DNA from: Favolaschia claudopus
Taxonomy: Eukaryota; Basidiomycota; Agaricomycetes; Agaricales; Mycenaceae
Direction of reading: 5' to 3'
DNA: 64,000 nucleotides
Assembly: GCA_037176885.1 (NCBI GenBank)
Contig: JAWWNJ010000123.1
Location: forward strand, 434,001 to 498,000
Shown here: positions 1 through 64,000 of the stretch, one piece after another
How the letters are laid out: each line of letters starts with the position of its first letter
How positions within the stretch are numbered: the first letter of the stretch is position 1
The notes under the pieces: model-generated
Seen by the model: only the letters and a program-made list of their open reading frames with translations
What the model was told of the DNA's origin: nothing
Database searches by the model: none
Position numbers and translations under genes: made by a program

Positions 1-61
1 GTAAGCACAAACGAGCAAGCACCACTCGATCAAAACCCGTATAAAATATCCAAAACAGTTG
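1..61. mobile_element. Partial TA-flanked MITE, right end
   Basis: The first 61 bases match, in inverted order, the terminal region of the 351-bp element at 59009-59359: both contain the segments CCACTCGATCAAAACCCGTA (or its complement) and end in CCAAAAC followed by a few bases and TA. Only one end lies in the window, so the rest of the copy is upstream. The last bases read CAGTTG instead of the CGGCTG of the other copy, followed by TA at 62-63, consistent with TA target duplication. Confidence 0.55.
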
Positions 62-63
62 TA

Positions 64-1161
64 GGGTAACGATCGCCTCTGTACATGTTGTACTTTTAAA
101 AATCTACATTTGTACCGTGCGAGATCATAGATGTAGATTTGCATTGAAAAACTGATCTACAGTGGCTGAGAGTTGTTATGCAACCCGAAGCAAGTGTTAT
201 CGTGGAGGACAAGGAGACGGAGATTGCTTGGATATCTATGTAGCAGACGGTTGAAGGACATGAATACAGCCTTTCTCTCTGAAGAGGAAGATGGACTCGA
301 GCATAGAAAATCGATGGAGTTTATCCAGAGAAAGGCAATATATATAATGACGATCTAGATAGAAAATTCACATTACAGTCCACTCTGTCATACCCCATAA
401 GTGGTATAGTGAACGAACACCTTAAGTGACGCGTTACGTCCCAGACTGTCACGACAGGGTTCCCGAATTGGGATGTCGTGGCAGGCTGGCGCTGAGACTA
501 CCAGGACTCTTGACACTCTCGAGCTAACTTGTTGAGCCGGTAAATCGAGAAAACACAGTTGTGGTTCACGTTAAGTTCATGTTGAGCAAATGTTGAGTGT
601 GTGTTGAATTATGCCGTAATGTTGGCGAGCAACACCGCCCCCATCAAATTCCCCGATTCGGACGTCACTGATGCGGCGGAATTCATCGAGTGGTTGCCAC
701 GTCCCTTCACCGACCGATCCTACTACCTGCGCCGGTGATTTGTGACACGGAGGACAGGACATGGACCATTAAGGACAGCGATCATTAGGGTTAGCACAGC
801 CTCCAGACGAGGATATCGACAATATCTTCCCGAGACGCCTCACTTTCTATATCTTGCCCAAGTTGCGATATATTTTCTTTGTGAGTCTCACTTCCTATAT
901 ATTTTGTCTCCGAGATATATATCCAAACTTCAACTTTATATATATCTGACCTCCAACTTTCTACTGTATATCTCACTTCACCTCAGATATCGGTTTCTCC
1001 CCACCTGGGATATTTTTCCACCAACTCGCACTATATACGCGCAAAACCGTGATATATTGGGTTTTGATTAAAACATCACTTTGACCGCCATAAACACATC
1101 TATGAGATATTGAGAGGAGTACTATGTGCACTGGCTGTTTCCATATTTGAACGATCACTTT
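64..1161. other. No recognised gene
   Basis: No protein family is recognised here. The longest plausible short ATG frame is 619-738 (+, 39 codons, reading ...DAAEFIEWLPRPF...), unsupported by context. From about 820 to 1050 the sequence is rich in recurring GATATAT/TATATCT words spaced roughly every 25-35 bases between pyrimidine-rich spacers, which looks like a degenerate simple repeat rather than coding sequence. Confidence 0.5.
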
Positions 1162-1473
1162 CTAATTGGAATTGGAGTGTGAGGGGTCCCCTTTCTGCTG
1201 ACAAGCCAGAAAAGACAAAACGTCCAGGTGCTTGTTCCCTATTTTGACATATGGAAGAAGACTTATAAGATTGCCTTCAATTTCTTCCCCCTCGATTCGA
1301 ATACTCATGAACGGGCTTTGGAAGTAGTCTAGGTCCACCAGTTCCAGACGCGGCAGGTTTGTTGTCTCCTCACCTGTCTGACGTGGTTTTGTACCATGCG
1401 TGCAGTGTAAGCATAAGCAGGGAGACGGCCTAAAATCTCTACTGCTAGTCAACGTACTCTGACTGAGACTCAA
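1162..1473 (-). CDS. Possible leucine-rich (F-box-like) gene fragment
   Basis: A 103-codon minus-strand frame contains LPRLELVDLDYFQS and GNLISLLPYV, a leucine-rich texture like the LRR tails of basidiomycete F-box proteins. There is no F-box, no convincing start and no continuation: upstream on this strand lies a repeat copy (from 1510 on). It may be a host gene truncated by repeat insertion or a chance frame. No function is assigned. Confidence 0.15.
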   Translation of the reverse strand: MSLSQSTLTSSRDFRPSPCLCLHCTHGTKPRQTGEETTNLPRLELVDLDYFQSPFMSIRIEGEEIEGNLISLLPYVKIGNKHLDVLSFLACQQKGDPSHSNSN

Positions 1474-1524
1474 TCTCGTCGCTCACCTTCCGTAGTCTGT
1501 TGTGATCTCCTCTCCGGGCTCAAG

Positions 1525-1800
1525 GATTGGCCTGAGCTTCCGGAGAGAGAGGATTTCTAAGCCAAGCCATCATTTATTGGGCTTGAACTCCGAAAACGGA
1601 GCTCGCTACACTCCACCGCGAAGGCGGGAGAGCCATGGCAGCCCCCTACGTATCTACAGGATACAGAACAACTGTAGCTACGTGAGTGCGCATGAAAATA
1701 GCAAGATAGACTAGGAGTGGGTGGGTGGGACACAAATATGAGCTATGACGACGACGGGGGGAAAAGACTAGGGCCCGGGGAGAAGACTAAGGTCGCACAG
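1525..1800. repeat. Short dispersed repeat, copy 1
   Basis: Positions 1525-1644 are repeated at 1926-2045 with only a few differences. Positions 1547-1800 are repeated in the same orientation at about 39959-40205, including the words CCAAGCCAT, TTTATTGGGCTTGAACTCCG, CTACAGGATACAGAAC and AGGAGTGGGTGGGTGGGAC. A small stem CTCCG-AAAA-CGGAG lies inside. The repeat sits just downstream of the DIRS-like RT frame and may be its 3' non-coding region. Confidence 0.7.
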
Positions 1801-1925
1801 GAGGGAGGAGGGGAGTCACCGAGCCAAAAGCACGACGGGGTGGAGGCCGGCGAGACGAAAAAGAGATGGAGCATGTGATAGATGGGATCACCTTTGCCAA
1901 TCCCGCTGCTCTCTTCAGACCTTTC

Positions 1926-2045
1926 AGGATTGGCCTGAGCTTCCGGAGAGAGAGGATTTCTAAGCCAAGCCATCATTTATTGGGCTTGAACTCCGAAAAC
2001 GGAGCTCGCTACACTCCACCGGGAAGGCGGGAGGGCCGAGGCAGC
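1926..2045. repeat. Short dispersed repeat, copy 2
   Basis: Direct copy of 1525-1644, offset by 401 bp, differing at a handful of bases (for example GGGAAGGCGGGAGGGCCGAGG against GCGAAGGCGGGAGAGCCATGG, shown in part). It lies between copy 1 and the stop of the minus-strand RT frame. Two tandem-like copies at the 3' side of a DIRS-like frame could be remnants of the direct repeats such elements carry, but this is inference. Confidence 0.65.
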
Positions 2046-2166
2046 CCACAACCAACAGCTCACCATGAAGCAGCCACAGGCGGGCGAAAACAGGGTGAAG
2101 CGCCAGAGGCTCCAAAAATCAAGGGAAAGAGAAGGTGAGCAGGGGAAGGGATGGGGGGTGGGGAGG

Positions 2167-3603
2167 TCAAAGATGGTGGTGTGAGGAAGGTGAAACAGTA
2201 AGGGAAGAGGGGGAGACAGCGACTGTGGCAGGGCGGGTACCAGACTTTGGGTGTGGCCACAGAGGACGCAACTCAGCAAGACTGAGCCACTTGAAGCGAG
2301 AGAGGGCGTCAGCGACTGCGTTTTCATGGGTGGGGATCCACAGTGGGCGGAAGGTGAAATCGTGATGCACCGCAAGGAGAGCAAATGCACGAAACAAAGC
2401 CTGAGTTGGTGGGTGATCAATGGAGCCAGACTGTAGGCAGGTAGAGATGGCTTCGTTATCAATACGAAAGACAACCTCAAAGCCAGTCCAGGAGTGGCCC
2501 CAGATCTCCGCAGCACGCAGGACTGCGCGCATCTCCTTCCAATGGATTGGATGACGACGGTAGCGTGCTGGCACTGGCTCAGTGAAGAACAGGTCAACAC
2601 CTGCCCAATGTCCACCAATACCAAGCTTGCCACTGGCATCAGTGAAAACCTCGAAGCTGATACGAGGAGGTCCAATCACATAAATGCCATTGAAAGTTGG
2701 CAGGAATGAGTTCCACCAAGCAATGTCAAGCTTGGCAGAGGCAGGAAGGCGACGGCGTTGGCGACGGGGAAGGAAGGCGAGACTCCGCAGGAAGTCTCGG
2801 ATGCGACGGGTGAAAAAGCGACCAACGGGAATCACGGACTGAGCAAAAACGAGGTGACCACACAACTGCTCGAGTTCGTAGTGGCTAGCAGAACCCCGGG
2901 ACAGACACTGATCGAGCAGCAAAAGAAGCCGACCAAGCTTGTCTGCAGGAAGGCGTGCCTGCATCTTCACGGTGTCAAGCTCAATGCCGAGAAACTCGAG
3001 GCAGTGAGTGGGCCCCTCCTCCTTATCACCGGATATTGAAAAACCAAGCTCCGCAGCTACGGAGCGGAAAACAGCACAACCATGCTCAGCATATGCCAAA
3101 CCCTTGGAGGCAGGGGTGACATTGATCCAGTCATCCAGGTAATGCTGGATGAGCTTCATGACTTCATCACGAGACAGTAGAATCCAGTGATGAGCCTCCG
3201 CAAAGTAATTGCACAGGCGTGGACCAGTACGAATACCGAACGGCAGGAAGATGTCCAGGAATAGACGCATCTTCCACTCAAAGCCCATCAGATGTACATG
3301 GTCTGGGTGAATTGGAATATGCCTGAACGCTGCCTCCAGATCTGCCTTGTAAAGGAAGGATCCAGGGCCTGCCTTCCGTACACGGTCAATAGCCCCCATG
3401 ACAGCCTCGTAGACCAGATGGCCGTACTCAGCAGGGATCGCGTCATTGACTGAGGATCTAGGAGGATATGAGAGGTGATGGATCCGACGACGTTTCTCGC
3501 TATATTTCTTGGGCACGGAGCCCAGCGGAGTGTGACGAAAGATTACCGTAAGGCAATAGTTTCGGCACACGAGAGCAAGTTGTTGGCGAACGAAGTGACT
3601 GGT
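2167..3603 (-). pseudogene. DIRS-like reverse transcriptase-RNase H, 5' part lost
   Basis: The frame encodes about 478 residues of RT followed by RNase H. RT motifs in order: RRIHHLSYP and SVNDAI (fingers), KADLEAAFRHIPI with the first catalytic Asp, LPFGIRTGPRLCN, and the catalytic box QHYLDDW (YxDD form). RNase H follows with EVFTDASGKLGIGGHW, HWKEMRAVLRA, FRIDNEAIS and a terminal THENAVADALSRF. The order and texture fit DIRS-like (tyrosine-recombinase) retroelements; no recombinase frame is seen downstream. The frame is open upstream of the nominal first residue (…SHFVRQQLALVCRN) until a stop formed at 3604-3606, inside the LTR that begins at 3600, so the N-terminal half was removed by insertion of the Gypsy element. 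A second scrap of the same family lies at 29395-29575. Activity is not expected. Confidence 0.75.
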
Positions 3604-3785
3604 TTAAGTTCTAGATTCACCAAAGTCTTGTAACTAATACATCTGAGTACTTATAGCATGTAAGTAAGTAAAACAAAGCGGAATGAGATCATCTATGAGC
3701 GCAGGATAATGTAGACGGAGCGGGAAGTGGATGTATGTCTAAGTACAACACGGTCACGAGATAAGAAAGAAATGATGATGTTACA
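3600..3785 (-). repeat. 3' LTR of the Ty3/Gypsy element
   Basis: On the minus strand this segment starts TGTAACATCATC right after the polypurine tract and ends ...CTTAAACCA, i.e. TG...CA, 186 bp. Beyond the CA the DIRS-like RT frame resumes with GTGAC (plus strand 3595-3599) as candidate target duplication. The partner 5' LTR could not be found upstream of 12456, so the far boundary is set from the TG/CA ends and the interrupted host frame only. Confidence 0.6.
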
Positions 3786-3786
3786 T

Positions 3787-3797
3787 ACGCCCTCCCG
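3787..3797 (-). other. Polypurine tract of the Gypsy element
   Basis: The minus strand reads GGGAGGGCGTA immediately before the LTR start TGTAAC and 16 bases after the stop of the last Gypsy frame. This is the expected place and composition for the plus-strand primer of LTR-retrotransposon replication. Confidence 0.55.
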
Positions 3798-3812
3798 ACG
3801 CGTCAACTCAAT

Positions 3813-4577
3813 CTAAGTCTGCATCTCATCAGAACCTCCCGCGGATGGTCCAGCACGCTTCTCGGCGGCAGCTTTCTCAGCAGCGGCCTTTTCAGAAGCC
3901 AACTCAGCCTCGATCCGAGCATCCAATTCCTCTCTCTCCTTCTCCTCCTCCACCATACGGCTCTTCAACGCCAAGCGCTGAGCCATGGCCGTAACCCGCT
4001 CGTACTCCGGAGCATCCCGCTGTTGTCTCTTAACACGTCCCTCGGCCTTCGCACGCTCGCGGTTGTCCTGCCGGCGCAAGTCCATCTCCGTCAAGCGGTC
4101 CCAACGCGCCTGGGAAACAAGAACCTGCCCGGCAGGCGGCGCCTCGGCAAGGTCACTCTCGCGAACGGCATAGATAACGATGGAAGGGAGGTGATGGTCG
4201 GGATACCAGAGAGTGCGGCCCGACTCGATGTCGTAGTAAGCCCACTTCTCTCCGGAAAGGCAGTGAGCATTAAGGATGCGCGCGAAGTCAACATAGCCCC
4301 AGGGCATGTCCTTGTATCGATTGGCGGGGTCGTTAAGGAGGTAATTGAACATGATGTATACGCGGACCAGCATCGCGGGAACAACGTGGGTGGTTTCGTT
4401 ATCGGGGTCGCGAAGGTGGAAGGTGTGATCGTCGATATGCTGGAGCCAATGCGAGTTGTTGAAGTCGAGGAATTTAGCGAGGGCGACGATGTCCTTCCCA
4501 AGCACTCCGTTGACACGGAAGCCGGAAGACTGGGTGGAAGAAGAGGAAGATTTGTTGGAGTGTTTGTGGTTGGGCAT
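3813..4577 (-). CDS. Possible separate third ORF of the Gypsy element (254 aa)
   Basis: Within the integrase frame, an ATG at 4577-4575 begins a 254-residue protein (MPNHKHSNKSSSSS...). A globular-looking part (residues about 25-150: GKDIVALAKFLDFNNSHWLQ, WGYVDFARILNAHCLSGEK, GRTLWYPDHH) is followed by a charged helical tail rich in E, R, K and A. No family is recognised. A TATATAA-like box lies about 95 bases upstream on the same strand and a GTATGT donor-like site lies near 4703, just after ...ILIHAEQR, so this part may be expressed on its own or by splicing rather than as an integrase tail. The role is unknown. Confidence 0.4.
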   Translation of the reverse strand: MPNHKHSNKSSSSSTQSSGFRVNGVLGKDIVALAKFLDFNNSHWLQHIDDHTFHLRDPDNETTHVVPAMLVRVYIMFNYLLNDPANRYKDMPWGYVDFARILNAHCLSGEKWAYYDIESGRTLWYPDHHLPSIVIYAVRESDLAEAPPAGQVLVSQARWDRLTEMDLRRQDNRERAKAEGRVKRQQRDAPEYERVTAMAQRLALKSRMVEEEKEREELDARIEAELASEKAAAEKAAAEKRAGPSAGGSDEMQT

Positions 4578-6686
4578 GGCGAGGAATGGGATAACGGTTG
4601 AGGAAGTAGAGGATGAGTAAGAGGTAGAGGAGAACTCGGGGTTGAGTTCCACAAACAAATCCAGAGAGTTTATATATCCACTCTGATTTGAGACATACCT
4701 CTGTTCCGCATGAATCAAGATGATATCCGCAGAGAATACGTCAATGTCTTCCTCGGGTAATTTCCCAGACCCGAGCGGAAGTTCAGAAATCTCAGATATT
4801 CCGAGAGATTCAAAATAATCCTGTAAGGCGGTGAGATGACTCGCCTGGGAGTATGGCATCCAAGAGCGATCCCCGGATTGCCACTGAACTTCAAAGACAG
4901 CATTAGAACGCCGTCCCGAGTGCCCCACAATTTTATCAATAGCCCATTCGTGGGTTGTTGCCTTGGTGGAAACATCCAGCTGAGTTTCCAGCCTCCCTGG
5001 GAAGCGGTGGTCATCATTGGGAACATGAATTCGAAGGAGTGATGCGTGAAAGACATCATGCACTCCGCGCTGTTTCAGATTTGCCGGAAGTTCAATCTGA
5101 AATGAGTTATTCCTGAAGTCTCGGAGAATACGGTATGGCCCAATGAATTTGGGGATGAGTTTGCGTGCCAACCCTTTCTCAAATTTAATGTTCTTAGTTG
5201 AAAGATATACAAAGTCTCCTTGAGAGAAGGGTGCCATTTGCCTGCGGCGGTTAGCATTACGAGTTTGTTTTACTCGCGCAGCAAGCACGGCATCATGAGC
5301 CGCCATAATTGCTAACCTTCGTTGAAGGGCAAAATTCGCAATACCAGGGTACTCGCGAGTGCGATCCGAGTCCCAAATCAAGGATCTAGGCATCCGTCCG
5401 GTGTTCAGGAAGAACGGAGTATAGCCTGTGGTCTCAGACCGAGCGGAGTTCAAAGCAAACTCAACTGCGGGTAATTTTGAGACCCAATCCTTCTGTTTCT
5501 CGCCAATACATTGACGAATCATTTGCGTCACAGTACGGTTTGCCCGTTCTGTGCTGCCATCCGTCTCGGGATGGTACGCGCTGGACATACGAAGCTTCGT
5601 ACCAATCAATTGGTGAAGTCGTTGCCAGAAGTTACTTGTAAAGAGAACATCACGATCACTTACGATGGATTTAGGTAGTCCATGTAGTTTGTACACATTC
5701 TCGAACATGAGTTCAGCCATTTGTTTAGCAGTATAATTGATTCGGCTCGGAATAATATGTACCATGCCTGTCAATAAGCAAATTACGACAGTAATTGAGT
5801 TGAACACGCTATCGCGGTTCTTAGACTCGGGTAAGGGTCCCACAAAGTCTACCCCAATTGTCTCCCAAGGCTGAGTGGGAGGATTGAGTGAGTGAAGCAA
5901 TCCGTAAGGTTTATGATTGTTCGGCTTACTGCTTTTGCAAGTTTTGCACGAATCACAGTAGATCTGTGTATCAGAAACTAAATCTTTCCACCACACATAC
6001 TCCCGGAGGTAGTCAGTGGTTTTGCGAGGCCCAAGGTGCGCCAGAACAGAATGAGCTTCCGAGATGATGATTTCACGGATATTTCTTCCCTTATACTTCA
6101 GATGAGGGATACAAAGGACTTTACGGTCGTGTTCACAGAGAAATATAAGCCCCTCAGAGACCTCAAAGTTCTTGAAGGCTTTTGGAGTTGCCAGAATGTC
6201 CTTGAAGAACGAGTCTTGGCCGTACTTGTGTTGCAAGAACTTCACCAAGTCCAAGCCATCAGTCCCTCCAGAGACCACAGGAAAAAGAGAAGGATCCATG
6301 TCCTTTAACTGTTGCTCAAGTTCAGACAGTGTAGGCGGTCGTGGAGTCGACGGTTCAAGAGGTGGAGGCTCGTTGGTCGTGGTAGACGGAGAAATAGATT
6401 CCGTTGATGGCGGATTTGCTTCCGGGATCAAAGTTTGATCCCCGCTGTCAAAGGCTTTTGCCTCCGCACTTGACTTCATGTCGGTGCCTCCTCTTGACTT
6501 CGCGTCAGAGCGACTTGACTTCGCGTCAGTCTTCTTCAATTTCGAATTATTGGTACTCCCGCCCTCCTTTGCTTCTCCTGGAGATGCAAAATTCTGCTTG
6601 TCAACACCACGAGTCATTGACCTCAAAACACGACCCTCTTGGGTATGTTTCAGCAGCCTTCTGCTTGAGCTGTTGCTCAGCAGCAT
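3813..6686 (-). CDS. Ty3/Gypsy integrase-chromodomain polyprotein with C-terminal extension
   Basis: A 957-codon frame. Early region: low-complexity tether, then the integrase zinc finger (HSVLAHLG...CDSCKTCKS), catalytic core with Asp in TIGVDFVGPLPES, Asp in IVSDRDVLFTSNFWQ and Glu in SAYHPETDGSTERANR, and a C-terminal domain (VYLSTKNIKF...LIPKFIGPYRIL). A chromodomain-like segment follows (EWAIDKIVGHSGRRSN, FEVQWQSGDRSWMP). This inserts retroelement cDNA into chromatin. The remaining 300 or so residues are an extra module, acidic-basic and coiled-coil at the end (EKAAAEKAAAEKRAG), which could be a separate ORF from an internal ATG at 4577. The frame overlaps the upstream Gag-RH frame by 86 nt in the +1 register. 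No internal stops, so the element is fairly young, but the missing 5' LTR makes it defective. Confidence 0.85.
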   Translation of the reverse strand: MLLSNSSSRRLLKHTQEGRVLRSMTRGVDKQNFASPGEAKEGGSTNNSKLKKTDAKSSRSDAKSRGGTDMKSSAEAKAFDSGDQTLIPEANPPSTESISPSTTTNEPPPLEPSTPRPPTLSELEQQLKDMDPSLFPVVSGGTDGLDLVKFLQHKYGQDSFFKDILATPKAFKNFEVSEGLIFLCEHDRKVLCIPHLKYKGRNIREIIISEAHSVLAHLGPRKTTDYLREYVWWKDLVSDTQIYCDSCKTCKSSKPNNHKPYGLLHSLNPPTQPWETIGVDFVGPLPESKNRDSVFNSITVVICLLTGMVHIIPSRINYTAKQMAELMFENVYKLHGLPKSIVSDRDVLFTSNFWQRLHQLIGTKLRMSSAYHPETDGSTERANRTVTQMIRQCIGEKQKDWVSKLPAVEFALNSARSETTGYTPFFLNTGRMPRSLIWDSDRTREYPGIANFALQRRLAIMAAHDAVLAARVKQTRNANRRRQMAPFSQGDFVYLSTKNIKFEKGLARKLIPKFIGPYRILRDFRNNSFQIELPANLKQRGVHDVFHASLLRIHVPNDDHRFPGRLETQLDVSTKATTHEWAIDKIVGHSGRRSNAVFEVQWQSGDRSWMPYSQASHLTALQDYFESLGISEISELPLGSGKLPEEDIDVFSADIILIHAEQRYVSNQSGYINSLDLFVELNPEFSSTSYSSSTSSTVIPFLAMPNHKHSNKSSSSSTQSSGFRVNGVLGKDIVALAKFLDFNNSHWLQHIDDHTFHLRDPDNETTHVVPAMLVRVYIMFNYLLNDPANRYKDMPWGYVDFARILNAHCLSGEKWAYYDIESGRTLWYPDHHLPSIVIYAVRESDLAEAPPAGQVLVSQARWDRLTEMDLRRQDNRERAKAEGRVKRQQRDAPEYERVTAMAQRLALKSRMVEEEKEREELDARIEAELASEKAAAEKAAAEKRAGPSAGGSDEMQT
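4669..4679 (-). promoter_or_regulatory. TATA-like box upstream of the possible third Gypsy ORF
   Basis: The minus strand reads GGATATATAAACTC here, inside an otherwise coding stretch, about 92-100 bases before the ATG at 4577. Position and sequence suit a core promoter, but the segment is also open reading frame, and no transcript evidence is available. Confidence 0.3.
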
Positions 6687-9600
6687 GTGTAGCAGACCTC
6701 AATACTCGATCGCTCGCTATGGCTTTCGCTTCGGAACCAGCAAACACCGGCATGGAGATTGAATTGATATTGAGAGCGTCGTTATTGACCACATCATGGT
6801 ACGTGTACTCGCTTCTTGCGCGCACAGTACCCGGTGCCTCATTTGAGTAGATGCGAGATAAAGCATCCGCAAGAACATTCTCTGTTCCCGGAATGTACAC
6901 CACCTCAAAATCAAACTCGGAAATCTTTTCCATCCAACGCGCTTGTCGTCCGGACAAATTTTTCTGGTTCATGAAGTGAATCAGACCTTTGTGGTCTGTT
7001 ATCCATTGGAAATGGAACCCTTGTAGTATGTCACGATGCCTGATCATCGCTTCAACACCTGCTAACATTTCAATCTCGTGCACAGGATAGTTCTGCTGTG
7101 CCGAGTTAAGCTTTGCACTGAAAAATGCGGCAACCTTGGCTGACTTCCAATCAGCACCCTGGCTTACTACGCCAGCAATTGCCGAGCTCGATCCGTCCGT
7201 GACAAGAAAGGCAGGATCAGCATCTGGTCCGTATTTCAGGGGAACACGGCGATGCTCCCGCGATTGGTGAGCAATCTGTTTGCAATCTTCAAAAGCTCGC
7301 TGATGAGTATAACCCCAACGGAAAGGGACGGTATCCCCAGTTAATCCGTGAAGGATACCCATAGGCTCCCGGATACGAGCCAGATCATCAGCAAGGTATC
7401 CAATCGAACCGAGAAATCCACGCAGTAAGTCCCGGTTCGTTGGAGTTTTCCAGTTGATTACACTGTCGACCTTATCAGGGTCCATCCTAATTCCATCATC
7501 GTCAACAATTCGACCGAGAACCTTCATGTCTGGCTTCAAGAATTGAAGTTTATGCTCACTCAGGTAGAGTGTTTCACGTTTTAACACGTCGATGATTGCC
7601 TTGACGTGCTTAATGTGCTCGTCTAAGGTCTCAGAATAGATGATAATGTCATCAAGATACACATCCATGAATCTTCCAATGAAATCCGAGAACAGGTAAT
7701 TCATTAATGATTGGTACGTGGCTGGTGCGTTGCAATCGCCTATCTGGATCACCAAACTGACCATATTTCCATCAGGAGTTGTAACGGTTGTACGGTCTAC
7801 ATGTTCGGGAATTATCCGAATCTGTTCATATGCGTCCTGGCCATCAATTAGCGAACGATATTTACACCGCGCAACACGACGCAAAATACCTTCCATGTCG
7901 GGAAGCGGGGAAGATAACTTGTGAGTATTTTTGTTGCGTGCTCGCAAGTCAACCACAGTGCGTAATTTCGGCGGGTTTGTCTTCGCTTTCGGGATTAACA
8001 GCATAGGAACAGTATTTCCTGAACTGGTTACTTTCCAGCGCCCAGTTTTCAAGTAATTTCGGCGCTTTTCATCCCATTGAGGACGAAGAGCTTCCGGACA
8101 CCGAGACGGTCTCCAAGGTAAGATCTTCTTTTCGTCAATCAGAGGGATTGTATGGTTGATTGCACGCAAAGGCGGCAGAGGTGTTTCGGCCGCTTTCTTA
8201 CAGATTGGCTTTGCATATTCCATCAACTCGTCTCGAGCCGATTGGACCACATTATCAGCTAACTCAGCTGAATGTGAATAAATTTTCGCAGTTGCAACAC
8301 GGGAAATAGGTAAGCATTTCGCGCTTCCAACGCAAACTCGAGCGGGGTTGAGCCCAATATTAACTTGATGTTGAAACAGCCACGCCGTTCCGAGAATCAA
8401 GTCATAGCCACTCACATTTGCGAGGTAGAAAGTACGTGGACAATCAATGTCTTGATACTTGAAGTTGACTTCAACCGAGTGATTGATTTTCGACCTCGAG
8501 CCTTGAACGGCTAGTTGGAGGACAATTGGCTCGTCCAATTCTCGTCGTTTCAGCTGAAGCTGATCTGCTAGGGAAGTAGAAATCAAATCCCCAAGCGAGC
8601 CAGAATCAACCAGGGCACGCGCCGGGTGTCCGTTGATATGAACAACAATAATCAAAGGTTTTGCGACGATTTTGTCAGGGACTCGAGGCAGGCACGCGGT
8701 GCGGGAAATTCCATTTACTTGATCTGCGGGAACCTGAATTCCTCCGCAGTATAGAATAGACGATTCAATCGCGTTCTCAAATTGAACATCTGCGAGCATC
8801 TTTAACAAGTATGATAATTTAGGTAGAGCACTTGGTCTACCGAGCTCAACTTCGACTGTATTGCGTTCAATTTCAATCGATTGAATTAATTCAAACAATC
8901 GAATCTCTTTTGCTGAATATGTTGTCTCGAAGAGGAGATAGAGATAGCCGAAGCCATCTTCTGCGTCAAACGTGTTCCAACGAACACTTTCTTCAAGTTC
9001 AATTTTACCGCGCTTACGGTGGATCCAGTTTACGAAGTTGAACCTCCAGTTCATCAGATAATCCTCTGGCAGGTCTAACTGCCAGCGAGGACCTCGTTTG
9101 CTCGCTCCAGATACAATGTATAATCCGGGATACTTTTTGCGAACCTGGTAGGTTGATAGTTCAGGGTATTTTTCAACCCGTTCATTCAAATACTGATTCG
9201 CTCCGTTGCAGAGTAGATCATCAATTGGCACTTGATGAAGTGGGCGAGGTGGCTCAGCTATCCTTTCAAGCTGATACAACCGTTCGCTGGCGTACCACGC
9301 CGCGATTTCAAATTCTTCATCAAATAATTGACCCTTGGGCACGATCGTGATCTCATGGAAATACTCGTCCCAAACGGTCCATTGCAGGTCTACTACTTGA
9401 TCAAGATAAAAGCGACGTTTATCTCGGCAAGGTCTGTCTATTTCAACAAGTTCATCGCCCGGATAAGGTTGTAGAAATTCGAGGACGGCACATGCGCCCT
9501 CCGCTACAAGATCACCGATGCGATCCGATCTAAGTCGTTTATTTTCGAAATTTGATGATGGAATATCCTGAAAGTCTAGGACCTGGCAGAGGAGACTTAG

Positions 9601-12456
9601 ACGATCATCCAGTGTCTCTTCAGGATTCCCTGAAAGCTTCAAACCGGAAATAATTGCAGGTTTGTCTTCATCATCAAAGCCATCAAACTCATCAATTTCA
9701 GAGTCGGAGTCGCTAACTGACATTAGCTCTGGCATATCCAAGTAGTCAGACATCGTTGGAAGGTGCTCTTCATGACCAGGTAAGTCCTCAACTTCTTCTG
9801 GTTCAATTTCTCTCTCAGATTCATCGCAGAATCCAGGAATTCTGAAGCAACGAGGGAGATCAAAGTCCCCATCATCCGAGTCCGAGTCCGACTCGTACTC
9901 TGAACCACTTGTCTCGAATAATTCAGGCAGGTCAACGAACTCGTCGTCTGACTCACTGGGCTCATATCCAGACGAACTAGATATCTCTGAGTCCGAATAG
10001 GAAGGTAAATCCGCAAATTTTTCAAGGTACCAGGCCGAGAGATCAAAGTCCCGGTTTTGCAGGAATTCTTTGGGAAGAATTTGCGGTTCGAGGTTTCGGA
10101 ATAAACTGGTGACAATGTAAGAGTCCTCGTTAAAAGATTCAACCCGAATCTTATTATCCTTGATCAAAGGACCTTCAATTTCTTGATCAACATCCTGTAG
10201 TATAAATGTTGCCATTGTTGCGAACATGTCTTCGGTTTCCGCAGTGTAGCGGTCTTCCCATTCAACATCCTCAGGATCAAGTCCTATAGCAAGCTGGCGC
10301 TCAATAGCATACCAGAGACCTATCTTGAAGTCTTCGTCAAACAAGAATTCCATTGGTAAGATCACATCCTCCATGGTTGAATTGTCAATGACAACATACT
10401 CAGTTTCCGAAGTCTCGTACACTTGAAATCGAGATTCTTCTTGACCCTCTTCGTCTCCAGGGTAAGGTTGAGCTTCCTGCAGTACAATGCGAACGAATCG
10501 AGCCACTAAATCGCCAATAGGTCGCGGTTTTTCCGGGTGAGAGTTGACAGTTTCCAAAATATTTATATCCTGGTTCCCGCCCTCCTCAGCTTCCATACGG
10601 AAACTCGCAGACCCCACGGGTAAGGTTTCCAACACTTCAGTCGTTGCTGAAAGTGCTGATTCGTTGGCGGTGCGCATTCGCGCTGCATGTGCGCCGAAAC
10701 CTGGAGGTTTACCCCTCTGGTTTGAATTCATGGTCGTCAACTTAGGGCAGTTGCGAGCCATATGGCCTGCCTCTTCGCAATTCAAGCAAAGCCCAGCAGC
10801 CATCAATTCGTTTCGACGTTTTGTCGACAATTTTCGGTCAGGGTATGTTCGTTTTCCCTTGAACTGGTTGTTATTAGAAGGCTTTGCCTTCTCATTGTTC
10901 GGTTTAGGTGAGTTCAACTTCACGGATGAAGTCTGGATCACCGGCTTCTTATAGAAGCGACCTCCACGTCCACGAGTGGGGGTTTTCAACGAGGAAGTAG
11001 AAGGTTTGCTCGCGCTCGCCTTCGGCTTATCGTCCTCGGGTCTACCGACCAATTTTTCAGCTTGTTCAGCTTCAACGACTACGTCGTCCCACGACGATAC
11101 TTCTGGATCAAGTTTCTGACGGGACATTTCTCTTTTGATGTCCTTGCGCAGACTCAACCAGAGTCGGGTAACCTTTTCCTGGTCATCCGGCAACCCAATC
11201 ATGGTATGTAGTTGCTCGTACTCAGCAATATGTTCGGTTACTGATTTTGAACCCTGGTAAAGTCCGTTCAGTTTGATACGTTGTTTCAACCTAAAGTCCT
11301 TAGGGAAACAATAGTTCAGAAGTTCGGTGAAGAATTTTGGTAAGGTCCACTGTTTCTCATATTTTACAACCTTCCGTTCGTAAAATTCGCCAGCTGATCC
11401 CGTCATGAAATAGCTGATGATGAAAATTTGGTCCTCTTTTGGAACTTTACCCATGGTAACATAGTTCGTGCTTTCACGCACAAACCGGAAATATGCATAG
11501 GAATTGACTGATCCGTCATATTTGGTAGGTGGGACCGGTTTCAAGGTCATCTTGGTAGACCGACGAGATTTTGATCTCGACCGGCGGTAGCCTTTCGCTC
11601 GCCGTGATTTGCTAGCTTTCCGCGAGTTGCGGGAATGGCTATGTTTATTTTTATGTTTGGGGGTATGCGACTTACGACGCCGTTTCGCAGACTTTCCAGA
11701 ATCGGAATCACTCTCGTCGGAGCTGGATGAACTCTGTGAAGTGCTGGACTCATCACCCGAATCAGACGAATCATCATCGGAGGAATCCGAGCTGGAACTC
11801 GATGAGCTACTAGAGCTTGAAGAGCTCGAGCTAGACGAAGGTGGAGAAGTATTCCGAGCGGCAGCCTCGCGAATAACATTATCGATAAATGTGCCGCCCA
11901 CAAGGGGTCTAGCAGGTGGGGAATCGGAGCGCTTCTTATCCTGTTTACCAGGATTCTTGGTGCGCATTTCCTTCCTAATACTTGATTCAACCGCTTCCTT
12001 CGAGCGGTTTCTAGCCTGTTTGGCTTGTTTCTTTCGAAGCAATTTAGCGGTGCGTTTATCTTCCGCTATTTTAGCATCTTTCTGACGCTTCTCCTCAAGC
12101 TTAATTTCCTTCAAGCGTTTCTGAAGGTTCACTTTTTCGTCTGAAAACGAAGTAGAGGTCTGGCCAGACACGGAGTGAGGGGGAGCAGAATTATATTCAG
12201 GTTTGTCTATTACAACAGTAGTGGATGAACTATCCGAAGGGACACTATTCACAGGTACATCCTGGAACAAGTCAGAAGGAGTTGAGATAGGCTCCTTCTT
12301 AATACGCTTAATTTCTTCAAAATTAGCGAATGCCGCGCGTTGTGCGTCAAGATCAGCCTCTGAGAACTGATCTGACCAATCGACCGCACCCCAGTTGAGT
12401 GGGTCCGGTCCTTTACCCTTGTTCGGCTTCGAAGGGCCTTCACCTCGAGAAGATTC
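6601..12456 (-). CDS. Ty3/Gypsy Gag-protease-RT-RNase H polyprotein
   Basis: The frame is open from after a stop at 12459-12457 with no ATG before about 12270, so the true start is lost, spliced or non-AUG. Numbering from 12270: a basic N-terminus; 17 consecutive serines and an SR/acidic tract (about 145-235); a retrotransposon Gag core (about 245-410, e.g. TKYDGSVNSYAYFRF); a CCHC knuckle CLNCEEAGHMARNC (about 495); then about 500 residues with four diverged copies of one module (see findings); an aspartic protease ARALVDSGSLGDLIS (about 1215); RT with LIDGQDAYEQI and VYLDDIIIYS (about 1535); RNase H with LVTDGSSSAIAGV, ITDHKGL and ENVLADALSR (to about 1810). Together these make virus-like particles, process the polyprotein and copy the RNA. 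It ends in a stop at 6601-6603 overlapping the integrase frame by 86 nt in the +1 register. Confidence 0.88.
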   Translation of the reverse strand, partial: ESSRGEGPSKPNKGKGPDPLNWGAVDWSDQFSEADLDAQRAAFANFEEIKRIKKEPISTPSDLFQDVPVNSVPSDSSSTTVVIDKPEYNSAPPHSVSGQTSTSFSDEKVNLQKRLKEIKLEEKRQKDAKIAEDKRTAKLLRKKQAKQARNRSKEAVESSIRKEMRTKNPGKQDKKRSDSPPARPLVGGTFIDNVIREAAARNTSPPSSSSSSSSSSSSSSSSSDSSDDDSSDSGDESSTSQSSSSSDESDSDSGKSAKRRRKSHTPKHKNKHSHSRNSRKASKSRRAKGYRRSRSKSRRSTKMTLKPVPPTKYDGSVNSYAYFRFVRESTNYVTMGKVPKEDQIFIISYFMTGSAGEFYERKVVKYEKQWTLPKFFTELLNYCFPKDFRLKQRIKLNGLYQGSKSVTEHIAEYEQLHTMIGLPDDQEKVTRLWLSLRKDIKREMSRQKLDPEVSSWDDVVVEAEQAEKLVGRPEDDKPKASASKPSTSSLKTPTRGRGGRFYKKPVIQTSSVKLNSPKPNNEKAKPSNNNQFKGKRTYPDRKLSTKRRNELMAAGLCLNCEEAGHMARNCPKLTTMNSNQRGKPPGFGAHAARMRTANESALSATTEVLETLPVGSASFRMEAEEGGNQDINILETVNSHPEKPRPIGDLVARFVRIVLQEAQPYPGDEEGQEESRFQVYETSETEYVVIDNSTMEDVILPMEFLFDEDFKIGLWYAIERQLAIGLDPEDVEWEDRYTAETEDMFATMATFILQDVDQEIEGPLIKDNKIRVESFNEDSYIVTSLFRNLEPQILPKEFLQNRDFDLSAWYLEKFADLPSYSDSEISSSSGYEPSESDDEFVDLPELFETSGSEYESDSDSDDGDFDLPRCFRIPGFCDESEREIEPEEVEDLPGHEEHLPTMSDYLDMPELMSVSDSDSEIDEFDGFDDEDKPAIISGLKLSGNPEETLDDRLSLLCQVLDFQDIPSSNFENKRLRSDRIGDLVAEGACAVLEFLQPYPGDELVEIDRPCRDKRRFYLDQVVDLQWTVWDEYFHEITIVPKGQLFDEEFEIAAWYASERLYQLERIAEPPRPLHQVPIDDLLCNGANQYLNERVEKYPELSTYQVRKKYPGLYIVSGASKRGPRWQLDLPEDYLMNWRFNFVNWIHRKRGKIELEESVRWNTFDAEDGFGYLYLLFETTYSAKEIRLFELIQSIEIERNTVEVELGRPSALPKLSYLLKMLADVQFENAIESSILYCGGIQVPADQVNGISRTACLPRVPDKIVAKPLIIVVHINGHPARALVDSGSLGDLISTSLADQLQLKRRELDEPIVLQLAVQGSRSKINHSVEVNFKYQDIDCPRTFYLANVSGYDLILGTAWLFQHQVNIGLNPARVCVGSAKCLPISRVATAKIYSHSAELADNVVQSARDELMEYAKPICKKAAETPLPPLRAINHTIPLIDEKKILPWRPSRCPEALRPQWDEKRRNYLKTGRWKVTSSGNTVPMLLIPKAKTNPPKLRTVVDLRARNKNTHKLSSPLPDMEGILRRVARCKYRSLIDGQDAYEQIRIIPEHVDRTTVTTPDGNMVSLVIQIGDCNAPATYQSLMNYLFSDFIGRFMDVYLDDIIIYSETLDEHIKHVKAIIDVLKRETLYLSEHKLQFLKPDMKVLGRIVDDDGIRMDPDKVDSVINWKTPTNRDLLRGFLGSIGYLADDLARIREPMGILHGLTGDTVPFRWGYTHQRAFEDCKQIAHQSREHRRVPLKYGPDADPAFLVTDGSSSAIAGVVSQGADWKSAKVAAFFSAKLNSAQQNYPVHEIEMLAGVEAMIRHRDILQGFHFQWITDHKGLIHFMNQKNLSGRQARWMEKISEFDFEVVYIPGTENVLADALSRIYSNEAPGTVRARSEYTYHDVVNNDALNINSISMPVFAGSEAKAIASDRVLRSATHAAEQQLKQKAAETYPRGSCFEVNDSWC
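11788..11838 (-). repeat. Polyserine tract in Gag
   Basis: Seventeen consecutive Ser codons use all six synonymous codons (TCG, TCT, TCA, TCC, AGC, AGT), so the tract is not a simple trinucleotide expansion. It is followed by an Asp/Ser acidic run and then an Arg/Ser/Lys run (KSRRAKGYRRSRSKSRRS), resembling the RS domains of splicing factors. Confidence 0.85.
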
Positions 12457-13870
12457 CTATCTTTCTGGGTAGTACCGATACGCGCCCCGCAATACTCCAC
12501 GATCAAGCTGCCGCTAAAGGAAAGTTAATATTCCAGATTTTTTTTCCTTTCTTTTCTTTTTTTCTCACCGTGAGATACGATTACGAGCAAAAAGACCCTT
12601 TCCTCGGCTTCCCACCACTTTGACTTCTGTCTCGCATATGTACCGTGGATCCGGGCTGCGACTTCTCTTGAGTGGCGAGGATTCTTATATCACTCCGAGA
12701 TGCCACACCAAGGACAACAAATTGATTGGCAGCGACATAATGTTTGCGAGTGAAGGTTTATCTGACACTGTGAGAGAGGAGCTGAGCGCTGTTTTGACGA
12801 GCGTGATCTGAGCTGCGTGGTTCGGGGCATTTTCAAGGAGAAACCTTGAGGCTTTCGAAGAACTTACTCGTACAAACATGCTCTTTTATTTCTTAAACAC
12901 TGGGATTCACCCGGAGGGCCGAACTCATTAATTCATTAATATCGGCGTTGTCAAAGGCCGAGTTTGCGAAACTCTGATTGAGATGATATGCTAATTGATG
13001 AGAGCAGGCGGAATGGACGGTAGTTGCGAATACGAGGGTTAGCAGCTGTTGGAGTATCGATGGAATGAATCTTCTCTTTCCGCCGGCCTCGAAATAGATA
13101 TATGGCGCCGCTCGCTTAGGCCCTGTTCGGGATCCTTAATTAAAATCCCAATTGCGAATTTTCCCAGCCAAACGAAAAACTATGGCCCGGGGCTGTGTTG
13201 ATCTCAAACCATCACCATCTCGGCGGCGGAATTGAGTCGCGCTGCCCCCTCGCTGCCCACCCATGTAGCAGGGGTAGCAAACGAACCCCAGGTGTAAAGG
13301 GTGAAACCCCACCCCCCGCAATAGTATTTACATTTATTATAATCGGACGCTGATGCGCCTTTAATTACCTTGATTTACGCTAGTTTACCTTACTTCTACC
13401 TTTAACGCACACTCGTACACACTCGCTTAACAATCCGACTTGTTCTGGTTTAGTGTGCTGTGCGCCAGGAGTCACCCAACTTTACACTTTTTTAAACCTT
13501 ACTCGAGAGGTTACATATTGCCGTTTTCAGAAAAGTTGGCGCGACGTGACCTTCGAGTGAATTTTGCGCATTTTGAGGGTTCAGAGTCGGTGGCTCATTT
13601 CTCGACAACCGCTGGCTCAATTCTCTAGATTTCTATATGGCTGGATTCCCCTTGCTTGTGGCTAGCCGCTAGTAGGCCCCATCTCTTTAAACGAGTGCTC
13701 TCTTTGTGCCCTCTCGTCTGCAACGTCGCGGACGACCCTTATCGATTGCCCATCGATCGACCCATCCTCAGCAAGCCTCTTCTGCTTTCCTGTGGGTTGA
13801 TGTCCGGATCACCTGGGTGTTATTGCCGTTTTCAGAAAAGTTGGCACGACGTGACCTTTCGTGACTTTTC
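12457..13870. other. No recognised gene; internal direct repeat
   Basis: No 5' LTR of the Gypsy element, primer-binding site or RT continuation was found here. A 35-bp segment is directly repeated: 13521-13555 and 13824-13859 both read TTGCCGTTTTCAGAAAAGTT then GGCRCGACGTGACCTT. The sequence after each copy also remains alignable (GCATTTT...TCGGYGGCTCATT), so about 120 bp upstream of the gene at 13.9 kb has been duplicated. A pyrimidine tract lies at 12538-12565. Confidence 0.45.
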
Positions 13871-13875
13871 CGCAT

Positions 13876-15217
13876 TTTAGTGCCCCGACTTCGGCGGCTC
13901 ATTCCTCCACAACCACTGCGCCAAATCGCAAGATTTTTATATCGTCGAGCTCGCCTCGTCTGTCGCTACCGCGCCCCACCGCCGTCGAGGTCCAATCCCG
14001 CCGCTACAAGATTCAGTTTCCCATGTCTTTACACCCGCAGAAATTTTGAAGCCCGAGAAGAAACGTCAACCCCTCGCTTCCGCTATCATTACGCTCCCCA
14101 GCGACACGCCATTTTACAGATTCGCTAGAATATTATTGGAGAAGGTCACCCGCGTCGCAAAACTTGGCTTTCAACCGGAGGCAGAAGACGTGGGTCTCCA
14201 CTACCAGATCCCGCGCGTAGTCAAAAATTTTGTGGCCCTTTCCGAGTCTACTGATTACGATTTGATGATTTCCGAAGCGATGAAAACCAAGGAACGCAGG
14301 GTCAACCTGAGAGTTGTTCCGGAGGATGTGAGTCATATTCTTTTCTTTCCTCTTCTCTCTTCGACTCAACTACCGATACGCAACAGGCCCTGATCAACCC
14401 GACGATGGTTCTACTAAAAAAGCGGCGAAGAAGTCAAAGGTAAGAATCGGTGGCCTCATGTATAATGACGAACTACATAATCATTGGCAGATTCCGTCGG
14501 AGAACGATATTGCTCCTGCCAACAGCGAGATCAACAATAAAATCGGAGAGCTCCGTGTGAAGTGGACATGTAATGCTAATGATAAGAGCGATCATTGTTG
14601 GGTTCGTCCTAACACGAACGAGCATGTTTCGCTGGGAAACTCGCATTTCCGAGTTTGGGCGGCCGCTTGGGTAAGTCATTCCGTTCGAATTTACCTATTC
14701 CTCTCACAACAACACCCGTTCAAAGGTTGCAGGCTCTGCTGACCTCACCACGCCTCCGAACCATCAGCTGTTTGGAACTAACGAAGCCGGCGGAACTGCT
14801 CCACCTTCTCTGCTTCAACGTCGAATGGCGGCTAATCAACCACAGTCCAACAACCCTGTGATCAACAATCATTTCACGATTCCTGACGCGCTCATCAATC
14901 TGTTGGGCGGCCCGCCCCATCCCCCTGCCGCAGCGCCTGCGCCTGCGACTCTGCCCTTTGCTCCGCCACCACTGCCTCTAAATAGTCGCATGCTTCTCCC
15001 TCCGGGTACAGAGAGCGGTTTCTCAATGTCGATTGAAGACTTTTGCACCAACTATCATCTTGACCCCAGTATCTCGACAAAATTCGCTGACAACGGTTAT
15101 CGCAACACCTCGACGTTCTATCTGATTTCGATTGAAGACTTGGAGATGATGAAATTCCTTCGCGGAGAAATTGCAGAGTTGCGGGAAGCTGTTCGTAAGT
15201 GGGTGTTGCCGTTGTGA
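13876..15217 (+). pseudogene. Hypothetical multi-exon gene with C-terminal SAM-like region
   Basis: This is the best candidate for a host gene. The first exon frame reads ...GGSFLHNHCAKSQDFYIVELAS... through RVVPED to 14327. Introns with canonical ends are visible at about 14328-14390 (GTGAGT...CAACAG), 14441-14490 (GTAAGA...TGGCAG) and 14671-14726 (GTAAGT...CAAAG). Later exons read IPSENDIAPANSEINNKIGE, a CxxxxxxxxxC-type motif (WTCNANDKSDHCWVRP), then a Pro/Ala linker and an alpha-helical end (FCTNYHLDPSISTKFADNGY ... LRGEIAELREAVRKW) like SAM-type modules of basidiomycete hypothetical proteins; TGA at 15215-15217. Joining exon 1 to exon 2 does not keep the frame that matches exon 3 (GSTKKAAKKSK), so there is an indel or a different splice form. 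Function unknown; the start is not fixed. Confidence 0.45.
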
Positions 15218-15342
15218 AGAAAGAAATTGCTTTTGGTATGGACTCGGGATTGCTTTCTTGTTGTGTTTATCACATGTATTTTTTGACATCACTAACACCG
15301 CATGTTTCGTTTGCAACAGATGTAGAATTAGCAATACAATCG

Positions 15343-16350
15343 TTACATGTAGCCTGCATGATCAAAATAACCCTCAGCATCGTCGGGAGTAATAGTTTCC
15401 ATCGCCAGAATCACGTCGTAAATTCCTCGCTCGCCAATAGAGTTCGCGAAAATTTCTGAATTCCGCCCGATGGATGCCTTGATCTTGGAAAATGCCTCTT
15501 CGATTGGGTTGAAATCAGGCGAGTAGGGTGGAAGGAACTCAATGCGAACACCTGAAATCAAAGGAATGACAAATTAGCGTTGATAACTCACCGAATCTTT
15601 CAGCTATTTCAAGAATTTGGTCGCCATGATGAATCTTAGCGTTATCCATAATCAGAACTGATAGAGGTGCTGGGTAAGGATTTGTGAGGGGCATCTGGTG
15701 TTTACATCAGTATCAAGATGAAATATTGAGATGAAAGGAAAGAACGACAAGAATAAATGTAGCGGACGCACCACATCTTGCTCAATGAAATCTAGATATT
15801 GTTCTCTGTCCATGGATCCCACCACCACCCGAGTTGCGACCATACCATCCAACGTCAGAAGCTCCGTCCCTGTCAGCCGTGTTCCCCGGACAAATTTCTG
15901 TTTCATCTTTGCCCACTGACCCTTCTTCGCTCTCCCGTATGCGCGATGCGGTGTCAGATCGTTCTTCGAGGTCTCATCAAGAAAACCGAGATACTCGGGG
16001 GATAGAGGGAGATCCGGCGGACAAAGTCGTTTCGCACATTCTCGTTCCGCTCGGCAGCAATTCTCTTGAGCTTTTTACGTGACATGCCGAGGCACTCCAG
16101 CTCCCGGAAGATGGTCGTAAAGTGAACTGAGATGAAACGGTTATGCTTCAACATATTCAAGAGTTCCTTCAGAAACCAATCGGGGCGCAAATTGACCAGA
16201 CTAAGAATGTAGTCAAGATCTTCGCGATGCAAAAGTCTACGGCGCCCTCGGAGCTTGCTCTTCGGCTTTTCCACCCATCCGGTCTCCCGCCAAAGCTTCC
16301 GTGTACGCCAGAATGTCGACTCCGAGAACCCGCAGATATCAAGAATGTCG
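15343..16350 (-). pseudogene. Tc1-type DDE transposase with two introns
   Basis: Transposase of the Tc1/mariner superfamily, which cuts and pastes at TA sites. Helix-turn-helix region: LPLHDILDICGFSESTFWR, then KSKLRGRRRLLHREDLDYI. Catalytic residues: Asp in GFLDETSKND, Asp in LIMDNAKIHH, Glu in FLPPYSPDFNPIEEAFS; after splicing, 34 residues separate the second Asp and the Glu (DD34E). Introns 15771-15695 (77 bp, GTGCGT...CCAG) and 15591-15552 (40 bp, GTGAGT...TTCAG) restore one frame exactly. One flaw: a run of five G (plus strand 15997-16001) shifts the frame between VRRISLYPP and EYLGFLDE; six would keep it open, so this is a recent mutation or a sequencing error. Start codon not found: the frame runs into a (GTCA)n tract at 16364-16383. 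Terminal inverted repeats were not found. Confidence 0.75.
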
Positions 16351-16361
16351 TGCAGCGGTAG

Positions 16362-16383
16362 GACTGACTGACTGACTGACTGA
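16362..16383. repeat. (GACT)n microsatellite
   Basis: About five tandem copies of the tetranucleotide GACT lie just upstream of the first readable transposase codons. Because the repeat contains CAG on the minus strand it may mask the 3' splice site of a first intron. Confidence 0.8.
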
Positions 16384-16686
16384 AGCTCTATTTAGCCGTA
16401 CCTGGCCATTATGGCTATGCGGCAGTACCGGTAAACTAGGGTGATATGTAAAGGTAACTACGTGGGCTGTTTTGTGACGATTATATCAAGGAAACGAGAA
16501 GTAAGTAAGAGGCGAGGACGTGTGTGGAAATATAATGTAGAGGGTAATCGAGAGGGGGTATTGGAGAAGAGGGTATACAGTAATATAAGTATGCGGGTTG
16601 GGGTGATAATAGGTGGTATTAAACGAGGGTAGTATAAGGGAGGGGAGAGAGAGAGAAAATGAGAGGGAAGATTGGGCGGAGACGAC

Positions 16687-17529
16687 TTAGCTGAAACGAC
16701 CTGTTTGTGCTATGAATCCCAGTAATGGTCGAAGCAGTTTCGGATTGTTGAGAAGACGCCGTACATCGAGGGATCCGAGTAACCCCACCTCGTAGGAGGC
16801 AGCGCGAAGCGGGGTCCGGAAGCGTTCCCAAGCTGGGCAGTGGAGGAGAAAGTGGGCGCGAGTTTCGCGCGCGGCGCCACAAGCATCACAGGCTGGGGTG
16901 GAATGAAGCCGGCAGCGATAACGATGGGCATTGAGCGATGAGAAATCTGTGCGCAGCTGAGAGAGAAGAGAGAGATTTGCTCTCGAAGCTGCGGTGGACA
17001 AGTAAGAGCGCCGCAAAATGAGCGAGGGTGGGGAGTCATCGATTTCCCGTAGACCACGGCCGGTTGTTGCGACCTTCCACTGCGCATGCCAGATTGAGAG
17101 GATGTAGCTGTTTATTGCTCGTTTGCAGCTGGTGAGGGAGACCGGGACATCCAGAGTTGGTGTCAGGAGGGTGGCGGCTTTTGCAGCGTCATCCGCGAGG
17201 TCATTGCCTTCCGTACCAATGTGGGCGGGCGTCCAGATATTGGTGATGCGTAATCCGGGAAGACGTGACATCGCAGAGCGAACAAGACGGTCATAAGAGA
17301 CTGCACGATGCTGGCCAGAACGTGGTGCGGAAGAGAGGACACCTCGGAGCGCAGCCTGAGAGTCAGAGACGATCAAGATGTGACTGATGTCACACTCAAT
17401 CGCACGCCTTGTCGCCCTTAGCAGCCCTTCCATCTCGCCTTCCGCGACTTGTCCCTCTCCCAGCGGTACCAAAATTCTCTCCCGAACCTCACCCGCAACC
17501 ATCAAAACCGCCGCGCCCCCCTGCAGCAC
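16687..17529 (-). pseudogene. LINE RNase H and C-terminal zinc knuckle
   Basis: Continuation of the LINE ORF2 in another frame. RNase H residues: Glu in GEMEGLLRATRRAI, Asp in ILIVSDSQAALRGV, and WTPAHIGTEGNDLADDAAKA with the last His and Asp. The C-terminus carries a zinc knuckle CDACGAARETRAHFLLHC (C-x2-C-x8-H-x4-C) followed by helical sequence to the stop at 16687. The frameshift to the RT frame falls near 17510 and inactivates the copy. No clear poly(A) or repeat tail was seen downstream (16450-16686), so the 3' end is not fixed. Confidence 0.83.
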
Positions 17530-19795
17530 CGGCTAGCAACGACCCGTCAGTGTACCAAACGCCAGCAGAGTACGAAGGATCACGAAGGAACTCTTCGATA
17601 ACGCCGACTGCGGTGGATTTGAGGGGAATGAGCGTAGTCAGCGGGAGTTCTTCAGCCCAGGGTGGAGAGAAGACCGGGAGAATGAGCTCCATGCCCAAGG
17701 TGAGGTCCGGAGGCTGTGAGTTAGAAACTGAAGTTACAGGAGGAGCAGTCATAGGTACTTGCCTTCCGCCAAGAGGCGGAGACAGACCCCGAGCACGGAG
17801 CTCGTTGACTGCCCCCCCTTGCTTTCCACAGGCGCCGCAGCTGTCAAAGTCTGCGCTCGTATCCGTCGTAACTTCAGTGGGGGAGCGGGATTTGCGCGCA
17901 CGAATACGGGAGCCGCGCGGAGGAACCTGCGCCGGCCATCGAACTGCGGGAAGGCGTTCGACAAAGTGAAGCGGGGAAGCACGGTGGGTAAGACGAGGGG
18001 CTGTCAGAATTGCGCTGCGTAGAATGGGAACGATACCATGCGACGGGGGAAGGGAGAGGTAGCTGGCGATGCGGTGAAGGAGATTTTTCCCGAGGCGAAG
18101 GGCAGCGGGGAGAATTGCAGCCTCCTTCTCCAACGCGTCCAGGGAAGCAGTTCGGTATCCTCCTGTGACACAGCGCGCAATGCATTTGTTGACGTTAATC
18201 AATGGTTTAAGCGCTTCAGGGTGAAGAGGAAAAAAGCAGTCAACACCATAGTCCGCCCTCGGGGACACCACTGAGCGGACCAAGTCGCGAACCATCATCG
18301 GCTTCAGACCCCAGACAGCGTGAGTCAGCGCCAGCGACGCGTTCGGGGCTCTCGTCGCTGATGCAGCGCGCGCTTTGATATGAGCATCTCCCGACAGTTT
18401 GGAATCAATTACCACACCTATCCACTTCACTGAATCGGATGGGCGAATGATGACACCGTTGAAATTGACGCAGTATTCCGAAAGGTCCGCACGACCCGGG
18501 GAGTGGTGGATCAGTTCAGTCTTCGAGTCCTCGAAGGTAGCTTCGTCATCGTCCGACCACGATTTGGCGATGAGGGCGGCTTTGTTGAGGGCGGCGATGT
18601 TTTGGTACGGTGAACGACTAGCGGTGCTGAAGTTGGTGTCGTCAACAAAGCCGTACCTCCAGCTCAGCGCCACTCCAATGTTCTGGAGGCGACGAAGTAA
18701 CCGGTTGATGACGAGGAGGAAGACGATTACCGACAGCGCAGAACCCTGAGGTGCGCCTTCCACCTCACATAGAAATGTAACTGTGCGAATACCGTCAATG
18801 ACCACGGTGACAAGATGATGGTGAAGGAATGAGGCAACCCAACGGATGAGCTGCCTGGAGAACCCCAATGACGCTAACTCCTCTACGACCACGCGATGAG
18901 AGACACGGTTGAAAGCGCCCCTGAGGTCATAAAAGAGGGTGGAGACCGTGTTACCTGCATCGAGCTGGGTCCGGACTCGGTGGATGTATCCGTCAACTGC
19001 CTGAAGCGTGGAATGGCCAGGGCGACCACCATATTGCGCGTCTTCTAGAAACCCCAACACTTCAGCTTCGTGAGATAGTCGGTCCGCAACAAGGCGCTCC
19101 AGAGGCTTGGCAAGAATGTTTTCAAAGTTTTCCGCAGGACGCCAGGCCTTGGGAGAGGTCTTGTCTTTCTTGCCTTGTTTGTGGATCGGCGTCGCGACGT
19201 TGGACTTGTATGGCATCGGTTTAGTGCCCAGGGCAAGTGAGGCCTTGAAAATGGCGCGAATCCACTCGCGAGTGACGGAATAGCCACGTTGTATGAACCC
19301 CATCTGTAACCCAAAGCGATCAGGAGCCTTCCAAGGTGGAGCAGACAAGATAACCGCATCCACTTCGTGGTCAGTAACGTCGATGAATGGGCGCTCGTTG
19401 TCAATTGCTATGGAGTCCGCGAGGGTGAGTGGATCTACAGGGGTGACAGGTGGTTCAGATGTGTTATGGGGGGCAGACAAAATCTCTTGCCTGTCCGCAC
19501 GAGGCGGAAGTCCGTCCAGAGGCAGAGCCTCCAAACAGACCCCCCCTCGCTTATTCCGGGCGCCGCAAGACGGTTCGTCTGCGCTCGTGGCCGGAGGCAC
19601 ATCTGGGGGCTTGAGGGTTGTTACGTCGGTAGCCTTGGTCCCGAACCATGCCCGCGCGAGTATACGGCCTCGGTCCCGGTGCGAGAGTGCGACTGAGCCC
19701 GATTCCGGATCGCAGATGGAGGGGAAGATAGCAGACTGGCGCTCCTTGAGGCGGTTAAGGGCTTTGTAGACATCGACACGTTCAAGCTCTTTCAC
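17489..19795 (-). pseudogene. Non-LTR (LINE) reverse transcriptase, start of RNase H
   Basis: A 768-codon frame encoding the RT of a non-LTR retrotransposon that uses target-primed reverse transcription. RT motifs in order: WRPAENFENILAKPLERLVA, AQYGGRPGHSTLQAV, LFYDLRGAFNRVSH with catalytic Asp, GAPQGSALSVIVFLLVIN, YGFVDDTNFST (FVDD catalytic box) and a thumb WIGVVIDSKLS. The end reads GVWYTDGSLLAGAAGG, the first RNase H Asp. The frame then shifts into the next feature (41-nt overlap). An RNase H after RT and a C-terminal zinc knuckle point to the Tad/I group. No endonuclease or ORF1 lies upstream of 19795, so the copy is 5' truncated, as is common for LINEs. Confidence 0.85.
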
Positions 19796-20650
19796 GAATG
19801 TCGGTACTGTAGCGCTCTGTATGACTGTGTTAGCGGTAATTATTTACCACTCTTTACTTTACAGCATACTGTACTCTCGTAAGCGTTACGTAGTCTTTAT
19901 GCGTTTATAACCGGAACCACGACGTTCTCTACACAAACGCAGTTTTCTTTCGACTTCTCGTCTTGACCACTCGATACGGGCGATACCGAACAGCAAATTA
20001 CGCTGACACAAACGCATCCCAGGTGGCTCCTGGTAAATAACGCCAGTCCGTATCAATTCTCGGCGCTAGCGGTTAGCGGTACACCTGAACCTCAAGCAAT
20101 ACGCTATAGCGTGCAGCATTCAAACGGCCAAGCCTCGGATCTCACGGCCGCACACCACAGCTGACGGACAAGCGGCACAACCTCTACTCACTCCGCTCGA
20201 CGACTGCACCAAGCTCGGTGATACACGCGTCATTGCTACGCATTCACACAACGACTCGGGCAGCTACATACCGAGGACCAGGGGGAGAAAATAGATGAAG
20301 GATTCGGCAAAGCGAACGAAAGGCGCATCCTTAGGGGTCCCACATGGTACGTCACAACCCGCCACTGCCAGCGGGGACGTATGCCAGTCAACTTGGCTCT
20401 GGCACGTACATATCGCAATCACACGGCCGCAGAATGGGGCAGCGAGCCCCAGGATCCTTTCCAACGAGGGCCGCAGGCGCTCACTCGCGACGACTGGCAT
20501 CAACATCACCGACGAGCAGCAGCGCCAATGACGAGCAGTCCATATAGCTGCCACGTCACTTTTCCATGGATGACCCGGGCAACGCGACAACTCGAGAATT
20601 ACGCTTGCACGGCATTCTTGGTAACGCGACATCGCGCACACTCACCTCAG
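19796..20650. other. No recognised gene between LINE and Copia remnants
   Basis: The Copia Gag and protease should lie here if the element were complete, but no zinc knuckle and no D-S-G protease box in a convincing setting was found, and no 5' LTR matching 23647-23922. The short open frames (for example 20381-20731) look like overlapping shadows. Confidence 0.4.
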
Positions 20651-20651
20651 C

Positions 20652-21837
20652 ATGCCCAGTCACCTCGATTCCTCCTCGTCGACGGAGAATTCTTTTTCCA
20701 CCTCGTCTCGACCTCCGACCTCAAAGCTTGAGGAGCTGCATCAGCGTCTAGGGCATCTAGGCTACCCTGCGCTGCGTGCTCTCGTTCGAATGGGTCACAT
20801 TTCAGGTGTGAAACTATGTACGGCGGAACTCAATGCTGAGCCGCCGGTATGTCAATCTTGCATGGAGGGCAAGGTGACCTGCTGCTGGCTTGCTTGCGTA
20901 CGTAACCCTGCTCGAAAGAGGAAAATGCCGAACATATTCTCGATCACGTTCATTCAGATCTTTGGACTGCTCCAGTCCGTACTCTGAACGGATCGAAATA
21001 TGCCCTCGCTTTCACCGATGACTGCTCTCGCTGGATTTGGATGTTTTACCTGCGTCACAAGAGTGATGCAGTAGCTGCAGAGTGGTCGGAGATGGTCGAG
21101 CGTGAGACAGGTCGCAAGCTTAAGGTCTGGCACGTCGATAATGGGGTGAATTTATCAACGAAGACCTGAAGCGGTTCTTGAAGGCACGTGGTATTCAGCT
21201 CAAAACCAGCGCTCCACGTACTCCTGAACAGAACGGTGTTGCCGAACGTCAGTTTAGGTCTATTTTTGACCGCGTTCGCACCGTCCTCATCGACGCCGAC
21301 CTGCCGCTTAGCATGTGGGCTGAGGCCAGCAATTACATGGTCTATGTCAAAAACCGTAACCCACACAGCGCTCTCGACCTTCGTACCCCTTTCTCCATCC
21401 GCTTCCCAAACCGCAAACAGCCGAAGTACAGGTCTTTTCACCGGTTCGGTTGCAGGGCTTACCTCTATAATGACAATCCTAATCGCAAAAAGTTCGACCA
21501 TCGCGGCGAATCGGTTATTTTTGTTGGGTACCCGGATGATCGCAAGGCTTGGAAGGTTTATCGTCCCTCAAAGCGTACCTTCGAATCGTCGCCTCATATC
21601 AAATTCGACGACAACTCAAATTGTGGGGAATTTCGGGCTGAGGGGGAGATACACTCATACAAATATTCTTCTCTCAAATCGTCTTCGACCGAAGCTGATG
21701 ATGATGATCACAGCCCTCCTTCCTCCACTTCTACGCCTCCAACTGCCAATCCGGTACCTCCTCGTGCACATCCCCTCCTGCTCCGGCTGGACCTGCGGAT
21801 GTCGTGTCACAACCTAAACCCCGGGCACCTCGTCTGA
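20652..21837 (+). pseudogene. Copia integrase region, frameshifted
   Basis: The pre-integrase zinc-binding region is clear: LEELHQRLGHLGYPALRAL ... VCQSCMEGK (H-x4-H...C-x2-C). After a frameshift near 20920 the core continues as EHILDHVHSDLWTAPV (Asp), ALAFTDDCSRWIWMF, KVWHVDNG (Asp), then a one-base insertion near 21147 and TSAPRTPEQNGVAERQFR (Glu). The C-terminal region reads FHRFGCRAYLYN, HRGESVIFVGYPDDRKAW and breaks down in a Ser/Pro linker by 21800. Order integrase before RT places it in Ty1/Copia. At least three frame breaks show it is dead. Confidence 0.85.
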
Positions 21838-22039
21838 CGTCAACCTCGTCCTCTACCACCTCCGCGCGACCCATCTACCCGTATCCGGGAAGCCGCTGAG
21901 CTCAAGGCCGCCGCCGCAAGCCTTAATTCAGGCTTAGCAGCAGCGCCAGCTCCAGAGGACCCTGACCGTGCGCCGGAAGATTCTGCTTTCGCGGAATCCT
22001 GGGACGAATTTGAGTAACTTACGCTCATATCATTGGTCC

Positions 22040-23639
22040 CGGCGAAGTTCCTCGCAACTACAAGGAAGCGATGGAATCGCCCGATCGTTCCGAGTGGGAG
22101 AGCGCGATGGAAGTCGAGCTCGATAGCATTGCGAGGATGGGTACATGGGAACTTGTCCCACCACCTCCCGGTGTCACTCCGCTTGGTTCGCTCTGGGTCT
22201 ATGCCTTGAAGCACGACAGTACTGGTGCAATCACTCGGTACAAAGCTCGTCTATGTGCTCAGGGTACACCCCAGCGCCCAGGTATCGATTTCTCGATGTC
22301 TTTTGCTCCTGTTGTGAAGTCAGAGTCGCTTCGTTACCTCCTAACCCTAGCTGCAAAGCTGGACTGAGAATTCCACGTTGTGGACGTCGACTCCGCCTTT
22401 CTCAACAGCGAGACGGATCCAGACGAGCCACCTATCTACATGCGACAGCCTCAGGGCCATCGTGTTCGTGGAAAGGAGGACTATGTCTGTCTCCTGAAAA
22501 GGGGAATTTACGGATTAAAGCAAGCCGCACTTCTCTGGTACCAAAAGTTACGTTCCATTTTGGTCAAGATTGGTTTCCGGGTGTGCATTGCTGATCCGTG
22601 CGTCTTTATTCGTCGCCTGGAGAAGGCTATTTCCACCATCAGCGCCCACGTTGATGATCTCGGTTTATTCTGCTCCTCTGTTGCAGAGGTCAAACTTTTA
22701 AAGAAGCAGATTTCCGAGCATGTCCAAATCAAGGACTTGGGAGAGTCAAAATCCATTCTTGGCCTCGAAATCCTGCGTGATCGTGCGAACCGCACCATCT
22801 CCTTGTCTCATCGTTTCTATAGTGACTCGATTGTGGCTCGGTATCGCATGGAGGATGCACGGCCCGTATACTCGCCAGTCAACACGTCGGCCGCTCCGCT
22901 TTCCAAGTCTCAATCTCCTCAGACTTCGGAAGAACTCCAGCGCATGGCCAACGTACCCTACCAGCACGCCGTTGGTTCGCTTATGCATACCGCTGTTCAA
23001 TGCCGTCCAGACATCACAAAGGCAGTCCAGTCCGTATCGCAATTTAGCTCCAGCCCCGGTGAAGCTCATTGGGAAGCCGTTAAACGGATCCTCGCGTACC
23101 TCAAAACCACACGCGACTCTGTCCTTGTTCTAGGCGGCAATGAAGACCTCACCCTCCACGCTTTCAGCGATTCAGATTGGGCAAACTCAAAGGATCACGC
23201 CCGATCCATTTCTGGGTATGCTGTCTTCATCGGATCCAGCTTAATCGCTTGGTCAGCGAAGAAGCAAACCTCCACGGCTCTTTCGACTGGCGAAGCCGAG
23301 CTCTACGCTGGCACACACGTCGGGCGTGAAATCATGTGGCTCCGCTCTCTTCTGTTCGAGCTTGGTTTCTTACTACCTCCCGGACCGACTTCCCTTTCTA
23401 TCGACAATACTTCTACCATCCGGATGATTGTCAATACTGATGAAGTCACCGCTCGAACGAAGCACGTCCACATTGCCATCTGGTGGATCCGTGAAGCAGT
23501 CCTCCATCACTGCATCGTCCCTGTTTACGTCCCTACGGAAGTGAATGTTGCCGACTTATTCACGAAACCATTGTCGGCACCACGCCACAAGACTCTCGTC
23601 AAAATGTTGGGCATGGCTCCCCGACCGGATGCTCGTTGA
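22040..23639 (+). pseudogene. Copia reverse transcriptase-RNase H
   Basis: One frame throughout apart from a single TGA at 22365-22367. RT: WESAMEVELDSIARMGTWEL, RYKARLCAQGTPQRPGIDF, then after the stop VVDVDSAFLNSETDPDE, LLKRGIYGLKQAALLWYQKL, and the catalytic ISAHVDDLGLF. RNase H: LTLHAFSDSDWANSKDHARS, LSTGEAELYAGTHVGREIMW, LSIDNTSTI and NVADLFTKPLSAPRHKTLV at the end. The TGA sits where this family usually has Trp before the EFHVVDVD segment, so a TGG-to-TGA change is likely. The stop at 23637-23639 abuts the polypurine tract and LTR. Confidence 0.88.
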
Positions 23640-23646
23640 GGGGGAG
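23637..23646 (+). other. Copia polypurine tract
   Basis: TGAGGGGGAG overlaps the RNase H stop codon and directly precedes the TGTTGAAG start of the LTR, as expected for the plus-strand primer. Confidence 0.65.
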
Positions 23647-23922
23647 TGTTGAAGTATTTATTTCTCTTCCATTTACCGTACATACCTTACATTCTCCAAC
23701 TCGCAATCCGTTCCGTTACGCGTCACACATTCCTTATGTAGCTTTGTGTCACCGTCACATTCCTCAGTCGTTTCCTCCACGACTGAGGTATGTGCACTCG
23801 TATCTACTGTCCTTACAGCTTACTGATTCTCCTGGTAGTTTATACTTACTGTATTCTATCAGGTATATAATACACGAGTCGTTTCCTCCACGACTGAGTT
23901 AATACTTACTTGTATTCTATCA
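23647..23922 (+). repeat. Copia 3' LTR
   Basis: Starts TGTTGAAGTA after the polypurine tract; the proposed end is TTCTATCA (276 bp), though no 5' LTR is present to confirm it. Inside, TCGTTTCCTCCACGACTGAG is directly repeated (about 23771 and 23878), each copy holding a small CGT...ACG stem, and a TATAATAC-like word lies at 23863. Confidence 0.55.
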
Positions 23923-24212
23923 CTTGCGGCTGCGATGGTTTCATTCAACGCGGTCTCGTCCTTGCTTCTTTACTTCAATGTTCTCCACCGGATTCGTACG
24001 CTGGCGTCTGACGAGAAATCACCACGCACCACTTTGCTTGGACTACGTTCGACCTAGCGGTGGTCTCGTGTTGCATCGGTACAGAGAGTTACCGCGCCGA
24101 AGTTCTGACTACGCTGTGCGTACCCATCCAGCGCGGCTTAACTGATACCTTGGCTGCTGGTGATGACCTGGGATTGGAGATAAGGGTTGGGGGGCTAAAG
24201 AGAGCGTGTATG

Positions 24213-24372
24213 GAGAAGGAGAAGGATTTGGGTTGCACGAGAATTCAGCGAAACCGAGTTTCCTCGACGATCTGTTTTTGATCGAAGTGCGAGAGAAGGA
24301 GAAGGATTTGGGTTGCACGAGAATTCAGCGAAACCGAGTTTCCTCGACGATCTGTTTTTGATCGAAGTGCGA
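24213..24372. repeat. Two-copy 80-bp tandem repeat
   Basis: The segment starting GAGAAGGAGAAGGATTTGGG and ending ATCGAAGTGCGAG occurs twice back to back with a period of 80 bp and essentially no differences, so the duplication is recent. Confidence 0.9.
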
Positions 24373-24499
24373 GCCTGTTCACTCATTGCTGAGAACCGGC
24401 CTCCGCCGCCGCCTTCCTAGTCAACGACGCACCTCGGATTTGCACCAATTTGCTGAGACTTTGGGGATTTCTCTTCGACAGCGGCATGTGGTCCTACAG

Positions 24500-27420
24500 G
24501 CCGTACTCACTGGCATTGGCGCTCAAGCGAGATGGAGCGCCGTCGGACGCGGCCGCCATCGAGGAGAAGTAAATCTCCAGGATACAACACCGCTGGGATT
24601 GGAGGGACTGGAAGCTCAAGTGAATGGGATATCTTCGGAACGGTTGATAAGGAAGCGCTGGCGCCTCGCCGTGTAGCTGCATGCCTTTGAATAAACACAT
24701 CTTGAGGGATAACCACAACTATCTGCTCGAGAATCTACGACACACTTCACGATGACCTGACCCGGGGAGATCCTTCTTCTCGTCGTCAACCTAAGCACCT
24801 CCAAGCAATCATGGAGAGCCGTTACTGCTGTGGAGAGGTCACGAAGGAGCTGGTTGGTGTCAGGATAGGTCACGATCGTTGTTTGCTTTGAGCCAAATAA
24901 AAACGGCGGGATTGTGGAGTTATCCCCAGACGAGGAAGCGCCGACGCTTCGCGTCTGGCCTCCGCTGGTTGGGATCGAAATGTCTGTGGCAGCGAAGATG
25001 GAGATGGATTGGAAAGCTAGATACAGACATTGTACATAGGCTGCTCCCTTCAAAGTTGCGTTAGCGAAATCGTTATGAAGGGGCGATGACTCACGGGTTC
25101 TCTTCCTTACAATCGCGTTCCGCCGTCTCGCGCATCCCTCCGAGACCCAACACAATCTCCGGCTACTAGCACCACTTTCCGCCGACCGCCCTATCCGACT
25201 TCATGCTGCGAATCCCATTCATGTCTACGTGGGAAGCGCGGCCGCGCGGAGTCGCCAATGGGGGGCAATCGAACGATCGTGCTTGAGGAAGAAGGCTTGG
25301 TGGGGAACGCGTACCATGGGGAGCGGCGCATGACTTCAAGTCATCGTCGTCGGCAAAACACAACGCAGAATATAAATTACTACAACGTACCAGAGACTCC
25401 TCGCTTGGCATGCCCCTCTCCGCACGATCGCGACCTTCCTACGACCGCCCTCTCACGTCTCGCATTGTCAAGCCTTCTTCCGTTTCGGGCGTGACTTCTG
25501 TCTACGTCGCATTAGCGGAAGGGAGCAGAATGTCAAGAAAAGCAGCGACATACCTTGGTGTGATTCAGGTTGAGCGAATGGATTGGAACGAACGACATAT
25601 GCGAAGAGCGGCTGCTCCGAGTCGCCAACGGAAGGCGGTTACCGCGTGACGTCGAGCGCCTTGAATGATTGCGCATGGGGGCGTTCACAAGATGCAACGG
25701 TTCACGGACGCTGGGAGTGAGTGAGCTGAGATAAGGATGGAGTCCACGTCTGAGGAAGCGCTGGGTGGCTGGCTGCACGCCTCAGACGTCCGTCCTATGC
25801 TCTCGTTGCCGGCACAACTATGGCTGGGCCCCGCGAGTGGATCATGCTTACAGACGCGTACTCATTCTCGAGATTCTCGTTAGCAAGATAAGAGGAAAAG
25901 GTAGATTCGTGCGGCGTACCTCAAGCTCGCCTGCCCTCTTAAACGACACTCGCTTCCCTCACGATCTTCCGCCGCCATTAACATATTCCATCAATTACCA
26001 CTTTCCTCCACCTTCGTGTTGCTGCTGGTGATCACTGAGGATCATTGGATGCTGGGAACTCACCTGGCAACGCGCTGCGGAAATCTTTGGACGTGGGGGC
26101 GGATTGGGTATGGTAGTGTTGGGGATGAGTTGCGAGTATGAGGAAGCGCTGATGGTTCAGCTGCATGCCTCCGTCGTTTTAAACGTAAGCGCTCAGGGAC
26201 ACGGGATATTCAAGGTGTCCGGATGCGATACAAGGAAACTTGGTACATATCTCCTGGCTGCAAACCCTCGTCAGCGAAGCTAATGTGAAAGACGAAGATC
26301 TGTGTGATGTACCTCGCGTTTCCTCGTCACTCCCACGCGCTTTTCCTTTCACGTTCCGCCACCCTCGTCGTATTCCATCGTTCAATACCTTTATCCGTTG
26401 AGTGGCGGGCAGCGTCGACAAAATGCTGTACGTCTTCCAATCCGCTGGTGGCGCGTCGTTGGGGATGGAAATCTACAAGCAAAGCACACGGGAGTCAATA
26501 GTATTCCCTCCCCTGCGTAGCTTCTGCACAGGTCGCGTTGTAAGGGAGAAATATCGAGTGAAACAAATTGACGTACCTTGAGTTTCCTGAACACTCAGCT
26601 TCCACCTCTTCATGCGGCGAATCCCAAGCAGGTTTGCTTGGGAAGCGCGGCCGAGCGGAGTCGGGGGGCAGCGACTGCGAGGAAGAGGACTTGATGGGGA
26701 ACTGCCTAACCTGGGGAGCAGCGCACGACTTCAAGTCGTTGTCAAGTCGTTGTTAGCGCACTCGACGCAGGATATAGATTCGTATGACGTACCTCCAATC
26801 TACTTGTCCCCTCGCGCGTTCCTCCCTTTCAACCTCCCACCAATTTCATCGTGCTTAGCCAATTGCCTTCTTCTGCTCAACGCGTCAGCTTTGCCCGTAT
26901 GAGGTGTGTCGTTCGCTCGTCGCCTCCTTTATTGGGGGGCGGAAATGAGCTTGAGCGAACGCGGAAGATGTGAAGATTTGGTGGACGGACGTCATTTGAG
27001 CACGGAAGTGAACGTTCTGCTTTCGGCGCTGGAAGTCCCTCGTGAGGATTCGTTCCATGAGTGTCTGCCTCAGCCGCGTCAGCAGAGGAGGGGATGGAAA
27101 CCAATCCTGCGACGTACCGGAATCCTCAGCTCAGCGAGCCAGATTCCTCGCGACTGGGAGGCATATTCATATCGCCCGGATGGCTAGTGCTACCCGTCGT
27201 TCGTCGTTGAAAAAGGGGTGATCCAGCGTCGGCATTCGATTGGAAGTCGGAGGGACTGTAGCGAGACTTTGTGAGAAAGATTTAGAGAGATCGAGAGGCA
27301 CAGCGGATCGGGTTTCGGATCCGATACGCCGAACGCTTCACCATCTTCCAGCACCGACACGCTCCTCTTCTCCTCCCCCAAAGGCTCGCTCGTTCTTTCA
27401 ATATAATCATTCACTTCTAC
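24500..27420 (-). other. Repeated minus-strand region with recurrent splice-donor-like sites
   Basis: No protein family is recognised. On the minus strand, GGTACRY donor-like words recur at about 25390, 25918, 26312, 26577, 26791 and 27117, each after a short open stretch. Two blocks are diverged copies: 25196-25390 and about 26608-26800, both encoding (on minus) LKSCAAP followed by a Ser/Arg-rich stretch ending PRGRAS or PRFPS. The words AGGAAGCGCT...CTGCAYGCCT recur at 24652, 25757 and 26142. This suits a decayed multi-exon gene or a tandemly expanded non-coding transcript. Confidence 0.3.
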
Positions 27421-28644
27421 CCATCGGATTCCGTACCCGCCTCAAACTTCCGACTTTTTCCTCTACTCTTTATCTTCTTCTTCCCCGAGCGAGCCACCCT
27501 CCCCGAGGTTCCTGGAATGAGTTGAGGATTCAGGGAGTGCGGCTACTAGTACTGCGCGTTCATGCGCTCCATTTCAATCTCGAGACGTTTGATACGCTGC
27601 TGAGGCTCGAGTTTTGTTGCGATTTTTTTCTCTTCATTGCGCTGTCGCTGGGGGGCTGAGATGGGATCTGGAGCAACAACACAACGAAGACGATACTGTT
27701 TCCAGGATTTCTTCGATCTGGCTGCTATCTGTCTCGCACACCAGTCCTCTCCAACCCCATCGCTCGAGTCGCGAGTGCGTTTTTGAACGCTGCCTTGCTT
27801 CTCGTATCATGGCCTACACCTGGCGCTACCGGCACGTCGCCACGGTTCCTTGGCCATCCGCGTCAACTTGCCGTGCTTGAATGCGCTAGTCATTCCGCTT
27901 TCCATATTCCTTCTTGCTATCAGCTGTGGAGCGCTGCGTGAGACATGCCAATCAGTCTCGCCATTTAGCTGCCCCTGCTGCACGGATGCTGCCCTTCACG
28001 TCCTCGAGGTCTCCTTGTTCTGCACCTGCACGTTTACGTGCTACCATTTATTCCTACGCATTCCGAGCATGCTTGAGGAGGAAGCTGTGCTTTCACGACA
28101 CATTCCCAGAGCGACTTGCGAGATTCAAGTCCCTGTCTTATTCACATTGAGCGCGGTTGATTCGCTGCTGGTCTACACTTCAGTGTTTTCTTGACTTCCG
28201 AAGGAGGCGAAGTCAACGATTTGTGTCTGCTTTCTTCATTATGCCGTCTTTCTCAAATCTATCTATCTACTTACTTACCTACTGGCGACCACGATCTCAA
28301 AAGCCGAATATGTCATATGCTTCTCACCACACTTCATTTGCCTTCGCCACTACACTCCCATCATATTCAGCTTCACCCCTTCGATTTCCCTGCGGACTTC
28401 CTGCCCGTCATACTGCTGCATCTCAAACCCATTTCCACATTCCTTCCTCATCCAGGCTGACACCTTACCACCCGTCCCGTCTTCTCTTGCCGCTGGACCC
28501 AGATTACGGCCAGTACATTCTCCCGCTCCTCAACAACAACCACATTTCCTCCTGAAAATTTTTCCACCCAAACCTACCGACGAGGAGTGATAATTTTTCA
28601 TCGCGTAGATCATGCTCAGCCGTCTTTGCATGGACCACACGAAG
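27421..28644. other. No recognised gene
   Basis: Pyrimidine-rich sequence with short plus-strand frames. Because it precedes a polypurine tract and LTR on the plus strand it should be the 3' internal part of an LTR element, but no integrase, chromodomain or RNase H motif could be read. The last part (28460-28600) is Pro/Gln-rich in the plus frames. Confidence 0.35.
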
Positions 28645-28658
28645 AAAAAGTGGGGGGC
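28645..28658 (+). other. Polypurine tract
   Basis: AGAAAAAGTGGGGGGC immediately precedes TGTAGGGGATG, a typical LTR start. It is the main evidence that the following segment is a 3' LTR. Confidence 0.5.
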
Positions 28659-29221
28659 TGTAGGGGATGTATAGGGAGTGCATACCCTGAGTCTATGCAT
28701 AGCGTAGACTCAGAGGCTACTTGAGCATCAGCTCAATATAGCGCCGGGATGCACTCATCGTACCCAGACAAGAGCAATATGGGCTGGCCTAAACAGCTAC
28801 AGGGTACTGCCTTGAGGGAAGACCTGGAGCATTGCTAGGACAATACTGCAGAGTCTATGCACAGAGGCTACGCCTCCATAGCTCTGCTATCCCCCCCAGC
28901 ATGCATACCCGAGTCTATGACTCGCAGCAGGCAGAGCATCAGCAGAGCCTAGCGTCTGGGATGCACCATAGCTCATACCTCTTGCCAGACGAGGGCAACG
29001 GAGGCTGGCCCAAGGATCTCTGTGGAACACAGATCTGGAGCTTAGCCAGGGCGCACTGCAGGCGCAGTCCAGAGTCTACAGAGAAACACCTTCCTTCTGT
29101 AGCTCTGCTAGTCCGCCCTGACTGCCAGCTGAGGACGGGCATCCAATAATGCGGAGCATTGATGCCACATTCTCCAATAAAGCTGGCCAACTTTTTTTTC
29201 TCCTTGATGGGAATCTCTACA
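28659..29221 (+). repeat. LTR, probably 3' LTR of a decayed element
   Basis: Begins TGTAGGGGATG after a polypurine tract and ends ATCTCTACA, giving matching TGTAG/CTACA ends 563 bp apart. A polyadenylation-like CCAATAAAGC lies at about 29174. Inside, about 200 bp is present as two diverged direct copies (about 28690-28885 and 28925-29115; shared words GGGATGCAC, CCAGACRAG, GGCTGGCC, TAGCTCTGCTA). No second LTR is in the window, so the ends are provisional. Confidence 0.45.
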
Positions 29222-29394
29222 TCCTAGGGATGCAGAATTTGGGGGGCCATTGTGATGCTATCCAGGGATGAGAACACTCAATCTCTGCTTCATGGCAGGC
29301 ACCAACCGACCTCTGTGCCTCAAGAGCACAGGTCACCCTCTTCCCTCTTTCCCAAGACGCCGCCGAAACGACTCGCATCACACCTCAACACAGC

Positions 29395-29575
29395 ACGCAT
29401 TTCCTTCCAATGGATCGGATGACGTGCGTACTTTGCTGGTACAGGCTCAGTGAAGAACAGATCACCGCTGCCCCAATGGCCACCCAGACCTAGCTTACCA
29501 CTCGCATCTGTAAAGATTTCGACAGTGGGACGTGGAGGTCCAATAGCAAAAATGCCATTGAAAGATGGGAGGCAG
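29395..29575 (-). pseudogene. DIRS-like RNase H fragment
   Basis: Reads LPSFNGIFAIGPPRPTVEI, FTDASGKLGLGGHWGSGD, LFFTEPVPAKYARHP and IHWKEMRAVLR. These match the RNase H part of the RT frame at 2167-3603 almost residue for residue (there: LPTFNGIYVIGPPRISFEV and so on). It is a short scrap fused to unrelated sequence on both sides, next to the end of the second Copia remnant. Confidence 0.8.
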
Positions 29576-29740
29576 CCTCGAGCAATGAGTCGGGGTATAG
29601 AGGGGTTTAGACGAAGCTGATGCGCTGTATGCTGTGTCTGAACAGCAGTCGAGGGACCGCCCTGCGGCAACGAACGAAAACTAATCGCGTGCGGTGAAGT
29701 AGGAGGCTGGGTATTGAACGGAATGGCAGGTTTAATGTCT

Positions 29741-30391
29741 TCAGCCGCGAGATGACTTTTCCACAATAGGACGTGCAAGGGCCTTAGTTAGGATATCTGC
29801 AAGTTGATCTCCAGTGGGAGCATAGTCTACAGAGATGAACCGTTTAGCAACTTGATCTCTCAGCCAATAAAAGGCCAAGTCCAAGTGCTTCATACGTCCA
29901 TGGTGCTCAGGATTTTTAGCAACCTGGATTGCAGACTGGTTGTCCATGAGGAGAAGGGAAGGGCCAGACACTCCATAGCCCAGTTCATGGAGCAAATTGC
30001 GCACCCACTTTCCCAGCTTCCAAGGCAGCAAGATATTCTGCCTCAGTAGTAGAAAGAGACACAGTAGATTGCAACGCTCACTGGTCCACGACACATCATT
30101 ACCACATAACCTCCAGTGCTTTTGCCAGTGTCTGGACAACCGCCATGATTGGCATCAGCATAAGTGATGGGAGGCACGGGCTGAGGTGATTTGGTATAGG
30201 TAATGCCATAATCAAGTGTTACTTTGATGTAACGGAACACATGCTTGACAGCCTTCCAGTGGAGTTCACCAGGATAGGAATTGAACCGTGCAAGAACTCC
30301 AACAACATAGGACAAGTCAGGACGCGTTTGAGTAGCCAAATAGATGAGGCGACCAACGGCAGAGATGTAGATGCCATGGTACTTCTTGGCT
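29741..30391 (-). pseudogene. Second Copia element: RNase H part
   Basis: Reads TQTRPDLSYVVGVLARFNSY, PGELHWKAVKHVFRYIK, PITYADANHGGCPDTGKSTG (first RNase H Asp) and, after frame breaks near 30050, LLLMDNQSAIQVAKNPEHHG, RMKHLDLAFYWLRDQV and QLADILTKALARPIVE. This is the C-terminal half of a Copia RT-RNase H on the minus strand. It is separated from the RT part by a SINE insertion (30407-30578). Confidence 0.8.
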
Positions 30392-30406
30392 TCCTCATCT
30401 GGTCAA

Positions 30407-30578
30407 TCAATCAATCAATCAATCGATATTCCATGATCCTCACTGCGGGCCGGTTATCGGATTCGGAGTGTCTAAATTGTTTCTCCGAGGGTGGGGGCTG
30501 CAGGATTCGAACCTGCGACCTTGGCAGTGTGCGCGTGGTCGACCTTAGGGGATGGTTACCGCTGTGCCATCCAACCCA
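30407..30578 (-). mobile_element. tRNA-derived SINE inserted in the Copia RT
   Basis: A 172-bp insertion flanked by 15-bp direct repeats TCCTCATCTGGTCAA (30392-30406 and 30579-30593). On the minus strand it starts TGGGTTGGATGGCACAGCGG, with an RNA polymerase III A box TGGCACAGCGG, then a B box GGTTCGAATCC, and ends in a (GATT)n/(TTGA)n tail next to the duplication. These are the defining marks of a SINE copied by a LINE machinery. The tRNA-like part does not fold into a full cloverleaf with a clear anticodon, so it is not a functional tRNA gene. Removing it rejoins the Copia RT and RNase H segments. Confidence 0.88.
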
Positions 30579-30593
30579 TCCTCATCTGGTCAA

Positions 30594-31245
30594 AACTAGA
30601 CCAGGGAGCATTGGCGTTGAAACAGGATGACAGTCCGACATGTTGAAGTCCTCAAGCATGTCCAGAGCATACTGGCGCTGAGATAGGGTAATGGCTCCAG
30701 TCTGGGGGTCACCCTCGATCTTGATACCCAACAACCACTCTGTGGGACCAAGATCTTTGAGCTTGAACTCTTTAGAGAGCTCTTCAATGACCTTGTCAAT
30801 TTCATTAGCAGCGATGGTGCTGTCATCAACATAGATAGGAATGATGACACGCGTCAAGCCTCTAGCAAAGACGAAGCAAGAGCGGTCAGACTGGAAACAT
30901 GTAAAGCCCATCTTAACCAGCTTTGCACACAGGACCTTGTACCATGTAATAGCGCTCATCAAAGACTGCGCGCTCAGAGACAACAATTTTGCGTGTCTCT
31001 GGATTGTAGAAGAGCCATCCCTTGTGTTGTGTGGGATATCCCACAAAGACGCACTTTTGAAAGTGGATGCCGGAATTGTCCCGTTTATCTCTCTGCACAT
31101 GAACATAGGCAAGACAACCTAAGGTGTGACACATCAGGCTTACGCTTGTACCACAGCTCAAACGGAGTAGTATCTCCAGGAATATGAGCTGAGGGATGCA
31201 TATTGCTAACATGAACATAAGCTGCAACTGCAAGCGCTTTAAAAG
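30594..31245 (-). pseudogene. Second Copia element: integrase tail and RT part
   Basis: The integrase C-terminal region is legible (ALAVAAYVHVSNMHPSAHIP-type sequence, then SGIHFQKCVFVGYPTQHKGW and VSERAVFDERYYM), followed at once by RT from VKMGFTCFQSDRSCFVFARG through IIPIYVDDSTIAANE (YVDD box), LKDLGPTEWLLGIKI and LSQRQYALDMLEDFNMSDCH. The middle of RT is deleted and frames shift. The last codons (VSTPMLPGLVLTR) run into the target duplication of the SINE. Confidence 0.78.
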
Positions 31246-31603
31246 AAGGCGGCAGATTGAGTGTTAAGATTGTATGAGTAGAATAAGGGCTTTTCTCAAA
31301 TCGGTCACAATTCCCACACAGTATGTCCCTAATTCTTCATCTCCAAGGGGAAAATTCAGATTTTGGAAATGAGGAAGATGTCATCGGCTGAACCAGGCGT
31401 TGGGGCGGGAAGGCGGTGATTGGGGGAACAGTCGAGATGATGTGGTGTTTACAATTGCGTATCTCAGCGTATCTCCGAGCCATCGATGTGAAGGAGTTGA
31501 GGCGAGAGGAAAGAAAGCTGCAGTAGTCTCCCAAGTCAGACCATATATATCACGACATTATTTTTTTTAGAAATTTGTGACGGGAAAAAACGTAGGTTGG
31601 GTA
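31246..31603. other. No recognised gene; ends with a 9-bp target site
   Basis: After the Copia remnant no family can be read up to 31560. A T-rich run and a short GC-poor stretch precede GGTTGGGTA (31595-31603), the target duplication of the following MITE and also the end of the adjoining Helitron-like unit. Confidence 0.5.
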
Positions 31604-32118
31604 TAGTCTCTCGTAGACAGACGCTCTATATAATCTAGCTCGGTGCCCTCGCTATATAGAGTCTGTTGGTTACCGCGCCCCTGCAACCGCGTTAGGTTCT
31701 TATTAGCTAATCTTATATAAGCAGATTTCACGGCACGTATATCTCAATGGAAACTGATTTTTTGGCTTCAAAAACTTGGAGCAGGCTACATGCAATAAGT
31801 AAAGCTACATTTCTGTCTCCTCAGATTTTCCAAAATCAGACGGCGCACTACAGAAAACATTGTCGCGTCGTCATCACGTGCGGCTCGGGTGTTTCGGCCG
31901 AGATGAACAAATGCATTCAACATTAACTGAAACCACTTTAGAAATTCGGGAAACAAGGTAGAGATAATCACAGCCCTGTATGGAGTGCCTGAGAGCTTGA
32001 ATCATCCTCAAAATAGACCTGCGGAAGGGGGAAATGAGGTACCGGCAATGTCCGGCTTATATAAGATTACCTAATAAGAACCTGACGCGGTTCCAGGGGC
32101 GCGGTAAACATAAGACTA
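31604..32118. mobile_element. MULE-like MITE, copy A (515 bp)
   Basis: Starts TAGTCTCTCGTAGACAGACG and ends GTAAACATAAGACTA, flanked by a perfect 9-bp duplication GGTTGGGTA (31595-31603, 32119-32127). The left end contains an inner stem (AGACGCTCTATATA ... TATATAGAGTCT); the inner TIRs include GTTACCGCG near the left and CGCGGTAAAC near the right. Two more copies with the same ends lie at 58366-58871 and 61189-61723. Nine-base duplications and long degenerate TIRs suit Mutator-like elements. It has no coding capacity. It is inserted in the terminal motif of Helitron-like unit a. Confidence 0.85.
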
Positions 32119-32561
32119 GGTTGGGTATGCCGGTTCCCGCCGTACATGGTGGGGGAGCTTGCGTGGATTCTCGGTTTTTTGACATGGATATGGAGTTAGG
32201 TGAATGTAAGTAATAATGCATAGGGTCGGAGGGTCTCCGGACCTGATTCACTATGGGCTATTCAACTGTATTGTTACGGATGTATGTACTGTAAGGGTCC
32301 AATTTGCCCAAGTAAACGCCCCTATTACACAAATACGCAATCTGAAAATTTGATCCAGAATTATAATACCATACTTATCTTTCGAACAACACCTTGAGGC
32401 CACTTAAAGCAAGCATATCGAACAAAACAACCTTTGGGTCTGTCGAAATAGGTGCGAGATAATCGGAACTACGTTGCCATCACGCTGGATGAGTTCCCAT
32501 CACTTGGGATCAATTGCAATCACTCAAAATCCGCCGTGGATCACATGGAGAGGCGCCGCAC
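32119..32561 (-). mobile_element. Helitron-like unit a (short, non-autonomous)
   Basis: Read on the minus strand the unit runs from a CATCAC/GATCA-rich part (32561 down to about 32450), through a relic of helicase sequence (32280-32440, alignable to 33196-33370: ATACCATA..CTTTCGAACAACACC), to a 3' end with CACGCAAGCTCCCCC, an imperfect GC stem and CGGCATACCCAACCTA. It directly abuts the 3' end of unit b. The MITE at 31604-32118 sits in its last bases. Confidence 0.6.
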
Positions 32562-32747
32562 ATAGGTTGTGTATGCCGGTTCCCGGCGTACAGAGTGGGG
32601 GAGCTTGCGTGGATTCTCGATTTTTGGGACGATTTAGATATTGAAGCGAGGTGTATTGTTACCAAGATACAAATACGGACAAGTAGATTAGCGTGGTTGT
32701 ATACAAATATACGGTTTATCACAAGTAGATTAGAATCCAAGAAAATT

Positions 32748-33643
32748 TCAAGAAAACACGTATTCACTAACGTCAATGCCATCATCATTCAGAGTAAAAG
32801 CCAACTGCGCCTTCCGTTCAACATCAACCTCAAGCATCCGCATAGAGTCAGTTATATTGGCTCTCTTCAATCGTCCCCAATGGAAACTTGTTCGGAAAGC
32901 AATCCCTCCCAAAGTTTTCACACGTGAGATTGCAACAAATGAAAGGCCCGATGAGAAGTCCTTTTCACCGAGATCAACAATTGCTTTCTTGAGTGTCAAT
33001 CCCTGGCTTTTATGGATGGTGATTGCCCATGCTGTGGTCAGAGGCAGTTGTGTTCTTGAACTGTTCGATTTTCCCATCGAGCGGTGACCGGCACAATTGG
33101 AACCCAAGTGGGATCAGTTCCTGGCCAGTTCGGTAGAGGTGGGCCTACGCAGAGTATAGATAAGCCGACCATCAACAATCCAAACTGTAACTGACAATTT
33201 ACCGGAGTAAACACCCTCATTGCAATCCACAAATACTACCGCTGGAAGAACAATCTTCGGATCTGAGCCAGGATAATACCATATCTTTCGAACAACACCC
33301 TGGCGCCGTTCACCAGACCTGGTAAAAAAAAAGTCAGTTTTTGAAAGCAAGTGTCCTGAGCAAAGCTACCTTTGGAAGTCCAAACATTTCTTGTGATCAT
33401 GACTCTTGCCCCTTCCGCCATGAATACCTCCTTCTCCAAACCATCAGCATCTTCTTCGGATGCCTTTCCGGCTTCCGTGCTATTGTGTTTTGCCTTGCAG
33501 CGTACAACAGGGTTACCCAGATTTGATAGGCGCAGAATATTCAGACTCTTTACAAAGTCACGAGTGGGCAGAAGATGGAGAGTCTCATTGAAGTGCAGGT
33601 GGAAGTGAAAGTCACTGGACACCGTGCCGTCAGAGTGGTCCAA
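32748..33643 (-). pseudogene. Pif1-like helicase C-terminus of a Helitron
   Basis: The readable sequence begins LHLLPTRDFVKSLNILRLSN and continues EGARVMITRNVWTSKG, then after a probable intron (GTAGCTTTGC ... TTTACCAG, near 33375-33325) LVNGAR, a one-base frame break, VVRKIWYYPGSDPKIVLPAV, and finally LPLTTAWAITIHKSQGLTLK (motif V) and SFVAISRVKTLGGIAF (motif VI). The stop follows DDGIDVSEYVFS. Such helicases unwind DNA during rolling-circle transposition, fused to a Rep domain in full Helitrons. No Rep domain was found in the window. The copy is 5' truncated and frameshifted. Confidence 0.8.
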
Positions 33644-33932
33644 GGCTTAAGCAGCCAACTGATAGTTGGCTACAAGCAGCAAACTAAGGCCGCGCAGGTG
33701 GACTTCGCACGGGATTTCAGCTGCTACGAACACCCAAAAAGACCCTCAGAGAAAGTGGGCTTCTCACGTCCGATTAAACAGTCGTGATTCAGAGCCAAGA
33801 AACACCGAGATCTTCGACGCAGGCAGTCGTCGCAGACAAAGGTATTGACGTGGCAACGCGTGTTCCTGTCATATCACGCGGGACTGCGCCGCCGTTACGC
33901 AGGATCAACCTGGATCATTCAAATGTGTTAAT

Positions 33933-34632
33933 CAAGGGGTGATCTGTCAAGCGCCATCAAAGATGAGGCCTTGCAGTATGCTCGTGTTTGTCAAAGACGT
34001 TCAACCACTTGCGCTCACTTAGACGCGAGCTGCCCTCGCAAATTAAAGTATTTGGATGCTCCCTTATGCTTCTGGGTACATTTATAGGGATATAGTGCCA
34101 CCTTGAAATTTCTTCCGGGCACATTCTTTTTTCGAGTGTGTTATGTGGGTCAGACCCACCACACCACAAAACATCCTCTGTGGCCCTTTTTTTGCGCTCT
34201 TTTTAGTGGTCATATCATAATATGGCTCAATAACACTCGACTTGACATATTTCAGCTCAATAAACCCCACGTAGAATATACAGGGAGGATGGACGGTGAG
34301 ATCAACGCCCATCATAAACACGAGCATACTGCATGTTGTAATTATTGATTAGAGATACAGCTTCGGCCTTCGGGCACGCTTACTCAGTCTTGACTCACAA
34401 TAGACATTGCAGGTATTCTGTAGTTACTTGTAGAATATTCTAGATACTTTAGCCAGCAGTATATAAGCCCCCCTGTACTTCCTGCTAGAGCATCTGATTG
34501 CTCTAAAGCAGCCTTCTAACCAAACAGTGCTATTGCAATCTATTTTACTCTCATCCTCTAATCTCGCCCTCCCCGCTTAATCTACAACATGCAAGGCCTC
34601 ATCTTTGATGGCGCTTGACAGATCACCCCTTG
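33933..34632. mobile_element. hAT-like MITE interrupted by a solo LTR
   Basis: Ends CAAGGGGTGATCTG ... CAGATCACCCCTTG with TIRs of about 57 bp and a perfect 8-bp duplication GTGTTAAT (33925-33932, 34633-34640), the hAT hallmark. The right TIR is split by the LTR at 34334-34589; without it the element is 440 bp and the two TIRs match through GCAGTATGCTCGTGTTT. No transposase frame. It is inserted in Helitron-like unit b. Confidence 0.83.
34334..34589 (+). repeat. Solo LTR nested in the hAT-like element
   Basis: A 256-bp segment with TGTTGTAATTATTG at the start and TAATCTACAACA at the end (TGTTGT/ACAACA), flanked by TGCA on both sides (34330-34333, 34590-34593). It splits the hAT TIR exactly. 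A TATA box (CAGTATATAAGCC) lies near 34458. These fit a solo LTR left after LTR-LTR recombination; strand is set by the TATA box. Confidence 0.75.
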
Positions 34633-34929
34633 GTGTTAATCACATGGGACAGCTCCGTATCATTCGGGAGATCGTCTTATCACGGCGCAAGACGGCGCCG
34701 TGCGATTGACAGCAGCCATCACAAGCTCAAGCACAGCCCCATTCCCATTTGCTGTCAGCCTTGATAAAAGGGGGAGCAAGCTCCCCCAATCAGTCAAGGT
34801 ATGCCAGTCTTGACGTGCACGTCAAAGGCGGCGATCCACAGCAGCCATCACAAGCTCAAGCACAGCCCCATTCCCATTTGCTGTCAGCCTGAAGCTCCCC
34901 CAATAAAAGGGGGAGCAAGAATGTGATAT

Positions 34930-36476
34930 AAAGCCGGTGCCCGGCCTACAGGTGGGGGGAGCTTGTGTGGATTCTCGTTTCTTTGGGACAATGCAGATAC
35001 GGAGTTAGGTGCATTGTTACGGATACCTACTCTATATATGTAGATCACAATTCAAGAGAATTTCAAGAAAACACATCCTCACTCAGGTCAAGACCGTCAT
35101 CAATCAGAGTAAAAGCTAACTCCACCCTGCGTATGCGCAAGGCTGATTTTGAGGGAAACAGTATCATCCCCAATATATAATGGGAAAAAGTAATCCCTTG
35201 CAAAGTTTTGACACGTGAGATTGTCACAATTAAAAAGAAAGCCCATTGAACCTATTTGCGAATGCCTTCTGGAGTGTCAATCTTTTAAGGGCGGTGATTG
35301 CCTATGATTGCCCATCCAGTGGTGAGAGTTCTTCAACCAGCCCAATTGGAACCCAGGTGGATTGCTGGCCAGGTGGGTAGAGGCGAACTGGCACGTACAG
35401 TGGCCGCAGAGAACATTGCAACATGGTGTTTTGAATGTTTGAGGGGGTCTCTGGGCTCAAACAAAGTTCGGGACACGAAATATGAATGAAATGGAAATTT
35501 TTGGGCGAGTTAGCCCATTACCATATATGGTAATTTGAGTGCAATGAATTTTTGAAGGTATTTATTTTCGGGGCACTTTTCAGTGCGACACTTCAGTGAA
35601 AAACAGTCTTCATAGGATAAAAGTACTCGTTGATGCAACCTCAGTCATATATTACTTTACCTAGTTTACTGCAGATTTGAGTCCGCAATAACCGCTGCAA
35701 GATGGCAATTTTGACCAAAAATGCAAAAATCCTGAAAATTTGGTCAAAATTGCCATCTTGCAGCGGTTATTGCGGACTCAAATCTGCAGTAAACTAGGTA
35801 AAGTAATATATGACTGAGATCGTATTAACGAGTACTTTCATCCTGTGATGGCCGTTTTCCCGTAGTGTTTAGTGCTGAAAAGTGTGGTGTAAAAAAATAC
35901 ATTAAAAAAATTCACTGTACTTCGATTACCATATATGGTAATAGGGTAAGTGGCCCAGAAAATTTCATTACACTCATATTTCATGTCCAGAACTTTGTTT
36001 GAGCCCAGAGACCTTGTTGATGACTCAAACCATCATGTTGCAATGTTTTCTGCGGCCACTGTATAGAGTAGGTAAGCAGTTAAAGAATCAACCTCTAATT
36101 TTACCCCCTTATTCCACAAACGAGTCGACTGCTGGAAGGACAATCTGCAATTTGATCCAGGATAAGACACACCATATCTTTAACAACACCTTGTCCGCTA
36201 CTCACCAGACCTCGCAAAGCCAATGAAAGCAAGTACATATGACCAAAACAACCTTTGAATCTGTCAAAATAGTTGCAAAATCATCGGAACTACGTTGCCA
36301 TCACGCTGGATGAGCTGCCATCACTTGGGATCAACTGCAATCACTCAAAGCCGCCGTGGAAAGGCGCCGCATCAGTCAAGGCATGCCAATCTTGACGTGC
36401 GCACGTCAAAGGCAGCGATTGACAGCAGCCATCACAAGCTCAAGCACAGCCCATCACCATTTGGTGTCAGCCTGGA
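34930..36476 (-). mobile_element. Helitron-like unit c, split by a foldback MITE
   Basis: On the minus strand it ends with CACACAAGCTCCCCCC, the stem GCCGGGCACCGGC and TTTATATCAC. The helicase tail can still be read (ELAFTLIDDGLDLSEDVFS, stop near 35060), and upstream CCACCTGGGTTCCAATTGG matches the corresponding place in unit b. The 664-bp MITE at 35398-36061 sits between two parts that align continuously to unit b (its site is GAGTATAGATAAGCC near 33156). The 5' part (36280-36476) is CATCAC-rich and shares its junction with the helicase relic with unit a. Confidence 0.6.
35398..36061. mobile_element. 664-bp foldback TA-MITE, copy 1
   Basis: Begins CAGTGGCCGCAGA and ends TCTGCGGCCACTG, flanked by TA on each side. 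The two halves are inverted copies along most of the length; the central arms 35641-35717 and 35741-35817 are perfectly complementary over 77 bp with a 23-base loop. The word ATTACCATATATGGTAAT occurs in both halves. TA duplication and CAGTGGC ends are those of Tc1/mariner-type elements. It has no coding capacity. Confidence 0.88.
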
Positions 36477-36793
36477 CATAGGTTGTGTATGCCGGTTCCC
36501 GGCCTACAGGAGGGGGAGCTTGCGTGGATTCCCGATTTTTGTTTGGACAGTGTGAGAATTGAAGGCCGGTTACGAAGATACGAGTACAGGATATTGGCAA
36601 GTGGATTTGAGTGGTGGTTGTATACAAAAATATACAGTGGTTCACAAGTCAATCTGAATTTCAGCACAAAGAGAGCTTTTGTGGCCAGAGTGCGAGTGCT
36701 CAAAGCTCGGCCCTGAGAGGATCCTCATGTCCGGCGGGGGCTGATTAGGCAGATACTCTAGAACATTGGTTGGAGATTAAGAACGGTCGGATA

Positions 36794-36963
36794 CTGTACC
36801 AATCTGTATGACTGAAACGCAATATGGACCGTTACAGGCTGAAACGACTGAAACGGCTTACAAATCACCCTTTTACGGAAGGTGACTTGCCATATATGGG
36901 TGATTTGTCAGCAGAAACGGGTCTCCGTTACGCGTTACGTTTCAGTCATACAGATTGGTACAG
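36794..36963. mobile_element. 170-bp TA-MITE
   Basis: Perfect inverted ends CTGTACCAATCTGTATGACT plus GAAACG (26 bp) flanked by TA (36792-36793, 36964-36965). The interior repeats GAAACG and GTGATTTGT-type words but encodes nothing. Confidence 0.85.
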
Positions 36964-37000
36964 TAATAGTGCTCCCAAATTGGGATGCTTAGACTACCTA

Positions 37001-37664
37001 CAGTGGCCGCAGAAAACAATGCAACAAGGTGTTTTGAGGCACTGACGGTGTTTTTGGGCTCGAACAAAGTTTATCACATGAAACATGGGGGAAATGAAAT
37101 TTTTTGGGCCGATGATACAATTATCACCAATTACCATGTATGGTAATTGTACCGGAGTAAATTTTTTAATGTGTTTTTTTTACACCACACTTTTCAGCGC
37201 TAAATCCCACTGGAAAATGACCATCATAGGATGAAAGTACTCATAAAAGCAATCTCAGCCATATATTACTTCACCTTGTTTGCTGCAGATTTGGGCTCGT
37301 AATAGGCGCTGCGAGATGGCCATTTTGGCCTAAAATGCCAAATTTATTCAAAAAATGGCCAAAAATGCCATCTTGCGACAGTTATTGTGGCTCAAAACAG
37401 TAGCAAACTAGGTCAAGTAGAATATGACTGGGGTCGTATTCCCGAGTACTTTCATCCTATGGAGACCGTTTTTCAGTTGGGTGTAGCATTGAAAAGTACC
37501 CTGAAAATAAATGATTTAAAAAATTCGTTGCACTTGAATTACTATATATGGCAATGAGGTGAGTTGCCCAAAAAAATTCATTTCACCCATATTCCGTGTC
37601 AAGGACTTAAAAGACCCACTCATTGTCTCAGAACCACGTGTTGCATTGTTTTCTGCGGCCACTG
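37001..37664. mobile_element. 664-bp foldback TA-MITE, copy 2
   Basis: Same length and ends (CAGTGGCCGCAGA ... TCTGCGGCCACTG, TA flanks 36999-37000 and 37665-37666) as copy 1, and homologous throughout, including a central inverted pair at about 37262-37440. It is clearly more diverged: the central arms contain many mismatches. Confidence 0.86.
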
Positions 37665-37666
37665 TA

Positions 37667-38310
37667 TGATAGCGGACCGAACTTCGTGACAAGCCAGATA
37701 CCTAATTTGGAAATTGTTACTGTGCCCTCAGTTTTTACCCAGTGGCATTGAAACTGTGCAGAAATGACCATAAGAAGGAAGACTAGAGATCCCCCGGGTC
37801 AAAAGTCTCAAAATCCACAAAATCATTTCTTCTTCCACGGATTTCGCGCTTTCGGTCCGGGCCGAGACATAGCCGGTGGCTGTACGATGCCATCAGCGCA
37901 TCAAATATGTCTGCCGCACCACTGAACCTTCACCAAATCTCAACCAAATCCAAGGGACTTCTACTATGGATGTTTGCTGGGTCAGAATTGAGCTACTGAC
38001 CAACTTCAGGCTATAATCCGATGGTTTTCTTCCGGAAACCTGAAGTTAGGTACACACACTTTTGAAATTTTGCGCAAAAATTTCGCGCTTTTCTAACCCT
38101 AGACTAGGGTTTCTCCGTTTTCTCTGAAATGCGAATTTTGCCTATAAAACCCACCCCAAGTTCCTGCTAAATCTCAAGTTTCAAAGAATTTTGGCCAAAA
38201 TTCCGGCTTGATATGAAGTTGTGTCTGCTATCATACATCTTGTGCGCCAGCCAGACCTGGTAAAAACAGGCCGTCTGACTGCCGCAGTCATCTACTGTAT
38301 GTTGAATCTG
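37667..38310. other. No recognised gene
   Basis: AT-rich sequence between a MITE and the repeat blocks of Helitron-like unit d. No frame of note. Two TTCCGG...CCGGAA-type short palindromes were seen, nothing else. Confidence 0.5.
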
Positions 38311-38650
38311 TTAAATTACGTGCGACATCACTCGGAACTAAGATGCCATCACGCTGGATCAGCTCCCATCACTTGAGATCAGCTGCAAGTGCCGCATCAG
38401 TCGAGGCATGCCAATCTTGACGTGCGCACATCAAAGGCAGCGCTTGACAGCAGCCATCACAAGCACTCGTCAACATACGTGCGACATCACTCGGAACTAC
38501 GTTGCAATCACGCTGGATCAGCTGCCATCACTCAGGAACGTCGCGGATCACCCGGAAAAGCGCCGCATCACGCGGAGACGGGCCACATCAGTCAAGGCAT
38601 GCCAATTTTGACGTGCGCACGTCAAACGCAGCGATTGACAGCAGCCATAT

Positions 38651-39950
38651 AGATCTATGATTTGACCGAGTTTTTTTAATTTTGAAAAACTGAAAAAGAT
38701 AGGTGTCAGCCATAAGGTCTATCTCAGCAGCGAAGTCATTTTTTCAAAATCCCTTCCGTCAAATCCTAGGTTTTGATGTTCTGAACAATTTTGTCTCCGA
38801 GAGTTGGTGTGCCGAGGGCGGCACGGGCAGGAAAACTTCGTCGCGTCCTGTCACTCCGTGGCCGCACCGAGAGTGTGACATAGCGTGACAACGACTCCGA
38901 TTTTCTTCTCTTTCGCGGTACTAGTAATCTCCTACATTTGCACAAAGTTTTTGATGTGGCTGCTGCGAGACCGAACAACGCTGGATTCTTGAACCAAGTC
39001 GGTAAATGTCGATCCATACATGTCAATGCCTACCCTGATTATTCTCAGATTTTTCTGTGGCCCATGGAGGGCGTCGTGAGGATGCCGCTCGAGAAGGTCA
39101 AAACACCACATCTGCACAAAAAGTTTGGCGGGTGATTGGCAGGCGATCAATTTTGACCTGCCGAGATCAAAATTCGACCTTTGATTTTACTTGCGCTCTA
39201 ATGGTCACCAGATAATCTAGGAAGCGGGCAAGAGGTAAGCGGAAATAAAGTTTCCGACATCAACCTCAGAAAGTTTTGACATGCTGTGCCCCCAAGGGAG
39301 GGAGGGAGGGTCCGGATCATTAGAATACAAACGGTCCGTCTACCCGCACCCTCCTCATTTCCGAGGGGTCGGGTGAAATCGGCATCAAGTCGGGAGTGAG
39401 TTTTTGGGGAGGGTTTGTCATGAGTCTTACTTCACCATCAATAAATCATTCTGCTTGTTGGAAAATGGTGAAGGGATATAATAATATTCTGAGTAGACAG
39501 AAGTGCGAGGAATATAAGAAAATGGGAGGGTACGCCAAAATTTGGAGCATTTTGGAAAGAAGCGGAGTCGCCACAACAGAGTCGATGATTTGACCTGTTA
39601 AAAGCGGGTCATCAATGACAGCTTCCTTTTTTGGGGGAAGGGGTCAACGAGGTCCTGTGTGCCCACGGGAATTGCCGCTACCTCTTGGAAGCGGGCGAAT
39701 TCCTCAGGCCGTTACAAGATGGTTCCCAGATTTATCTCAGAGCAGCACAGTCAATAACGATGGCGTAGGATGGAATTTGTGCAGATGTAGGTGCTTTGGC
39801 AGTTGTGGGAGATTACTAGTACAACACAAAATATTTTATTTCAGACCTCTCGAGACCATTACATGTCCCATTTCTCTCAAATCCAAGCCCTATATCTGCT
39901 GTATACCTCGTGCAATGCTTGATGGGTTTTCTCTACAGAATGGCCTGTAG
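38651..39950. other. No recognised gene
   Basis: Short frames only, none resembling a known family. A local GGGAGGGAGGGAGGGT run lies at 39294-39311, which could form a G-rich structure. The words TTTTGACCTGCCGAGATCAA and a partner TCAAAATTCGACC lie near 39150. The block ends at the short repeat copy that begins about 39955. Confidence 0.45.
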
Positions 39951-39958
39951 TTCACGAT

Positions 39959-40205
39959 GAGAGGATTTGTAAGCCAAGCCATTCATTTATTGGGCTTGAA
40001 CTCCGAAGCAAAATCGGAGCTCGCTGCGCTCCGCCAGACAGACGGGGAGAGCCGAGGCAGCCCCCTACACAACTACAGGATACAGAACGACTGTAGCTAC
40101 ATGAGCGCGCATGGAAAATAGCAAACTAAACTAGGAGTGGGTGGGTGGGACGAAAATGCTATGACAAGGACCGTGATCGAGACTAGAAGCGGGGGGACAA
40201 GACTA
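39959..40205. repeat. Short dispersed repeat, copy 3
   Basis: Same orientation as 1547-1800 and similar along its length, with small indels (CTCCGAAGCAAAATCGGAGC against CTCCGAAAACGGAGC). It is not next to an RT frame of the 2167-3603 family here, which argues that the repeat can move or be retained independently. Confidence 0.7.
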
Positions 40206-40639
40206 AGGTCATGAAGAAGGTGAAATGTCGACGGGGGAGGGGGAGGAACCTATCATTAGGGGAAGTCATGGACTTAGGCTGGGCTTTATTTTTTGAGAAG
40301 TTATTTGCCTTTGATCGGGTTTAATGTGAATTTACTCAAGTCTAATTGTCGAGGCATCTCTGCTCACCGCACCACTCACAAGACTTACCCAGTATCCCCA
40401 TCTCATAGGGTCGGAAGAGGGATACGCGACTTAACTCGCCCCTTGGGCCGGAAGCAGTTACAGTCGTTGGGGTAAGTCTTCCTCCGCTGCTTTGTCTCCG
40501 AAACATTGGGCTGACCCTCGCCTCCGTGGCCGTAAGTAGGATCAGCCGCCGAATCTAATCTTGTTTTGGAATTCAAACGCGTTTTGGAATGCAGAATGCA
40601 GTCCACCGCGCGCTTGTTTTGGAATGCAATGCACAGCCT

Positions 40640-40821
40640 TCTTTCGTTGGATACATAAGTAGCCTGGCGAGACGGGACGAGACCCGGTTTCTCTCTCCGT
40701 CTCGCCAGTCAGTACACTATAGCTTCCCTTCCTATTTTCTCTAATTTTCTCTCGTCGTTTCGCCAGCGTTGTGAATCATTCGATTATCCTTGAATATACA
40801 TTCCATCTTATCTCATCTACT
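40640..40821 (+). promoter_or_regulatory. 5' leader of a DIRS-like element with hairpin
   Basis: A TATA-like GGATACATAAGTAG (40648) precedes a perfect 12-bp stem: CTGGCGAGACGG at 40664-40675 and CCGTCTCGCCAG at 40697-40708. A pyrimidine-rich stretch then leads to the ATG at 40822. The arrangement suits a promoter and structured 5' untranslated region for the Gag gene; no experiment supports it. Confidence 0.4.
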
Positions 40822-41992
40822 ATGACCAATGGTATCCCACAAGATCCCGAATTCCAAGCGGAAGACGTCGCCGCACTCCAAGAAATGGTTAAGAAGTATG
40901 TTGAAGGCGAAGTCACCCGCGTTCTCACCATTGCTTCGCTCTCTGGCCACCTTGTCTCCGCATGTGGAAAGCTCCAGACGCCGTACAAGCCCGAGCTCCT
41001 CGTCCCATACCTTGAGGCAACTCGATGCTCACGATGCCGCAAACAAGCCTGATGGCGGCTCAGGCGGGAGCGGCGGGCCCTCGGGCGACATCGAGTCTGG
41101 GGACGAACCAGACACCGATGGTCGCCTAAACGGCGCGCTGGTGCCGACGACTATGGAGACGAAGAGCGGAGCTCGCGGAAGATCCCAAGGTCGACGCCTC
41201 GCAGTACGCCTGGCGCTCCGAGGCCCGACAATTCCTCGAGTCCATCACATCACACCCGAGCATAAGGAAACCTTCGCAGGGTCGACATCCACTCGAAGGA
41301 TATCAAAGAAGCCGTCCGCGACGCCAACTAACTCTGCTGCAGCGCCTGCGCTCCCCGACGTTCTCTGGAAGCCCGTCCTCCTCGACCGCTTCGTTGACTT
41401 GACGTCATCCTGGCAAACACGTTCGCTACTACGGACGCGGAAGAATCGCAGCAGCTTGTCGTTGGTGACTCCTACCTCGAGATCACGAAACCTAAGGTGG
41501 TTTCGAAAGTCACCACTCACGGCCAGTGGATCAACGCGTTCCGTGTCTGGGAAGACGCAGTCCAACTTTGCTTTCCCCGGGCGATCAATGGAATTGCGCA
41601 CCTACTGGGGCCATCTCAACGACCTTTTCAACAGCCGGCACCAGTCAATCCATGCCCGCATCATCAACTATGATCGCGCGGGCGCGCGTCTTTGTCGGGC
41701 AACGGCGAGACGTCCTCTTTCAATGAACCCCACAGGTTCCGGACACATTCTTAATGCCCATATCACCGAAGGAGGTGTTGCTGTTGTCACCAACTCGCTA
41801 TCCAGCGGATCCCATAATAAGCCCAAGTCCAACAATAAACAGCGTAAACGAACTGGGGAAATTTGCCGCAACTACAATAACAACCGTTGCAAGGCAGGGG
41901 ATGGCTGTAACTACCGCCACGCCTGCATCGAGTGCAACGCGGCTGGTCACCCGGCCTCAGAATGCCCTGGGAAACAACGCCGTGCAGCTTGA
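40822..41992 (+). pseudogene. DIRS-like element Gag with CCCH and CCHC zinc fingers
   Basis: The ATG at 40822 begins MTNGIPQDPEFQAEDVAALQ; the frame shifts after about 70 codons (near 41020) into the frame carrying a Gly/Ser linker (GGSGGSGGPSGDIESGDEPD). A typical Gag-like stretch is readable across another shift near 41490-41600 (THGQWINAFRVWEDAVQLCF; ELRTYWGHLNDLFNSRHQSI; NYDRAGARL). The C-terminus holds a CCCH finger CRNYNNNRCKAGDGCNYRH directly followed by a CCHC knuckle CIECNAAGHPASEC, stop at 41990-41992. It should bind and package element RNA. At least two frame breaks make it a pseudogene. Confidence 0.7.
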
Positions 41993-44069
41993 GCTATCCG
42001 CTGGCAGCCGACGCTGTTAGAACGAAGCGTTGGCAAGAAGTTGCTTGTCTCGAAGGGGACCTAGAGTCGGAGGACGAGTTCTTGGATGATTCGGATGGCG
42101 TTACTTTCCTGCCAAAATACATGCGAGGCATGGGCTGGAACGACCGTCGGCTTCTGAATTACAGTCGCACGGCACGTTACACAGAGATAGACGAACCTTT
42201 GCCTCGGCCGTCGGCTCACGAGTTCAAAAACGAGATAGCCATGCGCACCATCCGCGAGAATCCCGATTTCTTCTAAGTCCCAAAGTTATTCGCGTTGAAC
42301 GTCTTGAGAATCTTCTAAGACGCCATCCGAATCAAGCTTTCGTCCGGTCCGTGTCGTGTGGATTGCGAGAAGGTTTCTGGCCCTGGTGTGGATCCCAGCC
42401 CTCTTCTGACTACCCCCCGACATGGGATAAATTCATGGGCCCCTCCGGCTTGGATTCCGTGAAAGAGACTTCATAAATTCTCAACGAGACATTGAGGATC
42501 AAAAGAATAGATTCTCTCGCACCTTTGGGCCTGATCTACTCCCTGGCATGTATTCTACGCCCATCCTCGCAGTCACTAAACCCCACTCCGATGACCTTCG
42601 CTTGGTTTCTCACCAACGTTGCGGATCCTTCTCGCCAAACACAATGGTTGATAAGCCCAAAACAAAAGGCGCTAGGATGGACACAATGCAGCAGTTCATT
42701 CCTGCGCGACTGCGTTTCCGTCGGAGCATCCCAATGCCCGGCTCGTGGTATGGAAGTCGGGACGTTTCAGAGGCGTTCCGCCTCCTGCCTGTCCATCCAT
42801 TAATGCAGACTAAAACAAGTAGCGACATCTAACCTACCAACGAAGAGCCGAAGTGCAATCAGGGACGTCGAGCGGCCCGTTCAACGCAATGTGGATTGGT
42901 GCTGCACCTTTGGAAATTGTGGCTCTCCGAGAATTTGGGCGTCGTTGATGGGGTTGGTGGTTTGGATCGCTTTGTTTGTCAAAAACCTCGAAGACATCTT
43001 CTGCTATGTTGATGACAACTTCGGCTGGGAACTCGACCACAAATTTCATGCTTTTATCGCCCATACAACAAGACGCCTCCCCACAAAGCAAGTGAAGCTT
43101 TTACTCCTCTGGGGATTTCCTCGGCATCCCCCACAAAGAGAAGAAAACAATTACACGGCTCGTCTCTCCCCATCATCGGCTTCGAATCGACTCCAACGCG
43201 ATGACGGCTACTCTTCCTCCGGAATCGAAGGCGGACCTCGAGAGTTGGTTCAGCAATTCATTGACACACCGTCCACAACGCCGCACACTCCGTGAATTCC
43301 AGTGCTTGGACAGGGTGGATCAGCTGGTAATTCAATATGTTCTTCCTTCTTCGTCCCGCTCTCTCCAACGTCTACAAAAAGATGTCCGGCAAGTCCAATC
43401 AACAGGCGCTCGTCTACATCAACACCGCGATTAAGTCCGACTTGTCTTGGTTCCTGCGCCACCCCGGACAGCCCGACGGTGCACTACCCCCCGAAGCCCT
43501 GGACCGGAACCCCCCCCACAGAGGCCGATGCGACACCTTACCGTGATGCGCCGTTGGGAGGAATGGGCTTTTGGGCACCTGAGCTTCTGCTAGGTTTCTT
43601 TGCACCTGTTCCTTTGCAGCCTCCGAATGATACCATACTTTTCTTTGAGGCCTTGTGCGTCGTTTCAGCCTCGAGGTGGTACTGTTCCACATGCGGTGTG
43701 CTGCCTAACGGACGTAAACAACGCCTCACCATCTTCACTGATAATCAAAATACAGTCGACATCTTTAACTCTCTGAGCGCCTCTCCGGAGTACAACTTAC
43801 TCCTTCGTACCGCCGTCGATGACCTTTTGGCTCATCACATTGATCTTCGAGTCTTGCACATATCTGGAAGCAACAATGTCGTGGCGGATGCGATTTCCCG
43901 CAGTTGGTTTTCTGCAGCCGTTGAAGCAGCCCCTGGCCTCGTCATCCAGGACTTTGAACCCCCTCGAGAGCCGCTGGAGCGGCGTCATCATGATCCGATC
44001 CCGAGTTCAGTCCAGGCCGCCCGCGCGGCAAGCCTGGACTATGGAGCAATTGGTGCAAAAGCGTGCTAG
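41993..44069 (+). pseudogene. DIRS-like RT and RNase H, heavily frameshifted
   Basis: Fragments in order: GMGWNDRRLLNYSRTARYTE; GLREGFWPW; LLPGMYSTPILAVTKPHSDD; WYGSRDVSEAFRLLPVHPLM (first catalytic Asp); WCCTFGNCGSPRIWASLMGL; DIFCYVDDNFGWELDH (YVDD box); then a thumb region; and RNase H with GMGFWAPELLLGFFAPVPLQ, ILFFEALCVVSA, LTIFTDNQNTVDIFNS and VLHISGSNNVVADAISRSWF. The order after Gag and before a recombinase fits DIRS. There are at least five frame changes, so it is long dead. Confidence 0.72.
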
Positions 44070-44163
44070 CGCTCTTGGTGCCGCCATTGACTCTTCATCT
44101 GCCCAAACCTACGGTTCGGCTATATACAAGAAACGAAAACGAAAACCACTATATATAGAATAG
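43990..44163 (+). pseudogene. Start of a tyrosine recombinase, truncated
   Basis: After the RNase H, QAWTMEQLVQKRASALGAAI and DSSSAQTYGSAIYKKR look like the N-terminal core-binding region of the recombinases that follow RNase H in DIRS elements. The sequence leaves the family at about 44130 and no catalytic domain follows, so the element is 3' truncated here. Confidence 0.5.
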
Positions 44164-45758
44164 CCGATGGATGGCCGATGATGACCTTCGGCACTCACCT
44201 CAGAAACGAAAATGAAGCGTCGGCACGGAACAAGGGAAGCGGCCAAGGAAGCGGCGGGCATTAATCGCCATCACGCCAAGCTTGTCACGGTCACGTACAG
44301 TCTTTTGCCGCAATTCTCCTGCTTGACGCTATCGCGACTTTGCGTCCGTCGAATGGATCAATCTGCAAGCTGATAGTGGCTGCTTTCTGCTCTAGTAACC
44401 TTATGCCCCATTTCTGGATCCACAACTTGGCAATACTGGCTGTAACGCAACAATAAATAATCCCGATTCCCCAAACTTTTTAAAATTTCGAAAATAAGCG
44501 CGGCAAGCAGCAAAGGTTTCAGCCAGGTGGCAGCACGAATAATCCTCAACGGAGTAAACTCGACCTTGAGCTCGAAAATGTGTATATAAGCCAGCCAAAA
44601 TGAAACCCGCTTTCACCCAATCTGAATCACTCAGAGTCACTCTCTTTCTCTCTCATCTCTGCTCTGAAATCTTGGAATCGAAGTTGTTTCCAGTCATGGG
44701 AGGCTATACTTCGCCCAAGAGGCTTCCAGAATCATCGAAAACACGCCCCGGCGAAAGAAACATTCTCTTGTTCCGCTTTTTCCTCAATCTCTCCTTGGGT
44801 TTCCTCTTAGGCTCTATCTCTGCTCTCGTCCTACCGGCTACTCATGCGGATGCATACACTTTCACTTATTGTCTAAACCTACTTCTCTGCTCTCTATAAT
44901 CTTGTTATAAGCTACCTTGGCGGTATGCACATCCCATTCCATTCGTTATTTGTCTCAAGTAAGCTCTAGTGGTGTCCTTGGTCTTCGCGATCACATTAGC
45001 GATACAATTCTTCAATACTTGCTCAGTTTCCCCTACTCTGTTTACAGAGGTAGGGTTCTGTGGGGCTGAAGTGTCACTTCACCACTCACTCGAACACATC
45101 AAAATTACGGCATTTACGGATTCATCACTCCACAGATTGATTTTTGTTGCTCCACATTATTCACTATTTGCCCGCGGGCGGCAAGAGCAGATTTTGATCC
45201 CTGTGTATCGTACAATGCCGGCTTTTCAGCCATTTTCAAAATTGAAAATTCCGCCTCTCAACCAGTTTGTTTGTTTTATATGCCGCAAGATACGATGTAC
45301 TTACACGACCGACTACGCCTGCAGCTGGGATAACAGAGCCGCGTGCTAGCCGACGCTGAGCCGTCAATGCCGAGGTGATGATCAACATGACACACGCCGC
45401 CCGCACCGGCCAATGAGAGCTGGTCGGCGCGCGAGCGTCGACCGAGCGAGCTTTGGCGTTCTTTTACACTGAAGATTTAAATCTCACCTGCCAATGAGAG
45501 CTGGTCGACGCGCAAGCGTCGACCGTGCGAGTTTTGGCAGGCCCGCCTCAGTACATAAAACCCAGTATCTCAGTCTGAATTGACACCTATCAAAGTAGGG
45601 GACCGGTGCTGGCACCGCTATCGATTCCTTATCTGGCTTTCGATGAAGACATTCAACGGTACTATTCATTTTGCGCTGACTCAACAAATGCTAAACTTCG
45701 AGGCGAGTTGGCCATCTTTGCGGTCTTGAATCAAACCGGATGCTAATGAATCAAATTA
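44164..45758. other. No recognised gene; one direct repeat
   Basis: No family was recognised. CAATGAGAGCTGGTCG plus a stem-forming GTCGACGCG-CAAGC-GTCGAC-like segment occurs twice (45411-45460 and 45491-45540). Short plus frames such as 44600-44899 have hydrophobic runs but no support. Confidence 0.4.
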
Positions 45759-46567
45759 GCATGGTGGGCGCATAAAGTTAGCTATCCTTGGCTGCTTGTC
45801 TCCCTCAACCGCTACCTCTCGCACATGAACAAGCGCTACTGGGATCTAACTCCCAACGATACAAACCCGATCGAAGGGAGTCACGCTGAAGACAACCAAA
45901 TCAAGCCTACGAATCGTCCAATTTTGGAGGCAATATTATTGTGAGATACCATCTTTCTTGTCTTCTATACAGCTGAAGTCGGTTGTAGCGCGAAGGAACA
46001 AGATGCGCAAAATGCGCGAATTATTCAAGAAATGATATCCTCGGGAGTGTTACAGAACCCCAACAACTCGCTTCAAAGCCGGATGAAGAGTCAAGCGCAG
46101 CGAAAGGGCTCGCGCTTCTGAGAAGAAGCGCATCGCTGATGCGGAGCTCCTCACAGTCAAGGAAAGCAGGCAACTCCGAAATAATCTCGAAGCCACACAA
46201 CAGGAAAATGAGACCCTGCGAAAGCAAATTGCGATGCTCAGCCAGGCAAGCTTTTCAGCTACTCCATCGACTCCGAAGAAATTGCAGCCTGTTGCTAGAG
46301 TAGTTCATCTCAACTTCGTAAGCCTGCGTGATTATTGCGATCCAAGAATTAATGTTGATTCTATTTACAGCCCCCTCGCCCTCCAATTCGATTATCGATG
46401 TCGACAGTCTGTTCCAGTCACCTCCCTCAAACACACAGGAACTAGCTGACTCCGATTCCGATGACTTTGACTACGCTGCGGCGCTCAACTCGGACATCAT
46501 AAGTCCGATTTTCAAGAAGATAGCACGCGACCATCCAATGCCAGGTATCGATGATGAATACAACTAA
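45759..46567 (+). pseudogene. Transposase-like remnant with TNxxEGSHA motif and coiled coil
   Basis: A 61-codon stretch reads WWAHKVSYPWLLVSLNRYLS, RYWDLTPNDTNPIEGSHAED and NQIKPTNRPILEAILL. The (T)NP(I)EGSHAxDN pattern resembles the region after the catalytic core in Mutator/hAT-like transposases, where a TN..E.H motif is common. Downstream, in shifting frames, comes a heptad-rich segment (LRNNLEATQQENETLRKQI), then after a GTAAGC...TTTACAG intron (about 46319-46371) an acidic tail (SDSDDFDY) and stop at 46565-46567. The family assignment is tentative; it may instead be a lineage-specific host protein. Confidence 0.4.
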
Positions 46568-49500
46568 TCGGGCATGCTTTCGTTCCAGTAGACTACATTA
46601 CAGCGTTGCTCCGAATATAATTTCGCTTTCATACGGTGTAAGGATTGAAGTTGACAGAGTGTTCGGGACTGCCGTAGCCGCTCCACAGCGCATGCCGTGA
46701 GAGCCAACCTGGGTGGCTACGGTGGCTCTGCGCAAAGTCTCTAATACCGGTTGTATAATACATCGGCTTTCCATACCCGGCACTACCTTTCACTCAGCTG
46801 CACTCGCAAGCTCGTCACGACTGAGCTTGCACTTACAATTTAGCATCTTCCGCCAACGGCATGGTGAAGGGAATCTGAAAGAGGTAATCGTGAGTCGAGA
46901 AACAAAACAATACACATAGAATACGTACCAGGCACGGCGGAGAGACCGACTTGCGAAGGGATCCGACTATCCGAACCCAGACAAAATGCATGCTATTAGT
47001 GAAAGGGGAGATTGAAACAGTTCAGAAAAAGTAGGTATCAAAGGGGAGATCGTTCGCAGGGACGTAAAAAAGGATGGAAAGGAAGCTTACTTTACAGGAG
47101 TCGTCCGCCAGAAACGTATAGACACATTCCCTCTTGAAGGAAAACGAGTAGAATATACCCCGCACCACCATACAGATATACCAATGTCGAGAGCGACATG
47201 AGATGGATTCTGCTGATTAGCGTCAAGCGATACCGAAAAACGAATATACTCGATGTACCATGTGTTGATGATTGAATAGTGGGCCGCGCCACCGCTGATT
47301 GAGAGTCAGAAGCGCACAAAAACGAAGGATTCGACGAACGAGTGGATGAGAAGAGAGAAGAGGAACGACGCCAGGAATTCCAGAGGCGACGCCGCGATGA
47401 AGAATATCCTTGATTGGTCGAAGGTAGGTTAGCGTATGATTAAGAAATCGATTTCGGGACCTTACAAGGCGTTATGTCTACCCTTTGGCGCGTTGGAGTC
47501 CACTCATCAGTTGAGAGCATACAGAGGATGGCGGCGTGGACGTACATATCCCATATTCCTTCCTTCCGAAGCTCTGCCCCATCTATACTCCAGGCCCTGG
47601 TGGGGATCGAGTTTGGCGGAGAGAAGCGAACAAAGAGACATCTGTACCGTGCAGTTGTGTGCTAAGAGGAGTAACAGCGCCCCGGATATCGGATTGCACC
47701 AGAGGACTTGAAATTGCCGCCAAAGAACCGAACTTGCGAACCAACGGATGAAAGCGCGTGGAAAGGCGGGAGAGTCAAGCAGGACCATATGGGATAACTT
47801 TGCGGGCAGTATGGAGGCATGGGACGGGGTGGATGTGGCTGGAGGCGACCGGGATGCGGAGATGATTGTGGTAAGAGAACAAGAGAGGTTGTCACACGCG
47901 TCACAATTCGCGGTTTGTTATGATGGCTTTGGACTTGTTTATCGCCGCGCCAGGACAAGTAGAGACTCTTCAAAAATGAGATGTCCAAAAAAACCACATT
48001 TGAAAGATTTTGAACCGGACTTGCAGAAAAATCAAGAAAACTGAACCGTGTGAAATTCGAGAAAGGCTTGGCAAACTCCGGAAAATAAAATCTCAGCAGA
48101 TCTAGATGAGAGCAGAACGAGCAGAATTAGCCGAGATGGGAGCAGATTAGAGCAGATTCAGACAGGCTGGAGCATACGGGGTTTTCACTGGGGCTGAGGG
48201 TCCAGGATGCAACCACCAGGCACTGTAGAGGATATCCACCCCTTAACCCGTTGTTTCAGGACAGGGCCTCGCTTAACTAAGAATTAGTTGGTGAAAATTA
48301 GTTAGTGATTGCCACCCATCAGTGACGTTTAGTCAGTTCCCACGGGGTACTTAGCGTATCATCGAATGGCGAGTTTGAGGTTTTCACATTACCTGCGGTC
48401 TCAAAATTTTTATATGGGAGGTTCTAGTACCACCAAAAGTCATTTCCAGGTTGTATGATACCTGAGGATGAGATGATATGGCTTCAAGGTGCGGAATGGA
48501 GTTTTTGACTTAGTGATCACTAGGATTTGCCTTTTAGTCGACTAACTAAATCTACCCATCAAAATCAGTGATGACTGGCACCCACCTTCCATATATGGTA
48601 ATGCAAGTATCTTGGCCGCAACTGTACGCCCGCCATCTTCCAGTCACGTTATACATATAAGTTACACCGATGTTCCAATGTATTGTTACATCATTAATTG
48701 GCGATTTCTGGGCGCTCGAGCATCATCGTGAATTTTGTTCCTGTTGTGTCTGTAGTGAAAACGGCAGTTCATCGAATTGAATCACGGCAAGGGGAGCACC
48801 TTGAATTTTCCTTGCCAGATGCTGTAGTTTGAAGGAATACTCATTCAATATGGGAATGACGAGGGTTAGTTTCTGCGACAACCTCCTCGTTCGAGCATGC
48901 AATTTGGAAATCGCAAGGATAGCCCGCTGCAGACCGGCTGTGATTCTTGAATGCACTAAATGGCGCGAATCATAAAAAAGTCAAGAGAGAAATCGACACC
49001 TTTCCAATGAGTTAAAGCGTCGAACGTGTGTAGTTTGCCCAGTGGAGACGAGAGTGCCCTGTTGCAGTACAATGCACCAACCAATGCGGTATCTACATTA
49101 TGGCTGTAATACTGGGGCATAATTATTTTCTGCACAGCTTGGTCAAAATTTTCACAGTCGTGTGCAAATTAGCATAGAAATGCACAACTGCCAAGGTTAC
49201 AGAAGAAAACGCACACCTTTTTGGGCCGAGAGAAATGCCACAACTTCATGACCAGCAGCAAACCACGCAGCTTGCAGTTGACTTTCCAAGTCGAGCGGCT
49301 CAAGTGCTTGGAAGATCACTCCGGATCAATTCCATCACTTCCGCCATCAGAAATCCGCTTCCGAAATGAAGACAAACTATACCTTGTGCGTCCAATGCGC
49401 CCTATAAAGTTATTTTGAGGCCATAGCTTCAATTCTGTTGATCAGCATACTTATAAAGCCTTCAGCCAGCTCTGTATCACAACCCGATCTCAGTGATCTG

Positions 49501-50921
49501 TAATTGGAAAATCGAGGAATATCTAAAGGAAATTTTGCTCTTGATTATTTTTGACTGGCCATACTAAGGTCTCTAGATACTGAAACGGCGTGTTATATGT
49601 AAGTCACCCGGAGCGAAGCGAAGGCGTATCTTGTACAATACAAGATTTTGTCCAACCTGCAAAATAACCGTAGATGTCCCACTTTGGGTACAAGATAGCA
49701 TGGTCCGCAATACTAGGGTAGCCCCTGGACGTTTCAAATTGTTTCCAAAATTGAGATTTCGCAAGAAAAACCAGAGAAACAGTTTATTTGGCTGTTCTGC
49801 CGAGGTCATATTGTGTCCCCGCAAAAATGATGCCTGGAGGGCAAGTGAAAGTATATAACAGCGTTTTATAGTCTCCCCTATCCCACACCGGCAAGTTTAG
49901 AATGATACAGCTCTTGCTTTCTGTCTCAAAGTATCTCATGAATTGTGATGCATAAAGATTATCCGTCAATTAACTCAATTTCGGCACCATCAAAAGTAAC
50001 CACTCTGTATTGGGTCGTCAAGTGGATTTCCCATTCTTCAAGAAGGTGTATGGAAGGAAGACATACAGACCTACTTCCTCCATGCCTAAAACTTGGATTC
50101 TTGTCCCTATTAATTCGTTTTATACAATGATTTTATCAGATTTCATCAAAATATGACAAGGAAAGATCATCTGATTATACAGTGAGTACCACCTATTTAT
50201 GCACCGAATTTCTGTTGTATTGGGGGGCAATAGATGCCAAGGATTATGTCTACCTATCCTACATAGATGGTACAATACTACAAATTTCATCGAAAATAAT
50301 CGAATCTTCGGTTACTTTCTGTGATGACGAGTATATAGTAGCGAGGGCACCGAGCTGGAAAATATAGAGCGTCTGTCTAGACACCATCTCATGTTTCATA
50401 AACATATTCATCAAGGAATATTGTGTTCATGGAGTAAGTATGGTATCATCAGAGTACATACCGCTTACGACCACGCCCGATGGTTCATATTATAAGCGCA
50501 TGTGCTCAACTCATGAGCTCTTCGTTCAGTATCAAGGCCGTCCATCTCTAAGCGTGTCTCAGTCAATTTGTTCCCCCTGACACGACCATTAACGACGTGA
50601 GTAGAAGTATCATTCATCAGGTGTTGCTGATCACCGTGTCAGACTGCGCCATTAATATTCTGGGGCTATTAGCCCTTAGGACCTTGGATAATACGCTCGC
50701 CAAAGCCGGCCGATGTTGTTAGCAAAGTTCGGACAAATTGACCTTTCGCCAAAGGGAGGTTGAGGTCAAAGTTCGGACACGACCTCGGCCCGAGTGAGGT
50801 TAGATGCATGCCGAAGTGCACATCTGGCCGTACATACCAAGCGCTGAACGCCGGCAAGCAGCTCAATCTGAGTCGGGGGTTGTGCAAGATAGCGTCAGAG
50901 TCAATTTTACACCCATGCGCT
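46568..50921. other. No recognised gene
   Basis: Only short overlapping frames. Repeated GAGCAGAT-type words lie at 48098-48170. A CCATATATGG word at 48588 and GGCCGCAACTGTA near 48612 recall the 664-bp MITE ends but no partner end was found. AT-rich unique-looking sequence continues from 48600 to 50600. An AAAGTTCGGACA word is repeated at 50723 and 50769 and in altered form at 51129. Confidence 0.4.
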
Positions 50922-51060
50922 TAGTGTTTCTGCGGCCTTGGCTTGGCCTGAAAGCCGTGGCTTTGGCTTTCAAAAATCTGAAGCCGGGCCAAAGCCAAAG
51001 CCAAGGCCGAGCCATAAAGCCATGGCTTTTTGGCCTGAGGCCAAAGCCGGAGAAACACTA
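50922..51060. mobile_element. 139-bp hAT-like palindromic MITE
   Basis: Ends TAGTGTTTCTGCGGC and GCCGGAGAAACACTA, with an 8-bp duplication CATGCGCT (50914-50921, 51061-51068). The body is an imperfect palindrome made of GGCTTTGGC/GCCAAAGCC words. TAG-type ends and 8-bp target duplication suit hAT. Confidence 0.75.
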
Positions 51061-51182
51061 CATGCGCTTCGCACACCCGCGTAGGTATTTCCCAAACCTT
51101 TTCCCAGGATGAGGTCAGCGGCAAAGTTAAGTTCGGAGAAATTGTTTTGAAGGGCCAAATCTGCATGTAACCTCTGAGCCTA

Positions 51183-51723
51183 CTGTAGTATTACGTTCAA
51201 TTCGTAACGCGATTTTGGGTGTGACATCGCTTACGAATTTACCCTTTCGTAAGGGGGCCTTGGGACAGTGTGACTTACGAAAAATTCGTATTTTACCCCC
51301 CTTTGGGGGCCCAAAAACGCGCCAAAATGGGGGTCACAGGCGGAAATTGGGCGGAAACCTTTCGTACAGTGGCGGCGAAGTTCTGATGCCACCCCAAATA
51401 AGGAAATTCGCATCAAACGGCCTCCAATCCACCATCCTGGACGCGTCTTCACCACCGATAGCCCGTGCAGGATGCGAAGATAGCAAGCAAGGCTCGAACA
51501 AAAACAGCTCATTTCTTGAGGGATTTAGACGGGAAAAAGTGGTAGGACAGAAAGAGTCAGGCTCTCAGCCCGTTAGCAGAATTGATGCGATTTCCTTATT
51601 TGGGGGTGGCATCAGATGTCGCCGCCACTGTAGGACCCCGTCGTGACCCTGTGACTTACGAAAATTTTCGTAGGATTTCGGGTCTGTGACCCGTGACCCT
51701 ACGAATTGAACGTAATACTACAG
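51183..51723. mobile_element. TA-MITE containing a second TA-MITE
   Basis: Outer ends CTGTAGTATTACGTTCAATT and its exact complement at the right (24-bp TIR), flanked by TA (51181-51182, 51724-51725). Without the inner element it is about 275 bp. It carries CTTACGAAAA words on both sides. Non-coding; the frame at 51215-51646 that crosses it is a shadow. Confidence 0.85.
51367..51630. mobile_element. Inner TA-MITE (264 bp)
   Basis: Ends CAGTGGCGGCGAAGTTCTGA and TCAGATGTCGCCGCCACTG with TA on both sides (51365-51366, 51631-51632). Arms of about 49 bp (to AAGGAAATTCGCATCAA) are inverted copies with few mismatches. The ends resemble CAGTGGCCGCAGA of the 664-bp family, so the two families may be served by related Tc1-type transposases. 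Confidence 0.85.
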
Positions 51724-51725
51724 TA

Positions 51726-54700
51726 TTATCAAAGGTCCTGGGCTTGCCAACTTACTTGTGTCATCACTCCTGATGTCCGCTCACTCGCATCTTGCTCGCA
51801 TCCGTAGGCCCCCAAAACACTGTCAATCAGGCATTGTTTTCTCCATCAATGCGGTTGAGACGGGACCAAATAACTTTGCTGCTTAAAAGCCTGCTTTGTA
51901 ATCAGGCGGCGTTTCCGCGTCGAAGTCGGTTCCAAGCTCAGATCCCTCCCAAAGCGTGAGTGGTGCCGCAAATAATGGGCGCTGGAGTGTGGTGATTAAA
52001 TGAGCGTTAGAATGGAAAACCAGAACTGCTGATTGATTTTGTGGGAAGTATTGGGAAGTCTACATGAACACCGCAACACAATGAACGACATGAACCAAGG
52101 CTCGGACACAACAGAATGTTGAGAAGCGCGCGAAGCTTATTCAAATTTAAACAACCTGATTGTACATGTTTTGTTGTTTACATGCAAAATAATGTTCTCA
52201 AGTTCTGATTAGGATTTCCAGTGAATCTTCATTCTAGGAACTCTGAGTGATCTGTCTGTGCTACATGAGACAAGCACATACTTAGGTCACATTCCTGCCT
52301 CTTGCCAGGTTCAGGTTGGGTTCCAAGAGAGATGACCAATGCAGCACGAGTGTCGGCTCCTGGAGCTGAATGAATATGGTGCGAACGTCAACCGGAACGT
52401 CAGACCCTGTGGAAAGATGCGAGAGCTCGAGGTTCGGCCAAGCCCACACTGGACCGAACAGAAAGTCGTCAATAGGCAAGTACCTTGAAATAAGTTGAAG
52501 TCGAAAGCTCACCGATGTCCTTCTCACAGAATCGTTCAGGTCAGGAACATGGCGTGAACAGGGACAGTGTAACGGCGCCACATTATAAAATTGAATCGTC
52601 AGAACGCGTTCCCGCAGCAAAGCAATCAGAACGTACTGGTTAAAACTTAAGACCGGATCAAGCTTACTGAACTTCGAGTCCTGCGAACAATGAGACAGTG
52701 AAGTTTGCGTCGAAGTAAAATGAAACACTCACAGCATAACACGGGGAGACATTAGCATATAAATCAGCACAAAACACAACCAGCGTACCTGTGCGAAGTT
52801 TGGAACTTTGGGCGGCCGTGTTCAGCTTTTATCAATTCAGAGCAAACGAATCGGCAAAATTGACTTACTGTTATATCTTGTTTCTTGGTAGAATGAGACG
52901 GCAAAGGCAAGATGATCAACACAAGTTAAGAACTTACCAGCGAGGGCGTCCGGGATAAGTCATCAAATCATAAACAGAGTGAATCTAGATGAGATTATGC
53001 CAGTCAGTGAGCGATGTAGTTGAGCAGAATTGCACTTACAAGTAGTTACAGCGTAATCAATGTGAGGTAACTGCAGGAATTCGTCTCGCGTCAGTAAAGG
53101 TTTCAGGACGACGGGAGAGGAAGCGCAGTCGCTCGATCCGGATACAATCAGAATCGGGCTCGAGCGTGTCGAGGCAAAAGGAGATGAAGGAGAAACGTAG
53201 CTTGTCACGGACACGAAGTCAAACCTTAAGAGGGAGATGTTACCGGAAGTCAGTACTGCGTCAACTCAGGACCTTCGTGTTAAAACAATTTTTACACACC
53301 GAGGGGAAGAAATGCTAAATTGGATGTTTCAGCCATGTTTCTGCCTTTGAAACCGAAATCAGGGATTGCAAGGTACGGAACGAACCATGACGGTTGAGAT
53401 GCGCCAAACAGTGGGAACACAAGAAAGTGTCGATGAAAAGCAACTGTGATAGATGGAAAGTCAAGATCAAGGTTTGAGGGATGGAAACGGGAAGGAAAAG
53501 GGGTTGAAAGAAGAAGAAAAGGCAACATGGGAAGGAGAAGGAAGAGATAGACGCACGTTGATGTGCTGTTCTCTCAGTATGTACATGTCGGTGCCGGCAG
53601 CGCAAACAGCGGTGGAGTCGGCGGAGCGGGGCGAGGATCCAGCGTACGATAGTCGGAGGGGACGGAAGCGAGTATTGCGTGCGCAGGCGATGTGGTCGGG
53701 AGACGGCGAGGCCATTGCGCTGAAAGGATGCCGTAAGCGCGGACAGCAAGAGGAAGGGCGGAGTGACGCACCGTCGGCGGCGGTGTGAACGGGGCGGTGG
53801 TGGGGAAGCAAGTAGAGTGTCATGGTCGAAGTCAGAACGGCGGGCCGGCAGATATCGAAGTTGGGAAAGTTAGTAGGCGAACAGTCGGCGTTGAGGACGG
53901 GTAGTTAGGTGGACGTCGGCGTCGTGTGCGGACCGTTGGCGGCGGCGGGATAGGGGGCGGGTGAGTGCGGGTCGCTGAGGTGGTGGTAGAAAAGGACAGC
54001 GTGGCGGATGGCGAGGTGACTGTGTTAGCGCGGATAACGAAAAAAAGCGGCAGCGCCGTACCTGCGGATGTCCCATCTCCCTCAGCATGTCCCTATAAAG
54101 TCATCTTTCTAAATGTACTCACGTCAGTAATTGACATCAAGCTTTGAAGAATGGCTCACCGTCATACCATCTCCTCAATCGAGGCAAAGGGAAGCAGGAG
54201 GGAGCAGCTAGCGAGCTCCAAGCAGAAGCATGAGGTGGCAAGGGCACCAAGCGCAAGCCGCAGACTTAACAAAGGTGGGAGCACCCGCAGAAGATCATCG
54301 AACGCGTCGAATGCGCGCAAAACGGCGATGTCGCTCCGAGACGTAATCAGTCCCATAGGCCGAGATTTGGGCATTATCAGGGCATTTTGGAGGTGCAAGA
54401 CGTGTCAATAGCCATTGGAAGTCGTCCTGCATCGTATTCGGGCGCGTAGAGGGACGGGAGCCCACGGGACAACCCAGAAGATGAAGGGAAAGGGAGAGGA
54501 GCGATGTATTACATGTCACTGATGTCACGCATCACATGACTGACGCGTCGCGTTTTTCGCCAAGTCCGAAACTCGCGTTTCGAATGGCTCGGCCGAAAAT
54601 TCTCAAAAATTCAGATAAATTCCAAAATTATTTGTCCGCCAGGCCAATGGGTCAATTCCATCTGCTACAAGCAGGTATACACCGTACACTGTCTCACATC

Positions 54701-54896
54701 TCGGACTCGGGCAAAGTTAACAGTCAAATTTCAAGAACATGAGGTTGCAACAAATCAAAACGGTGCCCGACACGAAGCCAGTGGCAAACCACACTCAAAC
54801 TGTGAGCCAGGCCTTGTACTAGTCATAGAGTCATTTTTTTAAAGGTAACTGTCATACATGAGCAAGCTGTTCAATCTTAAGGGAAGCTTCGACGAG
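51726..54896. other. No recognised family; possible minus-strand multi-exon gene
   Basis: On the minus strand from about 53823 to 52282 several open stretches sit next to plausible splice sites: MASPSPDHIACARNTRF to REQHIN then GTGCGT (53534); PLFGASQPSWFVPYLAI to FLPLG then GTGTGT (53300); SYVSPSSPFASTRSSPILIV to HIDYAVTT then GTAAGT (53040). I could not join them in one frame, so no product is given. From 53850 to 54800 the plus strand has short basic frames (for example 54151-54411, Arg/Ser-rich) without a recognised domain. Confidence 0.25.
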
Positions 54897-55035
54897 TGCG
54901 GTGCAAGTTAAACCTCGATTGGTGAAATGCCGTCCGACATTGCCCCTGTTCCGGCACTGTGGCAACCGGCGGCGTGCCCGGATCGTGCCGAATGTACCGG
55001 CATCAGCTGGAAGGCCATGCCGGTCAATTTTCGGA

Positions 55036-55186
55036 TACCTACTCATGGTGAGTGGATTTGTGCCGAGTGGGTTCGGCATACTCAGATTGAGTAGGTGATA
55101 AACCTACTCAAACGCGGACCTACTCAGGCTGAGTGGGGAATTCTCGGCGTGAGTGGGTCCCTACTCAGGCCGAGTGGGTTTTCTTC
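55036..55186. repeat. CTACTCA/GAGTGGG short-motif cluster
   Basis: The words CTACTCA and (T)GAGT(A/G)GG recur about ten times in 150 bases, often as near-palindromes such as CTACTCAGGCTGAGTGGG. This looks like a young expansion of a 15-20-bp unit in both orientations. Confidence 0.6.
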
Positions 55187-55805
55187 CCACAGTGATTTGC
55201 TGTGGCTCTAACACGAGGCTTTTCCTTACTGCCCGGTTCCGACTAGTCCAAACGGCTGATGCTGTTCTTACCCCTATCCCTTCAAGACTTGCATTCTCTA
55301 AGGTTTTCCTCGAACCGACTTCAGCATGCAGGCTACTTGGCAGTGCGATGTTCATCTGGCCTTCGCCCTCATGCCTTTGGGCCACTCTCAATCCCTATTT
55401 TCGCTCAATCTATCATAGAAAACCTCTCCTATTCCTGATGTCTTGACTGGCTTGCACCTTGGTGGAGGGCGAGCTAACCTAGCAAATAATGTGGGTAATC
55501 CTCCTCCTTGTTTCGTAGTACTGTCGTTTTTCCAGAGATCGCCTCAAACATCTGGGCTTCTATCTTGCATTTGTCGTGCCTTCGGGCCGCGTATTCCATG
55601 CCTCTGCGCCAACGTATTATCTGCTGTATGTGCTTTGCCTCAAATTATTTCGTGCCTCCACGCCGTATTATGTCGTGCCTCCGAGCCGCTGTTATCCTGT
55701 CCCTTTGTGCCCACAACCAGGTGTCACTCGGTGCGTTGTCTCTCATTCTGAAATTTCTTTTGCTGTGGTCTTGTCTCCAGGTTACGAATGCGAGGGCTTG
55801 AGCCT

Positions 55806-56370
55806 GTATGCTGCAATTTGCATGCTACAGTGCATATTACTCTGTTCGCATGCTCCGCTGCGGGCCCCTGCGACCTGTACGCCGGAATTTCCGTGCCTCT
55901 GCAGCATCATTTCGCCTGTATGCTGCAATTTGCATGCTACAGTGCCGTTCGCATGCTCCGCTGCGGGCCTCTGCGACCTGTACGCCGGAATTTCCGTGCC
56001 TCTGCAGCATTATTTCGCCTGTATGCTGCAATTTGCATGCTGCAGTGCATATTATTTTGTCTGCATGCTCCGCTGTGGGCCTCTGCGGCCTGTACGCCGA
56101 ATTTCTCGTGGGTTTTCGGGTGCAGTATTCTTCTGCCTGCATGCCGCTGCGCTGCAGTGCATATTATATCGTCTGCATGCTCCGTTGTGGGCCGCTGCGG
56201 CCTGTACGCCAGAATTTCTGGGTGCAGAATTCCTCTGTCTGTATGTCGCTGTACTGCAGTGCACAGCATTTCCGTTTGCATACTCTGCTGCGGGCCGCTG
56301 CAATTGTAATCCGCAATTTCCGGGTGCGGTATAATTTTGCCTGCATGCCATTGTGCTGTGCTTCAGTACA
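55806..56370. repeat. Degenerate tandem repeat, about six units of 100-114 bp
   Basis: Units start near 55806, 55918, 56021, 56134, 56238 and 56338. The consensus opens TGTATGCTGCAATTTGCATG, then CTACAGTGCATATT, GCATGCTCCGCTGCGGGCC, TCTGCGACCTGTACGCCGG and AATTTCCGTGCCTCTGCAGC. Later units are shorter and diverged. All three plus frames and the minus frames are open over most of the array, so the long frames seen here (up to 252 codons) are by-products of stop-poor repeats, not evidence for a gene. Confidence 0.8.
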
Positions 56371-56612
56371 CTGAATTTCCCGTGAGTTTCTGGCGGCAGT
56401 ATCATTTCTTCTGTACGCACTGTGCTGCATTGCCAATGTTTGTATCTCCTCTGCCGGGGCTGCTATGTTCTGCATGACTGATTCAGACTGGATCTTCCGG
56501 CGTGATTTATGTGGCCTGACCGTGGCTACGCTACATTTCCCATTTGAAATCCGTTCCTTCTCTTTCTTTTGAACTTGTGACTTCACTGTTCGCCGTTTCA
56601 ATCTGTGTTCCA

Positions 56613-56796
56613 TTTATTCCGCGGCGGCTCGGTATGTTCTGTGTTGCTGGTATGCTAATGTTTTCACTACCTCTCCTGTCTGTAAGGTTTTGTGACCTGT
56701 TATATTTATTCCGCGGCGGCTCGGTATGTTCTGTGTTGCTGGTATGCTAATGTTTTCACTACCTCTCCTGTCTGTAAGGTTTTGTGACCTGTTATT
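56613..56796. repeat. Two-copy 92-bp tandem duplication
   Basis: TTTATTCCGCGGCGGCTCGG and the following sequence through TTTTGTGACCTGTTAT occur twice back to back (period 92 bp) with no visible difference, i.e. a recent duplication. Confidence 0.9.
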
Positions 56797-58365
56797 CTGG
56801 TTGTTGATTTTCACGCCGCTTCAATACATTGATTCGTGCTCATGCTATCCATTCTATCTGCCATTCTTCCCCTTGGCACGATTTCGTGCACCTCCCGGCC
56901 ATTTGTTCTTTCTTATTTGAAGGTATGTATCCATTTCCATTCCTTTTTGAATTGTTGCAAGTTTTCTCTGTGCATTCCCGGAGTCTACGCAGTCCGCATA
57001 CTACAATGCTTGGCGGCAGCGTGGGCTTTTGCCTCACTTATCGTTCATTCTCTTCTCCCAGTTTTGCACCAGGTCTGTGCGGATTGCACGTCTGGTTCAG
57101 CATGGCTTACTATGCCATCGGCTTTTGGATAACGTCCCTCGTTGATTTGATGCCAGAATGCTGTTGCCGGTTGTTGAGTTTGGATATTATGGTTCGTAAT
57201 GTTTGTTCGTCTCAACCGCATCTATTCCATTGCAACGGGCCACGTCTCTCTCGTATGCTTCGTTTCCATTTATGTTCGTGCTCACCATTGTCATGTTTTG
57301 CGAGAGTTGCTCTGCATATGAGTTGATGTTCTATGGGTCCTCTGGCCTTCCAGATTGACGTCCAGCGCATTGCGCTTTATTCACCATCTCGTGTTTGCTT
57401 TTGTCTCGTGGTCTGTCCCCTCCCTTCCTCCAGCCATAGCCATAGCATTCGGTCCTTATGGTTTGGCGGCTCTTTATTCTCTTATTCTCACCTCCTCAAA
57501 ATCTTTAAATGGTTCAATTTCCCCTCAGGGTTAGATGCATATTCCCCCCCTTCGGAAAGGTATTCCGGATTTCCTTCTCTCCAACGGCTTGACCCGCGGC
57601 TTGCTCAACTTCTCATTTCTCTTGTCTCGGTCCTCGACTTCGGGACGGAACCATCATTCGGGTATAGAGTCTGGGATCAAGTCAACAGTTTCTCTTCTGC
57701 TTCGAGCATGTTCTGGGTTTTGCGGGATTTGGGAGAAATTTTCCGGGCCGCCGACTGTAACGCGCTTGCCTCAATTTATATTGATCTACGCTGTAGCATC
57801 TGGCGACATTTTCTTTGGGGGAGTCGTCTTCCTGGATTCCGCCTGTCCGGTCACTGGGTTCCCTGGTTTTTGTGGGTTAGTGCTCATCCGGAAGCCTCAC
57901 TCACAGAGAACCCGGAAAGCAAGGTAAACGTGGCAATAAGATAAACGTGGCCTTGTGAATTACGTCAATGGTGTTTCAAATGTTCTTCAAATATTCAAAT
58001 TGCCGCTTTCTTGCCGCTTTCTGTTCGGGAGCGCTATCAATGGCTATAATATCTTCACACACGGCGAAGCAGGTGAGACCGTGAGAGCAGGTGTGTCGTA
58101 TCGGGAGGATGGCCTCGCCGAGTTAGGCATCACTCGCTATTGCGTAAAGTATTCGGAAATGGAAAGTCGGCTGTATTTCTGCAATGGCTATGGCCACGCT
58201 TGCGCAAACAAAGCAAGGAAAGCCTCTTGCGCTTTCAGTCTTGCTCTTGAGAAGATAGCGTCTTGCCAGAATGTAAAATAGTGTAGCGGAATGCTTTCTG
58301 TGCAATCTTGAACGGGAAGGCGGGGTGGAAGCCAGTGAAATTGGCCCTCAGTCCTACATCAACGT
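56797..58365. other. No recognised gene
   Basis: The longest frame, 57333-57944 (+, 203 codons, MGPLAFQIDVQRIALYSPSR...), has no recognised motif and atypical composition (many aromatic and Ser residues), and overlaps a second frame at 57535-57927. I do not call a gene. CGCTTGCGCAAACAAA (58197) recurs at 58899 and 59380. Confidence 0.35.
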
Positions 58366-58871
58366 TAGTCTCTCGTAGACAGACGCTCTATATAAAATTG
58401 TCTCGTACCTCACCATATATAGAGTCTGTTACTTACCGCGGGGGTGGAACCGGAGTGTGATCTTATTATATAATCTGTCAAAGCTCGGCAAAGCCCGAAC
58501 ACGGCCTTTGTGCAGGTTAAATTCGGAATTCAACTACAAAAACTGAGCACTAGGTTCCAGAAACCATAGAGATGATTATAGCCTTGAGTCGCTTTGTGGA
58601 TGGCGTGGCTAATATCGGATGAATGCTTTCAAAGTTGGGCTCAACGGGTTTCGGCCGATCGGCCGAAAATGCTTATTCCGAGGTCTGCCTTTTGCTCTCT
58701 ACCTCTTCGCTAGCAGACAGTTTAAGGTAATGCCTATAGGAAGAGATGTATCAAATAAAATTATGATAGACGCGTCGCCTGGTGGAGAATTTCGCGACTC
58801 GAAATCCGATTATCTAAGATTATGTAATAAGAGAGCACTTCGGTCGGACCCTCGCGGTAACTATAAGACTA
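58366..58871. mobile_element. MULE-like MITE, copy B (506 bp)
   Basis: Ends TAGTCTCTCGTAGACAGACG and TAACTATAAGACTA, flanked by a perfect 9-bp duplication CATCAACGT (58357-58365, 58872-58880). It shares the inner stem (AGACGCTCTATATA ... TATATAGAGTCT) and the GGGGGTGG/CGGACCCTCGCGGTAA inner arms with copies A and C. It has no coding capacity. Confidence 0.85.
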
Positions 58872-59008
58872 CATCAACGTGTCGTTTGACGTTTGGGCAC
58901 GCTTGCGCAAACAAAGAGGTATGCATATTGAAGGTGAAGAAGGCGTGCTCCTTCAATTTTGAGAGCAAACTAGGAGGGCAAGGCGGTAGAATATGGGGAA
59001 TCTATATA

Positions 59009-59359
59009 CAGCCGTTTTGGAAACAATATACGGGTTTTGATCGAGTGGTGCTCATTCGTTTGTGCTTACCTTTGTTTTGCTTCCCGTCGCCAGCTCCACT
59101 TCGGCCGAATCTGAGTTTACTTCCGCCACCTAGATAACACCGGCAAAAAGAACAGGGGGTTAACAGAACTGAGGATCAAGACTCAGCTGCTACTTGCCCA
59201 GAGTTCGACAGGGCCGTGACTTGCGAGCAAGGGCCAAAACAAGAGACCAGCTGCACTTGATGTGGTACGGCAACGCCCCACAAAGTGGTGCCCCCGGCTT
59301 TGCTGATAATGAACGAGCACCACTCAATGAAAACCCGTATATTGTTTCCAAAACGGCTG
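59009..59359. mobile_element. 351-bp TA-MITE
   Basis: Starts CAGCCGTTTTGGAAACAATA and ends with its complement, flanked by TA (59007-59008, 59360-59361). The inverted arms extend about 55 bp (through GATCGAGTGGTGCTCATTCG, with a few mismatches). Bases 1-61 of the window are the end of another copy. Confidence 0.8.
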
Positions 59360-59489
59360 TATCAGTGGTTTGACATTTGGGCACGCTTGCGCAAACAAAT
59401 CGTGCTCTCTCTCCCTCTCTCTCTTTCTTCGGCGCTGCTTCAAGAGCATGATCTCTGGATCTCAGGACTGCCTCAATCCTCCTAACTGA

Positions 59490-59722
59490 GAGCTCAGTTG
59501 GCCTTTACTCTAAATGCTGATGGCATTGACCTCAGTGAATATATTTTTTCTTGAAATCTTCTTGAATTCTAATCTACTTGTGATACACTGTACTGTATAT
59601 TTGTATCCTCATAACAATACACCTCACTTTTCTATCTATATTGTTGTAACAAATACGGGATCCACGCAAGCTCCCCCAACCTGTAGGCCGGGCACCGGCA
59701 TACACAACCTACGTTGGGGGAG
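59490..59722 (+). mobile_element. Helitron-like 3' end, fifth copy
   Basis: Plus-strand copy of the 3' part of the Helitron-like units: helicase tail LNADGIDLSEYIFS with its stop near 59566, the spacer, then CACGCAAGCTCCCCCAACCT, the stem GCCGGGCACCGGC and ATACACAACCTACG. It is directly followed (59725-59890) by sequence matching, in inverse complement, the 5' side of unit b (GTATCATTCGG..., GGCGCC palindrome), i.e. again 3' end against 5' side. Confidence 0.65.
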
Positions 59723-60185
59723 CTTGCTGTCCGAGAGACACCCAATGTTGATGCGGCTGTGCTGAGCAGGTGATGGCTGATGTCAATCGCACGGCGCCGT
59801 CTGGCGCCGTGATAAGACTTTCTTCCGAATGATACAGAGCTTTCCCGTGTGATCCACAGCAGTCCCGGAGTGATATTACAGTTCGCGTCACCACTTCCCA
59901 ACTACCGCTTTTGGTGGTGATTGATGGCAACACTGAAAACCTTTCTCGGGCCGAGGAAATACCCTGATTTTCTCACAAAGTGTGCCAAACGACTTGTATT
60001 GATTGTAGCTATCTGGGTTATAAAGGGTTAAAGCCTAGGATCAATTTTCACTTTTCCGACCCAAGAAAAGTGACCGATTGCACAGCCACACAGCGATAGC
60101 CGGCCTCCAGAGGATCGGCTAAGGTAAAATCAGTGATGTTTTTACGCACAATGCATATTTGGAGCGTATTTGAAGGCCCAGAACC
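59723..60185. other. Helitron-like 5' side, then no recognised content
   Basis: 59725-59895 is the 5'-like module mentioned under the preceding feature. After that no element is recognised. AAAAGTGACCGATT occurs at 60067 and again at 60233, inside the first readable RT exon. Confidence 0.4.
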
Positions 60186-62072
60186 GCGGAAAAGGCAAAA
60201 AAAATTAAGGCAAAAGTGAAGTGGCAGGCTGAAAAAGTGACCGATTACGTAAGAAAAACATATCACTCCTACCCACTCCTCACTCTCTTGTCTATCATTC
60301 ATCCTCCTAATTTTTACCCTTTTTTCAGATTGCAAGCGCTCCGGACGGAACACAAGCCTGCGCCTTTGATATCAAATCCTTCCACCGTACATGTCCGGTC
60401 CTTCCTGACCACAAGCCATTCCTCGTCGTCTCTTTCAACGGTGGTTTCTTTTTAGATCATTGCCACCCTTTTGGCGCCAGACCGGCCAGCAGCAATGCTG
60501 GGCAGATCTGTCGAGCCACAATCGATATCTGGAATGCAGAGACAATTAACGACACCGCAACCTTCGGTTATGAAGACGACTTACTCAAACTCCGCTTCCC
60601 TTACGCCACCGGCCCCGACGGCGGTCTCCTTTACCGCTTCGATCGCGCTTCATGTCTAGCCCCCATCGACCCTCTGAACGTTCCGTGGCATCCAACCAAA
60701 ACCGGCACCACTTTCACGGAGAACATAGTCTTCCTCGGTTTTGACTGGGATCTCGGGCAACGACGAGTTTTACTACATGAACCAAAGCGCATCGTCTACC
60801 TTCAACGCGTCACAGACATGCTAAACGGCGCTCGACGATCCCACTCCGCGCATTACAGAAGCTCCACGGTACCCTCTGCCATATAACATTCATCTTCCGC
60901 GACGGAAGCTCCCGCCTTCCCGCTTTCTCCAACGCGTTCTCTCACTACAACGGCAATGACGCCATGACTCGTTTCCTCCCAAGCGCCGTCGTGGATTCGC
61001 TCAAATGGTGGCACCGCAGACTCGAGGATCCTTTTGCATTCCGGCAACTACGACCTATCGGCCCTCTGCGAAATGAACACATTTTTGTCGACGCCTCAAC
61101 CTCCTGGGGTCTAGGAATTGTCATCGGCCGCCACTGGTATTCATTCAAATTGGCGGAGGACTGGAGAGCGCCGGAGCGTGGGATTTGTTAGTCTCTCCTA
61201 GACAGACGCTCTATATGAACGCTCGTACCTCGCTATATAGAGTCTGTTGTTTACCGCGGGGGTCGGATCGTGCAGCCGGACTATTAGGTAATCTTACGTA
61301 CCTCGGAAATGGCCGGCATTACTGATTTTTGTTCAACTCTCCTTCTTCCTCGACGCATCTGGCCCTCATAGGAGTCCATATGTAGTTCAAAGTACAGCTT
61401 GGTCCCTTTGCTGTGTTTCTTTCAATTTTTCTGGGGCAACTTGAAGGAGAACGGAATCCAACGCTGGTGGCCTATCAATCTTCGGCCGAAGGTCCGATCC
61501 TGCTGGTGAGAGTCATCGGCAGCAATTTAGGTGCACTTTACCTGGCATTTCAAAATTTTGAAGAGACAGAAATGTAGATAGGATGCCTATGTGATACTCT
61601 GTTCAAGATTTTTGGCAATAAACACGTGTTTGAGGGACGAACGACGCGACTCGGAATGAACTTACGTAAGATTATCTAATAGTCCAGCTACGCGATCGGA
61701 CCCCCGCGGTAAACACAAGACTAGGGATTTGTTGGCTCGAGGCCATCGCCATCGAACTCTTGTACCATTTCCTTGTTCAACTGGGCTACCGTGACGTTCA
61801 TCTCCTCATACACTCCGACAACAAGGCGGCCATCGGCGCCCTCACTAAATCTCGTAGCCCCAACGCTCATCTCAACCTTTTGCGCCCGGCGATCATTCGC
61901 GATAGCGGCCGATCACATGATCGTGCCGAAACTTATTTACGTTGACTCTCACCTCAACGACGCCGACGGCCCCTCTCGTGGCAAGTCGTCTCTCCCTCTC
62001 CATCGTCGCCTCGCCCGCAATTTCGAACTACCTGACGACCTCGCATCCCTGTTCGTCCCGGGCGATTGGTGA
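60186..62072 (+). pseudogene. Second DIRS-like RT-RNase H, one intron, MITE insertion
   Basis: The first readable exon ends KWQAEKVTDY; an 82-bp intron (60249-60330, GTAAGA...TTTTCAG) joins it in phase to IASAPDGTQACAFDIKSFHR (first catalytic Asp). Then VVSFNGGFFLDHCHPFGARP, FGYEDDLLKLRF (YEDD box, 60569-60580), VPWHPTKTGTTFTENIVFLG, FDWDLGQRRVLLHEPKRIVY, a frameshift near 60835, KLHGTLCHITFIFRDGSSRL, and RNase H starting NEHIFVDASTSWGLGIVIG. A MITE (61189-61723) then splits the RNase H; beyond it GICWLEAIAIELLYHF, LLIHSDNKAAIGALTKS and DSHLNDADGPSRGKSS complete the D-E-D-D set; stop 62070-62072. The 5' part of the gene and any Gag were not recognised. Confidence 0.75.
61189..61723. mobile_element. 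MULE-like MITE, copy C (535 bp), inside RNase H
   Basis: Ends TAGTCTCTCCTAGACAGACG and GTAAACACAAGACTA, flanked by a perfect 9-bp duplication GGGATTTGT (61180-61188, 61724-61732). The inner TIR arms (GTTTACCGCGGGGGTC ... GGACTATTAG, and the complement at 61670-61716) match over about 57 bp with few mismatches. Its removal with one duplication restores the RNase H reading ...RAPERGICWLEAIA.... Confidence 0.9.
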
Positions 62073-62203
62073 CTCGCCGCCTCCTCCTTATCATGTCTCA
62101 GGATTGTCCGCCCGGCTATACTAGGTAAGTTTCGACGTCCGGCGCGCCACCGCAGACCCTCATCGGCCTCAGATACTTTTCAGTTACTCGCTCCCAATAT
62201 CTC

Positions 62204-63718
62204 CTATTGCCTATCTCTACCGAACCCACCCCCGTACCCTCCACTTTCACCGCTCCGTCTCTTCTTCAATCCCACGCCGCTACTACAGCCAACCCACCAG
62301 TCACTATGTTCTCCGTCTCGCTCGGCAAGCTTATCATCATTCCGCAAACCCCACCAGTAACCCAGTCTCAACCGCCGCCCAATTCCTGCCTTCCCTCGTC
62401 CACGCCTACCACTCGCCTCGCCTCCGCATCGTCCGAGTATGTCCGCTCGAATGAATACCTGAACCTTCACTCTTTCTGGTTAGCATTGACTCAGCCCCCT
62501 CGGAGACGCTGCCCATCTTCTCCCTCGCTACCCAACGGTCATCGTTACTGGCTGTCCGCGACGCTGCCGCTCTTTCGCTGCCCGCCAAAAAAGCTCGCCG
62601 CCCTGCATTCGGTAACGAACTGGCACCTAGTCCCCACCGTCCTCACGTTCCCGCCGACCGTCGCGTCTTGTTGTGGACGTCTCCGCACTCGCTACTCGCT
62701 CACGAAAAGATGATCAACATCGGCCTTCCCCTTGAGTTGCACCGTCGCATCTACGAATCACTCCTACGCGCTACCACTGAAGCCACCCGCGAGTCCTACG
62801 GTGCCGGCCTCCTCCGTTTTCATCAATTCTGTGACCTCTATCTCATCAGCGAATCAGCGAGAATGCCGGCCGACCCCGTCCTCCTCGCCGCCTTCATCGC
62901 CCAAGCTTCTGGCACCTGTGGTGGCAAAACCATTCGCAACTGGATGAGCGGTCTGCAGTTATGGCATCTCTTCAATCGGGCGGAATGGCATGGAGACGAC
63001 AAGTGGCTACTATCACTCAAGAAGGCAGGCGACCGAGATGGTGTTGCCTTCAAACGCCCTCCTCGCGGCCCAATCACCAAAGCGCATCTTCGTGCTCTTC
63101 GCGCCGCCCTCGACCTTTCCTCGGGCTTCGGTGCTGCCGTCTGGTCCGCCGCCACCGCTGCCTTCTGGGGCTGTCGTCGACTTGGGGAACTCCTTATCAA
63201 GAGGGCCAAAAAATTCCTTCTCGAGCACGACACCTGTCGAGCAACGCGTACCTCTCCTTCCTTCACTAATGGGCGTAACGTGGTCTCCATACACATTGTC
63301 TGGACGAAGACGACGACCATCGCCGGCGCGGATCTTTTTCTCACCCAGACGGGACGGAAGACACTGACCTTTGCCCCGTTTGGGCGTGGATGAATCACAC
63401 CGCAGCCAACAACGCACCTCCGAATCCCTTAACCACTCCTCTCTTCGCCTTCTTTGAGCATGGGATCTGGCGCCCGCTCACTAAGGATCATTTTCTTCGC
63501 ACTACGACAGCCATCTTCCAGCGTAATGATCCTGAAGCGGTCTTCGGGCACAGTTATCGTATCGGGGGCTCCGTCGAGCTGCTGCTGGCTGGTGTGGAAC
63601 CCGAGTTCATCATGAAGCTCGGTGGCTGGACCTCCCTTTGTTTCCTCATTTATTGGCGCCGTCTGGAACATATTCTACTCGTGGTGAGAAAAAGTCATGG
63701 ACGGTCGGTTCTTTGACC
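62204..63718 (+). pseudogene. Tyrosine recombinase of the DIRS-like element
   Basis: A Ser/Pro-rich N-terminal stretch (62204-62713) with frame changes leads into the core-binding region from the ATG near 62709 (MINIGLPLELHRRIYESLLR, ATTEATRESYGAGLLRFHQF). Catalytic domain: Arg in AFWGCRRLGELL; after a one-base shift near 63360, DLCPVWAWMNHTAAN; then the HxxR box in FGHSYRIGGSVELLLAG and the last part KLGGWTSLCFLIYWRRLEH with the presumed nucleophilic Tyr. R-H-R-Y are all present, but the frameshift breaks the protein. Such recombinases integrate the circular cDNA of DIRS elements without an integrase. Stop 63714-63716. Confidence 0.78.
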
Positions 63719-63774
63719 GATCTCGGCCGTCTTTGCACCTTTTTGTAGGTATCTTCTGCCTTCAACATTTCGAC

Positions 63775-64000
63775 TTCGCCGGTGCCAAAGAACTTTTGAG
63801 AAGCTATGCAGCACCCCGAGGTTTGGATGGCACCGATGGAGAAGGAGTACGGGTCCCTTGTCGGGCGGGAGATGTGGGTTCTCGTAGACTTGCCCCCCAA
63901 CGCGAATGTCAATACGACGTCGAGGGCGAGATCATCAAATGGAAGGCGCGTCCGGTGGCGAAGGGATTTCACCAGATCCCCGGTGTTGACTTCTTTGAGA
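63775..64000 (+). pseudogene. Third Copia RT, 5' part, cut by window end
   Basis: KNF, an in-frame TGA, EAMQHPEVWMAPMEKEYGSL, REMWVLVDLPPNANV, then after a frame break YDVEGEIIKWKARPVAKGFH, QIPGVDFFE. This is the start of Copia RT (the W..AM.EE...L and KARLVAKGF.Q..G.DF blocks). The stop and frame break show it is not functional. It continues beyond the window. Confidence 0.75.

What the first reader, a model, noticed from the sequence alone, without database searches (positions are those of the whole stretch)
32119..38650. Head-to-tail run of Helitron-like units
Four copies of one 3' end (CACGCAAGCTCCCCC, GCCGGGNACCGGC hairpin, ATACACAACCTA) lie on the minus strand at about 32120, 32562, 34935 and 36477. 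In three junctions the 3' end of one unit directly touches the CATCAC-rich part of the next. Units a and c share the same fusion of that part to a helicase relic, so it is a family structure and not chance. Tandem Helitron arrays are known from rolling-circle models but rarely seen this plainly with five later insertions on top.
Basis: partly seen in the sequence, partly recalled or inferred. Interest (0 to 1): 0.75.

Follow-up and report, generated by a model that had tools for sequence, protein, structure and literature searches.

The report
Jumping DNA nested in its kin
This stretch, probably from a fungus, is a nest of mobile DNA elements (a non-standard kind of Helitron) that landed in the front parts of their own relatives at a short preferred target; it looks like a tandem array, but the best-resolved join is an insertion inside another copy rather than rolling-circle tandem copying.

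Summary
The repeated 3' end is real: four copies on the minus strand between 32117 and 36526. It is a true terminus of a dispersed family: 325 exact matches to a 3' core pattern and 911 to a 5' hairpin in a 264-Mb assembly. The termini are not those of a standard Helitron. Copies start TGGGGGAGCTTGCTCCCCC, carry the inverted 12-mer and a second hairpin near the 3' end, end CCTAYGT or CATAGTT, and insert after TNAT without target duplication (797 of 911 hairpins follow TNATT; 4 empty sites read). That matches FoHeli1/2 Helitrons of Fusarium (PMC5148889). The window is best read as a nest: unit c (34788-32560) sits inside unit b at CTGAT|GCGGCG, and b's joined halves match an uninterrupted relative. 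Another junction enters a relative at TTTTAT|CCAGG, 25 nt inside its 5' end. The 3' end at 32117 is split by a later 512-bp insert; the terminus is at 31590. Rolling-circle tandem copying is not needed here and does not predict internal joins, though joins elsewhere could fit it. Known kind, new member; modest interest.

The parts
36476..38653 (-). Unit a: CATCAC(GTGATG)-rich leader with internal repetition (38648-38582 like 38457-38391), later inserts, and an intact 3' end terminating at 36476 (..CCTATGT). No 5' tip was found upstream.
34933..36475 (-). Unit a': starts at CCAGGCTGACA, which in complete copies stands 25 nt inside the 5' end (after TTTTAT); leader, helicase relic, palindromic insert, 3' end truncated just after the hairpin.
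   Evidence: (host site printed as 24)
34789..34919 (-). Left part of host unit b: doubled, degenerate 5' tip (CTTGCTCCCCCTTTTAT then TGGGGGAGCTT, 34919-34892) and body up to target CTGAT.
32560..34788 (-). Unit c, inserted in b: complete 5' hairpin TGGGGGAGCTTGCTCCCCC, leader, hAT-like insert, helicase C-terminal relic (33646-32751), 3' end ..CCTATGT at 32560.
31590..32559 (-). Right part of host unit b: resumes at GCGGCGCC directly after c; 3' end split by a 512-bp insert, end ..CCTACGT at 31590.
32151..32165 (-). 3' subterminal arm of the asymmetric inverted repeat in unit b (GCAAGCTCCCCC); counterparts at 32597-32611, 34955-34969, 36512-36526.
31605..32116 (.). 512-bp insert with partial inverted repeats (63 bp, 90%) inside b's 3' tail; ATACCCAACCTA (12 bp) on both sides.
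33933..34632 (.). Insert in unit c, CAAGGGG..CCCCTTG inverted ends (43-bp identical arms), ATTAACAC (8 bp) on both sides: hAT-like by these marks (label recalled, no call).
35398..36061 (.). Palindromic insert, CAGTGGCCGCAGAAAAC-type ends, flanked by TA, in unit a'.
37001..37664 (.). Relative of the previous insert, flanked by TA, in unit a.
36792..36965 (.). Small inverted-repeat insert (GTACCAATCTGTATGACTGAAACG-type ends) in unit a.
59653..59760 (+). Separate family 3' end (..CCTACGT at 59714) abutting a 5' tip TGGGGGAGCTTGCT (right arm lost) with 0 bp between.

Best explanation
The region is a nest of deletion derivatives of a Helitron2-type (FoHeli1/2-like) rolling-circle transposon family. 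SHOWN: the family starts TGGGGGAGC.. and ends ..CCTAYGT or ..CATAGTT, and inserts after TNAT without target duplication; unit c is an insertion in unit b at CTGAT|; the 36476 junction lies exactly after a TNAT (TTTTAT) of a family 5' end. INFERRED: the nest grew because the family's own leader (GTGATG repeats, TTTTAT after the tip) and its 5' junction (a TNAT stays beside every insertion) offer fresh TNAT sites; where the outer tip of the older copy is missing, either the composite was later mobilised from the inner 5' end past the inner 3' end, or the stretch between two TNAT sites was lost on insertion. Rep and helicase were supplied by another element; the copies here hold only helicase relics.
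For: 3' ends: 325 exact matches genome-wide, 0 for the reversed pattern, solitary copies with unrelated flanks. 5' ends: 27 of 30 correctly oriented tips in fetched loci follow TNATT, one TNATC, two follow another 3' end; genome-wide 797 of 911. Empty sites: joined flanks of 14 two-ended copies searched, 4 (L011, L020, L022, L027) found uninterrupted elsewhere at 98-99% (only 40 of 1946 candidates were scored, so the 10 without a match say nothing); four fetched examples show TNAT^N and no duplication. Nesting: b's joined halves align without a break across CTGATGCGGCG with L005, and with unit a' (which has a small gap further on). Junctions: of 52 distinct 3' ends in fetched loci, 10 run same-strand into a family 5' region, at host position 0 (4), 25 (3), 47 (2) and 301 (1); all 6 internal sites follow a TNAT (position 47 read from the L064 leader). 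Five more run into opposite-strand 5' regions. On C3, C14 and C18, 9 of 74 neighbouring TNATT-tips lie within 1.5 kb against 1.19 expected at uniform random; none of 10,000 simulations reached 9, largest 7. Coding relative: L098 holds a Rep stretch, a helicase C-terminus 81% identical to the window's and a variant family 3' end.
Against: Two intact 5' tips within 30 nt, expected from insertion at TTTTAT of an older tip, were found 0 times. In the two position-47 junctions (L005, L064) the host's first 47 nt are not left of the inserted unit, so simple nesting alone does not explain them; for 36476 no outer tip was found either. Among 30 loci picked only by the 3' pattern (L009-L038), the 4 self-insertions were all opposite-strand, so no same-strand bias is shown; of the 9 close tip pairs 5 are same-strand. 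The 52-end set is biased: some loci came from junction-containing queries. Close tip pairs could partly reflect uneven spread along contigs. Four junctions at position 0, including 59714 in the window, fit rolling-circle tandem copying equally well. No autonomous copy with both termini was found.
Confidence: 0.78

Rival explanations
1. Rolling-circle concatemer: one transposition event copied the element several times around a circle or bypassed the 3' stop, leaving head-to-tail units that were later cut up by insertions.
For: Units in one direction; position-0 joins exist (59714 in the window; L005, L069, L070). Tandem Helitron arrays in bat and silkworm are attributed to end bypass in PMC4067079 (passage).
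Against: c interrupts b with b continuous in a relative. Junctions at 36476 and 32560 are internal to the host 5' region. Units differ in length and content. In L069 the first unit starts like the L032 leader while the second matches that leader at only 83% over 95 nt, so they are not twin copies, and the first unit follows TGAT.
Confidence: 0.12
2. Target-tip replacement: insertion into a relative's 5' end uses two TNAT sites (outer flank and TTTTAT or GGTGAT inside) and removes the stretch between, so the newcomer replaces the older element's 5' tip.
For: Positions 25 and 47 both follow TNAT and make up 5 of 10 same-strand junctions; in the 2 with a readable left side the host tip is absent while a TNAT flank is present.
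Against: The same picture results if a nested composite was later mobilised from the inner 5' end. c in b shows no such loss.
Confidence: 0.25
3. Deletion of the 5' palindrome from ordinary position-0 tandem junctions produced the 36476-type joins.
For: The tip is a perfect hairpin, and damaged tips are seen at 34919-34892 and at 59715.
Against: Random deletion would not be expected to end exactly after TTTTAT in 3 junctions and after GGTGAT in 2, with the upstream 3' terminus intact in each but one single-letter change (L005 minus strand, CCTACGC).
Confidence: 0.1

Closest known systems
FoHeli1/FoHeli2 (Helitron2-type Helitrons of Fusarium oxysporum; PMC5148889: outline and abstract, sections 6, 10, 12, 16 and passages read)
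   Same: 12-bp asymmetric inverted repeat that is itself a hairpin at the 5' tip; its 3' copy 38-51 bp from the 3' terminus there, 36 nt here; insertion after TNAT; multiple 5' termini and self-insertion reported or proposed.
   Different: Terminal sequences differ (TGGGGGAGC.. and ..CCTAYGT/CATAGTT here; TCAG.. and ..ATTTT there); the complete copies read here are short (540-1304 bp); GTGATG-rich leader; no full autonomous copy tied to the ends.
HINE/DINE-1 and Helentrons (PMC4067079, passages read)
   Same: Subterminal inverted repeats of 12-15 bp, palindromic in HINEs, near the 5' end and 38-60 bp from the 3' end; 3' palindrome; no target duplication.
   Different: They insert in TT or T-rich DNA; Helentrons carry an endonuclease domain (not tested here).
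Canonical Helitrons, e.g. HELPO1/2 of Pleurotus ostreatus (PMC4289320, passages read)
   Same: 3' hairpin near the end, Rep/helicase source, no duplication.
   Different: They have T[C/G] 5' and CTRR-type 3' ends and AT insertion; this family has neither end.
Tandem or clustered Helitrons in bat, silkworm and maize (PMC4067079) and three in tandem in Metarhizium acridum (PMC5148889), passages read
   Same: Units side by side.
   Different: Here at least one unit is inside another, with the uninterrupted site found in relatives.

Membership tests
Helitron2 / FoHeli1-2 type | Asymmetric terminal inverted repeat | tested here: met
   5' GGGGGAGCTTGC, 3' GCAAGCTCCCCC 36 nt from the end
Helitron2 / FoHeli1-2 type | Hairpins at both termini | tested here: met
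   GGGGGAGCTTGCTCCCCC and GCCGGGNACCGGC, by complementarity of the letters; not folded by energy
Helitron2 / FoHeli1-2 type | Insertion after TNAT, no target duplication (FoHeli1/2) | tested here: met
   797 of 911 tips; 4 of 14 joined-flank queries found empty sites, the 4 fetched show no duplication
Helitron2 / FoHeli1-2 type | Rep plus helicase protein in the autonomous copy | tested here: inconclusive
   L098 has a Rep stretch (PF14214 25.2 bits, cutoff 28.9), helicase C-terminus and a variant 3' end read by eye; it is broken into several frames
Helitron2 / FoHeli1-2 type | RepHel groups with Helitron2 in a tree | not tested
   No reference Helitron2 proteins were fetched
Canonical Helitron (Helitron1) | 5' TC and 3' CTRR ends | tested here: not met
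   Starts TGGGGG, ends CCTAYGT or CATAGTT
Canonical Helitron (Helitron1) | Insertion between A and T | tested here: not met
   Site is TNAT|N; with the one ambiguous T it could be written TNA|TN
Helentron | Insertion in TT | tested here: not met
   Empty sites TTCAT|CACGG, TTAAT|TAAGG, CATGAT|TTGG, CTTAT|ATAG
Helentron | Endonuclease domain | not tested
   No intact coding copy in hand
Rolling-circle tandem array | Each 3' end joined to an exact 5' end of a like unit | tested here: not met
   None of the three junctions of the finding (36476, 34933, 32560) does so; 59714, outside it, does

The most novel reading that the evidence does not exclude
The family builds its own head-to-tail arrays: its GTGATG-rich leader and TTTTAT-ended tip are landing sites for its own Rep, and insertion there swaps the older element's 5' tip for a complete new element, giving composites [new][old minus tip] that grow at the 5' side and keep a working 3' end.
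Probability: 0.22. Interest if true: 0.55.

Novelty: new member of a known kind. Interest (0 to 1): 0.36.

Why it matters
It adds a family with FoHeli-like termini and the TNAT target, which PMC5148889 describes in Pezizomycotina, with 911 exact 5' tips in an unnamed, probably fungal genome whose closest named Rep relative is from Pleurotus. It also shows, with an uninterrupted relative, that a run of same-direction Helitron units can contain targeted self-insertion. Tandem Helitrons have been attributed to rolling-circle copying past the stop (PMC4067079, PMC5148889 passages); this case says to check for interrupted hosts first.

Tried and rejected
Tried without success or against my reading. 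Two intact 5' tips within 30 nt: 0 genome-wide. Linking the strong Rep at C52:969-971 kb to the family, because a family 3' end follows a helicase end about 11 kb downstream on the same strand: set aside, since of the 120 listed relatives of that Rep only 13 matched the window's helicase at E up to 1, 12 of them at 35-47% over 45-49 aa and one at 52% over 23 aa, and no family 5' tip was found upstream to 974200. None of the 20 fetched Rep loci (1.5 kb each side) carried the tip on the Rep's strand; one imperfect hairpin lies on the opposite strand in L084. TNAT enrichment in leaders: 255 forward against 208 in shuffles over 29 leaders of 450 nt, 211 on the other strand; clear only in a group that I chose for its TGAT, so not claimed as proof. 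Rows dropped: 15 of 52 ends had a forward match; L010 (low-complexity match, 98% over 121 nt on the other strand), L024, L030, L054:1461 and L060 were dropped as not at the junction, leaving 10, of which 59714 aligned only from base 25 and was kept by reading its letters. In one search, 30 of 60 rows are the palindrome read on the other strand. My 3'-end motif scan did not call the L098 end; arm and hairpin were read by eye. Literature: six searches; in the listings I saw no other paper on TNAT insertion or self-insertion of such elements than PMC5148889; most subscription papers are not held.
Full report
Observation. The 3' core occurs on the minus strand at 32151, 32597, 34955 and 36512 and once on the plus strand at 59663; nine matches at up to 3 mismatches against 1.58 expected, largest of 100 shuffles 6. 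The ATACACAACCTA tail is intact at 36479 and 32563, changed by one letter at 32117, and absent at 34933.

True ends. Exact matches to the 3' core pattern number 325 in the 264,566,041-base assembly, the reversed control 0. Lined up, solitary copies keep identity 3 nt past CCTA (CCTACGT or CCTATGT) or through CATAGTT/CATACTT in most rows, then diverge; a few have damaged tails (L026, L032). Scanning the same loci for the arm's inverse gave the other end: TGGGGGAGCTTGCTCCCCC. Of 30 tips in proper orientation, 27 follow TNATT, one TNATC, and two follow another unit's 3' end. Genome-wide the tip hairpin occurs 911 times and 797 of them follow TNATT. Flanks of 14 two-ended copies were joined and searched; four gave uninterrupted places at 98-99% identity, the other ten gave none among the 40 candidates scored. 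Four fetched examples, one per copy, align with one surplus T in my joins, so the element is TNAT^TGGGGG...CATAGTT^ without duplication, one T being ambiguous. The L020 empty site lies itself in a family 5' region, 97 nt from the tip and in reverse.

The nest. Unit c starts after CTGAT at 34789 and ends at 32560. Joining what lies on either side gives ...CCTTGACTGATGCGGCGCC..., which aligns without a break across the joint with L005 (contig C54) and with unit a'. So c is an insertion in b. Unit a ends at 36476 and touches CCAGGCTGACA, which in complete copies stands behind TGGGGGAGCTTGCTCCCCCTTTTAT, 25 nt. The same join occurs on C3 (L054) and, with CCTACGC for CCTACGT, on C54 (L005/L053). Two further joins (L005:279, L063/L064) fall behind GGTGAT at position 47 of the L064 leader. 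Four joins are at position 0: L069, L070, L005:1563 and 59714 of the window. Unit b carries a doubled, degenerate tip (34919-34892), like the multiple 5' termini of FoHelis (PMC5148889, section 10). Its 3' tail is split by a 512-bp insert with ATACCCAACCTA on both sides.

Missing outer tips. If an element simply landed at position 25 or 47, the older tip should stand to its left. The older leader does stand left of c in b, but not left of the units in L005 or L064, and no pair of intact tips within 30 nt exists. Either composites were mobilised from the inner 5' end (PMC5148889, section 16, proposes composite FoHelis by self-insertion, though with two 5' and one 3' terminus), or the tip between two TNAT sites was lost. 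I cannot decide.

Self-preference. On C3 (taken as 2.1 Mb), C14 and C18, 9 of 74 neighbouring tips lie within 1.5 kb, 5 of them same-strand; 1.19 expected, maximum 7 in 10,000 simulations. In 30 loci chosen by the 3' pattern alone (L009-L038), 4 copies sit in a family 5' region, all in opposite orientation. Self-insertion is thus frequent, but an orientation bias is not shown.

Coding capacity. Window pieces within 33646-32751 read as a helicase C-terminus (one piece with two weak Pfam helicase matches below cutoff, the other pieces none). Copies 80-81% identical occur in six places; one (L098) has a Rep stretch, the helicase end and a variant 3' end, in several frames. Of 95 relatives of that Rep stretch the best named one is from Pleurotus djamor (58% over 83%); others named include Lyophyllum, Lentinula, Mycena and Russula, but also Rhizophagus, Cetraspora and a conifer. 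A mushroom-type host is therefore likely but not shown; the assembly is unnamed.

Verdict. A FoHeli-like, Helitron2-type family that nests in itself at TNAT. The tandem-array reading is replaced by nesting for c in b and weakened for 36476 and 34933; position-0 joins elsewhere remain open.

Noticed in passing
Assembly G000, contigs C1-C20: The first 100 listed of 911 tip hairpins fall mainly on C3 (first 2.1 of 3.4 Mb), C14, C18 and C20; C1, C10 and C13 have one each, C4 four within its first 90 kb, and C2, C5-C9, C11, C12, C15-C17 and C19 none. Primase PF01896 was found on C4, C12 and C22 only. Two genome compartments, or a mixed assembly?
   Followed up: partly
L063 (C14:1851652-1854729) and L064 (C4:29539-32616): A 50-nt stretch tested lies at the same offset in both: a duplicated stretch or haplotype copy.
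   Followed up: no
L054 (C3:1418983-1422054): Several family ends in both orientations within 3 kb (two 5' tips, four 3' ends): a second dense nest.
   Followed up: partly
C151:147905-154089, C181:153479-159860, C189:52288-55655: Family-like helicase fragments lie about 3-6 kb upstream of Rep (PF14214) matches on the same strand, the reverse of the usual order: possible head-to-tail coding copies.
   Followed up: no
window 40826-44069 and 60311-63393: ORFs resembling a tyrosine-recombinase (DIRS-like) retroelement; read by eye, label recalled.
   Followed up: no
window 3813-12456: Long reverse-transcriptase/integrase ORFs, Ty3-like by eye, label recalled.
   Followed up: no
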